Assembly: GCF_019059575.1 (NCBI RefSeq)
Contig: NW_024881569.1
Coordinates: forward strand, 806,001 to 870,000
Source: Amphibalanus amphitrite
Lineage: Eukaryota > Arthropoda > Thecostraca > Balanomorpha > Balanidae
DNA: 64,000 bases
Direction: 5' to 3'
Part shown: piece after piece, positions 1 to 64,000 of the stretch
How the letters are laid out: each line of letters opens with the position of its first letter
How positions within the stretch are numbered: the stretch's first letter is position 1
The notes under the pieces: generated by a model
The model's input: the letters and a program-made list of their open reading frames with translations, nothing else
The model's database searches: none
What the model was told of the DNA's origin: nothing
Translations under genes and position numbers: made by a program

Positions 1-111
1 TCCGGCTCCGGCTCCGGGTGAAATGTTATGGCGGCTCCGGCTCCGGCTCCGGCTCCGAGTAAAATGGTCCGGCTCCGGCGGCTCCGGCTCCGGCTCCGGC
101 CTCCGACTCCG
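1..111. repeat. GGCTCC hexanucleotide arrays with AT-rich spacers (copy 1)
   Basis: Short arrays of GGCTCC are separated by AT-rich spacers of about a dozen bases (for example GTGAAATGTTAT and GAGTAAAATGGT). The same arrangement recurs at 1053-1177, so this is a defined composite repeat and not a plain microsatellite. It begins before the window. Confidence 0.8.
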
Positions 112-1052
112 ACTCAGTACATCCCCTATGCAATCAATTAAATACGGGTGGAAGAAAATTGGATTGGTTATACGCGTTACTCTTTGCCATGACCGGCTCA
201 TGACCGCGTCCCCGCGCAAACGCACCTCGGAGAGAACTGGCAGAACAAAGGACTAGGAAGCGATGGCATTGGAAACGCAGTCGCCGCGAATCGGAGTTCA
301 CTGAACCATCGTAAGCTGACACCCGTCTCGGCAGAGACGGTGCTGGGAGTCGCAGTCCACTGCACTGGCTTGAAAACAATGGCCGTCACCTGATGACCGG
401 TCCTCATGTTCTGGGGATGCAGTAGACGTGGGGGGGGGGGGGGGGAGGAGCAGACAGGAAGTTGATTGCGTACTGTGGGATACTGGGGATATTCGGCTTT
501 TTTCATTCACTTGATTGCCCATGACGTAAGTACATACCATATGTTTAGTGTTTCCTCTCTGTCGCTACTGTGTCCCGTGCTGCGACCCATTCCCGTTTGG
601 CTGTTGTTGGCCGTACTCACCCATTTTTCGGTTGCGCTCCTCATCCGCCACAACCGTGGGTGAGACGACGTCGGACGAGAGAGGGAGAGAAGTAATAAAA
701 AAAACGAAAAAGAGACGGAGGAGACAATGTTGAGGACATTGGCGCCGTTGGGGATGGGGGGTGGGAGACGCGCCACTCGCGGCCCGCCTCTGTTGTCACC
801 GTCGTCCCCTCTCACTGACTGACGACTGTCCTCTCGTCTCCTCCCTCGCCCTCCCCGCCCTCGCCCCTCCCCACGGACTGCCGCTCCCCAACCCAACTCC
901 GACCCAGCTGGTCTTCACACTCCAGAGGGGCCACTAAACTTTATTAGGGGACCCTAATACCGATTCACTGCCTTGTACTGTCAAACCGAACTAGGTCAAT
1001 TATTTTTTTTCCTCTTCAAAAAATAAAAAGGAGCCGGAGTCGCCCCCTTTTT

Positions 1053-1177
1053 TGGCGGCTCCGGCTCCGGCTCCGGCTCCGGTCTATATTGTTTCACGGC
1101 TCCGGCTCCGGCTCCGGCTCCGGGCAAAATATGCCGGCTCCGGCGGCTCCGGCTCCGACTCCGGCTCCGGCTCCGCA
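1053..1177. repeat. GGCTCC hexanucleotide arrays with AT-rich spacers (copy 2)
   Basis: Four to five GGCTCC arrays are spaced by CTATATTGTTTCAC and GCAAAATATGCC. The layout matches the array at the window start, about 1 kb away. Confidence 0.8.
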
Positions 1178-1934
1178 TCCCTGTTGTCAGGGGTCACTAG
1201 GCACACGCCGAACCTTCCGTAACTGCGGGCAGGCGTCGTCGTTAGAATACATCATCGTCGGTTGGTACTTATTCATGCCATTTATGATACATAGGCCATT
1301 TCACGTTTACTTGTGAAAGCAGCAGTCTGTCCCGTCGCCCGCATAGGTGACGGGATGCATTGTTCTCGTTGTAGTTCGGTTTTACGGCACTTATCGTTTT
1401 CAAATTTTGATCACTGTCAATATTTCTGAGAGTTGAAATGGTTAATGGGTTATGTTCATGCATACTCTTGTGTTTGCCTTCGTTATTGACTCATGCGTCA
1501 TATAGGTGACTCGGTGGAGGAGTGGTGTGACCGTTTATTCGTCACGTAGCCTTTGTCTGTCCCCTCCTCACGTCACTGTATCCACGGCTGACGTGGAGGA
1601 ACTCCCCCTGCATTCTCCTTCAGGGCCCGCTGCCAGCTCCTTCAGTGACTCACACTTCGCGGTGGGGCGCTCTTCCGGCACTACTGGCACGCCCAGAGTA
1701 ATGTGCCATACCGAGTGCCGTCACACAGGCACGCGCTACGCCAGTCGTCTTCCCTCGGCCTATCTCCGTTCGGCGCCAGTATGATCGAAAGAGTGCTCTC
1801 GCTGGCGCCGGCGTGGCGTGCGCCCTGACGCGCTCCAGGCGTCCGTGATGTCAGACGCGTGGTATGAGGCCGAGATAGTGAGATAGTGGGCGAGGGTGCC
1901 ACACCGTGCGCTCCTACACATCGGGCCGGCGACT

Positions 1935-2096
1935 TCACCATCGTCACCATCGTCACCACCATCACCAAGGACAGCATCATCATCACCAACATCACTACCG
2001 TCATTTATACCATCATCGTTATCATCAACACGGTGACTGTTTTATCATCATCATCATCATCAACAACAACATCAGCATAATCACCATCATCACCAA
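1935..2096. repeat. imperfect ATC/CAT trinucleotide microsatellite
   Basis: A long imperfect run of CAC/CAT/ATC triplets. Open frames across it are His/Ile/Thr repeats with no protein character. Confidence 0.8.
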
Positions 2097-3672
2097 GGTA
2101 AACAGCAGCAGTCTGCTTCTTCGGGCGCCGCCCACATGCGACCCAGGCGCCTCGACCTCCCTGCCTGATGTCCCCCGCGTTGGTCCGTTCAAAAGTCGAG
2201 GGTCACCCGACGCTCCGACGCTCGACAGTCATCGCCTTGCCGCCACATGTGTTCCATGGTTTCCTAGCGACAGCTGTTAGCTGCGCGGGGGGGGGGGGGG
2301 GCGAGCCGCGAGTCACGCGGTGCACAGCGTTGCAGTTGCAGCGTCGCTGTGGTTCCCCCCGCCGGGGTAACGGTCGGTTTGCCGAACCGCGGGACATTTG
2401 GTGGCCGAGGAAATGAGCTGTCGAGTGTTGCGGCCTCCTGCTGTGTCCATGGCTTCTGTGCAGGACGGATGGTGGCTAGAATCATTCATGCGCCTGCTGT
2501 TTGTGGTCCAGGTGGGAGGTGTTCCATTATTTCTTCATTTCCTACGGTTACCATAAATCATGTAGGGCTGGCGTGCGCCGTGGAATCTTGCAAGAACTTA
2601 TCGATAATCTTTCAACTACATCTGGACGGTAGGCGCCAACTCATGAAGCTATCTACGACTCCGTCCAGAGGGCAATTTCATAGAGGATCTGGAGGTCATC
2701 CATCTTCCGTGCTCCCGCCCCGGTCCGCTATACGCCACCCTCCTTCATAAAGCTAACTCACCCCTCCCATGAGTCACCTCCCCCTCCCCGCGCCTGGTCG
2801 TGTCGGCTCGTTACCAGTGGACCACGAGGGACCCCCAAGGCCGCTAAAGCGACGCCGGCGACTCGACGCCTGCGACGAACCACGCCCGCCGGCTGGCGGC
2901 TGAGTCATCGAAATGACGTCATCCGAACCGTTCCCGGGCGGAGTGTCATCTGTGACAGACGCCAACGGGATGACAGCTGGCGCGTCGGTGGGGGGCGGGT
3001 GACGGAAATGACGGGGGTGATAGTACAGGGTTGGCAAATATACTACCCCTGTACCGCAGGAATTCTAGCTGAGTCCACAGATCGGAAGAGTGACTTCACT
3101 GTTTTATCAACAAACTCGGGATCAACTCAGGGGAATTGCCCTTGCCCCCGCACCGTTCGTCCCTTTGGAATTTCAACTCCCAGGCTGAGAACAGCTCCTC
3201 GGCCTGGGAGCTGCCGAGAAGCAGCTCCCTCGACCTCTGGTAGCACTTGTCCTGCCCGAGGCGCCGTCCTGATCCACTTCCAGGGCAGTTCAGGGAGGGC
3301 CCGATCGATAACGTGACATGTCACCGGCTGTTGGAGCCCTGTTCGGCGGAACGGGCGTGGCAGGCCAAGGCCAGACCCCTCCCCCTCCCGCAGGCCCGTA
3401 CCGCTGATTCAGTTCAATGATTGATGAGGACGCCGCGAGTAGAGCGTCGTGCGCGACGTTCTCGGAAGCAGGGTGTTCAAACGCACGACATAAATCAACT
3501 CAACGTCTTTGTGGTAGATTTGGTCCCGGCCATACATAGATCGCGCCAGCTGCATTGATCCCTACCAACTCAACTATCAGGCATGTTTACTTCCTATAAT
3601 TCCTATTGATTACCAGGGGTTGACTGTTTTTATCATTGCACAACCTAACCAATCTCGTTTGTCTGCCCGCAG

Positions 3673-3819
3673 TCGCCTACCCGGAAGATGAGTACATCTT
3701 TGACGAGGAGGCCGAGGAGACGGTGTCGTCGCACGTGCCCAAGTTCACCAGCCAGCCGCTGGACCTGGCTGTGAAGGCTGGTGACACCGTCACCTTGCCC
3801 TGCCGGGTGGATAAACTTG
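3673..3819 (+). CDS. exon 1 seen (linker and first half of Ig domain 1)
   Basis: The acceptor is ...TGCCCGCAG and the donor G|GTGAGT; both ends are phase 1. The exon encodes an acidic linker (YPEDEYIFDEEAEE) and then PKFTSQPLDLAVKAGDTV followed by TLPCRV, the B-strand cysteine of an Ig fold. The incoming phase means at least one exon with the start codon and signal peptide lies upstream. The acidic stretch before the first Ig domain is unusual but not diagnostic. Confidence 0.82.
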
Positions 3820-6800
3820 GTGAGTGTCCGACACCGCAGGTCCGGCTGATGGGTAACTCTTATTGCATGTCAGTAACGAATCTTATTGAATGTAAGTACG
3901 TACCCGGCCTCTACTGCCGTCTGTTATTTACCAAGAATGTTCACGCTTTGACAATGATTTTTAATACAGCATTCCCTTGTGACGATTCTTTAGATTCTGA
4001 CGATCTAAAAAGTATTTTTTGTTTAATAAACTTGGTTATGATGATGATGATGATGATGATTCCCTGGACCTTGTCTTAGACATGTATGACCCCCTCGCTT
4101 CCACTATGTCCAGGTGACGTGGTGGTCCGTTGGACGGCTGGTGATAATACGCTGAGCCCCCCCCCCCTCCCCTTGTCCAGGTGACGCGGTGGTTGTGTGG
4201 AGGGCCGGTGATAACACGCTGACCTCCCCTCCCCTTATCCAGGTGACGCGGTGGTTGTCTGGAGGGCCGGTGACCAGACACTGTTCACCGGCGACTACAA
4301 GACGACCTCGGACAGCCGGTACAGCCTGCAGGATCCGGGCCAGCTGGGAAACAGCCTGGTGATAGCCGGAGTGGACCAGAAGGACAGTCCGGAGTACCAG
4401 TGTCAGATCAGCTCCAGCACGCCGATCAACCTCAAACACCACGTTAGGATTCAGGGTTGGTACTGAGGATTGGAGCAGGACAGGGTGCAGGGTGGAAAGG
4501 CAAGGGGCAGAGCTCTACAAGGGTCTTGCTGAGATGTTTCGGCACTGTGTAAGGCAATGATTTAAATGCTTAACGATACAAGGATGCTGCTTGTCTTGGA
4601 GTAGCGCTACAAGCCATCGAAATGAAATGCGAGATGTGCGATTCATTTGCTGCTGAAGCCGGTGAAGCACGTGGCTTGTGATCCTGAACTGCGTTGTCCG
4701 CCCATTTGTTATTTGCAAATAAAAATATAATTCATTTTTATGTTTTTCGTACTCCAGCGTAGATGGGTAGCCATACGGCTTCCACGGTTGACAGTGATGA
4801 CATCAGTCATCTTTTGCAAACTTGTTAAAGATTTGGGCTGTACGGGGATATCTTTAACGAGTTTGCAAAAGATGACTGATGTCATCACTGTCAACCGTGG
4901 AAGCCGTATGGCTACCCATCTACGCTGGAGTACGAAAAACATCATCTCACGCTCTCAGTCCCAGCGATAAAAACAACACCTAAGAATTCATTTTTATATC
5001 AGGGTATATTTTTTATATTGCACTGTTAAGCGTACATTACCATTAGCTCCACCCACCATTGCTTTTCCTGGTCAATAAATTAATTTCATTTTTCATTTCA
5101 GTCGAGAAAATAAACCGACCTATGTGGCTTGACCGCGAGCCATGCACCATGACCACGCACCGTGCAAATAAACTCTACAGGGGGGCCCAACGGACGCAAA
5201 GTCTACTCGTAACCTTGATCTAAGACAGGACATTCATTGTATACGGTTTGAGTTATGTTACATGTGAGCGGAGTGTGATCTGTGGGTTGTAATACTTTTG
5301 CGCGCCTTCATGCACTTTTTTATACGTCGTGCACTTCAATTCATTTCATGTCATTATTTACCTACGTGCTATCTCGGGCAGACCAAGACCCATCTCATCA
5401 AAGCCACTTAAAACTCTGGCTAAACCCAACAAATCCAAAAGATGGTCTTGTTTGACCTCAATGGGACTCTGCTAGCTTCAGCCAGCACAAGACTAACCCA
5501 GCTACCTCAACATATACTCTCGTGTGAGCTGGCCTACCCCCAGACTGATCCCAGATGACCCCAGCTGACCCTGACTGTAAACCGTGCGTCTCCACAGTGC
5601 CTCCAACAATCACTGTGCGGCCCGAGAGCCGTATCAAAGTGGTGGAGGAGGGCAATGAGGTGGTGCTAGAGTGTATCGCCAGCGGCTTCCCCGTCCCCAT
5701 CGTCACCTGGACCAAGAAGGTGAGAGAATGGTGACCTCCGGAACGTATTTTGACCAACAGACGACAGGGCAGCTCAGCTGATAATTATGCGTATTGTGGC
5801 TGTTTTTCGTAAAATGTTGTGCAGAATGCCGTATCGGACTTTTATTGTATCGGTATTTTGTTTTTGCAAAATTATTGACATACTCTTTATTGTATCGATA
5901 TTTTGTTTTTGTGCCAAGGATGTGCCTCCTAGACGTTGATTGTCGATTGAAATCACTTCGCCAGCATTGTCACATCATTTCATGTGTTTCGCAAGCCTGT
6001 CCCTTGTGCCTCTGCTTCTATCCTCACGTTTTTGTATCGTTCCGTTACCTCAGGGTGATCTGTTGCCGTACCAAGAAAAGAAACACACCGGTAAACGGCT
6101 GGTGATCCCTGCTGTCAAGGGCGCTCACGTGGGCGACTACTTCTGCACGGCGGAGAACGGTGTCGGAGATCCAGCCACCGAGCACATCCGACTCGAGGTC
6201 AACTGTGAGTAGCGTGCAGGGAGACGATGCTGCTCTACTATCACCTCGAGGTGAAATGCCAAACGAAACGGAACCGGGGAGGTTGTCGGAAAGTGGACAG
6301 TTCGAATCAAGCTAAATGTGGCTGAAAGGGCTGAAAACTTTACCGTATTCCGACTGGCCAGATTACCTCTCCTTAACCTTGTGACGATTTTGTTCTGTCT
6401 GCCTACTGTCGTGTCTGGTGTCTGATTATTTGTCTGCAACATTGTGTTTATGGTTGTTGGGTTTTCCGCTGTGGCCAGCTATCTGATGATTACGTGTCAC
6501 GGCTTAAATATAGTTTGACGTGTGTTATTTCTGAGAAACACCGATAGTAAGCCCTGTTGCTTTTCCTAAACAACCCCTCTAAGCCTCAGACAAGCCATAT
6601 ATCTCCAGCGCCAGACTTTCTCGCTGTGACGGCCAAGTCGAGGCGGGTCTGTTCCATTTGGCTGGTGCGACACACCGTCTGCCGAGCGCTGCTCCGCCAC
6701 CTGTCTGTATCAGTCAGCCCACATGTGTGTCGGGAATGGGCGGCCACCTGTGGCCGGCCCGGTGCACATGTGTGCTCGCCGCCCACTGACCCAGGCATAG

Positions 6801-9800
6801 ACATTGTCTCACACCCTTCCCTTCCTCGGCCTATTGAACGGTACCTCCCTTTCCTGAGCCTTTGAGACAATGTCATATGCTCCCTGCTCCTGAAACTCCA
6901 AGGCAGTGCAAATTTCTGTATCTTCATGTCTTCTCAAACATAGCTTCTTCCTTCCTTACCTGTCCGAAACCACGCCCCACTTACCACTCCCTGACCTCCA
7001 AAGTTAATTGCCCCTCTCCCTTCTCCCTCGCCTCTGATACCGAGCCCTCTCCCCTCTCTCCCTAACCTCCGATTTAGCATCCCACTCCCCTTCTCCCTCC
7101 ACCGTTACCGTTCGTTTCCCTGCGCGCCCAGCCGCCCCACCTGTCGCCGTTAAGCACGCAGCTCCGCCAAGAAAAACACAGAGTGCTCCGCTTCGCCGCA
7201 TTCCTCAGCGATGGTGACGTATTCAGGCCGGGCGGTGTCTGCGGGCTCCCCAGCGTTGGGGAGAGGGGCCAGACGGCGGCTGGTAGCTCTTGGACGCTGA
7301 GTCTAGGAAGGCGCCAGACGGGACTGGTGCAGTGGATGTTGGACGATGACGAGACCGAGGGCTTTGATCCCTAGGTTCTTCGTACACGGATGAAGCGGAT
7401 ATAAACCAGATGTTGAAATGTGTTTTAGAGAGGGATCTCATTTGATCGCGTTCTGCGTTGCCGATGACGTATGGTCATGAGTTAATTAAGCGGCTGCAAA
7501 TATTGATGTAAGACATCGGCATGCATGATTCTTTGTTGCATACTGGTGATCTCATTTTAGCATATAAGCGATTAGTCGTCTTGCGAAAAGCCATGTGCCA
7601 TGTGCCCGTTCACGGCTCAACGATGTCATATTTCTAAAAAAAAAATAGCAAAACCATTTAGAAGTTTTTCGCAATGGATTTGTTTTATTTCACTTTGCCC
7701 TCATATCACCTTTCTATGGATAGGTACATGACAGAAAGTGATTGCCGGTTTTCTATGGAGTAGAATTAGTGCTTATTATGTCAAAAAGGTTGTTGAAATT
7801 CGCCTAATTAAAACTAGACTGTTTTTACGCATCTCTTTTATTTCAGTGCATTTTATAGCTAACAGGCTTACATAGCTTTGGTCAGAAGAGCCGTTCGTAG
7901 TCCTTTTTCGTTTCCCGGACATTCGCTTTATTTTGAAGCTCGCGATTATTACCTGTCCGCGGAAGGGTTAACAGACTAGTTAGTTTGCTGCAGAGGCAGG
8001 GGCGGTCGCAGACTTGGAGTTTGGGGGGGGCCAACTTGTCAAAGGGGCCCCTTCGCTCACCCGGGGGGCCCGGTGCTAGCTTAAAGGGGCCCATGGACGT
8101 AGTGCACGGGTGCAGAAATCCAGGCCATGGCCGGTGAAGCTGGGGGGGGGGGGGTAGGGAGCGGCACCCGAGAAGAGGCTCATTGCGAAATGCGAGCTTT
8201 GAGGGTGTACCATGTCGAAAAGGTACCGATAAGTGCAGTTTGATGCATTGATATTGTCAATAATTCACGCAACTGTGAATGGACTACCGCAAAAGTGGCG
8301 GCGCGGCTAACTTTGCCATTTTCTAAGATCATCGTGCTAAAACTTTTGACAGTGGGTCATCGGTATCTGTTCACTGTTCAATCACATGTGTTCCGTTTCA
8401 TCTTCTTTTTTTTTTTTTACTTGAGCACAAATGTAAGTTTTGAAGGCCATTGCAGTAGCAAATGCTTCGGAAGATGGGTAGTGAGCCAAATATCCTAAAT
8501 TTGTCGTGCTGCATGGAAAGTAGTGTTGCTGAGAAAAGGGGGGTTTGTTCCAGATTATTGTGGAGGCAGAATACATTGTCTGCACCCACTGCAGAATTAT
8601 TGTTGGTGCAACTGCGCCCACTGCACCCATGGTTCCTACACTTATGGGCCCATCGATAGCGCTTTGGCGATACCTATCGCCTAGAGGCTGCAATGGGGCC
8701 CTTAGAGTACGGTGTCAGACCCCCCAGAGGCCGGCGTTGGACCCAAGGGTCAGCGAAGGGCCTCAAAGGCCCCAGGTAGGGCCCCAGAGGCTGATGTGGG
8801 CCTTCAGAGGCAAGTGCGTGACGCCCAAAGGTAAGGCTTGAGCCCCCCCCCCCCCGAGAACATAATAGGGCCATCAAAGGCCGGTGTGGGACCTTAAGAG
8901 GCTGGTTTGGGCCATTAGGGGCCAGTTTACGGCCCTCAGAGACCAGTGCAGGGCCTGCAAAGGGCAGTTTGAGACCATCAGAGACCGAATTGGGCACTCA
9001 AAGGCTAATGTGGGTCCTTACAGGCCAGCATGGAGCCCTCAGAGGTTACCGTGGGGCTCTAAAAGACCGACATGGGCCGGCGTTGGACCCAAGAGGCCAG
9101 TAGAGGGCCGTCAAAGGCCACGATGGGCCCTCAGAGGCCGATGCGGGCCCTTAGAGGCCGGCATCGGGTCTTCAGAAGCCCGTGCGGGGCCCTCAGAGAC
9201 TAGGGTGGGTCCTTACAGGCCAGCACAGGCCCTCAGAGGTCAGTGTGGGGCCCTAAAAGACCGGCATGGGCCGGCGTTGGACCCCAGAGGCCAACAGAAG
9301 GCTCTCAAAGGCCAAGATGGACCCTCAGAAGCCGATGCTGACCTTTAGAGGCCGGCATCGGGTCTTATGAATCCAGTGTGGAGAGGCCCTCAGAGGCTAA
9401 TGCGAGCCCTTACAGGCCAGCATGGGGCCCTCAAAGGTCAGAATGGGACCCTAAAAGACTGGCATTGGCCGGCTTTGGACCCCAGAGGCCAGCAGAGTGC
9501 CCTCAAAAGCCAAGATGGGTCCTCAGAGGATGATGCGGGCCCTTAGATGCCGGCATCGGGTCTTCAGAATACAGTGCGGGGCCCACAGAGGCTAATGTGT
9601 GTCCTTACAGGCCAGCATGGGCCCTCAGAGGTCAGTGTGGGGCCCTAAAAGACCGGCATGGGCCGGCGTTGAACCCCAGAGGCCAGCGGAGGGCCCTCAA
9701 AGGCCAAGATGGGCCCTTAGACGCTGATGCAGGCCCTGAGCGACCGGCATTGGGTCTTCAAAATCCAGTGCGGGGGCCCTCAGAGGCTAATGTGGGTCCT

Positions 9801-12800
9801 TACAGGCCAGCATGGGGCCCTCAGAGGTCAATGTGGGGCCCTAAAAGGCCGGCATGGGCCGGCATTGGACATCAGAGACCAGCGGAGGGCCCCCAAAGGC
9901 CAAGATGGGCCCCCAGAGGCCGATGCATGCGGGCTCTTAGAGGCCAGCATCGGGTCTTCAGAATCCAGTGTGGGGCCCTCAGAGACACTTAAAGGCTAGT
10001 CTTGGGACTTGAGAGACAGAAATGAGGCCACCAGAGGCCGGTGTGAGGCTCTCAGACGCCGGTTGGGCCCCTGAGGCCGGTTTAGGGGCCCTCAAAGGCC
10101 AGTGGAGGGCCCTCAGAGGTCAATATGGGTCCTCAGCGGTCAATGTGGACGCTTGACCGCCACTGAAGGGCCCTCAGAGGTCAGTGTAGGACCCTCAAAG
10201 ACTGGTATGGGAGCTGTTAATAGCTGGCGTGGGTTTCTCGAGCCTCGTGACAATCGAATACGGGCCAGGGCCCCATACGGCCATGGGGGCCCATCGGTTG
10301 TTTGGGGGGGGGGCAAATGATATGATGGCCCCCCTGATTTGACTTTGGGGGGGGCATGGCCCTGATGCCCCCCCCCCCCCCCTGCGACCGCCACTGTGCA
10401 GAGGCACTCTCTCAGACCTGAAGTGCGGATGACGTTGTTAGCTGTTCACCTGTCCGTTATTGATGTTTTTTGTCTGTGTGCCCATCCAGTTCTGTCGACT
10501 TATAGCGCAGTTACCCATCTGTTGAAGATGTTTGTGCTAGCCTGATGCCCCTGTTGATGCAGGTTGTGCTCTGTGCGTCTGTCGTGGATAGATGTTTCTT
10601 CGTTGCTGCCGTTGTTGATGTGTGTTTTCTTTCCCGTTACAGTTCCGCCTCAGGTGGAGGTGGACAATGACATCGTGTATACCGGCGCTGGCCACGAGGC
10701 GGCCGTCGAGTGCAACGTTAAGGGACAGCCGCTGCCAGTGGTGAGAAACCCGCACCTCACATCTCACACTTCACATCTCCACACCTCACGCTCCACGCCT
10801 CTCGCTCGGCTGACTCGTCCTGCACCGTTCTGGTGAATTCCCGTATACTTAGAGCTGAACGCCATCTGACCATTCACCCGTCAACAAAGCGTATTTTTTA
10901 CAAACTGAACCTGTCTTCTCCACACGTCTGTTATTGTTTATCTTTTGCTCATGGGGTTTCCCTCCTCACGTTTTTCTAGAAATATGTTAAACCATTCTTT
11001 GTCACGTCCATTTATCTAAACTGTTTTCCAGATGTTCTCACTGAAGCCGACCCCGCCGAACTTTTAAAATCGTTCACAGAACGTGGGTGTATGTTTTACG
11101 CTTGTATCCGGGAGTTTTCTAGTCAAACTTAGTCTGCTATCCGGAGCTGATACTTTGTGGAAGGGCATGGGGGTCAGATTGGTTCGTCCCACTCTAGATT
11201 GTCCCGTGACATCTCGTTAAAACGGCACATCTCCTCCCCCCTCAAAGTTAGACGAAGTACAGGGCGCCGCCACCCAGCAAATACTGTTAATTGGCACAAT
11301 GAGTGACGCAGGGGTCCGGGGAGATGGCTGAACGAGCAGTGTGACCAAAGAGACTGACGGGGCCCGCGGCAGAGTGGAGTGGAGGACAGAGGGGGCGAGC
11401 GAAGGACATGTGGCCGGGATGGGCCATCACGCCAGATGCACGGACGGGACTGGGTCGGCCGGGCCATAAAGTGGGCCCATAGAGGGGCGAATTGGCAGCT
11501 GGGCCGGAACGGCATCGCGTTAGGAGCGGGATAATTGTGCTGGGTGGCGATTTTCATGTCAGCCGGCCCAGTTACGGGGACAGGGAAATCGAATGCTGCG
11601 CTGGTTATTGATCGGTAGCCCGGAAATATACATACTACTCGCTTCGTCAATTTCCCTGAGAGTTCTGAGCTTGGCAGTATTTGCTAATAATCAATGGTAA
11701 TAACTTCTTTCGGTCATTTGTAAACAATGTGAATATTCAGTTAGCGCTGAAATAGGCAATAGCCCTACGGCTCACATGCATGGGACTTGTTTGGTGCATT
11801 TGATCTGGTATTTCATCTATTCTTTGCAAATAATCAGAACATAGTTTATTGCAACTTTCGGGCAAGAAGCAGACCCGAAGGTGTTTGTGCTTTGAACATT
11901 TCCCTTTTTCATCTGGCTCATATGGGCCATTATTACCTCGCGTATAATCGTTATAGAACTTGACTATTCACAGCGCCGGCACCAATCAGCCCCTCCCCCA
12001 TCTCCCATATCTAATTACGTCATTGCCATTAGCGACCCCTTCACCCAGGAACAAACACATCATGTCGGGCGTGATTTATCTGCCAGGCCACCTACGGACT
12101 CGTATTGCCCCTCTGGTGAGAGACGGGCGGGGCTCAGCGGTCGTCGGCCCGCGTTCCGACGTGCCCTCACCATCAGTTCCACTCGGAGGAGTTTTTCGGC
12201 AGCGTTTGCAAAAAGCTGTCTCCAGCACCATGCTCGCTGGCGTCAGACGGGAGAATGGTTGGGGAGGCGAGTGGCGTTGTGTCGGAGACGAAGGGGAGTT
12301 AGAACGAATGAGGTCTGTGTAAGGACGTGTGACTGGTGCCTTTAGGCATTAAGCCGCATTATGGCTCGCAAGTAGGTATATGTCAAGTCACGTAATGGAT
12401 ATAAGCAGTTGTGGAGTGGTTAGGTTGTTTTGTTGTAGGTTTGGTGGTTTTAATTCGATATGGTTCGATGCTTTTATCGGCGCAGAATCGCGATTAGATG
12501 GTATTTTCGACTGACTTTGATGGGTTGCGGTTGACTATGATTGCTGGCGGTTCCTGGTCGAGCAGCCTGGCATGTCTGCCTTTGATGCTCGCGGCACGAG
12601 CCGCCCGGTCTAATTGAATGCTTGGCAGTGATGACGCTGTATACACTGTATTCGTTGGCGGAAGTCAGCTGATAGCCTCATGGGGCCTTTGATGCGCCGC
12701 TCGTGCACTTGACTCAACCTCCCCTCAGCCCCATTCGCCGTCTCCAGCAGTGTGCTGGACGTCTGGGAGGGGAAGGGGAGGGGCAATGGTGGTCCCTTGT

Positions 12801-15800
12801 AGTTCGAACCAACCCTTTGTCCGAACAAAACCAACCCTTGGAGTTCGACCGGCGTATACTGTTCGCTCCAAACTAATGATCAACCCTAAATTGTTCCAAT
12901 CAGTCGGTCAGCGATTTAATATCTGTCAGGAACGACCCCTCTGTAGGCTATCTGACCTGCTGAGGTCTGATGGGCGACCCGCTACTCCGCTGCTGGTCTC
13001 CGATTATGTGGGTCTGCTGAGTCCTTTGTCTATGTTTGTCTATGACTATGTTTGTACAGGGTGATCGAAAAAAAGTGTCACCCCTAATTTTAAAGCCATA
13101 TAACTCGCGATTGGTTGGTCGTACGACTTTGCGCCAGGCAGCATTGGAAAGAGCATACAATTTTCTTTCGAATGGATGTAAATATGCATGGTTTATGCCG
13201 CAAACGAAGATGTAGCTATTAAAAAAGTATGTTAAGGACGCAAATTTGCGTGTTCAAAAGTTTGGTTGTGCAAATTTGTACTTTTGACAGAGTTTTTGAT
13301 CTGACAGCTCACGTGAGCATTTTTCTTAACTGTTCCATGTTACCGCTGCATAAAATTGATCCGGTAGTGCAGGTTGTCGCAATAATTCGCTAGTTACCGG
13401 CGAATTTGTGAATAATGAGGCCGCATATTTGCAAGGAAGATCTGATAAGGTCTTCCTTGCCTAAGGTCAGCTGAGAAACAAGTCTAAGGTCAGCTGAGAA
13501 ACAGTCTGCAGTGAACAACATACACTCCATGTGTAATGTGTAAGGTGTGTGTTATGTTGAGTTACGATACTCATTGTTCTCGTTCAGCGGTGTCCGATCC
13601 CGTTCGGTGAATTTCGTTTCACGTGAAAGCCGGACATTGACTGGTTTTTGAGCCCATGGGGACATGATTTGTAATAGAAAACAATCATGAATACATTCAA
13701 TTGAAAAGAAATTGCCTGCTCTTTCCGATGCTGCCTGGCGTGAAGTCATCCGACCTACCAGTCGCGAGTTATTTAGATTTTAAGTTAGGGGTGACATTTT
13801 TTTTCGATCACCCTGTATGTTTTGTCTTTGTCTATGTTACCGCGCAGGGCAAATACGTGATTCATATGCGTGATCCGATGATTCACCCTTCGCTGCTGGC
13901 CGCTGATCGTGTCGGCATGCTCTGTCATGTGATTGTGCTGGCACTGCAGGGCATGCAAGCGCTACAGCGGGCGAATTCAGAGAGCACTCAGGTCCGTCAT
14001 GGTTCGATTTACCGTGTCGGTGACACCGCAGTTTATGGAACGGTCAGGAACCAGCTCGGTTTCCACCCGCCCGCCAATGACTATGACTGTTCCTAACTGC
14101 ACGCAGTGCGCGTTCATAAACCGTAATGGAGCCCTAAATGCCGACTTTTATAGTGATGAGGCCGACTTGAGATGACCCTGAGGACACGCACAGCACATTT
14201 GGTTCCAGTAATAGGAGCTCGCTCGTGCTGGTATGCGTCGCTGCGGACAGTGAAATGTTAGCCGGATCTGTTCGACCGCTCAGAGAGAAGCCGACAACGG
14301 CGTGTCAAATTCAGTGTAGGATCGTGTTCGGCTAATGAGAGCGCTAATCATTGTATACGGTTTCCGGTTACTCGGGCTGCAAAATGTGCCTTGTCAGCTC
14401 TGGCTGGAGCTTCATTAACTCTGAACACAGAACGTAATCCTCATTAGTATCGACACATCACTGATTTTCTCGCCCATGGCCAGCAACTGGATCTGAGAAC
14501 GCCTCCTCCAATCATCTGGTAACTTTTGTAGTCACTTGTAGTCACTAGTTACAATCCTATCTGGCAGACACCATCACCAACAACCTGATACACCCGTTAC
14601 CGGCGACTACTGACATCTACCAGCCGCCCTGGACTGCTAATGTGTGGGTGTTTACAGCAGTGACCACGGGGTGACGGGATCTGTTACCGACCCGCTCCGA
14701 CAATAGTCCCCGGTCGGGGAGGGAGGGGAGGGTTCAGAGGTGGTGTCACCGCTAACCTAAACACACGTCACACTATCGGGAACTGTCGCCTGACTGATGA
14801 TGACTGCAGTGAGAGTGATAAGTGACGTCTGCCGGCGACCACCCCTTTCGGTCCCGTGTTAGGAGCAGCTCGTCTGCGAACAATGACGTGTAGTGTTCAC
14901 TTTATTTATCAATGGCTGGGAGCCGCGTGCTTTGAGTCTTTCATATGTATATAAAGGCATTCCCCGATAATCTTTTACAGTGAGTCTTGCATTTGTTTTT
15001 TGTTTTTTAACCTACGACCTCCCACCGCTCCCCTCCCCTCCCCTCCAGGGCTGCACCCATCCATCCCTTTTCTGACGTCCATCCCCTATCTTTCAGGTGT
15101 CGTGGTTCCGCGTCAAGGGTACGCCGCTGGACGGGCCGCACTACCAACAGTACCAGGAGGGGTACCGGTACGGCGTACGCATCGCCAGCGTGCGCGATGA
15201 AGACCTCGGCGTGTACAACTGCCAGGCGGAGAACGCCATCGGCAAAGACACCGGCATTGTGCACCTGACCGGTGAGACAATCATCCCCCAGCGTGGTGCA
15301 CCTTGTTAAGCGTACACCTTAAGATCAGACATGTGCATTGTGCATGGATCCGAGAAAATGGATCTGAGATCTGATCCCACGGATCCTGATCTCGGATCCG
15401 TCGGGATCATAGATCCTCACTCTTTAATTTATCGAGAGATCCGTAGGGATCATAGATCCGAGTCTAGTATTTTTGCTTGAGATCCAGTGAGATCATGGAT
15501 TCTCATTTATTTTTGGTCAACACAGAAATCCCAAAAAAATCACTCGTTGCAACTCACAAACGGTCTTATTTAGTGATTTTAGGTGATAACACGCCATAAT
15601 CCATAGTTTTATGGCACTTATTGACATAGGAGCACTTGGAAACCTGGTTTCAAATGTTGTGCATGGTGGGATCCACTCAGATCATAAATCCACGTTCTTG
15701 GTTTATCGTCAGATCCTGTGAGATCATAGATCCAGGATAAATTTTTCACGCCGGATTCGGTGGGATCATCATAGGCGTAGGAACAGGGGGGGCCGGGGGG

Positions 15801-18800
15801 GGCCATGGCCCCCCCACTTTCGGAGGTGGGGGGCCAGCAATGTTAACTGGCCCCCCCCCCACTTTTTGCTGACTTAAGTGTCTGTCTGTACCTAACCTAC
15901 CACCCGGTAACTTGACAACTATTCAGCTTGCCTTAATGAGGATTCCTTTTTGTTTCTACAGCGTTATTGACCGCAATTTCCTTCACTCAATGAAGGAAAC
16001 CATATCAGAGACAAGACTGTGAGTCCTGGTGACAGCATTTTGTTGAATACGAGGCGCGGGACAGCGAGCACTAAAAAGGTATAGGCAATACTAAGACAAT
16101 ACTAGCACGGTGCAGGAGAATGCGTATACAAACGACCAACGCTTGACCTTATCTGCTTGGGGTCGGCATAGTTCGTCAAAGGCGTACTAGCTGGGGGCCA
16201 GGGTGACCGTGCCTCAGCCTCGGTTCAAACAGGCTGGGGGCCAGTAATGTCTGTTTCTGCCCCTCCCCCTTCCACTTTCAATGCAGTGGCGGTCGCAGAG
16301 GGGGATCAGGGCCATGCCCTTCCCCCCTCCAAAGGCTAATCAGGGGGCCATCATATCATTTGGCCCCCCCAAACAACCAATGGGCCCCCATGGGCGTATG
16401 GGGCTCTGGCCCTTATTCGATTGTCACGAGACTCAAGAATCCCACGCTAGCCATTAACAGCTCCCAAACCAGTCTTTGAGGGTCCTACACTGATCTCTGA
16501 GGGCCCTTCAGTGGCGGTCAAGCGCCCACATTGACCGCTGAGAACCCACATTGACCTCATTTGAGGGCCCCTAAACCGGCCTCAACGGCCCAGCCGGCGT
16601 CTGAGGGCCTCACACCGGCCTCTGGTGGCCTCATTTCTGTCTCTGGGGTCCCAAGACTAGCCTTTAGGTGCCTTTGAGGGCCCCGCACTGAATTCTGAAG
16701 ACCCGATGCCGGCCTCTAAGGGTCCGCATCGGCCTCTGAGGGTCCACCTTGGCCTGAGGGGTCCAACGCCGGCCCATGCCGGTCTTTTAGGGCCCCACAC
16801 TGACCTCTAAGGGCCCATGCTGACCTGTAAGGACACGCATTAGTCTCTGAGGGCCTTGCACGGGATTCTGAAGACCTGATGCCGGCCTCTGAGGCCCATC
16901 TTGGTTTTTGAGGGTCTTCTGCTGGCCTCTGGGGTCCAACACCGGCCCATGCCGGCATTTTAGGGTCCCACACTGACCTCTGAGGGCCCATACTGGCCTG
17001 TAAGGATCCACATTAGCCTCTGATGGCCCAAGTCGGCATCTTAAGGTCTCATCCTGCCCTTTGCAGGCCCTGTACTGGTCTCTGAGGGCCTTAACCCTCG
17101 CCGGCCGGGGGGGGGGGGCGGGTGCCGCCCCTCCATAGTTTTTTTTTCGCGATAGCTCCGAACACGCCGGCGATAGAGAGCTGAAGCTTGGCATACCTGA
17201 CCTCTGAATCAAACGGGATCTTTTGACACCAACCGCATTTTCGGATCAGATCAGGTCACTGACCCATGTGGTCATAAGTGAACCTCTGCACGGTCTTCAG
17301 ATGTCGCAACTTCGCAACGCCCTCACTGCCAGAGGAGATTTCACAGGGAAATGAACCTTGGAGGACCTAGTATCCAATAGGAGTCTCTCAGCTTGTATAA
17401 TGTATATCTCGGATTTTTCCTAAAGTTCATATGAGGTCAGGTCATTTTCGTGACCTCACCATTAGGTATAAGTCAATGGGGATAAACTAAAAACTTTTTC
17501 TGGCGCCGGGAACGATCGATCTCCAACTATCTCAAGCACACCGAATCGTGATTTCATGCACTCCTTGCAAGGTTCGATGCGTCACTTTTGCAATGTTGAC
17601 CTTGCGCGACGTCATTTATGAAGTTATAAGGGTCTTATTAGTTTTTTGTCAATAACTAGGTACCGATCAAATTGAGCTAGCGAGTCGGGAAAGCCACCTA
17701 TGGACTCAAGAAGACCTGCCGAATCGAATGATATGCGACATGACCTCCTTCGACCAATTTCGTGACCTGGGGACGCCGACCTGACCGTGACCCGAGGTCA
17801 ACACCCTAAGTTTACCTCACCCAAACAAAAAGTATATCATTCGACGCGCCTGAGAGAGGCGAACACGATGCTGGCAAAATCGCGGCTCTGCGGCCATTTT
17901 TGCGAAGTTATTCACCAAAAACGGAACCGTGCCTTGAGGCACTTGACCTGACCTCAGAGGTCACCGGTTTTTGTTTGTTTTGTTGGGTTAGGCCCTTTCG
18001 GTCCAATGAGACAATTTCAGAGCCGGAAGGATGATAGGATATAGGGGGAGACATTGGTCTGGGCAGGCACCCTAGTGAGTCGCCGGGGCTGAGCCCGTCC
18101 AGAGGACAGGCCACCCAGCCCCAAGGCACTCACTGCACCCGGCTACGGGGTGCGCTCCCTCGGGAGCAGCGGTGCCGCTCCAAGGGAGCAGCCCGCATGA
18201 GATAAAGTTGCCTGTCCAGCCCGGAGGGGGTTGCGGTGTGGAGGAGAAGGATTTCAGTATCCTGAGGATAGAAGCACGGAACGGTGTCAGAGGTCACCGG
18301 TTGACCTAGGACCATAAAATCGGGTATCGATCTCTGCGTCTCGTAACGGCGCACACGCTCGTTTTACCGCGACGCGCTAGCTCCACCTGGGGCGAAACGG
18401 CGAGGGGGGTCGTACCCGCCCCCGCCCCCTCGGCCAGCGCGTATGTAGAAAACCTATAGGACCGGGCCGTGGAGGGTTAAACTGGCCTCTGAAGGCCCAG
18501 ACCGTCTAAAAGTCCCACACCGGCCTCTGATAAGTGATAGTCAATCAGCCCAGTTGCAGTGATCGCTGATATAAAACCTCTTAAAAACGTTATAGGCCTG
18601 GCTGAGCCTAGCTGGGCCGTTCATGCTGATTTTTATAGGTATATTGAAAAGACTCGCTTTGCACGTTTCACGCTTGCTCGTAATGAAAAAGTTGCTGGAT
18701 GCCTCTGGAATTTGCATGGGTGCCAACGGCTGCGGAGGACAGGGGAACGCGTCCATCAGTTTGAGTTTATGGACGGGAGACTCCCTGAAATTTCAACCAT

Positions 18801-21800
18801 TTTTTTCTCTTTTTTTTGTCTCGATTTTTTTTTTTAACCTCAGAGCATGTTTGCGAAAACAAAGTGGCCGAAATCCGAGGAGAAATCGGATTTTGGGGGT
18901 AGGTTAGGTTTTGGACCTCTGGGACCCTGGCCCCCCCCCCCCCCCCACTTTCGAAAAGTTCCTACGCCTATGGGGATCATAGATCCGAACCTGCAATTTT
19001 CCTCGAGATCCACTGAGATCATAGATCCATCACTCGGATCCATGCACATGTCTGCTTAAGATGGGGTTAAACGACTCATGTGCCTGCATTTTTTTGTGTG
19101 TATTTCTATCATGATTCATTTTAATCGCTTATATTGAGATCTTCAAACATCCAGATCAGCGCATGTTATGCTTATGGTTTTTTTGGGGGAAGGAGAAGCT
19201 GCTGATTCCAATTTACAGTCAGTTGTCCCTTCCGATACGTAATACGGGATATGGAGCCACTTCCGCTACCATTACACACTGCTGACTTTCCAATATAATG
19301 TCAATCCCTTCGCTTCCGTAGGCAAGCCGAAGCCGGTGAAGGTGCTGTCGGACCCGAACGGCAACGACAAGGATATGTTCAACATTCGCTGGAGCGTCGA
19401 AAGCTACGCCGAGCCCATCGAGTATAAAATCCTGTACCGGAAGATTCAGGTGAGGAAAAGTTCAATTGCCATAGAAACGTTCCGACAAGCAGCTCACTCG
19501 CACTTAATTTGCCCGTTTTATTATGATTCTTCGATAATCAAGTTGATGCAAAATTATACGACTCAAACGATGTAATGAATATTTTTATTAGTAAAAGTGA
19601 ATTTATGAACGGTTTGTACGATCTACGCAGTACGTTTGCCTACTAACGTCCACTTTTGTGTTATGGATTATGTTCCCTCACCACCTTACCGCCACCCTCT
19701 ATGTCCGTCAGGAGGCCGGCGAGCCGGATCAGGACTGGAACGAGCTCGAGGTGGCGTACGTGGCCGCGCCGGGCCGGGCAGAAGACAGCATCGTCTACAG
19801 CCAGAAGGCCATGCTGAAGAGCCTGGAGTCGGCGGCGGTATACCAGGCGATTGTAACGGCGAGGAATCAGTACGGCTGGAGTGAGGCCAGCGATACGTTC
19901 CGCTTCTCCACGCTTGGCGCCAGTGAGTGGAAGAGAATGGGAGTGTTGGGTGTTTTTTTTTGGGGGGGGGGCATGAGTCCGCCGATGAGTGATGAAATGA
20001 AGCGCTTTGGATATGGGGCTGTTTGTTTTATTTTGTTGGGTTAGGCCCTTTCGGTCTGGCAAGACCATTTCAGAACCGGAAGGATGATAGGAATTAGGGG
20101 GAGACATTGGTCAGGGCAGACACCCTAGAGAGTCGCCGGGGCTGAGCCCCGGCGACTCTCTAGAAAGGGAAAGATGAGGGACAGGACAGTGGAGGTTACG
20201 ATGTAAATTGAAAGGGCATGAAAGCGGTGTTGATGAAAAGGCTGCTTCGCTTTTTATTACGATATGTAACACTCATGTTTCTCGATGGAAAATATCAACG
20301 GCCTGCCGGTAATATCTCTATTTTGGCCTTGTCATTGATATCTGAAGGTGCCATGTCAATTAAAAGTCAGCGTCAGTCATTGTGGCGGCGTCACATGTCC
20401 GCTGAGTTGGTCATTGAGTCACGTGACTGACGTTTCAGGCGGGAGCGTCGGCGGTGTCCGGGGCGGAGGTAGGTCACGTGACCTCTGACCTATGGGTGCA
20501 ACTAACCGGGGCGGTCTGCTGAGCGGATGGCGGTGGTTTTTGATGCGTTGGCAGAGGGATGTGACAAACACGCTGATAGCGCTCCAGAATGCTGTTTGGT
20601 AGAGGAACTAACAAGTTATGCGTCATGTCACCAGATAACAGGGCTTAGTGGAACAGTGTCACAGTGGAAGTGCGGTCTAACTTACCCTTTTGTGCTTTAC
20701 AGCTGGTGTTTTCGATGGTGTGTGCTCCAACTAACAAAATCCATAATCCATATTCAGGTTTGATTGTTATGTCAGACGGGATATAACTGGGTACTGTTTT
20801 TACCGTATCTTTCAGCCAACACCTTAACGTGTGGTGTTAAAGGGACCCTCCCACCTTCAAAAAAGTTAATGAATTGGCATAAAAGTGATGTAGCGTGAAT
20901 CACAAAGAGCGAAAATGAACATCTACCAAATTTTACCGGAAAATATTCAACCGTTTTCGAGATATAAGACTTTTATTTTTGTTTACTTTTTGGGAACTCC
21001 GCTGTTTCTATGACGTCACATAAAGGTTTTCTTTACGTCGGCATTTGGAAGCAATAATTTGGTATCAAAGTGCGACAAATATTGCGCGAATGATGCGTTT
21101 ATCTTATCAAGGTCAATATATGATGGCCAACAAAGGATTCCAGGACAATTCTTCTTATGGCATTTTTTCGTATCGCAATTCTTCGTCTGCAAATCTTCGT
21201 CAGGGCATTTATTCGTATCGCATTACTTTGTCTCGCATCAGTGTATATGAAAATCGGCTCGCATTTCTTCTTCAACGCAAATATATGCAAGAGTAAGCAT
21301 TGATGGACAAATAAATGCACCGACGAAGATTTGTAGACGAAGAAATGCGGACGAAGAAATGTCATGCGAGGATTCGTTCGGGTACCATGACATTTATGTG
21401 ATTTCAAAGTCAAGGTTCACAGCTGATCTGCAAAATCAAGCCAAGAATCCAAACTATCGAAAAACTATAAATATTTGTTTGTCTGTCACAGAGGTCTCAA
21501 GCAATATAAGGTTGACATATGTTGAATCAAAAATCTACTGCCACAACTCACATCTCCTGCCTTAGTTTATCATTGTTGTTTTAACTTGCTTTCAAGAGAA
21601 ACAGAAGCCAGTATCTGATATCACTTCAGATGATTGTTTCAAGATCTGAGTTCAAATGGAATTAAAAGCAAGATCAAGATGAAACAGGGATTATTGCTGT
21701 TAAAGTAGTTTGGCCATGATACAACAGGCACATAAATCATTAGCCAAATCAAATACTGGTTGGTTTGTCAAGATGTTTGTTGTCTGTCGTCTGTCGAGCT

Positions 21801-24323
21801 GCTATGAACACTGAACGCTCTCACTCTTACTTTAAAGAGAGTAGTTTAAGTTGAATGGTAGTGAGCTGTAATTAGACAAAGCAGCTATTCAGTGCTCACA
21901 TCAAGCCAGGCTAGGAAATGGCATCAACTGTGGTGGGAGGAAGCAGGTTCGGCAGGCCTATGTTGTAAACTTCTGTTGTGTCTTGTGTTTGATCAACTGA
22001 TGTTTTCTGCTCTGTTTTGTGCAGTGATAGTAGCAGGTAACTGCATGCTTGTCAAATTATGTGAATAAACGAATTCATAACATTGCATTTTTCTCTCAAT
22101 GCAAGGAACAAGTAAGATGTAGAAAATGTAATAGAGGGCTGCATTGCTGATTTCATGCACTTTATCAGAGCTTTATTTAGAATTGCTTTCCTGAAAGCTA
22201 CACACAGGCCACAGCACTGAAATTCACAATGTCATAGCTTTTGGCAGAAAAAAAAAGAAAAGACTTGCCTAGGTAAAATTGGCTGAAAGTATGGCAGAGC
22301 AGGTCTTGATGCGTATGCCCATCCGTGTGCTTGCCGAAGCCGAACTGACTGCAACACATTAACTCTGACCCACCATGGTGGCTGGCATATCCTGAACTTT
22401 CACCACTCTAAACAAGACAACTTTCAGCCCTCAGCATTGTATTAAAACACTGTACATGGCAGTTGACACTCAAAATTTGTTTCAGTGCCATCCACGGACA
22501 ACATCAGTCGCCATTCACCAGGCCAGTAAAAACAGAATAGATAATAGCTTCAAACCCATGTAGTCAGAGTTACTAGGTCTGCACCTCAAAACAAAATCCA
22601 GGTGACATTCACCACGCCAGTAAAAAAACAGGTACCTAGGTACTTAGGTAACGTAACAGCTTCAAATCTGGTAACATGTTGGTCGGACGTAACACTACCA
22701 TATGTACAGTCTGTCTTAAAAGTACCGCGCAAAGTGGCGGTGGATCCATCGAGCCTGACTGAGGAAGGGCCTGCTAAATTTGGGTCACCGAAGCAATGGA
22801 CATCCTCGTCCATTCCCCAGCTCAATTGGTTCGGTGACTTTCAAATTAAAGCAGACCTTTCTCGGTCAGGCTTGATGGATCCACCGCCACTTTGCGCGGT
22901 ACTTTTAAGACAGACTGTACATGGAATAATATGATACCAAACAATAGTGCAACCATTCTGGACAACAAAAGTGTATGATAAAATTAATTTAGAATACTTT
23001 GGCAGCATGATTTACGAGCACAGGCAGGTGTTACCTACCAGCCTTCTCAATGCTCGTAAAACCAACATTGTAGTTTTGATTTTACCTTACATGATAACAC
23101 ACTTGGCTGCAATGGCACATTTAATTTAACACTGTGAAAAGACCAGTTATAACCACTTCACAAGCACAATTGCACCTCATGCCGACATCCTTTTCCAAAG
23201 ACAGTCAGCAGCGTCTTTCGTCAAAACTGGAAGATCAATCCCCTTTCAACTGTTAACATCAAAAATATTTCTTCATGGTGTGATCTCCTATGGAAACCTT
23301 GCGGGAAAAGAATTAATGTCAATTGTCAGCTCTTCAAATTTCTTTGGACTTAAACTTGCAGTACCATATCCAGTTTGCTTTGATATTTTGTTTTTCATTC
23401 CATGTTGAAGTTGAACACCAAGCTCCAGATATAGCAGGCAGCTTGATCATCTTCGGCCTTGGTATAATATCAGTCCAAGTTCCAGTGGTGGGTATCATCT
23501 AATATTCAAATTAAAATGAAAAGCAATAGGCTTTCTCAGCGCCGACGACGGATTTCACGATGATAAAAAAGGGAGCTCAAGGTCAGCAAAACTCGGGTTC
23601 AAGGAATGGCGGGCGTTGAAATGACTGCTGACGTCATCAACAAACCGCTAATGGTTAAGAGATAGGGACTAAGCTGGTCCCACCCTGCAAGTAAAGGGAA
23701 GAAATTTCTTGAACACCATAAAGCTGCGGGGGTTGCGACCAGGATAAATGGTGGTTTCTGAGCCTGGCCGCAAACTTGGCTATCTCAACTCAAAACTAAT
23801 GTTAAGGTGGGATGGTCCCTTTAACGAATGGTTTTTATGCTAGCTGTAGACCTGAAGACCTTGAGAATGAGTAGTACTCACATCCGTAGCATCCGTACCA
23901 AACGCAAAGCCACGCTGCTACCCGCGCTGATTATCTTGCTGCGATCATTGAACGATATTTCCGTTATAATCGATCAACATTGGCTCTTTATGAACAACCA
24001 CCATTCAGCAGCTAAGATCGACTTTATTTTGATATACAATTCGTCTTCAGTCTATATACATTATTCGTCAGCATGTTGAACGTTAATTTCCACCGTTATG
24101 ACGTTATTCAAAGTTACATTTATTTTCATTTATAATGACATCATTACCCGGGATCTTCCTCACGCCAGCTTTCACAGGAGTCTGACCGCTCCCTGCTCAT
24201 CTTTTCACAGAGGCGCTGATCTCAGAGAAGCCGAGCGGTAACTCTGCGCCCTCGTCTCTGCTGCGACCGGCGGGCGTCGGTCTGCTGAGTGCCCTGCTGG
24301 CCGCTGTCGTCGCGCTGCTTTGA
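3673..24323 (+). CDS. Klingon/Wrapper-like Ig-superfamily adhesion protein (3 Ig + FN3, GPI-anchored), 5'-incomplete
   Basis: Nine exons (3673-3819, 4243-4455, 5598-5719, 6054-6204, 10643-10740, 15097-15271, 19322-19449, 19712-19922, 24211-24323) join in a single frame of about 452 codons ending in TGA. Each has AG before it and, except the last, GT after it. Exon pairs 1-2, 3-4 and 5-6 encode three Ig domains and pair 7-8 an FN3 domain. Exon 9 encodes a short Ser/Gly/Asn-rich stem and a C-terminal hydrophobic tail with no cytoplasmic part, as in GPI signals. Three Ig plus one FN3 with a GPI tail is the known layout of Drosophila Klingon and Wrapper, cell-surface adhesion molecules of neurons and glia. 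By analogy this protein should act in cell-cell recognition at the outer membrane face. The signal peptide exon was not found in 1-3672. Family assignment is inference from architecture; the paralogue is not resolved. Confidence 0.82.
4038..4060. repeat. ATG trinucleotide microsatellite
   Basis: About seven consecutive ATG/GAT triplets in intron 1, just upstream of the triplicated splice acceptor. Confidence 0.8.
4077..4290 (+). repeat. tandem triplication of the exon-2 splice acceptor and exon start
   Basis: Three consecutive copies of a roughly 62-67 bp unit are present: C-rich tract, TCCAG, then GTGACG(T/C)GGTGGT...TGG(A)...GC(T/C)GGTGA. The exon-like parts begin at 4114, 4181 and 4243. 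Copies 1 and 2 encode the same start of the domain (GDxVVxW(T/R)AGDNTL) but then run into C-rich intron-like sequence, and copy 1 meets an in-frame TGA. Only copy 3 continues as a full exon. Confidence 0.8.
4243..4455 (+). CDS. exon 2 (second half of Ig domain 1)
   Basis: The exon is phase 1 at both ends. It encodes the core tryptophan (VVVWRAGDQTLF) and the F-strand motif DSPEYQCQIS, completing Ig1, and ends in HHVRIQ. The acceptor chosen (TTATCCAG at 4235-4242) is the third of three tandem copies of the same acceptor plus exon start. Only this copy stays open through the whole domain. The donor is G|GTTGGT, weaker than the other donors in this gene. Confidence 0.82.
4740..4942. repeat. 203-bp near-perfect intronic hairpin (93-bp arms, 17-bp loop)
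   Basis: The left arm 4740-4832 and right arm 4850-4942 are reverse complements over 93 bases with one visible mismatch (a G-U pair in RNA). The 17-base loop is 4833-4849. It lies in intron 2 in the middle of ordinary AT-rich sequence and would be transcribed with the adhesion gene. It could be a fold-back MITE or a hairpin-RNA source of small RNAs. Confidence 0.9.
5598..5719 (+). CDS. exon 3 (first half of Ig domain 2)
   Basis: The acceptor is TCTCCACAG and the donor AAG|GTGAGA. It enters in phase 1 and leaves in phase 0. It encodes VPPTITVRPESRIKVVEEG and then VVLECIASGFPVPIVTWTKK, with the B-strand cysteine and the core tryptophan of an I-set Ig domain. The VPPTI start and the GxPxPxxxWxKK motif are typical of Klingon/Lachesin-type second Ig domains. 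Confidence 0.87.
6054..6204 (+). CDS. exon 4 (second half of Ig domain 2)
   Basis: The acceptor is CGTTACCTCAG and the donor T|GTGAGT. It enters in phase 0 and leaves in phase 1. It encodes GDLLPYQEKKHTGKRLVIPA and then the F-strand signature GDYFCTAENGVGDP, ending in IRLEVN. This completes Ig2, with the second cysteine of the disulfide. Confidence 0.87.
6205..7996. other. intron 4, left part
   Basis: No gene or clear element seen. It includes pyrimidine-rich and GC-richer tracts around 6600-7350 whose short open frames look non-coding. Confidence 0.5.
7997..10396. mobile_element. hAT-type non-autonomous DNA transposon with internal minisatellite
   Basis: The left end is CAGGGGCGGTCGCAG and the right end CTGCGACCGCCACTG, 15-bp inverted repeats with one mismatch. 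They are flanked by the exact 8-bp duplication TGCAGAGG at 7989-7996 and 10397-10404. An 8-bp TSD with CAG...CTG ends is the hAT superfamily hallmark. No transposase frame is visible; the interior is mostly a minisatellite. A second copy, inverted, starts at 16284 in intron 6. Confidence 0.85.
8690..10250. repeat. hierarchical minisatellite (about 28-bp units, about 195-bp higher-order unit)
   Basis: Degenerate units resembling GGGCCCTCAGAGGCCAGTGT repeat throughout. A marker motif (GGCATCGGGTCTTCAGAA and variants) recurs near 9161, 9355, 9551, 9745 and 9946, giving a higher-order period near 195 bp, about seven subunits. Since 195 is divisible by three, long open frames of GPQRP-type repeats appear but are by-products. 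Confidence 0.8.
10643..10740 (+). CDS. exon 5 (first half of Ig domain 3)
   Basis: The acceptor is TTCCCGTTACAG and the donor GTG|GTGAGA. It enters in phase 1 and leaves in phase 0. It encodes FPPQVEVDNDIVYTGAGHEA and then AVECNVKGQPLPV with the B-strand cysteine of Ig3. The preceding intron is about 4.4 kb and holds the hAT-type element at 7997-10396. Confidence 0.85.
10741..13056. other. intron 5, left part
   Basis: No gene or clear element was recognised. A 158-codon frame on the minus strand (11174-11650) has no recognisable motif or start context. Confidence 0.5.
13057..13815. mobile_element. Tc1/mariner-like MITE with long terminal inverted repeats
   Basis: TA (13055-13056) is followed by CAGGGTGATCGAAAAAAA, and the other end is its inverse followed by TA (13816-13817). 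The inverted repeat continues, with mismatches, for about 115 bp on each side. No transposase frame is present in the 759 bp. TA duplication and CAGGGTG ends suit the Tc1/mariner superfamily. Confidence 0.82.
13818..15096. other. intron 5, right part
   Basis: Nothing recognised apart from the polypyrimidine tract and acceptor directly before exon 6. Confidence 0.5.
15097..15271 (+). CDS. exon 6 (second half of Ig domain 3)
   Basis: The acceptor is CTATCTTTCAG and the donor ACCG|GTGAGA. It enters in phase 0 and leaves in phase 1. It encodes VSWFRVKGTPLD with the core tryptophan, RIASVRDEDLGVYNCQAENA with the F-strand cysteine, and GKDTGIVHLTG. Third-position GC is high compared with the surrounding intron. 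Confidence 0.88.
15340..15761. repeat. GATC-rich degenerate tandem repeat, left part
   Basis: The motif GGGATCATAGATCC and variants recur many times, with GATC over-represented. The array continues at 18973-19055 after the transposon insertion at 15770-18972. Confidence 0.75.
17095..18476. mobile_element. TTAA-flanked (piggyBac-like) non-autonomous element inside the minisatellite
   Basis: It is flanked by TTAA at 17091-17094 and 18477-18480 with ends CCCTCGCCGGCC... and ...GGCCGTGGAGGG. The minisatellite text stops at the left TTAA and resumes after the right one. The interior (about 17160-17965) is homologous to 54840-55570 and is rich in AGGTCA/TGACCT. A separate interspersed repeat lies at 17981-18110. 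Confidence 0.75.
17981..18110 (-). repeat. interspersed repeat, copy 1 (possible non-LTR retroelement tail)
   Basis: About 120 bp shared with 20029-20145: GTTGGGTTAGGCCCTTTCGG, a GGAAGGATGATAGGA segment, GGGGGAGACATTGGTC and GAGTCGCCGGGGCTGAGCCC. On the minus strand it ends in an A-rich tail (AACAAAACAAACAAAAA), suggesting a retroposed 3' end. Confidence 0.55.
18973..19055. repeat. GATC-rich degenerate tandem repeat, right part
   Basis: Continuation of the array at 15340-15761 after the inserted transposon; again GGGATCATAGATCC-type units. Confidence 0.75.
19322..19449 (+). CDS. exon 7 (first half of FN3 domain)
   Basis: The acceptor is CGCTTCCGTAG and the donor CAG|GTGAGG. It enters in phase 1 and leaves in phase 0. 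It encodes GKPKPVKVLSDPNGND and FNIRWSVESYAEPIEYKILYR; the tryptophan and the Y-x-I-x-Y/L pattern fit strands B to C of a fibronectin type III domain. Confidence 0.85.
19712..19922 (+). CDS. exon 8 (second half of FN3 domain)
   Basis: The acceptor is CTATGTCCGTCAG and the donor GCCA|GTGAGT. It enters in phase 0 and leaves in phase 1. It encodes DWNELEVAYV, a loop, and YQAIVTARNQYGWSEASDTF. The Y-x-A-x-V-x-A-x-N-x-x-G-x-S pattern is the classic F-G strand signature of FN3 domains. Confidence 0.87.
20029..20145 (-). repeat. interspersed repeat, copy 2
   Basis: Second copy of the repeat at 17981-18110, with the same GTTGGGTTAGGCCCTTTCGG start and GGGGGAGACATTGGTC core. It lies in intron 8, and its far end merges into the hairpin at 20125-20163. 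Confidence 0.6.
20125..20163. repeat. 39-bp perfect GC-rich hairpin
   Basis: 19-base arms (CTAGAGAGTCGCCGGGGCT and its inverse) around one central base. It is about 200 bp downstream of exon 8 in intron 8. The homologous repeat at 18075 has only one arm, so the palindrome is specific to this copy. Confidence 0.85.
20841..23820. mobile_element. 3-kb TTAA-flanked non-autonomous element in intron 8
   Basis: TTAA (20837-20840), then AGGGACCCTCCCACCTT; the other end is AAGGTGGGATGGTCCCT followed by TTAA (23821-23824). The 17-bp inverted ends differ at one position. No transposase frame is present. A shortened relative in the opposite orientation lies at 60061-60524. It contains a nested TA-flanked MITE at 22707-22917. 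Confidence 0.8.
22707..22917. mobile_element. 211-bp Tc1/mariner-like MITE nested in the 3-kb element
   Basis: TA (22705-22706), CAGTCTGTCTTAAAAGTACC... and its inverse ending ACTG, then TA (22918-22919). The inverted repeat is nearly perfect for about 50 bp and continues with differences to about 70 bp per arm, so the element is almost entirely fold-back. Confidence 0.85.
24211..24323 (+). CDS. exon 9 (stem and C-terminal GPI-attachment signal)
   Basis: The acceptor is CTTTTCACAG. It joins in phase 1 to exon 8. It encodes KALISEKPSGNSAPSS, a small-residue stretch suited to a GPI attachment site, then a spacer and a hydrophobic tail (GLLSALLAAVVALL) ending at TGA 24321-24323. No basic cytoplasmic tail follows, which favours a GPI signal over a transmembrane anchor. 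Confidence 0.8.
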
Positions 24324-27017
24324 GGGGTGAGTGGGTGGGCTGTGAGTTTACTAGGGAAATTTCTGTGGCAAGGTGCACTATTTGCGATGTTTTATGCATT
24401 AATTGTCGTTCGGTTTTTATGTAGTGTAGTGATTTTCTTTCTTTTTTCTCGTCTTCCCAGCATTTGGTCGAAATGCTGGCTTCGTGCTCGGGTCTTTTCG
24501 TGTCATCCCTTTCGCCCCCCCCCCTGCTAAGGGGCCTTGTATGTCATGTTCTGTCTGCCTCTACCCACGAGCCAGCTAACGCCCTCTTTGCTCATCCTCC
24601 GACTGCTGTGGCACCGCCAATACAGACAATAACGTCATTGTGGGGCCCACGCTTCACCTCCGTCGCAGTGTTTATTGACATGTGCTCCGTCATGATGCCC
24701 ACGGTCTACTACGCCTTTTCCTGTAATTGTTCGCCTGATGCAATGTGTATTCAGCTGCGGGCTATTATGATGTTGGGTCATTTATTTACCTACCGGTGAT
24801 GTGGTTATTGCTCTAGCCTGCGCCCGACTAGACTATAGATATCGCTAAAGAGGTGTTATCTGTCATAAGGTCCTTGCTGTGAAGAGGGGTAGGTATGAAA
24901 GTAAATAGGATGGATGTTTGAACTAAGTGGTCTTTTCAGGTTGTCTGATTTTTGCCGGGTCCATCGGCTCACCAATGCGACGAGATTTTCCAGCAGCGCT
25001 GCTCCGACCACCGCCCACTGCAGCACGCGATTGATAGTTGGCCGACGCCTGACGCTATCACTACACTGCATGGTGAGAAAAAAGCCACGAAACAGCCAAC
25101 GTCAACGGGACGGATTATTGCCTCTTCGATAAAGTGGCGGCTGGAGCCAGATGTATGGTCTGGTACCGCGGCAGTAGCGATAGTAGTAACGGTACTGTGA
25201 AGCTTCAGTACATCCGAGTGGACTACAGGTGTCGCTACTGAGCTCGTCTGGAAACTATCCTGAAGTGCACACCAGAATGTCGATGAACCTGAAGTCTGAT
25301 CTGATCTGCATCCTCGAACGGGCTTTGTAACGGGGCCTTGGCAAAGTGTGCTTGAGCTTGGTAGCTGCTAATGTCAATGGTGCAACCCCGGATTTCACCT
25401 GGGGTCAGTCAGCCTGCGGATCGCGGTGCTGATGCGCGGTGCTCCGAGCTGGGTGCCTAATGTCGGGCACTGTGTGTTTGTGAACGACTTGCTAAGCACA
25501 GGACTCGGCTTGGTGTAAATGTACGCAATGTGTTGTGTGTGTGTGGCTTGTGACGTACGCAATTGCACGTGAGATCAAGAAGCGTACATTTGTACATTTG
25601 TACATTTGTGCAAACAGCCTTTGAGTTGTCTTATTTGATGACGTGTTTTGACTGAGAGCTGCAATGTCTGCTCATGAAAGTGTTCGCGATTGTCACGCTG
25701 TAGACGTGTTTTGCATGCGTTTCGTGTTATCGTGCCTTTCCGTTTTATATTACCTTTCTGCATAGCGTTGTTTGTCCAAGCTCCTTGCCAGCTAGCTGAA
25801 AGTCAAGCTGGCCATTCACATTCACATCAAGATGTTTTCCCATTAAAGGTTTCGATCTTAGTTTGCGCCATTGACATCCTCATTTTGGGGCGATTTTAAA
25901 ATAGCATTTTTTTTAAACAGCGTGATTGGACGTGTTTTCGTTGCCTCTCAGGACCAATTTTCTACCGGACTTTCGGTGTCTTGGGCATTTCGTTCGCATA
26001 AGTTTCCTGGGCGCAAAACCCAAACTGGTTCATACTTTCATGTTTTCAAGCTGTGTGCATAAAGTTATAATGTGTTTACAATGAGTTGGATAAGCTGAAT
26101 TAGGGTTTTTCGTGATATTTTTATTAACCTTCTCTGTACTCTGGCTGCCATTCGATCATTTTTGAACCATGCGCGATTATACTTTTTCTCTGGTGAATAG
26201 TCAGGCTGTAGTGAACGAGGCTGATGCCCTCGTCTGCCCATGCGATGACCTTGCCACGTTCTCTCAGTGTGATCGGTGTCCCCTCTCGTCAGTATTGAGT
26301 GTAGGGGAGTGTCGAGCTCGAGATGCCTTTCTAAACGGCACTGCCACTAAGGCATCAATGATGTGTAACAGAACCACCAGTCTGTGGCAGGCTTCTTTTG
26401 AACTTCAGCAACTGCTTTTCTCTGCGTATGGCGCAATGTTTTCTTTTATAAAAAAAAAATAAACAGAAACAGAAACAATACATTTATTCACATGTGTGTT
26501 ATATATTTCGCAGTGCGAAACAGGCAGCAGTGGCTATCCACGTTTCATTACACAAGTGCCGCAAATGAATTCACGAACTTGTCATCAATCACAAATTGTT
26601 ACCAATCGTCGCTTGGGTCGTCACACACTCCAATACGAACTCCAGATTGTGCGATGTTCGCAGTACATGCATAGTCTGTTTGCATCATCGCTACCCATGC
26701 TACCCATTTTTCACATGAACTCAACAATGTGCATTTCTGGAATGCCTCCATCACTGTATTTCACACGTCACTGTTACTTCAGCACCGATCACAATAAAAC
26801 AAATATCGTCGTCTGGCCCTCACGACGCTTTGCAACAATATCTCAACTATTTATACCTACACTACTCGACTCACTCAGGACGCCAAGCTCCCCCGTCCTG
26901 AAGACGTGTCCACAGCTCGTGATTTAACCCTGTTTAAACAAACGTGCATTTGCTGGACGTCTACCACGCCCACCAGCTCAGTTTCCTCCCCTTGGGACCC
27001 AAGAGACCGTCGCTCGT
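24324..27017. other. region between the adhesion gene and the minus-strand 841-residue gene
   Basis: It probably holds the 3' UTR of the adhesion gene and, on the other strand, that of the 27018-29543 gene. A TACATTTG triplicate occurs at 25584-25610. AATAAA is seen at about 26456 on the plus strand, and its inverse (TTTATT) at 26483-26488, about 530 bp beyond the minus-strand stop. No exon was recognised. Confidence 0.45.
26483..26488 (-). terminator. possible polyadenylation signal for the minus-strand gene
   Basis: TTTATT on the plus strand reads AATAAA on the minus strand, about 530 bp past the stop codon of the 841-residue gene. A single hexamer is weak evidence. Confidence 0.25.
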
Positions 27018-29543
27018 TCAGTTGGGTAGGCTGTTGTAGAGGGCAGCCACGCTTTGAAGTAAGATCGGGGACGACACCGACAGAGCTGACAGCAGGAGAG
27101 GAGGCGCGCCCAGCAGTGCTAGCATCGCCACAAAGACAGGAATGCCAACTGTGGTGGCCAGTGCGATGTTGGGGATGCTGCTGCCGATGTAGTTTTTGAC
27201 GTTGGAGCCGATGACGACGGCCGTCTGGTCAGCAGCTGTCATGGTGTTGGACAGTTGTGCCTCAGCCGTGGCACCCAGTGTATCGACAGCTGAAGCGATG
27301 GTGGCTGAGAGTGTGTCCACCGATCCAAGGATGGTGGGACGAGGAGTTGGGGTGGATGCGGTGGCGGTAGCTGTGGTTGGTGTGGAGGCCGTGGAGCTGA
27401 TGTTAGGCGTTACGGGCTCCTCAGAGGGCTTCGGTGATACTGTTGAATTGAACCCTTCGTCTGGTTTTGATTCCGGACGCTGTACGATGCAGACAATGCT
27501 GGTTTTCGGTCGGTGTGTCTCCTCCCAGCGCTGTGACCTGTTGCGTAGACGCGTCATCAGCTGTTTTACGGTAGTACCCAGATTATCAATGTAGACAATC
27601 TCGTATTTACTCCTGGATGCCGGCCGATCCAGCAGCTGTGTCTGGTCAGACCCCAACCACCCGGCCGCACCGAGCGGATGGTTGTGTTCATCGCTGATGT
27701 TGTACCGACCCGTAGCGAGGTCTGCACGCAGTACCAGCGCCGACCCATTGGCACGCAGGTACACACAGACCAGGTCGTCGCCCACGTTGCCGAGGGAGGT
27801 ACCCGAAGCGGTCGGCGGTGGCGCCGGAGGAGATATGGTTCCAGCCGGGGGCCGCGGGGGGCGGTACACGCACTGTCTGGAGCCGCACGGACGCCCTGGT
27901 GGTGGGATGGGTCGCGATGGGACTGGAGGGAGAGGCGGTGGGCCGTAAGAGGTGGATGGTGGGACCAGCGGACGTCTGGTGGGTATTGTAGGCGGCTGCG
28001 GTGGCGGCCGGATCGGCCGGTGACCGGACCCCACGCTGGGGTACACGGGCCGGTCAGGGGGATCCACTGAAGTGACGTGTCCCGGGTGACCTTTGCAGCA
28101 GGACCAGACGGTGCTGGGTCGCACAGTGGGCCAGTCTGGGGGAGGCGGAGCACCCGGTAGGGCTGGCAGGACGTAAAGCGGAAACGTCACCTTGTTGGTG
28201 CCTCCACTGCTACTGCTGTGCCAGTGCCCTGCCTGCCCACGGCTTCCCTGAGACAGACCACCGCTCTTTCGAGACTGGTTCAGGAATTTGCTGACGTTGG
28301 GAAGCACGCCGACCTCGTATAAGTTCAGAACTTCAACGGATGGTGTAGAAGTTGTAGGTGTATGCGCCGGCTGACGACTCGTAAAAGGTTTCCTTCTTTG
28401 GATGATGCTTGTTGTGAACGTGCTTGCTCCCTTTAGTGGCGTATTCTCGGTTATCTTGTCCGGACTAGCAGTAGTCCTGCGCTGGTGTGTGGTCTGGTGG
28501 CCGCTATCCGGTATCGTCAGACCCACGCTGAGTTTTGTGTTGATCACACTACCCGGTACCAGACCCGCAGCGTTTATCACTGGCAGATGATCTCGGGAGC
28601 CTCCTGTTGGACTCTGTGTGTCCGTCGAATCTCTGTGTCCCGGCGCCTTCACTTCAGTTACTGGGCGCCTGCTGCCAGCGTCATGTATTGAATGTTGCGT
28701 GGGAGGAAATGACGGCTTATTAGCCACAAGCGTTACTGATGGCTCAGATGGGAGTGTGGAAGGTCGAGACGCAGTTGTCGCTACCGGTGATAGTGTCGAT
28801 TGACTGGGTCTTGGGGTAAGCCCAGCAATGCTTGTCCCGAATCCCCCAATCGTGGCCGCAGCTCCGAACGGCCTCCGTCGCTGTATATACGACAGTTTCG
28901 GCGGGGGACGATAAGTGACCCTCTCAGACGGTCGCTGAGGCTCCATCGTAGTATGTTCTTTATTATGATTATATGTTTCCATCGCACCGTAACCGGCTCG
29001 CCATTCATTTTCATCCACTCGAACTCCGCTCACAATAGCCTTTGCCTTTGCTTGTATTTCACTCTCAGTCGTGTCATCCACAACAGAGTGTTCGTCGATC
29101 CCTGAACGATCCTCGCCTTCTTGCGATACTAACGACGTCCGGTGTGTCAGTTCGGGAGGCTGTGTCTGCGTCAGTCCCGGCGGCTGTGCTTGTGTCAGTT
29201 TAGGCGGCCTCATCTGTGCTGACGTTTGGTCTGTCTGTGTTAAAGTTGGTGTCTGTGTCTGTGTCAGTGTCGGCGGCTGTGTCACTGCCGGTGACTGTGT
29301 CATTGTCAGTGCAGGTGATTGTCTCACTCGGTTCCTATACCCCGCCGGTGTCCTGTCCCGCCACGATCTGGCCATGTGCCTTCTTCCGACCCAGAGCGAC
29401 GAGCCATCACTGAAGTAGGCGCGTGCTGAAGGCAGCCCAGCTCGCTCGGTCGCCTGCCTCCCTCCCGGGGCAGGGGCCGCTCGGAGCTGTGCAGAACACA
29501 TCAGAACTGCCGCCCAGTAGAGGTACACCTTCCGCGCCGTCAT
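27018..29543 (-). CDS. secreted or membrane Pro/Thr/Ser-rich protein, 841 residues, unrecognised family
   Basis: A single uninterrupted frame starts with a signal-peptide-like N terminus (MTARKVYLYWAAVLMCSAQLRAAPAP). Residues of roughly 75-560 are low-complexity: TQT/LTQ repeats, then Ser/Thr-rich and Pro-rich stretches (PPxP) with several N-x-S/T sites, like a mucin-type extracellular region. A compact, more ordered segment follows at about 587-690, from GDDLVCVYLRANGSALVL through KYEIVYIDNLGTTVKQL to KTSIVCIVQRPE. The C terminus (about 795-835) is strongly hydrophobic, possibly a membrane anchor. No known domain is recognised. Length, signal peptide and composition argue for a real gene; whether additional exons exist is not visible. 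Confidence 0.72.
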   Translation of the reverse strand: MTARKVYLYWAAVLMCSAQLRAAPAPGGRQATERAGLPSARAYFSDGSSLWVGRRHMARSWRDRTPAGYRNRVRQSPALTMTQSPAVTQPPTLTQTQTPTLTQTDQTSAQMRPPKLTQAQPPGLTQTQPPELTHRTSLVSQEGEDRSGIDEHSVVDDTTESEIQAKAKAIVSGVRVDENEWRAGYGAMETYNHNKEHTTMEPQRPSERVTYRPPPKLSYIQRRRPFGAAATIGGFGTSIAGLTPRPSQSTLSPVATTASRPSTLPSEPSVTLVANKPSFPPTQHSIHDAGSRRPVTEVKAPGHRDSTDTQSPTGGSRDHLPVINAAGLVPGSVINTKLSVGLTIPDSGHQTTHQRRTTASPDKITENTPLKGASTFTTSIIQRRKPFTSRQPAHTPTTSTPSVEVLNLYEVGVLPNVSKFLNQSRKSGGLSQGSRGQAGHWHSSSSGGTNKVTFPLYVLPALPGAPPPPDWPTVRPSTVWSCCKGHPGHVTSVDPPDRPVYPSVGSGHRPIRPPPQPPTIPTRRPLVPPSTSYGPPPLPPVPSRPIPPPGRPCGSRQCVYRPPRPPAGTISPPAPPPTASGTSLGNVGDDLVCVYLRANGSALVLRADLATGRYNISDEHNHPLGAAGWLGSDQTQLLDRPASRSKYEIVYIDNLGTTVKQLMTRLRNRSQRWEETHRPKTSIVCIVQRPESKPDEGFNSTVSPKPSEEPVTPNISSTASTPTTATATASTPTPRPTILGSVDTLSATIASAVDTLGATAEAQLSNTMTAADQTAVVIGSNVKNYIGSSIPNIALATTVGIPVFVAMLALLGAPPLLLSALSVSSPILLQSVAALYNSLPN

Positions 29544-31376
29544 CGCAGCTTCTCATGGCATCAGGCCGCCGTCCGACGCCGGCCGACCCTGCGGGAGTAG
29601 CGAGACACTGAGGTCAGTGGTTTGGTACAGGAAGTTCCGAAGACGTGATTCAGTGACGGTGCAGGGCGCACTTTACTTACCTGTTTAGTTTCACTTCTTG
29701 ATTTAAATGACATCAGTTTAATAAGTGGATGACTGCTGTTCTGTTTTCATGCACGAACGATCACAGACGAGACGCTTACATTCTCAGGCTACGGATGAAA
29801 AAGTTACTTTAGTTTTCATTTAGGTATGTCTAATAATATAGACTAATATATAATTAGACTAGACTAATATAGACTAATAGGTATATAATAGGCTATATAT
29901 ATAGATAGATATATAGATATATATAGACTAATATATAGTCTAATATAGACGGTATGTCTTGCATTCGATTCAGCATTGCCAAGCTATTGCACAAAAAACT
30001 ATTTGGGGTAAAGACGCACACTCCGCGGATTTCGCCCCCTGTAGGCCAAAATGGCACCTCCATCCAGACGATTTTTACTTTTGCAACGGGGAGATATTTT
30101 CTGAGCATGCTCAATGCATTTTGAACCCGCCAATGAGCGTATCCTGTGAATAGGTAAAGTTAAATGTTTTGTTGTCACACCTCATTTTCTCGTCATTTTA
30201 CGAATAGATGACGTCACAGTGACGTCATAGATTGTCTGCGATATGCGTTAACTAGGATTTTCATTTATGCAATAAATTTTGACTATAATATTAAAGTTTT
30301 GGAATACAACACAACTACACGACTAATTTTATGTTAAAATATATAAAAAGGGTACCATTCTTCAAAAAAGAAGAACCACGCAGTTGCACGTGCTCTGGAA
30401 GTGGTGCAACATTAGTTAGAGGTGCGCACCGGTCAGATTCGGGTTCAGCGGTCATTTTTGTCCCAGAAACCACCCTTTGCTAAGCTCTACCCAATTTTGC
30501 GTTATTCGGCCCAAAATTGGGCCTCCTTCCCCTGACTATGTATATGAGTGGAACAGCGACAGGGCTTGGTATAACAAGCATTTCGACAAGAAACGTCTCA
30601 CGGCAACCCTATGTTGCGTAATTTTATTATGTCACACGCTGTTACGAGCTTCTGTAGCATGTCATGTGGCAGGTGCCCATAATGCACTCAGTGCTAAATG
30701 CAAAAAAAATGAATGATTTGTTTGCTTCAGCTATTTGCTATTATCATCTATTCTGGGCACACCTGTTTCACAGCTCTTTCTTGCTGAGCCTACATTTTAC
30801 GCCTCGGTAATGTTCTGCCGTCACACTTCCAGCTCAAGTGCCGGAAGACACCAAATCCCACTTTGCGCACTTTGCATAGCTTTCTCGTGGATGCTGATTT
30901 TTATAGAAATAAATTTTTCACCCTACACTGAGACGTCCAAGTGATTTATGTTTCCATTGTCCGTACGGCCAACAATAGACGGCGAAGCGCCGCCCCGGCC
31001 TAAAACGAAGCCAGCGAAAGTCGCCGCCCCCGCCGGTGTCATGGTTCACGCTGACCCGGCGTCGGCCCCGCGCGCCACGGCGACCCTGCTGGACGCCCAG
31101 CTGTGACGCCCGATAGCCCCGGGCGGTCACGTGACCGGCCATCACGTGACCAGTCGTCCGTGAAACGCCTCGGGCGGCGACGCGCGCCCAGCCGTCAAAT
31201 TATGCTACCCCAAACGACAGCGATTGTCCCATCTTTACAGGCGTTGTATTTCAGCCGGAAGCATGACCACACGAAATAATGGCATGGCTCTTGCCGCGAA
31301 AGTATTTCGCATGCCTGCCAAATTAATTTATTCCGTAAATAATTTGGACGGTGTAGTAGGATTTTTCAGTAGGCAT
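29544..31376. other. intergenic region upstream of the minus-strand gene
   Basis: It contains an AT-rich ATATAGACTAATA-type degenerate repeat (29830-29950), paired TGACGTCA palindromes (about 30208-30229) and CACGTG palindromes in a GC-rich stretch (about 31120-31160). A 52-codon GC-rich frame (30948-31106, + strand) is noted but not called as a gene. Promoter elements for the minus-strand gene could lie here. Confidence 0.4.
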
Positions 31377-31613
31377 TGTGGCTTGATAGTTTCCTCGCGT
31401 TGTGTCTTTTTCTTAATAAACTTAATGACTTAAATGAGAAACAACTAAGAACTTCAAATTCTCTGTCATTTCTGTATTTTCTTAACATTTTCACTGATAA
31501 GCCATTTTTATGACTCACGCGTCCTCACTCTGGGGCACCTCTCAGTCACTCACATAAAATAAGTTCATTCACCCGCCACACTTTCAATAAAGACAGTTCT
31601 TTTCTCATCAACA
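31377..31613 (-). repeat. 3' LTR of retrotransposon A
   Basis: 237 bp, matching 37344-37580 except for T versus C in CTCAG(T/C)CACTCAC. On the sense (minus) strand it starts TGTTGATGAGAAAAG and ends CAAGCCACA. Confidence 0.95.
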
Positions 31614-31623
31614 TTTCCCCCGA
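31614..31623 (-). other. polypurine tract of retrotransposon A
   Basis: On the minus strand the bases directly before the 3' LTR read TCGGGGGAAA, the expected position for plus-strand priming. Confidence 0.65.
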
Positions 31624-31696
31624 CACTGAATGAGCACGTCATTCAGAACACTACGTGCCGGAACATCGACCGGCCATTCATGAGCTCTCAGTTACT

Positions 31697-34600
31697 TCAG
31701 TTGTCTAGCTCCAGTCGCACGATCTTGGTGACCGGTCGTTTGTACACACCCTTCCGCGTGTTCACCTCCACGACGCGGACGAGGCCGTCCTGACCGGGGA
31801 ACGTCCTGGCGACTCTGCCCAGGGGCCACGAGCCTCGAGGCACCGATGGGTCTGCGATCAGCACCATCTCTCCTTCACGCAGATTGCGTGACATCTCCGT
31901 CCACTTCTGTCTTGTCTGAAGACTTGTTAAGTATTCTCTGATCCAGCGCCGCCAGAACTCTGTGTTCAGCTGCTGGAGTCGACGCCACCTTTTTCTGGCG
32001 TTCTCGGGCGTGTCAGCGTCTTCAGAGCAGATATCCAGCTGGGTGTGACCGAGCAGGAACGCTGCCGGGGTGAGCGGTGGCGCATCAGACGGGTCAGATG
32101 AGACCGCGGTCAGTGGCCTGGTGTTCAGAAGCGCCTCCGCGCGGCAGAACGCGGTCATCAGTTCTTCATCTGTCAGGTGGGCGGCTTCTAAAGTTCTTCG
32201 TAGTGCCCGCTTCGCACTTTTTACCATCGCCTCGCAGCCACCATTGAAATGAGGCGCTCCCGGAGGAATGAACTTCCAGTCTATGTAGAAGTGAGCGGTT
32301 TGTCTCTTGATCACTTCTTGGTCCAGAGCTCCGACTAGCTTCCGTAGCTCGCGACTTGCTCCAACAAAATTCTTCCCGTTGTCGGAGATGATCTCAGACG
32401 GCCTCCCTCTTCGAGCGATGAATCTCAGGAATGCTCGCAGAAAACTGTCAGTGTCGAGTCCGCAGGCCATCTCCAGGTGCACCGCTCTACTCTGTAAGCA
32501 CAGGAAGACGCAGAGGTAGCGTTTCAGCCGAGTCTTCCCTCTTCCCTGTCTGGTCTCGAACGGTCCTGCGAAGTCCACCGCGCAGTGACTGAACGCGCGG
32601 CAGGAATACATCACTTCAGCTCCAGTCTTCGGCGCCATCATCTGCTTCTCTGGCTTCTTGGATCTCTTGATGCACTCTGTACAAGATCTGATGCATTTCT
32701 TGACTTCTTCTCTGGCACTTATCACCCAGAACCGCTGGCGGAGTTCCGATATGGTGTGCTCGACGCCGAGCTCGTGTTCACCCTGCTCATGCACATGACG
32801 TACCAGGAGACGGGTCACTTGATGGCCCTTTGGGAGAAGCACTGGGTGCTTCACATCAAATGGCAAGTCGCTTCTCTGGAGGCGTCCGCCGACTCGCAGT
32901 AGTCCATGGTCATCTACAATCGGACACAGTCTGCGGATGCTGCTGCTTTTGAAGACTTGACCCTGTTTGCTTTCACCGGACGGGACTGCGTCTTGTGCTT
33001 CCAGCTGTCTTCGCTCCTTGGCAAAACATTCCTGAGCTCGCAGGAGCCAGAATGTCTCTGCAGAAGACATCTCCCGCCTGTCCAGTGATGATGATGTGCC
33101 GTCGTTGTGTTCATCTGGGCGCTCTCCTCTTGTTAGTCTCTTCAGTTTCTCGATAAACCTTAGAACCCACGCCGTCACCCTGACCAGCCTCATCAAGCTT
33201 GAGAAGTGACTTGGGTGTAGCCGGAGGTCATCTTGAGTTTCTTTGGTCAGAGTGCTGTGTACTGTCTTCGTCTTCTTCATCTCGCTCCTGTCGAATGGCT
33301 CTGATTGTAGATCTCTTGGCATTGGCCAGTTTTCTCGCTCTTCCACAAGAAATTCAGGGCCCGACCACCACAGGTCACTGGACTTCAGAACTTCCAGTGT
33401 TACGCCTCTGCTGGGAAGATCTGCTGGGTTTTGATTTCCGGGAACATGCTGCCATTGCTCAGGATCCGTCACTTCCCGAATCTCTGATATCCGATGCGCC
33501 ACGAACGACTGGAACTGCTTGACTTCATTTCTGATCCAACAGAGCACGTTGATGGAGTCAGACCAGAACAGCACATCTGATATCTGGATCCTGAATGCTG
33601 CACAGGCCTTCTTCGCCAGTCGCAGACCCAGGAGGGCAGCCATCAGCTCAAGACGAGGGATGCTGACCTTTCTAGAGCGTGGGGTGACTCTGACTCTTGC
33701 TAGAGCCAGGCTTGCGGCAACGCCATCTTCACTTGTGGTCACGACGTAGACTGCGGCTGCATATGCCTGCTCAGAGGCATCTGAGAAGGCGTGTAGCTTC
33801 TGAGCTGTAGCCTTGGAGAAGGGGTGGATGCATCGGGGCACTAATAAAGAGCTCACGCGCTCCAGCTCCGTCACCCATTCCGCCCACTTGCGCTTCATAT
33901 CGGCGGGCAGCTCATCGTCCCATTGAAGACCTCGGGACCACGTTTCCTGGAATAGGATCTTGCTTCGGACGGTAAATGGACTCATCAAGCATAGAGGATC
34001 GAAGATGGCTGCGAGCGTCTTGAGGCAGATCCTCTTGGTAGGCTTTGGCGTCATGTTCTTCTGGATGGTAGCACTGCTGCTAATGCTCAGCTTGTCTTCA
34101 TCCGCATTCCAAACGACTCCAAGTGCATTGGCACGAGTTTGAGGGCCATCTTCGATAGTGAAACTTGACTCTTTGGCTCGCTCTTCTTCTGGTATGCTGT
34201 CCGTCACTGAGCTGCTACTGCTTCTCCATTTTCTTATCTTCATGCCGGCCAACTGCATCAGCTCTGTGAGTTGCTTTCTGGCTTCCTTCGCTTCATCTTC
34301 ACATTCGAATGAGACGAGGGCATCGTCCATGTAGAACGAGTCCTTGATCGTGTTGGAAGCGAGAGGATATCGTGAAGCGTGCTGCTTGGCATTCTCCTTC
34401 ATCGCGAACTGGGCTGCAAATGGTGCTGCAGCGTTTCCGAACAGCCACCTCTGTGCTTCATAGATATCTGGCTCTCTTCCAGCTTCGCAGTTGCGCCGGA
34501 GCACACGATGGAACTTCTGATCACCATCGGGTAGCTTCACCTGGAGAAACATCTCCGCGACGTCTCCAGTCAGAGCGATCGCATGACGGCGAAATCCCAG

Positions 34601-37255
34601 CAGGACTTCTATCAGGTCGTTACAGATGGATGGTCCAGGATAGAGTTCATCGTTCAGACTTCTCCCTTCAAATTTTGCAGCTGCATCGTACACTACCCGT
34701 ATCTTCGTCGTGGCGCGATCTTCCTTTACCACCGGGAAGTGGGGCAAGAACCAGCCGTCTGAGGATGCAGCCTCTCTATCTTCAGGTACGATCTTCTTAA
34801 GGTATCCTTTAGATACGTAATCTTCAAAATTCGCATTGTACTTTTCTAGAAGAGACCTGTCTTCATTCTTTATCAGGCTCTGCTCAGTTTTTCTTAATCG
34901 GCTCACAGCGTATCCGAAGTTTCCACTCAACTCGGGCTGATCACGACGCCAAGGTACTGCTACTTCATATCGCTCGCCGTCGTACTTGAGTGAGTCTTGT
35001 GCCTTCTTAAGTGCGGACTTTTCCTCATACGAGAGAATCTTCTCATTCTCGTTTCTCACTCCGAGTAGTTCCAAGTCGGTCATAGCATGGATGGCGTCTA
35101 TTTTATCCTGATTGTTCACTGATACGTGAGTCCGTAGCGTTTTGCTGAAGTTTTTCTTCTTCGCATCTTCCACAGGCCCGAAGGCTGTCCAGCCGAGCGG
35201 GGTTTTCACTCCCACAGGTTCATGTGCTTCGCCTTGTCTTGTCTCCAGAGAAAGGAACAGCGACGTCGTAGAAGCCGTCAGTCCGATCAGCATATCGATC
35301 CCCTGTCTTCGTGAAACGTTGGGGAAAGATATGTTCTTCAGATGGTTCCACTTGCTCTTCGTCATGTTCCAGTCAATCTTGGCTGAAGCGCTGGAGAGGT
35401 CATTAATGACGTACACGCCAATGCTGGTCTTGAACGGGCCGATTGTGGAACACATTTCCACCTCCGACCTCTTCATGTTCACTTGACTGCTGCCTTCCAC
35501 TGTTCCCAGCTCAAACTGCTCTGGAACACCCTGGAGACCCAGCTCCTTAGAAGCGGCGTCCGTCAAGAAACTGGCATCCGAGCATGAATCCAGCAGGGCG
35601 TTGACGATAAGAGATCGTCCATTCGCCTTCACCTTCACGGGAACTGTCTGAAAAACGACGCGGCCTGAGTTCTGAGTCGCTGAAGCAGCGGTCCGATGAG
35701 TTAGCTCCCCTTCATGCTGTTCCTGAACTGGCAGTCTGGCAGTAGTATGACTTTGTGTCATCGCAGGGGTAGAATCACCGCGAGTCGCGTGGAGAAGACT
35801 ATGATGGCTGCCACCGCATCCTGCCACTTGACATCCTGGGAACTTCCTGCAGCCTAATCCACGATGAGTGCCAGCCAGACAGCGAAAACATATTCGCTTC
35901 GTCTTGCAGTAGCTGTACCGGCTGCCGACTGTCCACTTCTGGAACAGTGGGCAATCTGGATGTTGGTGTTCTTTCTCGCAATAGAGACAGCTTGATGCCC
36001 CATGTTGGCTCTGTCTCTCTGTCTTGGTACTCCATGTCTTCTTCATTTTCCTGGGAGAGTTCGTCTCTTCCTTCTTCATTCGGGAGCTGCTTGACATTTC
36101 TAGAGCTTCTTGTTCGTATTGGGCTTCTTCTGTGAGCCAGGTGGCGAACATCTTCAGATTGTCCTTCTCTCTTTGTCCTTGGATCCATCTTCGGTAGTTC
36201 TTCAGAAATGTCACGTGTAGCTTTTCTTTGACGAGGATGTAGTAGGCGGACACGTCGGCCAAATCGCCTGCTGAGCCATGCTCTTCAAGATTTGTCACCA
36301 GGCTTTGAACCCGATCAGCGAGTTCCTCCAAATCTCTCGTAGCGCCCGGACGGACTGGCCTGATGCTCCGAATCTCCTCCAGCTGATGCCTGATCCGTCT
36401 GCTGACGCCGCCGTACTTGCGTTCCAGCTCTGCCATGGCCTTCGTGAACCCAATGTCTGACGGTCTGTACCTGTCTACTAGTTTCAGAGCGTCACCTGCG
36501 AGACAGTTCTTGAGTTGCATCATTTTAAATTTTCCAGGAACGTTTTCGATGGTTACAAAGGCGTCAAACGTAGCTCGCCAGTCCTCGTATCTGTTTGTCT
36601 CGCCTGTAAAGACTGGAAGCTGTGGTCTCTTCAGTCCGTAGTTCGCCCAGTCGACCTTCACTCTCTCGTTATCTCGTGGCGACCGAGTGCTGTGACGTCG
36701 ACCTTCGACTTCAGGTGAGGCTGCTTGCTCTTCTGGTTGCTGAAGCGCATCAGTTTCTTCAGTGACTGACTGATGCGACTCCGTTTCCTGCGTCAGGGCC
36801 TCCGTCTCGTTGCTACGCTTGTCTAGAGCTGCAGAAACTACAGTTCTCACTGATTTATTTGCCAGCCGCAGAGTCTTGGATATTTCTCGCTGAATATCGT
36901 CATATTCTTCCCACGGATCTTCATCCTCCTCTTGTCCACTAGACATCTTGTTGGCCATCTCTTCCACTATGTTCAACAACTCATCGCTTGCCTTGTCTAG
37001 CTCAGAACCTATCTGCGAGATCTGCGAGACAGTTAGCTCACTGGTTTCAATCAGTGAATGCAGTCTGTTCTGTCCATCGCGTAGATCCCGAAGTAGTCTC
37101 GACTTCTTTCTTCTTAAATTCACTTCAGTTGTCCTCACATGGCTTTCTGTAGAAGTGGTAGTTGACATTGTCCCTTCAGTTCCATCCGTTACTTCTTCTT
37201 GATTCTGACTGGTTTCAGCTTCACCTTGCTGCGTCTTCTTGCGCCTGTTACCCAT
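31697..37255 (-). CDS. BEL/Pao Gag-Pol polyprotein, intact (1852 aa)
   Basis: Domains in order: coiled, charged N terminus; DUF1759 Gag region near residues 200-330 (PVFTGETNRYEDWRATFDAF); zinc-knuckle Cys/His motifs about 420-475; DUF1758 aspartic protease near 556 (LLDSCSDASFL); reverse transcriptase with YMDD about 973; Pao RNase H about 1155 onward (HAFSDASEQAY); integrase zinc-binding HHCC about 1487-1530; integrase core with D in VDFAGPF (about 1562), D in SDNGKNF (about 1625) and E in GGCEAMVKSAKRAL (about 1670); and a DUF5641 C terminus (GRVARTFPGQDGLVRVVEV). The order PR-RT-RH-IN is that of BEL/Pao. The protease motif is DSC where DSG or DTG is usual. The product would reverse-transcribe and integrate the element's RNA. 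Confidence 0.95.
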   Translation of the reverse strand: MGNRRKKTQQGEAETSQNQEEVTDGTEGTMSTTTSTESHVRTTEVNLRRKKSRLLRDLRDGQNRLHSLIETSELTVSQISQIGSELDKASDELLNIVEEMANKMSSGQEEDEDPWEEYDDIQREISKTLRLANKSVRTVVSAALDKRSNETEALTQETESHQSVTEETDALQQPEEQAASPEVEGRRHSTRSPRDNERVKVDWANYGLKRPQLPVFTGETNRYEDWRATFDAFVTIENVPGKFKMMQLKNCLAGDALKLVDRYRPSDIGFTKAMAELERKYGGVSRRIRHQLEEIRSIRPVRPGATRDLEELADRVQSLVTNLEEHGSAGDLADVSAYYILVKEKLHVTFLKNYRRWIQGQREKDNLKMFATWLTEEAQYEQEALEMSSSSRMKKEETNSPRKMKKTWSTKTERQSQHGASSCLYCEKEHQHPDCPLFQKWTVGSRYSYCKTKRICFRCLAGTHRGLGCRKFPGCQVAGCGGSHHSLLHATRGDSTPAMTQSHTTARLPVQEQHEGELTHRTAASATQNSGRVVFQTVPVKVKANGRSLIVNALLDSCSDASFLTDAASKELGLQGVPEQFELGTVEGSSQVNMKRSEVEMCSTIGPFKTSIGVYVINDLSSASAKIDWNMTKSKWNHLKNISFPNVSRRQGIDMLIGLTASTTSLFLSLETRQGEAHEPVGVKTPLGWTAFGPVEDAKKKNFSKTLRTHVSVNNQDKIDAIHAMTDLELLGVRNENEKILSYEEKSALKKAQDSLKYDGERYEVAVPWRRDQPELSGNFGYAVSRLRKTEQSLIKNEDRSLLEKYNANFEDYVSKGYLKKIVPEDREAASSDGWFLPHFPVVKEDRATTKIRVVYDAAAKFEGRSLNDELYPGPSICNDLIEVLLGFRRHAIALTGDVAEMFLQVKLPDGDQKFHRVLRRNCEAGREPDIYEAQRWLFGNAAAPFAAQFAMKENAKQHASRYPLASNTIKDSFYMDDALVSFECEDEAKEARKQLTELMQLAGMKIRKWRSSSSSVTDSIPEEERAKESSFTIEDGPQTRANALGVVWNADEDKLSISSSATIQKNMTPKPTKRICLKTLAAIFDPLCLMSPFTVRSKILFQETWSRGLQWDDELPADMKRKWAEWVTELERVSSLLVPRCIHPFSKATAQKLHAFSDASEQAYAAAVYVVTTSEDGVAASLALARVRVTPRSRKVSIPRLELMAALLGLRLAKKACAAFRIQISDVLFWSDSINVLCWIRNEVKQFQSFVAHRISEIREVTDPEQWQHVPGNQNPADLPSRGVTLEVLKSSDLWWSGPEFLVEERENWPMPRDLQSEPFDRSEMKKTKTVHSTLTKETQDDLRLHPSHFSSLMRLVRVTAWVLRFIEKLKRLTRGERPDEHNDGTSSSLDRREMSSAETFWLLRAQECFAKERRQLEAQDAVPSGESKQGQVFKSSSIRRLCPIVDDHGLLRVGGRLQRSDLPFDVKHPVLLPKGHQVTRLLVRHVHEQGEHELGVEHTISELRQRFWVISAREEVKKCIRSCTECIKRSKKPEKQMMAPKTGAEVMYSCRAFSHCAVDFAGPFETRQGRGKTRLKRYLCVFLCLQSRAVHLEMACGLDTDSFLRAFLRFIARRGRPSEIISDNGKNFVGASRELRKLVGALDQEVIKRQTAHFYIDWKFIPPGAPHFNGGCEAMVKSAKRALRRTLEAAHLTDEELMTAFCRAEALLNTRPLTAVSSDPSDAPPLTPAAFLLGHTQLDICSEDADTPENARKRWRRLQQLNTEFWRRWIREYLTSLQTRQKWTEMSRNLREGEMVLIADPSVPRGSWPLGRVARTFPGQDGLVRVVEVNTRKGVYKRPVTKIVRLELDN

Positions 37256-37343
37256 ACTTAAATCTCGACTTAATATTACTTTAGAATTACATTACGTTAC
37301 CTAATATCGTAACTCCGAATATCTGGGTCACTTTGCACTAAAA

Positions 37344-37580
37344 TGTGGCTTGATAGTTTCCTCGCGTTGTGTCTTTTTCTTAATAAACTTAATGACTTAA
37401 ATGAGAAACAACTAAGAACTTCAAATTCTCTGTCATTTCTGTATTTTCTTAACATTTTCACTGATAAGCCATTTTTATGACTCACGCGTCCTCACTCTGG
37501 GGCACCTCTCAGCCACTCACATAAAATAAGTTCATTCACCCGCCACACTTTCAATAAAGACAGTTCTTTTCTCATCAACA
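37344..37580 (-). repeat. 5' LTR of retrotransposon A
   Basis: 237 bp; on the sense (minus) strand this is the upstream LTR and should carry the promoter. One difference from the 3' LTR. Confidence 0.95.
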
Positions 37581-40119
37581 GGCATAAATATGCAATAATT
37601 CGTCCACGGCAGACCTACATTGAGGAATATATTAAAAAGCCGCTTCTCCAAATGGCCATGAAAATGCAAAGCTGCCTTACCTTCCTATGGGAACCGTCAT
37701 GGCTAAAAGTGTTTCACCTAAATCAGTTCATCGTACGGTTTTAACCACAACGACTAATAGCGATTGGACGGTAAGTAATCATTCAGCGTTATAAGTGTTA
37801 TGAGCGCTGTACGCGCTCTCTAGATGTTGCTTTATAATCGACATCTAGAGAGGCAATGATTGAATAATGGATATGTATAAGACGTCTCCTGCTGCGCAAT
37901 ACTACGCCTTCAATGATGCTTCTGAATGTGAACACATGCCTGTGATAATGCAATCAATAGCTGTTGCTCACCGTTTATTCGATGATTCTCCGGAGTCCTC
38001 AAGGCCGTGCGATGCTGGTGCTGACGTCTCGTCTCAACAGAAGATCAGTGTCCAGCCTGACCGATCAGCTTACGCAATACCCAATAACGTCGTATCCCTT
38101 CAAGACGGAAACTTCAAACACTCTCAGTTTTAGACGTCACCCGACAGTCGGTAAAGCTGATAAAACGTTTACCGAGTTTCGGCCCGTAGGTAACGACTAT
38201 CACAGCTCTGTAGATAGTTTTCACTGGTAAGTTTCAATTTCTCTAAGTATTTGTGGGGAGTTGGCAAAATCATTTTTTGCGGCGAGCTCCGGGCTTGCTA
38301 TCAGAAGCCTGCAGGCGATTTTAGCTGTTTTTCTGCGTCGTTTCTGATAACCTGCAATGCGTGGTTTTGACAGAGGCAATAGCGCTTCTTGCCTGGCCGG
38401 GTTCCTCCAAATGAAGTTTTGAACGTCTAAAAGGCTCTTCGACAGATCAATGCGCGCAGCTACTAAAGCCACGCCGAGCCGCACTTCAGTGATCCGCCTC
38501 GATTGACTATTTCGTACAGCCTGTTGGCTGCAGTCACGGCTCAAGAAGATGCGTCCTGCATCCACGTTTGTTTTGTTTACTTGGCTATGATGTCACGGGA
38601 TTCCCAGTTGAGCAGTGTTTGCTCCACGGATTCCCAGTTGAGCAGTGTTTGCTCCACGGATTCCCAGTTGAGCAGTGTTTGCTCCACCGGATTCCCAGTT
38701 GAGCAGTGTTTGCTCCACGTCTCAAGTCGCCCGCATCTTATCACACTTCACGATGCAACAAATATCCCCCGGAACGTTGTCTAGCCTCTGCAGCGCTTTT
38801 TCAGCTTCCCGTTACGTCCATACATAAGCTCGGCATCTTTCTGTCGTAGCATGCACCTCAGGCCTCAGGCTGTGTCAGTGTTCTGGAGGATTGATCTGGT
38901 CACCTTTTGGTAGCTCAGCGTCAGGTACCTATAGGCCGTTCTTCTCATCCGATTCCCAGCACGTGGCAGTAATTTATTGGCGCGCAGTGGTTATCGGTAA
39001 CTTGAGGCGCGCCAGCTCTTGATTAGTGGTACTAAGGCAGACGGTGGTTTGCCGAACACAGGTGAGACGAGGCACCAGCATTGAGTGGATGACAGACCAA
39101 GTAGCACTGGTAGTACGACAAAGTTGACGTACACAGTTGACGTGCTCAGACCAAGTACGTCAAACAGACCTTTCCACAAAACCTGATGCAACAGTTTGGC
39201 AACAGATGAAGCTTCTCGGATTACACTCCTGTGCCTCGGGGGCTCGCTCACTATCACTACACACCGCTCGGGCCACTCCGCCGTTCGCGCGACTGCGGTG
39301 CGTCTGCCGGTCGCAGCCCCGGCCGAGTGGTGCCCCGGGCACCTCGGCGGCCGTCAGGGTCAGCCTCAGCGGACATCTGGAGCGCCTCCGCTTCCTCCAT
39401 CGGTCGCGGCCCGGCGCCCCGAGGGGTGTTTCACTGACCCCGTCCCGTCCAGCCGGCACCAGAACAGCCGACCACGGGCCACCGGCCGGCCGGAACGACG
39501 CACGCTACGCCGTGTCGAGACGCGCGGGCCGTCCGTCCCTGCCCCTGCGTCCGACCCGCCGCGTCAGAGCTATTGTTGACGCTCACAGCTGCTCTCCGGA
39601 CTTGTTTGTGTGCGTCAGCCGCAGGTGAAAGAGGAAGTTTATTATTGCATTGTAGGAGCTGCGTGGAATTGTTTCTAGCGCTGTATGTGCGGAAACATAC
39701 TCTCTGTTGTTGGCTCGTCTAGCCTGAGGGTACCCAAAAAGAATGGGGGATTTTTTACCGGGATGTTTAAGCTGCAGCTTCAAATGTGATGAAATTAACA
39801 GCAACTTGACGGTCAACAAAGGGGAGCAGCAAGCTGCAGAATGTAAGCCAAAGTTTCACTCGTTCCACTTTTCCCTTTGGTTCTTTGTTTATTGTCTCAT
39901 GCTTATAAATTAAATGAAACCTCTTTGATAAACACGATTACCATGCTAAATGTTTCATGATGACTTTCTACCAAAGTCACTCTGCCACAAACTGCGAAGG
40001 GCCGCCAGATTGCAGAGTCACACATCACCGAAAGAAAACTTGATAAGCCAGCCCAAGCCACGTACCGACGAAAATATATGCCTAGGTAGCTAAGCAGCCT
40101 GACAGGCTCATTTGACCAC
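37581..40119. other. intergenic stretch between element A and the TTAA element cluster
   Basis: No gene recognised. It holds a small hairpin (arms CTCTCTAGATGT and ACATCTAGAGAG, about 37817-37853), a 30-bp tandem repeat (38601-38718) and a GC- and CpG-rich stretch (39230-39600) whose overlapping frames in several phases show no protein motif. Confidence 0.45.
38601..38718. repeat. 30-bp minisatellite, four copies
   Basis: The unit TTCCCAGTTGAGCAGTGTTT + GCTCCACGGA repeats four times, almost identically; the third unit has one extra C and the fourth is slightly short. The near identity indicates recent expansion. Confidence 0.95.
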
Positions 40120-40123
40120 TTAA

Positions 40124-42224
40124 CCCGGCAGTTGCTGGGGTATTTCGCCACCCACCGTTTGCTGGGGGGGGGGGGGGGGCGTTAAACGCCCCCAGCCGAT
40201 AACTCGAGAACCAATAGGCGCAGCGAAACGCACGAGGCGGCAAACGAAAGAACGCGACGAGACGCTTCAGATGAGTACTTTAAAGTTGAATTTTGAGGTC
40301 ACAGGTCGGTTCAAGGTCAGGTCAAACACCTGAAATCGGGCTTTCAGTAGCATGGACTTCAGGACTTCGCAATGGGCGCCTCTCGTCATAAACTCTACCA
40401 AAACGGTGCACAATCCATCATATAAGGCCTACAAGAGTGTCAGCTCCATGCAGGGGTCAGTCAAGCATAGGTCAGGGTCAAGGTCAGGTCAACCGGGCAG
40501 GCACATATCCCCGAAAATAAAAACTGATATTCGCAGCCTGTGACACATGTTTTATGGGTAATTTGGGGCGTAGAACACGATGGTGACATTCATTTTATCA
40601 TATGTGTACGTGTTTGGCTAAAGAAGTTCAATTTAAGAAATTCATGTATCATGGTCGTGAAGTAGTCACGAGAAATTGCCAAGATTCAGTTCAAGATTTT
40701 GGAAAATGCGGAACGATAATCAATAATCGAAGATAGCCATTTGATTCTTCATGGTATTGGCAGTCTAATGGCGTTTACGGCATGTCTATATGTCTATTCT
40801 GTGATTTTATATGATTTTTTGAACATATGCCGTTTTTGGTCGAAAACTCAGAAATCATGACGTCACTAAAAAGTCGATATCTCAAAAATTTTCCGACCGA
40901 TTTTTTTTAAACTTTAACCTTCGCCCCAGTGGGGGGGGGGCATATGTTACCACCCTGTCGCGTTTTTTGCGTGTGAATAAAAAACCGCGGCGCGTAGCGC
41001 CGCGCCGCTTGGGGTAGCTTTTGGTACATCAATTTTGGACAATGTGCGAAATTTTTGACCCCAGGTCATGTCAGGTCAGTTCACCAGGTCAAGTTAACTG
41101 ACCAAGCCTAGGAAAAAGTTTGCAATCATGTCCAGCCTGCAGTGTTTGTCAGAAAGGTTTGAAACTTGGTGGATTGCATGCTGTTATGGGCGCCTACAAT
41201 TTGTATATCTCGGATTTTTGATATCCGTGACCTAAGGTCAGGTCAGTGGCGTGACCTTTCCATTACAAGTCAATGGAGAAAAATGAAAATGCCTCTAGAT
41301 CCGTGTGTACGCATCGGAACAGTCCAAATATTTCAGAATCGCAGTGCTTTAGTCCACTCGTGATGACCAAGGTGTCATTTTTGCTGATAGCCTCTAGACA
41401 GGTCATCCGAGGTCACTTGAGGCTACAAACAGTTTTTTGCCAATAACTCGCGATTGGAAAGAGATAGAACGCTGGGGAGGGTCTCATTGTGTTTGTCTTG
41501 ATGAGACGCATCGACTGATATGCAACATGACCTTTTCCGGTCAGGTCATGACCTTGACCTGAGGTCAAATTTTCAAGTTGACCTTACAAGGTCAACTTAT
41601 AGTTCATTCGACGCGTCTTGGCGAGGGGAACACGATTCTGGCAATAGAAATGTCGTGGCTTTTTGTAGTCGAAAGTTATTGTCGAAAAACACTTTTCGTA
41701 AAAACAGCTATTTTTGGAGTTTTTGCCCTCTGGAGGCTAAACCGTTGACCTGAGGTCAATATTGATAGTGACCTTTTCAAAAGAAGAGTTCAAAAGCTAT
41801 CGTTTGCTCTTCCATGCGTTTTTCTAGCTACCATAGTTCCTGAGATAGCGGCATGTTTTCTGAAAAATATAATGACAATTGGCAAATTTTGACCTTTGAT
41901 GACCTCTGGTGACCTCAATATTGCTCTAAGGTGAAAATGACCGAAATACTTTCAAACGTTCGCATTGAGAGCTATCGACTGCTTTTTACCGCGTCTTTCT
42001 AGCCCTCTTAGTTTTTGAGTTAGAGGTGGGTGGTAACATATGCCCCCCCTCACTAGGGCGAAGTTGGCTGAGACCGCCACTGGGGCGCGGGTTAACACAA
42101 TAAACTTCAATCGATTCCCTACAGGTACCCAAAATTTGGCGCGCCTGCGGCGCGCCGTTTTTATGCTATGGCCCGGCGAAAAAAGTGGGGGCGTTTAACG
42201 CCCCCCCCCCCAGCAACTCGCGGG
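40124..42224. mobile_element. TTAA-flanked (piggyBac-like) non-autonomous element, outer
   Basis: TTAA (40120-40123) then CCCGGCAGTTGCTGGGG; the other end is CCCCAGCAACTCGCGGG then TTAA (42225-42228). Just inside each end lies a G tract with the self-complementary box GGGGGCGTTAAACGCCCCC or its near copy. The interior is rich in AGGTCA/TGACCT. A second TTAA element (40918-42091) is nested in it. No transposase frame seen. Confidence 0.78.
40918..42091. mobile_element. TTAA-flanked (piggyBac-like) non-autonomous element, inner
   Basis: TTAA (40914-40917) then CCTTCGCCCCAGTGG; the other end is CCACTGGGGCGCGGG then TTAA (42092-42095). Inside both ends sits the box GGGGGGCATATGTTACCACC. A GCGGCGCGTAGCGCCGC palindrome follows the left box. 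The interior contains many AGGTCA half-sites, including AGGTCATGACCT near 41545. It has relatives at 56755-57300 and 63050-63640. Confidence 0.78.
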
Positions 42225-42228
42225 TTAA

Positions 42229-42804
42229 TAAATTGTCCCTGGTTTTAATGATGTAACAGAATAGTCCCTGAAGACTAGTTAGAGATGTGGTTATTAAGAA
42301 CGGACATTAGCCTACACAGAAATGTGTAGGTATGTACAATTGTGCAATGTAAAATGTATGTATACTATACATACATTTTACATGTACATATATGTACATT
42401 ACATGTACATATATGTACAATTACATACCAATATGCTGGGATATAATAAAAATCACGCGAAATATAGCGAAGCTTGGTGCACCTGCAGGTAGGACTGTGC
42501 AGTGGGCCATCGCTGGGTCGTAAAAAAACACACGTAACCTCAGGCACGTATCCAGGATTTCGCTCAGGGGGGGGGGGGGGGCGACAGCCGAGAAGGGCCC
42601 GGAGGTCAGCCAAAAGGGGCCCCACAGCGACTGCCTATCCTGGCGTGTAAAAATTCGAGAATGTCGAAAAAAAACAGCAAATTTACGATAGAATTTGGCA
42701 TTGTAAATGAAAATACATTGTCTTGCGTTTCTCGACCTTGATAACATGTTTGCAGTTAGCTTCCGTTGAAGTTCGTTTTTGCAGTTCACTTCCGTTGAAG
42801 TTCG
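42229..42804. other. spacer with short palindromic AT-rich repeats and a G-tract element
   Basis: It includes an inverted repeat of GTAAAATGTATGTATA (about 42349-42381), ATGTACATATATGTACAT direct repeats, and a fragment near 42543-42640 starting CAGGCACGTATCCAGG followed by a long G tract. That fragment's end resembles the inverted end (CCTTGGATACGTCCCTG) at about 59155-59171. No gene. Confidence 0.5.
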
Positions 42805-42808
42805 TTAA

Positions 42809-43044
42809 CCCGCGCCCGGCCGGGGGGGGGGGCTGTTTGAACACCTCCTCCTTGCGGTTTTGCGTGGATATAAAAAAGAGGGATGAATCTTATCTACAGA
42901 TATGAAAATTTTACACCCAGGTCGCTCAAGGTCAGGTCACCAGACCACGTCAAGTGACCTCACCTCAGAAAAGGTTAGAATGCTCTCCATAGCAACACCG
43001 ACTGAACGATCGGCTTGAAACTTTTAGCGATTGATAAGAGTAAC
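42809..43044. mobile_element. left end of another TTAA-type element, interrupted by retrotransposon B
   Basis: TTAA (42805-42808) then CCCGCGCCCGGCCGGGGG and the box CTGTTTGAACACC. Its sequence continues at 49261 after the 6.2-kb retrotransposon. A close relative without the insertion starts at 62841 and crosses the same point near 63052. The right terminus was not identified. Confidence 0.65.
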
Positions 43045-43325
43045 TGTTAGGGAATACCGCCGGTCTACCGGGCAGGTGGCCCGAATGCCGGACGCTCGAG
43101 CGCCGGCTGGCGGGCGCGGCGGCTCGGTCGGTCGGTGCCGCGTGAGTTACGTGTGCGCTCGGCCTGCCCCCCGGCGGTGAGCGATCAGCTGACCGGGCCC
43201 GGGCGGCCGGTAGCGGGGGCTGTGGCGAGCATTATTGGCTGTTGGTCCGTGCTGGGACGAAGTTGTCGGTCTTGGATGTGTGAATTGTCACCGTTCGTGG
43301 CAAATACAAGACTGATTACTTTACA
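43045..43325 (+). repeat. 5' LTR of retrotransposon B
   Basis: 281 bp, GC-rich, TG...CA ends, no difference from 48975-49255 found by eye. It should carry the element's promoter. Confidence 0.95.
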
Positions 43326-43328
43326 ATT

Positions 43329-43346
43329 TGGTGCCGAAACCCGGGA
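43329..43346 (+). other. primer-binding site of retrotransposon B
   Basis: TGGTGCCGAAACCCGGGA begins 3 bp after the LTR. A TGG start complements the CCA 3' end of tRNAs. The tRNA identity was not determined. Confidence 0.75.
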
Positions 43347-43517
43347 CGTTGCTCGGGACAGTGCAAGTGAGCATTGTTGTGATGGGTTGATGCCCAAGTG
43401 CTATCGTCAGTGGGCGATTTGTCGACGATTGCGGTGGACTGTCGGCAGTCGTCGGCGGTGAATTTCCGTCGGCTGACGGCGGCTTCGTGAGCGTTCTGAG
43501 GCTGCTGTGCGAACGCT

Positions 43518-45449
43518 ATGGCGGAGCTGGAGCGCCTGCTGAGGCGGCGTGTGGCGGCGAAGGGCTGGGCCACGCGCTCGGCCAACGTCTTGGCTGATCT
43601 GCTGGAGCAGAAGATGGACGAGGAGGTGGCTGGTGTGAGCCCTCGGCTGCTGCTGCTTGATGCGAAAAGAGAGTGCGAGGCGCGTCTGGCCGCCTTGGAC
43701 GAAGTACAGGCCTCTGTCGAGTGTGAGCTGAATCCAGAGGTCCTGGAAGGTGATTTGGAAGCTGCCTGGTCGTTCCGAGAGGGGATAAAGCGCGTTCTTC
43801 TCCGTGCTGCAGAGGTGCAGCACTCGGCTGAAGCAGGTGAACAGGTGCCTCCTGCATCAGCTAGTGGTCGATTTGGAGGTGCACGTCTGCCCAAGCTGGA
43901 GCTCCCGAAGTTCGACGGTGATGTGATGAAGTGGGGAACCTTCTGGGAGTCGTTTGAATGTGCAGTGGACCAGGCGGATCTGTCTGAGGTCCACAAGCTG
44001 ACCTACCTGAGGTCTCTTCTCGTTGGAGAAGCAAAGCAGTGCGTGGAGGGCCTCCCCCTCAGGGCTCAACACTACGCTGCCGCCTGTGACCTGCTGAAGA
44101 GCCGGTTTGGTCGCCCAGAGCTCATCATCTTCGCTCACGTGCAGCAGCTGTTGAGCCTTGGCAGCTCAAGTGAAACCAAGCTGCAAGACCTGGTCGACCG
44201 GCTCCTGGTGCAGGTGCGGAGCCTGGCTGCGCTGGGCGTCACTGGTCAGCAATATGGAGTGATCCTGACGCCTCTCATCCTGTCGCGCCTGCCCTCTGAG
44301 GTGCGCTTGGAGTGGGCCAGGAGCAGTGTTGGAAGAGAGGGTGACCTGGACAATCTCATCAGCTTCCTGCAACAAGAGATCTCCAGGCTGGAAAGGTCAG
44401 GCGTGTATGAGGGTCTGACGTCAACGAGGACGACTACCTCTCCAGGCCAGGCAGCTGCTGCTGCCACTGGACGCCGACCTGCCTTCTCTGGTGGGCGCCA
44501 GGGACCGGCGGCTGGCCTCCTGGGCCAGCGTGGGGCTCGTTCAGCCTCCCGCCCTTCTACTGCTGCTCTACAGTCTGCCGCTGCTGTGCGGTGTGGCTTC
44601 TGCGGACAGCAGCATCAGACAGCTAAGTGCTTGGGGTGGCAAAGACTGAGTGTAGATGACCGGTTCAGCTGTGTAAGGGAGAAACGCTTGTGTTTTTGCT
44701 GTTTGGAGACTGGGCACATGGCTAGACGCTGTGCTGCCAGATGTGGGAAGTGTGGTGGGCGTCACCATGTGACCCTGTGTGCTACTGAGGGTGATGAGGG
44801 TTCCCGGAGGGTGGATGCTGGGGTTGGAGCCAGGGAGGGGGCCCCCACCCAGGGTGTAGCCATGGGGGGAGGGGGACAGGGTGAGAGTGTTTCACTTTCA
44901 TGCACAACCAATGGAACTGTCACATTGCTGCCTGTCGCCACAGTATTGGTCCCTTCCGTGGATGGTAACAGTGTTGTCAAAGGTACTCTGATCTTTGATG
45001 GAGGTGCAGACCGCTCATTTGTGACAAAGTCGTTCATGAGGAAGGTCAAAGGAGAGCTTGAGGGCTCTGTCGAGATGAGCTGTGCCTCCTTTGGTGGCTC
45101 AAAAATGACTGATGTGTGTGATGTGTATGAAATCAGTGTGACTGGCCTGAATGTCTCTGTGCCCACAGCTGAAAAACTGCGAGTAGTGGAGGTGGAGCAA
45201 ATATCGGCGCCCCTGCGGAGACCACCTGTGTCCTCGAACCTGCTGCAGCCCTTCAACCACCTCCAGCTGGCCGCTGACTGCCCCTCGTCTGAGTCCACGC
45301 TGCACATAGACCTGGTGATCGGGCAGGACCAGTACTGGGCCCTTGTTAAGGCGGGGCTGGTGAGGGATGGTGGGCTAGTGGCTATGGAGACAGCCTTTGG
45401 CTGGGTTCTCTCTGGTGCCGTGGATGGACGGTCGAAAGTAGAGGGCTGA
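43518..45449 (+). CDS. BEL/Pao Gag-protease part (643 aa), ends at an in-frame TGA
   Basis: From ATG 43518. An N-terminal helical segment is followed by a DUF1759 Gag region about residues 125-300 (LPKLELPKFDGDVMKWGTFW), three Cys/His zinc-knuckle motifs (about 359-371 CGFCGQQHQTAKC, 393-406 CFCCLETGHMARRC, 411-423 CGKCGGRHHVTLC) and a DUF1758-type protease near 491-502 (LIFDGGADRSFV). The frame runs past FGWVLSGA, normally mid-polyprotein in BEL/Pao, and stops at TGA 45447-45449. The same frame stays open immediately after. The stop is followed by CAGTTA, matching the CARYYA readthrough context. The protease motif DGG departs from the usual DSG/DTG. Confidence 0.93.
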   Translation: MAELERLLRRRVAAKGWATRSANVLADLLEQKMDEEVAGVSPRLLLLDAKRECEARLAALDEVQASVECELNPEVLEGDLEAAWSFREGIKRVLLRAAEVQHSAEAGEQVPPASASGRFGGARLPKLELPKFDGDVMKWGTFWESFECAVDQADLSEVHKLTYLRSLLVGEAKQCVEGLPLRAQHYAAACDLLKSRFGRPELIIFAHVQQLLSLGSSSETKLQDLVDRLLVQVRSLAALGVTGQQYGVILTPLILSRLPSEVRLEWARSSVGREGDLDNLISFLQQEISRLERSGVYEGLTSTRTTTSPGQAAAAATGRRPAFSGGRQGPAAGLLGQRGARSASRPSTAALQSAAAVRCGFCGQQHQTAKCLGWQRLSVDDRFSCVREKRLCFCCLETGHMARRCAARCGKCGGRHHVTLCATEGDEGSRRVDAGVGAREGAPTQGVAMGGGGQGESVSLSCTTNGTVTLLPVATVLVPSVDGNSVVKGTLIFDGGADRSFVTKSFMRKVKGELEGSVEMSCASFGGSKMTDVCDVYEISVTGLNVSVPTAEKLRVVEVEQISAPLRRPPVSSNLLQPFNHLQLAADCPSSESTLHIDLVIGQDQYWALVKAGLVRDGGLVAMETAFGWVLSGAVDGRSKVEG

Positions 45450-45461
45450 CAGTTACTGACC

Positions 45462-48400
45462 TTGGTAGTGCCGCACACCTGTGGCTGTGATGTGTGGGCT
45501 CAGGGTCCCTGTGATGTGGAGAATAGCGATGAGAGTGAGGATTCATTGCTAAGGAGGTTCAATGAGACGATAGAGTTTGAGGACGGGAGGTACATAGTAC
45601 AGATTCCTTGGACAGATTCTAGGGATCAGTTACAGGATAACAGAAGGGAAGCAGAGAGGAGACTGATAAGTTTGGAGAGGCGGCTTCAGCGGAATCCCCC
45701 TCTCCAGGCTGCCTATGGTGCTGCTCTTCAACAGATGGAGGATGATGGCTTCATCAGTGAGGTGCCTCCTGATGAGCTCGTGACCGAGAACGTGACGTTT
45801 TACCTACCTCACAGACCAGTTGTGAAACTGAGCAGCAGCACTACCAAGGTGCGACCCGTCTTCGATGCCAGTTCGAGAGGGTCTAACGGACTGTCCTTGA
45901 ATGATGTTGTGCACACTGGCCCCTCTCTGATGCCCAGCGTGCAGGATGTGTTGCTGCGTTTCAGGCGTTGGAGATATGGCGTCAGTGCTGATGTGAAGCG
46001 TGCCTTTCATCAGATCTGTTTACAGGATGAGGACAGAGATGCACACCGGTTCCTGTGGCGCCAAGATGGACGCCTCCGTGTGATGCGCTTCAAGCGTGTG
46101 GTGATGGGTGTGGCGTGCAGCCCCTTCTTGCTCAATGCGACCATCAAATACCATCTCTCACAGAGCCCTGACAGCAAGGTGAAGACGGAGCTGTTGGACT
46201 GCCTCTATGCGGACGACTGGCTGTCCGGGGCCGACAGCGAGGAGGAGGCGGCGGCTCTGCTGCAGGATGCCTGCACCGTGATGGCTGCTGCAGGCATGGA
46301 GCTGACTAAGTGCTCCAGCAACTCGCCGCTCCTGTTGGACGCGGTGAGACAGGGGGCCGCCTGTTCAGAGAATGAAAGTGTGAAGGTGCTCGGCGTCACC
46401 TGGTGTCAGGATGATGACACACTCTGTTTCACAGGTGACCACCTGCCTGTTGGGATTGTGCCGACAAAGCGTGTGGTGCTGTGTATGATGGCCCGCGTGT
46501 ATGACCCGCTTGGCTTACTCAGTCCCTTCACAGTGCTGGCCAAGATTTTATTCCAAGAGCTATGGGAGCTCAAGGTGGACTGGGACGAGGAGCTTCCGGA
46601 GGAGAAGGCAGAGCTGTTCTGCCGCTGGCTGGACGGCTGCCGGCGACTGCGGGACGTGAGGGTGTCCCGCTGCTTCACTGCGATGTCCGCCGGTGACTGG
46701 TCGTCACTCACAGGTGATGTGGAGCTGCACGTATTTGCGGACGCTTCTCTGAAGGCGTATGGTAGCTGTGTCTATCTCAGGTTCGTGCAGCCTGACGGTT
46801 CATACCGCGTGTCTTTCGTCATGTCCAAGGGACGCGTGGCGCCGCTGAGGCAGCGGCTGACTCTCCCCAGACTGGAGCTGCTGGCGTGTCTGACGGCAGC
46901 AGAGCTGGTGAGACTAGTTATCGAGGCTCTGCGCCTACCGGAGGAGACCCCCTATGTGTGCTGGAGCGATTCTATGGTCGCTCTCGGATGGCTCAGGGGG
47001 CGACCTGAGCGATGGGATGTGTTTGTACGTAACCGTGTTTCTCGCATACAGGAGCTGACCTGCTCAGAGAACTGGCGCCACTGCCGGTCTGAGGATAACC
47101 CTGCTGACCTCATGACTCGGGGCGTGTTGGCAGAACAGCTTGTGACGTCACCGCTGTGGTTCAGCGGACCGGAATGGCTGTCACGGGCGGAGACGGCGCC
47201 CGTGTCTGCTGACGTCACACCACCTGCTCCTCAGCTGCCTGAGGAGGTGGATGCTGTGGCCGGTGCAACTCTGACGGCGGTGAGAGTGGACGAGTCTGAG
47301 CGCGGCCTGTTTCAGGTGACGAGATACGGGACGCTGGCGAAAGCCACGCGTGTCGTGGGGTGGACGCTGCGGTTTGTCTATAACTGCAGGCACCGCTCAG
47401 AGCGCCGAGCTGGTGAGCTCACAACTGAGGAGCTGGCGGCTGCCTGTGACCATTTGTATCGTGCCGCACAGGTAGACAGCTACTCTGCCGAGATTGACCT
47501 GCTGCGGCAGGGCAAGCCAGTGCCCGCCAGCTCGCCACTCCTCAGATTGACGCCCTTTCTCGCTGATGACGGTCTTCTGCGCGTGCGCGGGCGGCTGCAA
47601 ATGTCTGACTTGTCGTATGAGGAAAAGCATCCGATAATTATTCCCAAAGGCTACCTGGCAGAGCTGCTGGTGCGTGAGCGGCACAGGGTGATGAAGCACT
47701 GCGGTGTTTCGACCTTGATGACCGCCCTGAGGTCCAGCCTTTGGATCGTCGGTTTGCGCTCGATCGCGCGGCGCGTCGTGAGGAGCTGCGTGTCCTGTCG
47801 GAGGCACGACTCTCGAGCCTGCTGCGAGCCGGCGCCACCCCTGCCTCGTGACAGGGTGACCGAGGCGAAAGTTTTCGAAGTTTGTGCACTTGATTTTGCA
47901 GGTCCTCTGTTCTCTGCCGATTGTCCGAAGCAGAAATTGTATATCTGTTTGTTTACGTGCTCTGTGGTGAGGGCCGTGCACCTCGAGTTGACGGAGTCGA
48001 TGGGAGTTGACGATTTTTTGTTAGCCTTTCAGAGGTTTGCAGCGCGGCGCGGTGTTCCGTCGACTGTTTATTGTGACAATTTCAGGACTTTCAAGTGCGC
48101 CGAGCGTCTGTTACAGGGGCAGTACGGCCGACTCGCGCCGAGATTCAAATACTCGGCGCCACTGGCTCCCTGGTGGGGAGGCCAGTTTGAGCGCATGGTG
48201 CGCAGCGTTAAGGCGGCGCTGAAAAAATCCCTCGGTCAGAGACATCTGACAAAAACTGAACTGCAGACTGTGCTGACAGAAATCGAGGCTTGTGTGAATT
48301 CCAGGCCGCTGACCTTTGTTGGTGATGCACCTGATGACCCTGTGCCACTGACCCCTGCGCACTTTCTGACTGGGCACAGTGTGGGCTTCCAAGTGCGGTC

Positions 48401-48740
48401 GGCTCAGGAGCCCTCCGCTCAGACAGCAGATACACTCAGATCGCGCGCGAAGGCTAGAGCGAGGCGTCTGAACAAGTTCTGGACGGTTTGGAGTCGTGAT
48501 TATCTCAGGAGCCTCCCTCTAGCGGTGAGGCGCTTCAGATCCCAAGGTGGGCTGGTGGAGGGTTCAGTTGTCCTCCTTCAGGACGAGAATCAGCCCCGAT
48601 TTAAGTGGGAGATGGGAGTGGTGACCAGGTTGTTCCCTGGGAGGGATGGTGTGCCCAGATCTGCCGAGGTACGAACGTGCCGTGGACGGAAGACGAGGGC
48701 AGTGCAGCGTCTGCACGACCTCGAGATCCTGAGTCCGTGA
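45462..48740 (+). CDS. BEL/Pao Pol part: RT, RNase H, integrase (about 1092 aa), same frame as Gag
   Basis: This frame is in phase with the Gag-protease frame and has no ATG of its own at the beginning; it opens right after the TGA, so expression probably needs readthrough or is lost. Reverse transcriptase carries YADD at about residues 249-252; Pao-type RNase H about 422 onward (LHVFADASLKAYGSCVY); integrase zinc-binding motif about 740-782; integrase core with D in ALDFAGPL (about 810), D in VYCDNFRTF (about 872) and E in GGQFERMVRSVKAALKK (about 905); DUF5641-type C terminus (VVTRLFPGRDGVPRSAEV). CDNF replaces the usual SDNG near the second catalytic Asp, but the Asp is kept. Confidence 0.93.
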   Translation: MVVPHTCGCDVWAQGPCDVENSDESEDSLLRRFNETIEFEDGRYIVQIPWTDSRDQLQDNRREAERRLISLERRLQRNPPLQAAYGAALQQMEDDGFISEVPPDELVTENVTFYLPHRPVVKLSSSTTKVRPVFDASSRGSNGLSLNDVVHTGPSLMPSVQDVLLRFRRWRYGVSADVKRAFHQICLQDEDRDAHRFLWRQDGRLRVMRFKRVVMGVACSPFLLNATIKYHLSQSPDSKVKTELLDCLYADDWLSGADSEEEAAALLQDACTVMAAAGMELTKCSSNSPLLLDAVRQGAACSENESVKVLGVTWCQDDDTLCFTGDHLPVGIVPTKRVVLCMMARVYDPLGLLSPFTVLAKILFQELWELKVDWDEELPEEKAELFCRWLDGCRRLRDVRVSRCFTAMSAGDWSSLTGDVELHVFADASLKAYGSCVYLRFVQPDGSYRVSFVMSKGRVAPLRQRLTLPRLELLACLTAAELVRLVIEALRLPEETPYVCWSDSMVALGWLRGRPERWDVFVRNRVSRIQELTCSENWRHCRSEDNPADLMTRGVLAEQLVTSPLWFSGPEWLSRAETAPVSADVTPPAPQLPEEVDAVAGATLTAVRVDESERGLFQVTRYGTLAKATRVVGWTLRFVYNCRHRSERRAGELTTEELAAACDHLYRAAQVDSYSAEIDLLRQGKPVPASSPLLRLTPFLADDGLLRVRGRLQMSDLSYEEKHPIIIPKGYLAELLVRERHRVMKHCGVSTLMTALRSSLWIVGLRSIARRVVRSCVSCRRHDSRACCEPAPPLPRDRVTEAKVFEVCALDFAGPLFSADCPKQKLYICLFTCSVVRAVHLELTESMGVDDFLLAFQRFAARRGVPSTVYCDNFRTFKCAERLLQGQYGRLAPRFKYSAPLAPWWGGQFERMVRSVKAALKKSLGQRHLTKTELQTVLTEIEACVNSRPLTFVGDAPDDPVPLTPAHFLTGHSVGFQVRSAQEPSAQTADTLRSRAKARARRLNKFWTVWSRDYLRSLPLAVRRFRSQGGLVEGSVVLLQDENQPRFKWEMGVVTRLFPGRDGVPRSAEVRTCRGRKTRAVQRLHDLEILSP

Positions 48741-48963
48741 GTCCGACCATCACACCGTGAGTCCGTGAGTCCTCTTCTCACCCTGACCTCGGCTGCCCAG
48801 TGCCCGTCTCCGCATTGGTGTGATATTTGTCGTGGTTTAGTTTTGCGCCGATGTGTTTGTTCAGTTTCTCGTCGATTTTTATAATGCGCCGATTTGATTT
48901 ATCGTATGCTAAGCCGGTGGTATGTGATGTGTTGTGAACTTGCGAAACGTCTGTCCCGTTTCA

Positions 48964-48974
48964 CGGGGGGAGGA
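48964..48974 (+). other. polypurine tract of retrotransposon B
   Basis: A CGGGGGGAGGA run sits directly before the TG of the 3' LTR, the normal plus-strand priming position. Confidence 0.7.
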
Positions 48975-49255
48975 TGTTAGGGAATACCGCCGGTCTACCG
49001 GGCAGGTGGCCCGAATGCCGGACGCTCGAGCGCCGGCTGGCGGGCGCGGCGGCTCGGTCGGTCGGTGCCGCGTGAGTTACGTGTGCGCTCGGCCTGCCCC
49101 CCGGCGGTGAGCGATCAGCTGACCGGGCCCGGGCGGCCGGTAGCGGGGGCTGTGGCGAGCATTATTGGCTGTTGGTCCGTGCTGGGACGAAGTTGTCGGT
49201 CTTGGATGTGTGAATTGTCACCGTTCGTGGCAAATACAAGACTGATTACTTTACA
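48975..49255 (+). repeat. 3' LTR of retrotransposon B
   Basis: 281 bp, identical by eye to the 5' LTR; followed by the target duplication GTAAC. Confidence 0.95.
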
Positions 49256-49272
49256 GTAACAGTATGTATGTC

Positions 49273-49495
49273 GTAGGCATCGGGTGAAATCCGGCATTTC
49301 ATGAAATGTCTAGGCATTACATGGAATGCCGGCAAAAACTGAAATCTTCGTAGAAATACGGGCGTTACAGCGAATGCCTGAAAATTTTAGGCTTTTCATG
49401 AAGTGCCAGGCGGAGGCCAGGCACTCCCTGAAATGTGGTCAAAACCAATTGAGTACATTTGTTGCCTAGGCATTACATGAAATGCCCGACTGACG
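49273..49495. repeat. repeat built of self-complementary GCATTTCATGAAATGC-type boxes
   Basis: Several boxes such as GCATTTCATGAAATG, GGCATTACATGGAATGCC and CATTACATGAAATGCC occur within 220 bp. The whole segment recurs in inverted orientation at about 56520-56740 with good similarity, including the CAAAAACTGAAATCTTCGTA stretch. Confidence 0.75.
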
Positions 49496-49514
49496 GCCGG
49501 ACTTTTGACCTTTC

Positions 49515-49598
49515 GACCTCGAAAGGTCGAAAGGTCAAAAGTTGACCTTAGGTCACGTGACCTAAGGTCAACTTTTGACCTTTCGACCTTTCGAGGTC
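49515..49598. repeat. 84-bp perfect palindrome with central CACGTG
   Basis: 42-base arms meet at 49556/49557 with no spacer and no mismatch, centred on GGTCACGTGACC. Each arm carries AAGGTCA-type half-sites and the CGACCTTTCGAGGTC motif. Only one arm is present in the related copy at about 52520-52567. Confidence 0.95.
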
Positions 49599-49682
49599 AA
49601 CATACATATCTTGCGATGCGGATTGACGAGAGGATCACGATGGTGCTATTAGTTTGTTCCTAGCTGGGATACCTTGAAAGTT

Positions 49683-52321
49683 AGCATATTTACGTCTGGA
49701 CAACGAGTTGCGGGGAAAAGTGCTGATTGTGTTGCAGTTTTAGGAGCCGGTGATTAGGCTGGATTTTTGGGTTACTTTTTCGTTCTGATTCATGTATTTC
49801 ATAGTGTTTGGCTTTTGAATATTTTAGTTCTTCCAGATAAATATTACTTGCCTTACAACTTTTGTAAAAACGTTTCATTTTTTTTTATAAGCCGACGTTC
49901 AGAGTCCTAAAAATACATCAGCACTACAATCATTGTAAACAAACAAATGGAGCACCACTTGGCTCTGTTCCAAGGCCATTTTTAGTTTATCTGGTGGTTT
50001 TCTTGCTCTTGTACGTCGTTTTGTTGGATGTTTTGAATCCCTTAAGATTGACTTATATCATATTTAAGAAGCATGTTGACTGAAAACAATCTGAAGTACC
50101 CAGGAGGCTGACAGAGGTCCTGACTACTGAGCAATATCAATATCAAGTTGAACAAGTTATTAAATTTTGGTTGATAAACGCAAGGTGATCGGGCTCATAT
50201 ATCAGCAAGAAAAAGTAAAATTAAAAGAGCTTATTGTCCAAAAACAAGCTACAATATTGCAGACCTTGGAGCAATACTGAAGAGCACGCTGAGCAGGATC
50301 ATGCCAGAAAATGTTGACTGATGAGCGCATATTGATGTATTGGTATGAATATTGAATGATAACTTACAACAGCAAGATAAATTAGTGCTAACTATCAAGT
50401 TAAAATCTAGAATGAATGGACTTGGGCAGTTTTACTATGCTTAGATGCTATGCAGATTGTAATGTGCATCAGGTACTCAGTGTCTGGCAAATGAAACATG
50501 CGATCATTCCGTTGCTACTGGAGTAGAAAGCTTGGATCACTAAATCCACTTTATGTTTATTTTGATTTTTGATGTTAATCATCATCACTGTATTTCTTGA
50601 AAAAAGGATTGTAGTAAAATTGTCAATGTGACAATCCATGCAACGATGTGATCATATTATGTGTTCATAGTCATTCGTGATAGTCATTATTGGTCCAATA
50701 TACAATGGCAAAGCTCTCAGTCTCAGCGTTTCTTCCTGTGGATGGTCGGCAGTGACTCAGAGCTTAGAAGCAGGTATTAGCTTTCTTCACAGGGCTGGGA
50801 TAAAAAGTACTGAGGGTCATCTTCCACCAAGGAACTCTACTTTGACATGGTATGAGATGTAGGCACAAGTAGGTAGGTGCTCAGTTCCTATAGTCAGTAG
50901 TGTATGTTTAGTCGGGTTAGCTTAGATTAGATTGTTAGTTTTTTAATTTGCCAAATGTCCATAAAAATGTGACCTGAGCAATGAGCATACCTGAACCTGA
51001 CTAACCTGACAGCTGACCTAACCTCAATCATCACACATATTTGCAGCCTACCCAAGACCTGCATGGCAGTAGCACCCAGTTATAGGTAGGTACTCGCCCT
51101 AACTCAATCTTACCTGCTAACCTTCAACTTGCCAAAAGTTAGCTCACATTGCCAAGCTGCGTCCAGGGAAACAGTCAACTGAGGAACTGGCTCATTGGGT
51201 GGCTGGTGTGAGTCTGTGCATTTAAAGTGTTTTTTTCTCTGAAGCTGCTCTGCACTGCTGTATGTCATGTTAGATGCTCAGAAAATGTGGGAAATGATTA
51301 CTAAGCTACTTTAATGCTTTGTTAATGCTCGAGACATGAACAAGTACAGATCCTGCAGGGTACAGCTATGAGTTAGGTGCTAGGTGAGTATGTTATGTGA
51401 ATGTGCTGTTCCCTGTTTGACTGTAAGTATAAAAACAAGCACAGAGTCACAGTTATATTTAATCTCCACATAAACATACAACAAAACCGGCCATATAGTC
51501 TAACTCCGAACACACCACAGATAACTTAAGCCTTTGTAGGCACAAAAATGTTTTGATTAACAGGACAGGTTTACAATATATCCTCTGTCCTTGGGGGATC
51601 TTGCTGCCAAGTTCAGGTATGAATTATGATGACTGAACTTCAGGATTGATCAACCTTTTCTTAGCCACTGCTTATATACGAGAAAGACCAAATGCTTGTT
51701 TGTTTTGATTTACAGGACATGTATACAATATATCCTCTGTCCTTGGGGGATCTTGCTGCCAAGTTGAGGTACGATGACTGAACTTCAGGATTGATCAACC
51801 TTTTCTTAGCCACTGCTTATAAACGAGAAAGACCAAATCAAAATGCTTGTTTGTAAACTGCGTTGAAAATTTAATGATCCACCTTCAATTCTGACATGAA
51901 GGCACAAATGAAATAGTTCCCTCTCCTTTTGGAATACACAAAGCAAAATAATTAATAAATTTTAGTGGATGGACAAGAGCAATTAGCATATCTTCCCCTC
52001 AAGTTAACTTCTGGCACTGTTGATGAATTATACTGACGCTTATTCGCTTCATATTTTGTAACAAACGCGCTAAAACTGCAATATAACAGCACTATATGCT
52101 TCTTGGCAAAATGCAATAGTATTAAAAATTTAGCCCTGATGGCATTCATTCTTGGTGGAAACGTAATCACAAAATATTTTGTAGTAACTATTAAATTCCG
52201 GCCGAAAACAGTGCACGGTTTAAAAAAGAATCACTCCAATGACGGTCCATTCTTGCGGTCCTGAAATCGCCACTATTTCCGGCCTCTCCAACGCAACTCG
52301 TTGTCCAGACGTAAATATGCT
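49683..52321. mobile_element. 2.6-kb non-autonomous DNA transposon with 30-bp terminal inverted repeats
   Basis: The ends AGCATATTTACGTCTGGACA + ACGAGTTGCG and their exact inverse are perfect over 30 bp. They are flanked by GAAAGTT (49676-49682 and 52322-52328); the duplication reads as 8 bp (TGAAAGTT) if the last T is shared. The interrupted host repeat continues across (compare 57585-57640). The interior is AT-rich with no transposase frame; it includes a local duplication at 51562-51858. Superfamily not assigned. Confidence 0.88.
51562..51858. repeat. tandem duplication of about 140-150 bp
   Basis: Segments starting near 51562 and 51714 share ACAATATATCCTCTGTCCTT, GGGGGATCTTGCTGCCAAGTT, GACTGAACTTCAGGATTGAT and ACGAGAAAGACCAAAT, with a few indels. 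Confidence 0.85.
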
Positions 52322-52860
52322 GAAAGTTATTCGAGAAAAACTTCATATATATGTAGTGCCGCAATTTCGACTTCCTTTTTGCTCCTGTGACGTCATCTTT
52401 GACCTGACCTGAAAATGACATCAGTAAAAATTATAGATATTATCCGTGTGTACCCTGCAGCGTTTACCGCTTGTCGCTATCTTGCTTTATTCTCGAGATC
52501 TTGCTGTCGCTCCCGCTCGTCACGTGACCTAAGGTCAACTTTTGACCTTTCGACCTTTCGAGGTCAACATACATATGTTTCGATGCGGATCGACGAGAGG
52601 ATGACGATGGTGATATTAGTTTGTTCCTAGCTGGGATACCCTGAAAGTTATTCGAGAAAAACTTCATATATATGTAGTGCCGCAATTTTTACTTCCTTTT
52701 TGCTCCTGTGACGTCATCTTTGACCTGACCTGAAAATGACCTCAGTAAAAATTATAGACCTTATCCGTGTGTACCCTGCACCGTTTACCGCTTGTCGCTA
52801 TCTTGCTTTATTCTCGAGATCTCGCTGTCGCTCCCGCTCGTAATAATGGACAGGTCTTAA
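52322..52860. repeat. AGGTCA-rich host repeat containing a 200-bp direct duplication
   Basis: The segment from GAAAGTTATTCGAGAAAAAC to CTCCCGCTCGT occurs at about 52322-52521 and again at about 52643-52842, with a third relative near 57594-57810. Between the two lies one arm of the 49515-49598 palindrome. TGACCTGACCTGAAAATGAC motifs are in each copy. Confidence 0.8.
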
Positions 52861-53309
52861 AAATGACCTGACCTGAGGTCAACGCAGGGCGATATCCACT
52901 TTTTTTATTTTCGCATATGAATGACAATTGATAAGGCTTTAATCGTCATCAGACAAAATTGCAACTTTCAGTGGGGAAAATATCAAGGTCACTCTTCGAA
53001 AAATAGATCAAAAGGTCACGTCATCAAAATTCTCGAAAAATGAAAATCCGAGATAGCCAAAATGTTTGTTGGCTGATTGTGAGTTGAACCATATAAAGTT
53101 TTTATCGTAGAAAGCCAATAGTTTTTGAGTTATAGGCCGCCAAACATAGGGCTGCAGCGCGACCTCCAGGAATTGCCCGAGGCTATATCTCGGAAACCGT
53201 TGTTCGGAGAAAAAAAATCCTTGCCACAGCTGGCTTCCCCGCCCATCACAACCCCTTACACCAGTTTTCAACGAAAAATAAAATATGAGGGTGCAAATTT
53301 AATTTTTAT

Positions 53310-53744
53310 TTGTCGATTTGTCGTGGAACTCATTGTCGTGGCCGGTACTTTCTGAAACGATTACCGCAGCTATGTGGTTTCCCGCGCTTCCCGCCCAAAG
53401 TGGACCGTGGGCCGCTCGATCCTGCTAACATCCACGCAGTGATCACTGATGCAAGGAATGATGTGTATCAGCTGAGTACGCGCGCCGGGGTCATAAAGGG
53501 CTGGTTTCCGCGCTCAGCTTTGCGGGAAACCGATGCAAATGAGGTTGGGGTGGTCGGAACAGATAGCACTCTTGGCCTGAGAGAGGCGTTCCGAGAGCAG
53601 TCACTTTTTGGAGGGCAAAGGATGAAGCAGTGTGCATGCCGGGCCAGCGCCAAACAGTGCAACACCAAAAGGTGCAAGTGCCGTAAGGCTGGAATGATGT
53701 ATACGAATCGGTTCCACGCAGCGCTCCCATGTGTCAACAAATAA
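53310..53744 (+). pseudogene. C-terminal fragment of a KRBA2-like (transposon-derived) integrase gene
   Basis: From about 53388 the frame reads FPPKVDRGPLDPANIHAVIT, then STRAGVIKGWFPRSAL, and ends in a Cys-rich tail (CACRAS, CNTKRCKCRKAGM, NRFHAALPC). This matches, from memory, the conserved C terminus of KRAB-A domain-containing protein 2-like integrases found in many invertebrates. The integrase core is absent upstream, where repetitive DNA begins, so this is a 3' fragment, or a last exon using an acceptor such as TTACCGCAG at 53361-53369. The AATAAA at 53743-53748 overlaps the stop. The fragment has no stop or frameshift itself. Confidence 0.6.
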
Positions 53745-54571
53745 TAAAACAGTTCTGGAACCTTTTGTTTGAAAATGCGGTCTCTATAGGAGAGTTTCCA
53801 GACGATATTTTTTTTTTTTTTACTGCCTATGGACCAACACAGCAGACCCCACACTTCAGAGAAAGCCGATAACTGCACAGTGTAATATTTGTGTACTAGC
53901 TAACAATAAAGTAGGTACGGTGTGTCTAAAAAGTATGTCCCCTGGTTTGGCTCTCCCACCGCAGGCGAATCGGTAACTTGGTGGAATCCGCCACCGAGGT
54001 AGGGAGGGTCAGAGAGGGGAAGGGAGGGGAAGGAGGGGCAACCGCTCGGCACCAGGCGATGCCTGGCTGACCCCGCGCTCCCTCCCTGACCTCTGTCCTG
54101 CCCTCAGGCGAGGACCGATTTTCTCGGCCCGTAGCTGCCGAGCGATGAAGCCGAGCTCGCGTGGCGCGACTACACTGGCCCAATCTTATAAAGGGAGTGC
54201 TATTCATTTCACGGCAATAGGTAATCTTTATAGTGATAACCAGCACTCAGCAGTGGATGTGTAAACATACAGTCCAAAACAAACGGTAGCATCAAGCACA
54301 CAATTGCTTCACAATATGCTCTCCCATTCCACTTCTATGGAGGGTGTAATTTCTTAGGGCGTAAAATTCGCGCTGCTGCAAACGAAGACACTGCCGAACT
54401 TTATGAAAACGGGCGCTGGGATTCCGTCAATATACGATGGACTTCAATGCGTGAAAACAATTTTGCACTTAGCCGTAATAATAGCCGTAAGTAACATCAC
54501 ATCCATTCCCCGGCGTTATAAGATTGGTCCCAGCAACCCACGAGGAAGTCTGTTTATAGAGCGTATTATCC

Positions 54572-54573
<2 letters not shown>

Positions 54574-54665
<92 letters not shown>

Positions 54666-54769
54666 CGAGGGAGCGAGAGCGAGAGAGAGCGAGAGAGCGA
54701 GAGCGAGAGCGAGAGAGCGAGAGCGAGAGAGTGAGAGAGAGAGAGCGAGAGAGAGAGAGCGAGCGAGAG

Positions 54770-54837
<68 letters not shown>
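54574..54837. repeat. GA dinucleotide microsatellite, about 264 bp
   Basis: A long GA run with a middle section interrupted by GCGA variants. It adjoins the repeat at 54840; in the homologous copy at 17180 the same point reads GATAGAGAGCTG, so the tract appears to have expanded from that seed. Confidence 0.95.
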
Positions 54838-54839
<2 letters not shown>

Positions 54840-55600
54840 GCAACCTGGCATAGCTGTCCTTTGACTCAAGCTAGATTTTGTGACACTAACCGCATTTTCA
54901 GGTCCTTGTCAATGACCTACGACGTCATTGGTGAACCTCTGTGCATGGTCCTCAGATGTCGCAACTTGGCAACGCCCTCAGTGCCAGAGCAGCTTTCACA
55001 GGGAGTTGAAACCTTCAGGACCTGCTCCTAGCATCCCAAAGAGGTCTCACGACTTGTAAATGTATCTGGGATTTTTAAGACGGTCACGTGACCAAACCAT
55101 TAGTTAAAAAGGAAAATGGCTATTTTGTCCCCGGTAACGATCTCGAATTATCTCAACCACAGGGAATCGTGATTTCATGCACTTCTTACACGGTTTGGTG
55201 TTTTGCAAATTTTGCATTGTTGAGCTTGCGTAACGTCATTTATGACGTCATTGAGGCCATAAGTTTTTCGTCAATAGCTCCCGATCAAATTGGGCTAGCG
55301 AGTCGGGAAAACCACCATTCACCAATGCAGTGGAAGACCTGTCGAATCAAATGATATGCGATATCACCTCCTTTAACCAGCTTCGTGACCTGGGACTCTG
55401 ACCTGACCTTGATCTGAGGTCAACCTCAGTTGACCTCAACCGAACAAAACGTATGCCTACCATTCGACACCTCTGAGCGAGGCAAAATAAACGATTATGC
55501 AAAAACCGCGGCTCTGCGGTCATTTTTGCGGTTATTTATCAAAAACCGATTTCTTGCCTTGGGCCATATTACCTGACCCTGACCTGGTTAACGCGTCATA
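54838..55600. repeat. AGGTCA-rich repeat homologous to the element at 17095-18476
   Basis: Shared landmarks with 17190-17965 include CAGATGTCGCAACTT, AACGCCCTCA(C/G)TGCCAGAG, GGAATCGTGATTTCATGCAC and AACCGCGGCTCTGCGG-like text. It lies inside the putative mariner-like element. Terminal TTAA ends were not resolved here. Confidence 0.7.
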
Positions 55601-56519
55601 AGTTTCCTCGGCGAACACTACTGTTTATTAGGCGTCTACCAAAGATGAACTATCCAAAGTTCTCACTTTATGAAAATAATGTAAAATTTCCTTTTTATTT
55701 CAATTTTGTTTTTCTTTCTGATCAATTAAAGGAAAACTAAAACAAAACATTAAAATAGCAAAAACAAAATGACGAGTGTATTTTTCTGTCACAAATTTCC
55801 AGGAGTGTTTTTGCAGCGATAGTAGCTCGGCATCGTTAACTTCGATCCGGATATTGTTGTTCAATGGTGGCCTCTGCGAACTTAGAAAAGCTGTTTATGG
55901 TCATGAAGGCCTGCATTGGCACACTCTATTACCACGATGTGGTTAACCAGATGTTTTTCTTCAACGCTTCAACGGCTCAGACACGTCGCTAAACGTGGCA
56001 CCCGTAGCAAACGTGTCAAACGTGGCAAAATTTCACTGTCCCTACGAACCCTCATCAGCACTCGTTGGCTTGGTGTGTGGCCCCTGCCCTTTGGCCGAGA
56101 CAGCCGCCAGCCTATACTGATACCGCGCGGCGCACCCCTCCTAGCGGGCGGGGGAGCGCACCACGCGCTCCCCGCCCACACCCCTCCCTCCTTCCCGAGG
56201 TCGTGTCACGAAGGTTCGGGATTACGCTACTATCAGCCACTGCGTAGCTGTCGCCCAGCGCATGGGAATGCGTGGTTTGGTCCGGATTCAGCCAACTACC
56301 GGCTCGCGACACCAGCGCCGCGTGGTGGCGAGGGGACATTCTTTTTAGACATACTATACGCTGCGCTGCAGACGAGACGATCCGTGAAATATCTCGTAGT
56401 GTTAGCCCATTTTACACCAATACGATAACGTCCCTCCCCCTCCCGCCCGCCGGCGTGTATATGCACACAACCGTCCGCGTACGAAAAGTTTTGTTACAGA
56501 GAGTGCCGGTCGTCTTTTG

Positions 56520-56740
56520 GGCAATCCATGTAATGCCTAGGCAACGAGTGTACTCAGTTAATTTTGACCATATTTCAGGGAGTGCCTGGCCTCCGCCTGG
56601 CATTTCATGAAATGCCTAAAATTTTCAGGCATTCGCTGTAACGCGCCTATTACTACGAAGATTTCAGTTTTTGCCGGCATTCCATGGAATGCCTAGGCAT
56701 TTCATGAAATGCCGGATTTCACCCGATGCCTACGACATGT
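56520..56740. repeat. inverted copy of the GCATTTCATGAAATGC-box repeat
   Basis: Reverse complement of 49273-49495, with the same boxes and the central GAAGATTTCAGTTTTTGCCGGC stretch. It joins AGGTCA-rich repeat sequence on its right. Confidence 0.75.
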
Positions 56741-56754
56741 ATAAAATGATTATC

Positions 56755-57301
56755 TCGAAATTTGCATACCGGTGGTGACATAAGGTCAAGTCAATTTTTG
56801 CGCCCTCTCCATTAGGTTTTATAAATGGGAGAAAATCGAAAGGTGCCTCTTTTAGGCAAACGTCATCCTAGGCACCCTCAATCACCTGGTTACATAAAAA
56901 ATGACAACCTAAATCGGAAATTTGTACCCGTGACCCCTCCTTATGTCTATGGGGTCATCTCAGGTCACGAAACGTCTCCACAGCTTTTGACAATAGCATT
57001 TGTTATAGACACGCTAGAGCGTTGAAAACACCTTAGATGTGTTCAGGCCTTATCGACGATACGGTTTGACGGATGTGCAACATGACCTTTCAGGTCAGGT
57101 CACCTTGAATTTAGTTCAAATTTTCTAAATGACCTGATAAGGTCAAATTATATGTAGTTCATTCGGCGCGTCTCGACGAGAGTAACACGATGCTGACAAA
57201 AGAAATGTCGTGCCTTTTCCTGAGTCGAAAATTGTTAAAGAAAAAAAGTGTTTCATAAAAACGACTATTTTAAAAGTTTTTTCTCTCAAGAGGCTAAACC
57301 G
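56755..57301. repeat. AGGTCA-rich repeat related to 41180-41760 and 63050-63600
   Basis: Shared landmarks include TTCATTCG(A/G)CGCGTCT, AACACGAT(T/G)CTG and ATGACCTTT...GGTCAGGTCA. Copies are diverged, suggesting an old, high-copy family. Confidence 0.7.
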
Positions 57302-57305
57302 TTAA

Positions 57306-57873
57306 CCCGAGCACCGACGGGGGGGGGGGCTGTTATCCACCCCCCCCCCCTTTGAGGTTATCGTGAATAGCGGGAAAACCGCGGCGCGTAGCGCCGCGAA
57401 ATTTGGCATGACTATTTTCTCATTAATTTTACACATGGTGTGCAAGTTTGAACCTCCTAACTTTTAAGGTCAGATCACCAGGTTACTTCGAATGACCCAA
57501 CCTCAAATCACTTTTTTGCAACTTTGTCACGTCGTGTCAGAGCTACAGTAGATAACGGAGTATGATTCGATGCGGATTGACGAGAGGATCACGATGGTGC
57601 CCTTAGTTTGTTCCTAGCTTGGCTAATTCGAAAGTTATTCGAGAAAAACTCTTCATATCTAGCGCCGCCATTTTGACTTTTTTTACCCCTGTGACGTCAT
57701 CTTTGACCTGATCTGGAAATGACCTAATTAAAAATTGTAGACCTTGTCCGTGCGTACCCCATGCCGTTTACCGCTTGTCGCTATCTTGCTTCGCTCTTGA
57801 GATCTCAGGGGGCGGGCGGTCATCCGCCCCCCCGTCGGTTCTAAGTTGGCGCGGACCCCCGTCGGTGCGCGGG
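57306..57873. mobile_element. 568-bp TTAA-flanked (piggyBac-like) MITE
   Basis: TTAA (57302-57305), CCCGAGCACCGACGGGGG; the other end CCCCCGTCGGTGCGCGGG, TTAA (57874-57877). The inverted repeat has one mismatch over 18 bp. A GCGGCGCGTAGCGCCGC palindrome follows the left end, as in the element at 40918. This is the cleanest complete member of the family in the window. Confidence 0.85.
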
Positions 57874-58279
57874 TTAATCGCAGGTCAATTCTGAGAACAG
57901 TTTACGGAAAGAACGTTACAAGAACTATTGAATGCGTTTTTTTTTGTGGCGCTGCAGCTCTGTTTGTACCCGGGTTATGCGCCGGAGTTGTCAAACAATG
58001 TTGAAATAGGCAAAATGTGACCTTTGCTGACTTATGGTGACCTGACCTTTGACCTGACCTAGAAAATGACCGAGTTACTTTCGGCATGATTTTTTACGCT
58101 CTTCCGAATGCCACGTACGCTTACGTGTCGCTACGTGGCCCAGGAGCCGAGTTAGAGAGAGAGGGTGTTCAAACGCCTCCCCCACCGCCTGTCCCAAACG
58201 CCATCCGTGGCGCAACTATGGAGCTCATTTTGTTCGGAGAACTGTAAACAGGAGCAGCCCCATGAGGTCAGTCGAAAGG

Positions 58280-59171
58280 GTCCCATCATCGGCTGTTGCC
58301 TGTTCCTCGGGCCCCATGGCCTGGGCAGGGCCTTCTCAGCGGGCCCTTCCGTTTCTGGGGCCCGGCCAGGACAAGCTGTTTCTGAGACTGGGCACGGAAG
58401 TGTATATCTGGGCTCGCTTTCTTGATACGTTGTCGAGGCCGAGGGACCAGCTCAAAAGCCTGCTTCAAGGCTTTCTGAGCGGGCCCTTCCGCTTTTGTAG
58501 ACCTCCCGGGCCCCCGGTTGTCATTGGCTTGGCCCGGTCCGCTTGTGGGGCCCGGCTAGGGACCCATATGAGCACCGGCAAGACCCTATGGGCCCTTTTT
58601 GGACCCGAAAGCCTGGGCAAGATCTTCTCAGCGGGCCCTTCCACATCTAGGGCACAGACAGGCCCTGTGACTGGGCACGGAAGAGGATTTTTTTCGGATT
58701 CGCTAACCATAACTTCTCCGGGGCCAATTAGCTCAAAAGCGATACCTTTGGGCCCGATAAGGGACCCGTTTGGAGTCCGGCAGGGCCATAGGGGCCCACC
58801 CTCAAGCTCGAAGGCTCGAGCATATCCTTCTGAACGGGTCTTTCCGCTTTTGGGGCCCTGCCGGGCTCCAAATTGCCCTCGCTCTGCCCAAAAGTGGACC
58901 GAAGGGCCCAGTTACGGACCTGTTTGTGGCCCGGCAGGGCCCCAGGGGCCCATCCGCGAACCAAAAAATTCGAACAAATCCTTCTGAGCATGCCCTTCCG
59001 CTTTTTGGCCCAGCCGACCCCAAATTGTTCCTGACTAGGCCCCAAAGCGGGCCCTTCGGGCCCGCTTTCTTGCTGCCTAGCGGGCCCTGCCGGGCCCGCT
59101 TTTGGGGCCCGGCAGGGCCCAGGGGGGGGGGGGGCGACCGCCCCCGTCGCCCCCCCTTGGATACGTCCCTG
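58280..59171. repeat. GGGCCC-rich minisatellite block with a transposon-like right end
   Basis: Units containing CTGAGCGGGCCCTTCCGCTTTTGGGG and a CCGGCAGGGCC motif recur near 58335, 58478, 58628, 58831 and 58985, spaced about 140-200 bp and degenerate. The block ends in a long G tract, GGGGGCGACCGCCCCC-like boxes and CCTTGGATACGTCCCTG. The 241-codon frame across it is repeat-encoded and not called a gene. Confidence 0.7.
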
Positions 59172-60056
59172 CGTAACCTATAGGTCGTGTCACAACAAGC
59201 GGGCAAGAGGCGTCTGAAAGCTGGCCACGAATCTCCAAAGTTCAAATTTTTGAATGAAGTCTTCTTAGTTTGAGTGCGTTTCAGGTACCATGTAGTTTTC
59301 ACTTTTCTTGATAGACTTTGTGTCAGGCTATTTAGTTAAATGTGAATAATATCAAGGATCATTGAAGACATTACGGTTTTTGGCGATAGCACTATTGATC
59401 GCATTGACCGGATAATTGAGGGCACCAATTTACTCAGAGTGAGCAGCCAAATCGAATGACAAGCAGTGTGACCCTCCAGATCGTATTACCTGTCCAACAG
59501 GTAGGACCTTTTGGACGCAGTCAGCAGGCGGGTTTGAATATGAAATTAGGTCTTTGGTACCAAAAGACGGGTATAAATATGAAATAGGCCTTCAGCATTC
59601 AGTGATGTGCAGTTGAAATGTGTAGTTAAGGGGTTTATAAAAAGATTACCTACAATGGCCGTTTTCTAACGGCCAATGTGTAGTTAAGGGGTTTCTAAAA
59701 AGATTACCTACAATGGCCGTTTTCTAACGGCCATCTGGTACACATTTGGTGAAGATTACGTGCAAGTTTAGTGCAGATTTGATCGAATTAGGTTCAGTGT
59801 GTTTCTTATAAAGTATCAGTTTGGGTTGCACAGACGCTTAAATACATCAGTTTTCAAATTATAAGACTTTATTTTCGATTAAAACACTGAAATAAATTCA
59901 TGATGTGAAGATATTCATTGTTAAAGAGAAGAGATTTGGTGCAGATTTGGTCAAGTTAGGTGCATTCCCCAGATAGTCCGTCGTGAAAACGACTATAATA
60001 CATTACATATAATACATTTTTTCCGAACACGCCCTTTGATTATAAAAGTAAAATGA
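59172..60056. other. AT-rich intergenic stretch
   Basis: Only a tandem duplication is noted: two copies of about 59 bp at 59626-59742. Confidence 0.5.
59626..59742. repeat. two tandem copies of a 59-bp unit
   Basis: AATGTGTAGTTAAGGGGTTT...GGCCGTTTTCTAACGGCC is repeated back to back with one difference; each unit ends in a small hairpin (GGCCGTT...AACGGCC). Confidence 0.9.
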
Positions 60057-60060
60057 TTAA

Positions 60061-60524
60061 CTTAAGTGACCATCCCACCTTAACATAAGTTTTGAGTTGA
60101 GATAGCCAATTGGGGTCCCTGGCTTGCAATTATCGGTTTGGACACTCACAACAACGAGAACTGCTTTAGCTCGGAGATATTTAATTTCAAACTTGCATTT
60201 TTTGAATTCTAAGGGACTAATGCATTTGAATGCCTCCTTAGAATTTGTGACATCAGCGGAGATCTAACGATTTTTAAATCTTTTACTAAAACCATCGGTA
60301 AAACGTGGTGGTATATACTCTGCTTAGCGCGCAACATCTGCCGCACTTGCAGGATGCCAAAGAATTGTTTCCAAATGACGTCGAAGGAACAGCGGAGGTA
60401 TAAAAAAAAATAAACAAAAGTAAATGTCTAATATCTCGAACACCACTGAATATTTTTCGGTGAAATTTGGTAGATATTCATGCCAATTAATTAACTTTTT
60501 GAAGGTGGGAGGATCCGTAGAAAT
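60061..60524. mobile_element. short, inverted relative of the 3-kb TTAA element at 20841-23820
   Basis: The left end (GACCATCCCACCTTAACATA, GTTTTGAGTTGAGATAGCC) matches the right end of the larger element inverted. The right end (GGTAGATATTCATGCCAATT...CTTTTTGAAGGTGGGAGG) matches its left end inverted. The outermost bases at the right are degraded. TTAA occurs at 60057-60060. Confidence 0.7.
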
Positions 60525-61589
60525 TATGCATTATTTGCAATTTTTCGAACCAATAAGAAGCAATATCGGAAATATTTGTTTTCTTTTAATTTTGCAACCG
60601 TTTAAATCAAGAGTACTAGACCATAGGTTTAAATACAATTGAACGGCTTGTTTGTCACAAGGTGTCAGGTATAATGTTATTCATACGCGAATACACTACA
60701 CCTACTTGCAAATGGGTCTAATTTGTATTTGACATAACATTTTTGGCTTTGAAACCCGAAAAGCACTTCGGTTGAAAACCATAACTTAAAAAAAATCAGC
60801 TGTATGTGAACTTCGCCTTGCGAGTGGCGACTGCTAAATACCATCGCGTCTGGGAAGTCGTCACTAAAAATCTATTTGCATTTGCATAATCAGGACGAGT
60901 ACAGGCATCAACGTGCCGCTGCTGACATTCAGTCGGCCTGGTACGAGCACACCCCCATAAATTAAAACTTTCTTATGCTGAGTGCTACTACACCCACTCT
61001 TAGTGGCTGGTTCTTTGAAGTTGCCGATGGGCTGCATGGTTTTTAGGGTTATCACATGTGGTGACATTTTGAAGTTTGCGACGCCGGGAGCCATGTGCAG
61101 ACTTTCGATGGTTTCTTGTCTCCGCCCACACGTCAGACGAACCCTCGACTCTGAGAACTGCCATTCATTTCACCTTTTCGCAAAGTCTGCTTATTAATAG
61201 CAATGATAAAAAGGAAAACAGGATGTAGGTCACAGCATCAACAAATCACGGGGCCGGGCCGCCCAGTCACATCTCAACATTAGTCACTGTCACTAACGCC
61301 CATTGACCATTCTCTCAGGTAGACGCTCCCTCACGTCAATCGAGCTGGGAAAATCCTTTCCGTTCTTTGTTTATCACCGGTGACATGACCCTATCACCAC
61401 CTATATCGTTAGTACCGGCTACCATACAGCCGCATAGGTCAGACGGCTTTGTTCGCGCGTCTCCATTGTGTGGCTGTGTTGACTGACGTCCGGTTCTGAT
61501 CTAGTGTAAATGGATGCCGGTGCTGCTCCACGACCCGTCCAGACCTGGCATTGTGCGCGAGTAGAAACCACACCTATTGACTTGATATC
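60525..61589. other. intergenic, no feature recognised
   Basis: No exon, RNA gene or element boundary was recognised in this stretch. Confidence 0.4.
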
Positions 61590-61698
61590 GACACACGCAT
61601 ACACGCATACACAACACAATACACATACAAACAGCATCCCCTCCATCCCCCCCACACACACATACACACACACACACATACCCACAAACACACACAGG
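61590..61698. repeat. CA-rich microsatellite
   Basis: Imperfect CACA/CATA runs. Apparent frames on the other strand are Val/Cys repeats without protein character. Confidence 0.8.
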
Positions 61699-61799
61699 CA
61701 GGCACAGGCTCGTTAGCCCCTGGGAGGCAAATTAGCCAGGTAGAGCCGGCGAAGACGCATGTCGGCCGACCTCCCACCAAGTCCCCAGCTCACCATTCA

Positions 61800-61823
61800 T
61801 CGACGGGATGCGCGTGCGCCGTG

Positions 61824-61857
<34 letters not shown>

Positions 61858-62230
61858 GCCGACACTCCGTATTGATTCAGAAGATGCAACAGGTATTTTC
61901 CAGGTGGGGTGTCCGCACGGCGTATCGAAGAGCCGTGTCGGCGGCCGCTGTGCACAACAGGTGTGCGGCCGGGCGCCGCGGGGACGCCGAGCGGGGCCGG
62001 ACTCGCCGCCGCAGGGCATGACTGGACATGGCCTCAGGTGAGTGGCCCCCCGCCGAGGGCGCCGGCACGCCCGCAGTCGCGCCCGGCGGCCGCGCCGCGC
62101 CGCGCCGCGCGCCGATACCGGGCGCCGCTGTGGGCCCTCCGCCCCTCTGAACGGCGCCGCGCGCCGAGCGTCCAGGCCGCCCCAAGCCGAGCCGCCGCAG
62201 GAGCAGGCAGGACTTTTGGCCTGGGGAGGA
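61800..62230. promoter_or_regulatory. CpG-dense segment with GCC repeat, possible promoter or first exon
   Basis: A GCC array (61823-61855) is followed by about 370 bp with very dense CG dinucleotides. Overlapping Arg- or Ala-rich frames occur on both strands, so no protein is called. GC and CpG density stand out from the AT-rich flanks. It could be the 5' end of a gene leaving the window. Confidence 0.3.
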
Positions 62231-62840
62231 CTCTTCACACCTGTCAGGTCAAATTCAGGGCAGTGGTTGCGGTAGAGATCGCAATAATTTGTTTTGTGAA
62301 ATTGTGCTGCTTTATATTTTTGTTTTCAAGAGCTAAGGCTTCGCGGCCTAAAGAGTGTTGAAAAACCGTGATCGAAAGTGTTTAATATTTTACACTCATA
62401 ACGTCCAACTTGGCAGAGGTATTGTTAGGTCAATGTTCATCTCAGGTCAGCTACCTACCCTTACTTTGTCTAACGAAAATCAAGAACACGATCTTTTGTT
62501 ATTTGTGTCCAGATCATCTAAAAAGAAAATTTTAGTTTAAACAGAACTCCAAGCTCTTTTTTTATAATTCACGAAGCCTATGCTCATTTGTGGTCCACTA
62601 TTGTCAATCACCCCGAACTTAAATGTGAATACGTCAAACCTCTGGGAGGTATGCCTACAAATATTTCTGACATACGGTGTTATGGGAAGAAAAGTGGTTG
62701 GAAAGGGTCAGCAGGGCTGCTATAACGTGAAACATATGCGCGCATTTTAGCGACGGAAAGTTTTCTCTCTTTTTTTTTTTGCTAAAGCTGAGCTCAGATT
62801 TTTATGTAATATCCGGCCACGAATAGCTGATTTATGTTAA

Positions 62841-63780
62841 CCTGCGCCGGACCGGGGGTGTTTGAACACCTCATCGCGGTTTATCGCAGATATATAAACA
62901 ACGGCGGCGCTCAAATTTCGGACCCAGGTCTCTCAAGGCCAGGTCAACAGGTCACATCAAGTGACCTAACCAAAGAAAAAAGTTAGAATCCTCGTCATAG
63001 CTACACCGACTAAACGATCGCCTTGAAATTTTCCGTTTGATAAGAGCAGCAGTATGCACAAAATGTACATCTCAGAATTTAGATGTCAATGACCTAAGGT
63101 CAGGTCAATTTTGCGACCTCTCCATTATAAGTAAACGGGAGAAAATGTAAAGGCGTCTTTTTTGGACAAACGTCATTCCAAACACTCAACCATCGGTTTA
63201 CAGATAAACTTGACAAGTTGAACCGAAAATGGCACCAGTGACCTCTCCTTATGCTCCTGACGTCATATCAGGTCACGAAAGGTCCCAGCAGTTTTTTACA
63301 AGAACTTTTGAAAGAGACATGCTATAGCGATGAAAATGCCTCAGATGTGTTCAGCTCGACGATACGGAACGACTGATATACAACATAGCCTTTTTCCGGC
63401 CAGGTCATGACCTTGACCTGAGGTCAGATTTTCAAAATGACCTTTCAAGATCAAATTACAGTTCATTCGACGCGTCTTGACAAGAGGAATACGATGCTTG
63501 CAAAATAAATGTCACTTTCTTGAGTCGAAAGTTATTGCGGAAACTGTTTGTCATTAAAACGGCTATTTTTGAATGTTTGCTCTCTGCAGGCTAAACCGTT
63601 CTGAAGTCAAATCTGAGAACATGATGGCGATAGAGCGTTGAAAGAAGCTATCGAATGCGCTTTTCCGCGGCGCTGTAGTTCAATTGGTTGCCGAGTTATG
63701 CGCCGGGTTTTCGAAAATTGTTGGAAAAGGCAAAATTTGACGTTTGATTCCCTCTGGCGACTTGGTTCTTGACATCTAAA
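62841..63780. repeat. TTAA-type element (left end) with AGGTCA-rich interior; unoccupied site of retrotransposon B
   Basis: TTAA (62837-62840) then CCTGCGCCGGACCGGGGGTG with the box GTGTTTGAACACC. It parallels 42809-43044 and continues through ...GATAAGAG...CAGTATG, where the related locus holds retrotransposon B. Right terminus not identified; the remaining bases to 64000 show nothing recognisable. Confidence 0.65.
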
Positions 63781-64000
63781 AAGCGACCCAAAGTATTTTC
63801 TTAAATTTTCTTAAAGGTAGTGTGCCAGCTTTCCTGGACCGTATGGAGTTAATGGCCCAGATAAGGAGAACCGGATTTTTAGAACTTATCCATACCTTCA
63901 AAACTCATGGAAACGTCTTAAATTCTCCAAATTTTGAGTACCCCAGTGCGAAATTCGCCCCGACGGGTTGTCGGTCGTACCCCAACCACATTTCACACCA

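Follow-up and report, generated by a model that had tools for sequence, protein, structure and literature searches.

Transposons of the piggyBac superfamily have inverted tips that start with CC after TTAA, and how cut-and-paste transposons gain access to their own ends in chromatin is, to our knowledge, an open question. The T. ni piggyBac (Trichoplusia ni, 6x67/6x68; PMC7351741) has an internal repeat at bp 17-33 of its LE and asymmetric ends, as described in the available parts of PMC7351741 and PMC11707139. The ends of piggyBat from Myotis lucifugus contain several subterminal motifs, one of which restricts activity; in the accessible text of PMC11707139, these are transposase sites inside ends of 153 bp (left) and 208 bp (right). 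The mobility of the rice MITEs mPing/Pong is affected by internal sequences; the effect is one of base composition and involves no particular motif in common, and a role is proposed for nucleosomes lying close to the ends or between them. The same source, in the part available, cites piggyBac as requiring internal sequence for efficient transposition (PMC9921582). Finally, human Alu, a retroelement with DR2 elements, is a very abundant repeat that carries the nuclear-receptor half-site AGGTCA across the genome; the abstract of PMC1785376 is silent on phased clusters and on mobility.

Here, we describe AGGTCA-rich elements in a window of 64,000 nucleotides from Amphibalanus amphitrite, meaning the whole stretch of DNA that was analysed. 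Judged by their sequence, they are DNA transposons of the piggyBac superfamily and belong to a T. ni piggyBac-like clade; with the T. ni element the group shares TTAA duplication, CC tips, a PF13843 transposase with an aligned DDD, palindromic internal repeats near the tips and asymmetric ends. In contrast to that element, their palindromes are G/C-armed with cores that vary by family, and their AGGTCA sites form a phased array that extends several hundred bp inward; the T. ni account, as far as its available text goes, mentions no such array (PMC7351741). Several subterminal end motifs are common to piggyBat and the present elements, and the genome-wide spread of receptor half-sites by a very abundant repeat is common to Alu. 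With mPing/Pong, the likeness would lie in mobility that is affected by internal sequences.

The segments in the window are piggyBac-type transposons flanked by TTAA, nested and partly broken (Table 1). Region 40124-43044 is not a single element and comprises an outer TTAA element, a second one nested within it and the start of a third. The outer element has a long (RE-type) end on the left and an LE-type end on the right, and its AGGTCA clusters are confined to the RE half. Its terminal inverted repeats (TIR) match at 15/17 positions, and it is 95.6% identical to an uninterrupted 932-bp copy (L013:4758-5689), which also shows the empty site of the inner element (TIR likewise 15/17). The first 187 bp of the inner element were found at 40 scored genome places (self included) with 97-100% identity, among 533 candidates. 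A BEL/Pao element at 43045-49255, with a 5-bp duplication (GTAAC), splits the third element, which resumes briefly at 49256. The AGGTCA-rich segment 49500-49690 is related to 52519-52650, and the surrounding segment 52320-53120 contains a 201-bp near-duplicate. Sites of the diverged member lie at 17201, 17256, 17444, 17600, 17769 and 17953 (spacing 55, 188, 156, 169 and 184). The description of a TTAA-flanked, non-autonomous family applies in part: TTAA ends are not visible in every listed segment, 52320-53120 and 54838-55600 being without them, and all members in the window are without a transposase gene but a transposase-coding relative exists. Searching the window for Rfam families and tRNAs gave no matches. 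The spacer word GACGAGAGGANCACGATG had one match in a viral collection, on a 7.9-kb viral contig dissimilar to the window and the sample, which we took as chance.

Table 1. Positions of the transposons, half-site clusters and related segments within the window.
Feature	Position	Strand	Remarks
Diverged member	17091..17965	+	left end TTAACCCTCGCCGGCCGG; right end doubtful
Outer non-autonomous TTAA element	40120..42228	-	2109 bp in all, about 930 bp once the insert is subtracted
Outer element cluster 1 (+++)	40296..40324	.	centre 193 bp from RE tip
Outer element cluster 2 (+++)	40469..40491	.	centre 362 bp from RE tip
Inner non-autonomous TTAA element	40914..42095	+	1182 bp, LE left/RE right, six phased clusters
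Inner element cluster 1 (+++)	41063..41091	.	
Inner element cluster 2 (-++-)	41228..41257	.	
Inner element cluster 3 (++)	41400..41415	.	
Inner element cluster 4 (-+--+-+)	41528..41594	.	contains AGGTCATGACCT
Inner element cluster 5 (-+-)	41746..41774	.	
Inner element cluster 6 (---)	41890..41915	.	
Third TTAA element, same group, left end	42805..43044	+	cluster 42929-42960
Perfect 84-nt palindrome of GGTC(A) units	49515..49598	.	within AGGTCA-rich segment 49500-49690
AGGTCA-cluster segment	52320..53120	.	no TTAA ends visible; clusters 52406, 52543, 52731, 52873, 53002
Relative of 17172-17953 (73%)	54838..55600	.	without matched TTAA ends
1.19-kb group member	56739..58195	.	left end lost; interrupted by 57302-57877
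576-bp TTAA element inside 56739..58195	57302..57877	+	TIR 16/17
Member running off window	62837..64000	+	left end 62837; clusters 62954, 63099, 63258, 63420

AGGTCA or TGACCT occurs 159 times in the whole window, compared with simulated means of 33 (order-1) and 43 (order-2) and maxima of 51 and 59 among 60 sequences per order. The element segments hold 101 of these half-sites in 7,856 bases (12.9 per kb), against a mean of 3.6 and a maximum of 10 in 200 simulations, so that the density above simulated controls expected from the preliminary description was borne out. The remaining 58 (1.0 per kb; simulated mean 30.6, maximum 47) include 11 in two minisatellites. AGGTCATGACCT and TGACCTTGACCTGAGGTCA begin at 41543 and 41549, where they had been placed before. 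The observation is thereby confirmed and is larger than previously reported; the ~160-bp phasing, the orientation of the sites with respect to the ends and the transposase-coding partner described below go beyond it. A sample of 20 stretches (200 kb), each from long contigs, contained 407 AGGTCA, with 19 runs of at least five sites covering 17.4 kb including flanks. Scaled up, this corresponds to about 1.6 million genome-wide, of which roughly two thirds would lie in runs at nucleosome spacing.

The clusters are spaced 163 ± 17 bp apart, a distance that would correspond to about one nucleosome length. Distances between pairs among 596 sites peak near 160, 320, 470, 610, 750, 900 and 1050 bp, and the range of 60-100 bp is nearly empty; this set includes L002 and L003, both chosen for a match to AGGTCATGACCT. 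With these two excluded, and L011 omitted, 44 of 58 neighbouring cluster pairs were 130-200 bp apart and one was at 130 bp or less. In a ranking of 478 hexamers by phase ratio, from which L002 and L003 were also excluded, AGGTCA came second (12.05, median 1.0), and the first overlaps AAGGTCA. Genome-wide, we counted 453,026 AGGTCA pairs in phase (146-166 bp) and 45,655 off phase (76-96 bp), with backward controls of 5,166 and 6,936. Among the matches listed for open PubMed Central papers, none described AGGTCA arrays with phased spacing in any transposon, piggyBac included, and the phased spacing is a new observation here.

The phasing is in register with the element tips. Tips begin with TTAACC, and in 14 candidate pairs 14 to 17 of 17 positions match. 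The tip repeat is followed by a G-run that starts ~27 bp deeper on one end (RE) than on the other (LE), and this asymmetry was found in 13 of 14 elements. Beyond it lie the half-site clusters, ~163 bp apart when counted from the tip. Our table of ends drew on the 14 tip pairs minus L015:2534-3422 (no AGGTCA, different tip type) and window element 17091-18480 (right tip doubtful), with the coding elements C33 and C44 added; the register measurement omits L021b, whose ends are not assignable. The centre of the first cluster lies 167 ± 3 bp from the tip at LE (n=6) and 185 ± 10 bp at RE (n=13). All 13 assignable RE ends carry the array, as do six of 13 LE ends, and in RE-only elements (n=7) 75 of 79 sites face inward. 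In many families the G-run forms a G/C-armed palindrome. Of 23 tips examined, only about 14 had one, and it was missing from, among others, the inner element of the window (40914-42095). The palindrome cores vary by family but AGGTCA does not.

A 4.7-kb relative carries an intact T. ni-like piggyBac transposase gene and an AGGTCA array at each end, and the gene-less 1.2-kb element L005:385-1576 consists of both its ends joined (99.4% and 98.3% identity). The 645-aa ORF, found in L043 inside an element whose ends match L005:385-1576, is homologous to DDE_Tnp_1_7 (PF13843, E 9.4e-60), and its catalytic D295, D379 and D478 align to D268, D346 and D447 of the T. ni piggyBac. The cysteines of its C-terminal region align to 6x67 up to residue 643, with palindrome binding putative; the AlphaFold model has a mean pLDDT of 67.7. 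Insertion at TTAA with duplication is seen at the empty site of 40914-42095 in L013 and at the junction of 57302-57877, and the C33 and C431 copies have TTAA on both sides and differing flanks. In a second family with a transposase gene, whose protein is 35-38% alike, sites are few (12) and more widely spaced (~185 bp); they lie 179 bp inside one tip and, at the opposite end, 169, 352-357 and 539-544 bp inside. The array is present in the 4.7-kb coding element, its internal-deletion copy and other families, with sites reaching 744 bp (C33) and ~1100 bp (C44) inward. The two array-carrying coding families form one transposase clade (two of 14 rows, support 100/100), and no AGGTCA arrays occurred in the five piggyBacs from other clades for which both tips were located. 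We rejected piggyBacs with TTAACCCATTAG, TTAACCCTTTA or TTAACCCAGATC tips as mobilisers because no AGGTCA array was present at their ends. The transposase source of the window family itself was not found, the ends being only 72% similar.

The EcR/USP response element IR1 (AGGTCANTGACCT spacing) was absent among adjacent pairs in the window elements and occurred twice in the 200-kb sample, versus 44 instances of the overlapping direct repeat AGGTCAGGTCA (DR-1), and an EcR/USP arrangement is not supported. AGGTCAGGTCA, the commonest arrangement, is no classical receptor dimer site. Other pairings in the sample were DR4 (25), DR0 (19), DR5 (18), DR2 (14), IR0 (11) and DR1 (9), and binding by receptor dimers is possible because DR4, DR5, DR2 and other receptor spacings occur. 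TCAAGGTCA, which we take to be an FTZ-F1/ERR-type monomer site, is the commonest 5' extension, yet it accounts for 62 of 566 sites, 28 of which are explained by a preceding GGTCA. With direct repeats removed it is still the top triplet (3.7-fold), but at 34 of 471 sites.

We tentatively favour, at somewhat under an even chance, a model in which the nucleosomes at the ends are phased by a host factor that also holds the tips open. The tip repeat and palindrome would be the predicted transposase sites, and the AGGTCA clusters would be bound by a host protein with nuclear-receptor-like specificity. Bound clusters would serve as linkers, phasing nucleosomes (147 + ~16 bp) across the ends. One period further outward, the position reached would be bp 4 in LE and bp 22 in RE. 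Both coincide with the tip repeat or adjoin it, so that this repeat would be open to the transposase while the ends are held in a regular geometry. The binder is probably shared between families and host-derived, since tip motifs and transposases differ between families and AGGTCA does not. The selected role would be in cis, for mobilisation, rather than in driving the transposase gene, because gene-less copies retain the arrays. On both grounds, the earlier suggestion that a receptor-like host factor serves the mobility of the elements is the leading reading.

The clusters might instead be subterminal sites to which the transposase encoded by the element itself binds, perhaps through a second domain, the array raising or limiting synapsis and the ~163-bp spacing mirroring a transposase-DNA or transposase-nucleosome assembly. 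This would resemble the piggyBac internal repeats and the extra left-end sites of piggyBat, and it is consistent with the single transposase clade of both coding families and with an inward-facing array that lies at the ends and persists in gene-less copies; for many systems, the available part of PMC11707139 states, subterminal repeat arrays are presumed to bind transposase. We nevertheless consider it unlikely, as the tip repeats and palindromes, the expected transposase sites, vary by family while AGGTCA is the same at 35-38% transposase likeness, and the C33 and C44 sites lie further inward than the whole piggyBat ends (PMC11707139, available text). Less probable still are hormone-responsive enhancers dispersed by the elements and kept for driving transposase or host genes. 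AGGTCA is a receptor half-site (for Alu, in the abstract of PMC1785376), the half-sites are conserved and DR4, DR5 and DR2 pairs are present, but the arrays are retained in gene-less copies, the overlapping DR-1 predominates with IR1 nearly absent, and enhancers need neither a strict ~160-bp spacing nor a tip register. We regard this reading as very improbable.

The phasing could also be a functionless relic, left when a satellite-like unit of ~165 bp was duplicated in tandem and so lengthened the ends, AGGTCA being merely its slowest-changing or most re-copied part. Adjacent spacers are homologous in the C33 left end, W40914 and L002a, L011 is a tandem array of 12 clusters, and a dense AGGTCA array lies elsewhere at C1:1237935-1238515. 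Some neighbouring spacers are duplicated, and tandem duplication therefore contributed. There were no compensating insertions or deletions between clusters (ratio 1.15), as a relic would have it, and a within-family spacing constraint therefore has no support from this test. However, four of the 52 within-element spacer pairs exceed the 99% null of shuffles, two of them at one C33 end, and the other 48 stay within that level, unlike the homologous tandem monomers of a satellite, with the L011 array as the exception; a single homologous ~165-bp monomer fails for most spacers. Families with no detectable spacer similarity still share phase and tip register. When half-site columns are taken from a third copy and two others are then compared, identity is 85.6% in these columns (7,225/8,440) and 65.8% in the rest (51,121/77,708), and sliding the set by 12-60 columns lowers identity to 65-73%; half-sites are indeed preserved where their surroundings have diverged, as first noted. 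Considering both sides, we judge a relic improbable.

Under the favoured model of nucleosome phasing by a host factor, our results suggest that this large element family may be enlisting a protein of its host to organise the chromatin it sits in. It is also possible, if somewhat doubtful, that a transposon clade itself specifies how its chromatin is laid out, in that host-factor sites at one-nucleosome spacing from the tips would form a phased platform for synapsis and access, and that its mass spread seeded receptor-type half-sites at nucleosome spacing through the genome. Whether or not a copy codes for a transposase, the DNA ruler of about one nucleosome length is anchored at the tips. Judging by the 200-kb sample, regular arrays of receptor-type half-sites placed by one transposon group cover several per cent of the genome, and they represent an ample store of potentially regulatory sequence whose inherent pattern is unusual.

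The window, drawn from a genome of 807.55 Mb in 2,644 contigs, contains 159 half-sites of the nuclear-receptor type (AGGTCA/TGACCT), versus 33 (order-1) or 43 (order-2) expected. The eight element segments (7,856 bases) hold 101 of these versus 3.6 in simulated sequence, and the 56 kb outside them hold 58 versus 30.6, which bears out the enrichment claimed in the preliminary description. AGGTCA is the most over-represented hexamer within the elements (28.7-fold). The 20 sampled 10-kb stretches contain 407 AGGTCA, 4.5-fold above expectation, and runs of at least five sites account for 283 of them.

The block 40124-43044 had been described as one element. It is instead composed of an outer TTAA-flanked element, an inner one and the start of a third, into which a BEL/Pao retrotransposon has recently inserted. 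An uninterrupted relative at another locus (L013) shows the insertion site of the inner element unoccupied. The first 187 bp of the inner element match 40 scored genome places, itself included, at 97-100% identity (out of 533 candidates), indicating recent activity.

Features of the window and of related loci (window coordinates unless a contig or locus is named)
Feature	Location	Size	Description
Outer TTAA element	40120-42228
Inner TTAA element	40914-42095		inside outer element
Start of third TTAA element	42805-43044		cut by BEL/Pao element
BEL/Pao LTR element	43045-49255		281-bp LTRs 100% identical; 5-bp duplication GTAAC; Pao peptidase, RT and DUF1759 domains
Second LTR element	31377-37580		judged by direct repeats of 237 bp, 99.6% identical; minus-strand open frame of 1,864 aa reads like a BEL polyprotein
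Inverted repeat copies	49268-49500, 56506-56738	233 bp	92% identical; clustered palindromic words of GGCATTNCATGNAATGCC type; both adjoin AGGTCA elements
Imperfect palindrome	42332-42399		TACATGTACATATATGTACA-type units, in segment separating two TTAA elements
Tandem pair	51549-51838	145-bp unit	91% identical
Open frame	27018-29552 (minus)	844 aa	rich in proline, serine and threonine; no Pfam match at E 0.001
Minisatellite	8700-10250, 16280-17090	~20-bp units	GGGCCCTCAGAGGCC units, 194-bp higher order, opposite orientations; 11 AGGTCA inside, not belonging to elements
Dense AGGTCA loci	C1:1237935-1238515, C1:2012254-2012734		5-20 bp steps; match positions alone suggest that GGTCA-type units are repeated here in long tandem arrays
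Satellite-like derivative of phased array	L011:7669-9384		12 AGGTCA clusters in tandem, spacing 182, 147, 138, 165, 147, 140 ... bp; ~450-bp higher-order repeat apparent
Coding element	C33:447032-451754	4,723 bp	645-aa transposase ORF; tips TTAACCCGCGCCCTGGTG and TTAACCTTCGCCCTGGTG
Second coding family	C44	3,975 bp	protein 35-38% alike to C33 transposase
Joined C33 ends	L005:385-1576	1,192 bp	identical to the two ends at 99.4% (682 columns) and 98.3% (515 columns)

Half-sites are kept while their surroundings diverge, as had been proposed. Seven homologous copies, 56-83% alike, were compared: identity was 85.6% in half-site columns, as defined in a third copy, versus 65.8% elsewhere. The size of this effect is approximate because the copies are related to one another and repeated words are possibly favoured by the alignment. 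Columns slid by 12-60 gave 65-73%. The hexamer was intact in 408 of 608 comparisons; among 188 other hexamers lacking CpG, the median was 26%. Within elements, spacers were more alike than 99% of shuffles in 4 of 52 pairs, and 67 intervals gave no sign of compensating indels (ratio 1.15).

Clusters of half-sites are regularly phased. Among 596 AGGTCA sites from the sampled stretches, the window (minisatellites masked) and loci L002 and L003, pair distances peaked at about 160, 320, 470, 610, 750, 900 and 1050 bp, and distances of 60-100 bp were nearly absent. In the sample and window alone, 57 of 69 pairs of cluster neighbours less than 1 kb apart were spaced 100-240 bp (mean 163.5, sd 16.8). 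With the L011 array left out, 44 of 58 neighbouring pairs lay at 130-200 bp and one at 130 bp or less. AGGTCA had the second-highest phase ratio (12.05; median 1.0) of the 478 hexamers with at least 150 sites, and the top hexamer overlaps AAGGTCA. Genome-wide, with pairs inside dense clusters counted more than once, gaps of 140-160 bp gave 227,643 + 225,383 pairs (backward control 2,701 + 2,465) and gaps of 70-90 bp gave 23,315 + 22,340 (control 3,724 + 3,212), the latter in part visibly stemming from dense arrays. In these data, from one genome with 200 kb sampled, shared descent and selection are only partly separable as sources of the spacing.

The commonest pair in the sample was the overlapping direct repeat (44), and further direct (DR) and inverted (IR) repeats, numbered by spacer, were DR4 (25), DR9 (22), DR0 (19), DR5 (18), IR0 (11) and IR1 (2). 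Start-to-start steps of 5, 10, 15 and 20 were prominent. The variants GGGTCA (7.0-fold), AGGTCT (5.8) and AGGTCG (5.4) were raised near clusters. TCA directly preceded AGGTCA at 62 of 566 sites, 28 of which were direct repeats.

The clusters also keep register with the element ends. Matched tips defined 14 candidate elements in the sample, window and L002; leaving out L015:2534-3422 and window 17091-18480 and adding the C33 and C44 coding elements gave the 14 compared here. In 13 of these the ends are asymmetric: at one end, termed LE, the G-run begins 17-18 bp in from the tip, and at the opposite end, termed RE, 43-46 bp in. AGGTCA sites occupied the RE half in 13 of 13 elements and the LE half in six. 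The seven RE-only elements represent five families (the outer window element and L013a form one, L004a and L006a another), and AGGTCA reads inward at 75 of their 79 sites. Centres of the first clusters are 167 ± 3 bp away from the LE tip (n = 6) and 185 ± 10 bp away from the RE tip (n = 13), which places one period outward at bp 4 (LE) or bp 22 (RE), at or next to the tip repeat.

Transposase-coding relatives carry such arrays too. A PF13843 profile search of the genome gave 116 scored matches out of 232 candidates, 20 of which were looked at (L024-L043). In the C33 element, clusters counted from one end lie at 170-202, 334-373, 497-558 and 666-744, and those counted from the opposite end at 158-176, 318-335, 480-501 and 648-661; the two ends of this element occur joined at L005. 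Another copy on C431 has different flanks with TTAA on both sides, and for a third, on C257, part of the 5' stretch compared does not match. Among 73 protein-search matches, the transposases of the three copies are essentially identical. The nearest solved structure to the 645-aa protein is T. ni piggyBac (E 1.2e-56), and the DDD residues are kept. The C44 copy, which on our reading appears frameshifted near its C-terminus, carries 12 sites. Measured from one end they lie at 179, 201 and 567 bp, and measured from the opposite end at 169, 352-357, 539-544 and 914-1103; the spacing is wider here, at ~185 bp. Both transposases form one clade (support 100/100) in a tree of 14. No element-owned array was seen at the other twelve loci, with tips found for five of them; at two (L025 and L035), nearby AGGTCA clusters match neighbouring elements or fall outside the tips found. 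The transposase source of the window family itself was not found.

According to PMC7351741 and PMC11707139, piggyBac ends are asymmetric, and bp 17-33 of the LE form the palindromic repeat bound by the cysteine-rich domain. About 14 of 23 tips here have a G/C-armed palindrome within the first 80 bp, with cores that vary by family (e.g. CGTTAAACG, CAGATTCTG, TCGGATCCGA, TGTTTGAACA, CCATTTTGG, TTGTATCAA). At the remaining tips, including the inner window element, the script search gave no palindrome or a different one. A change of transposase usually brings a change of its sites. Considering that AGGTCA is unchanged across families whose palindrome cores differ, we favour a shared factor that would bind AGGTCA, most simply a host AGGTCA-binder.
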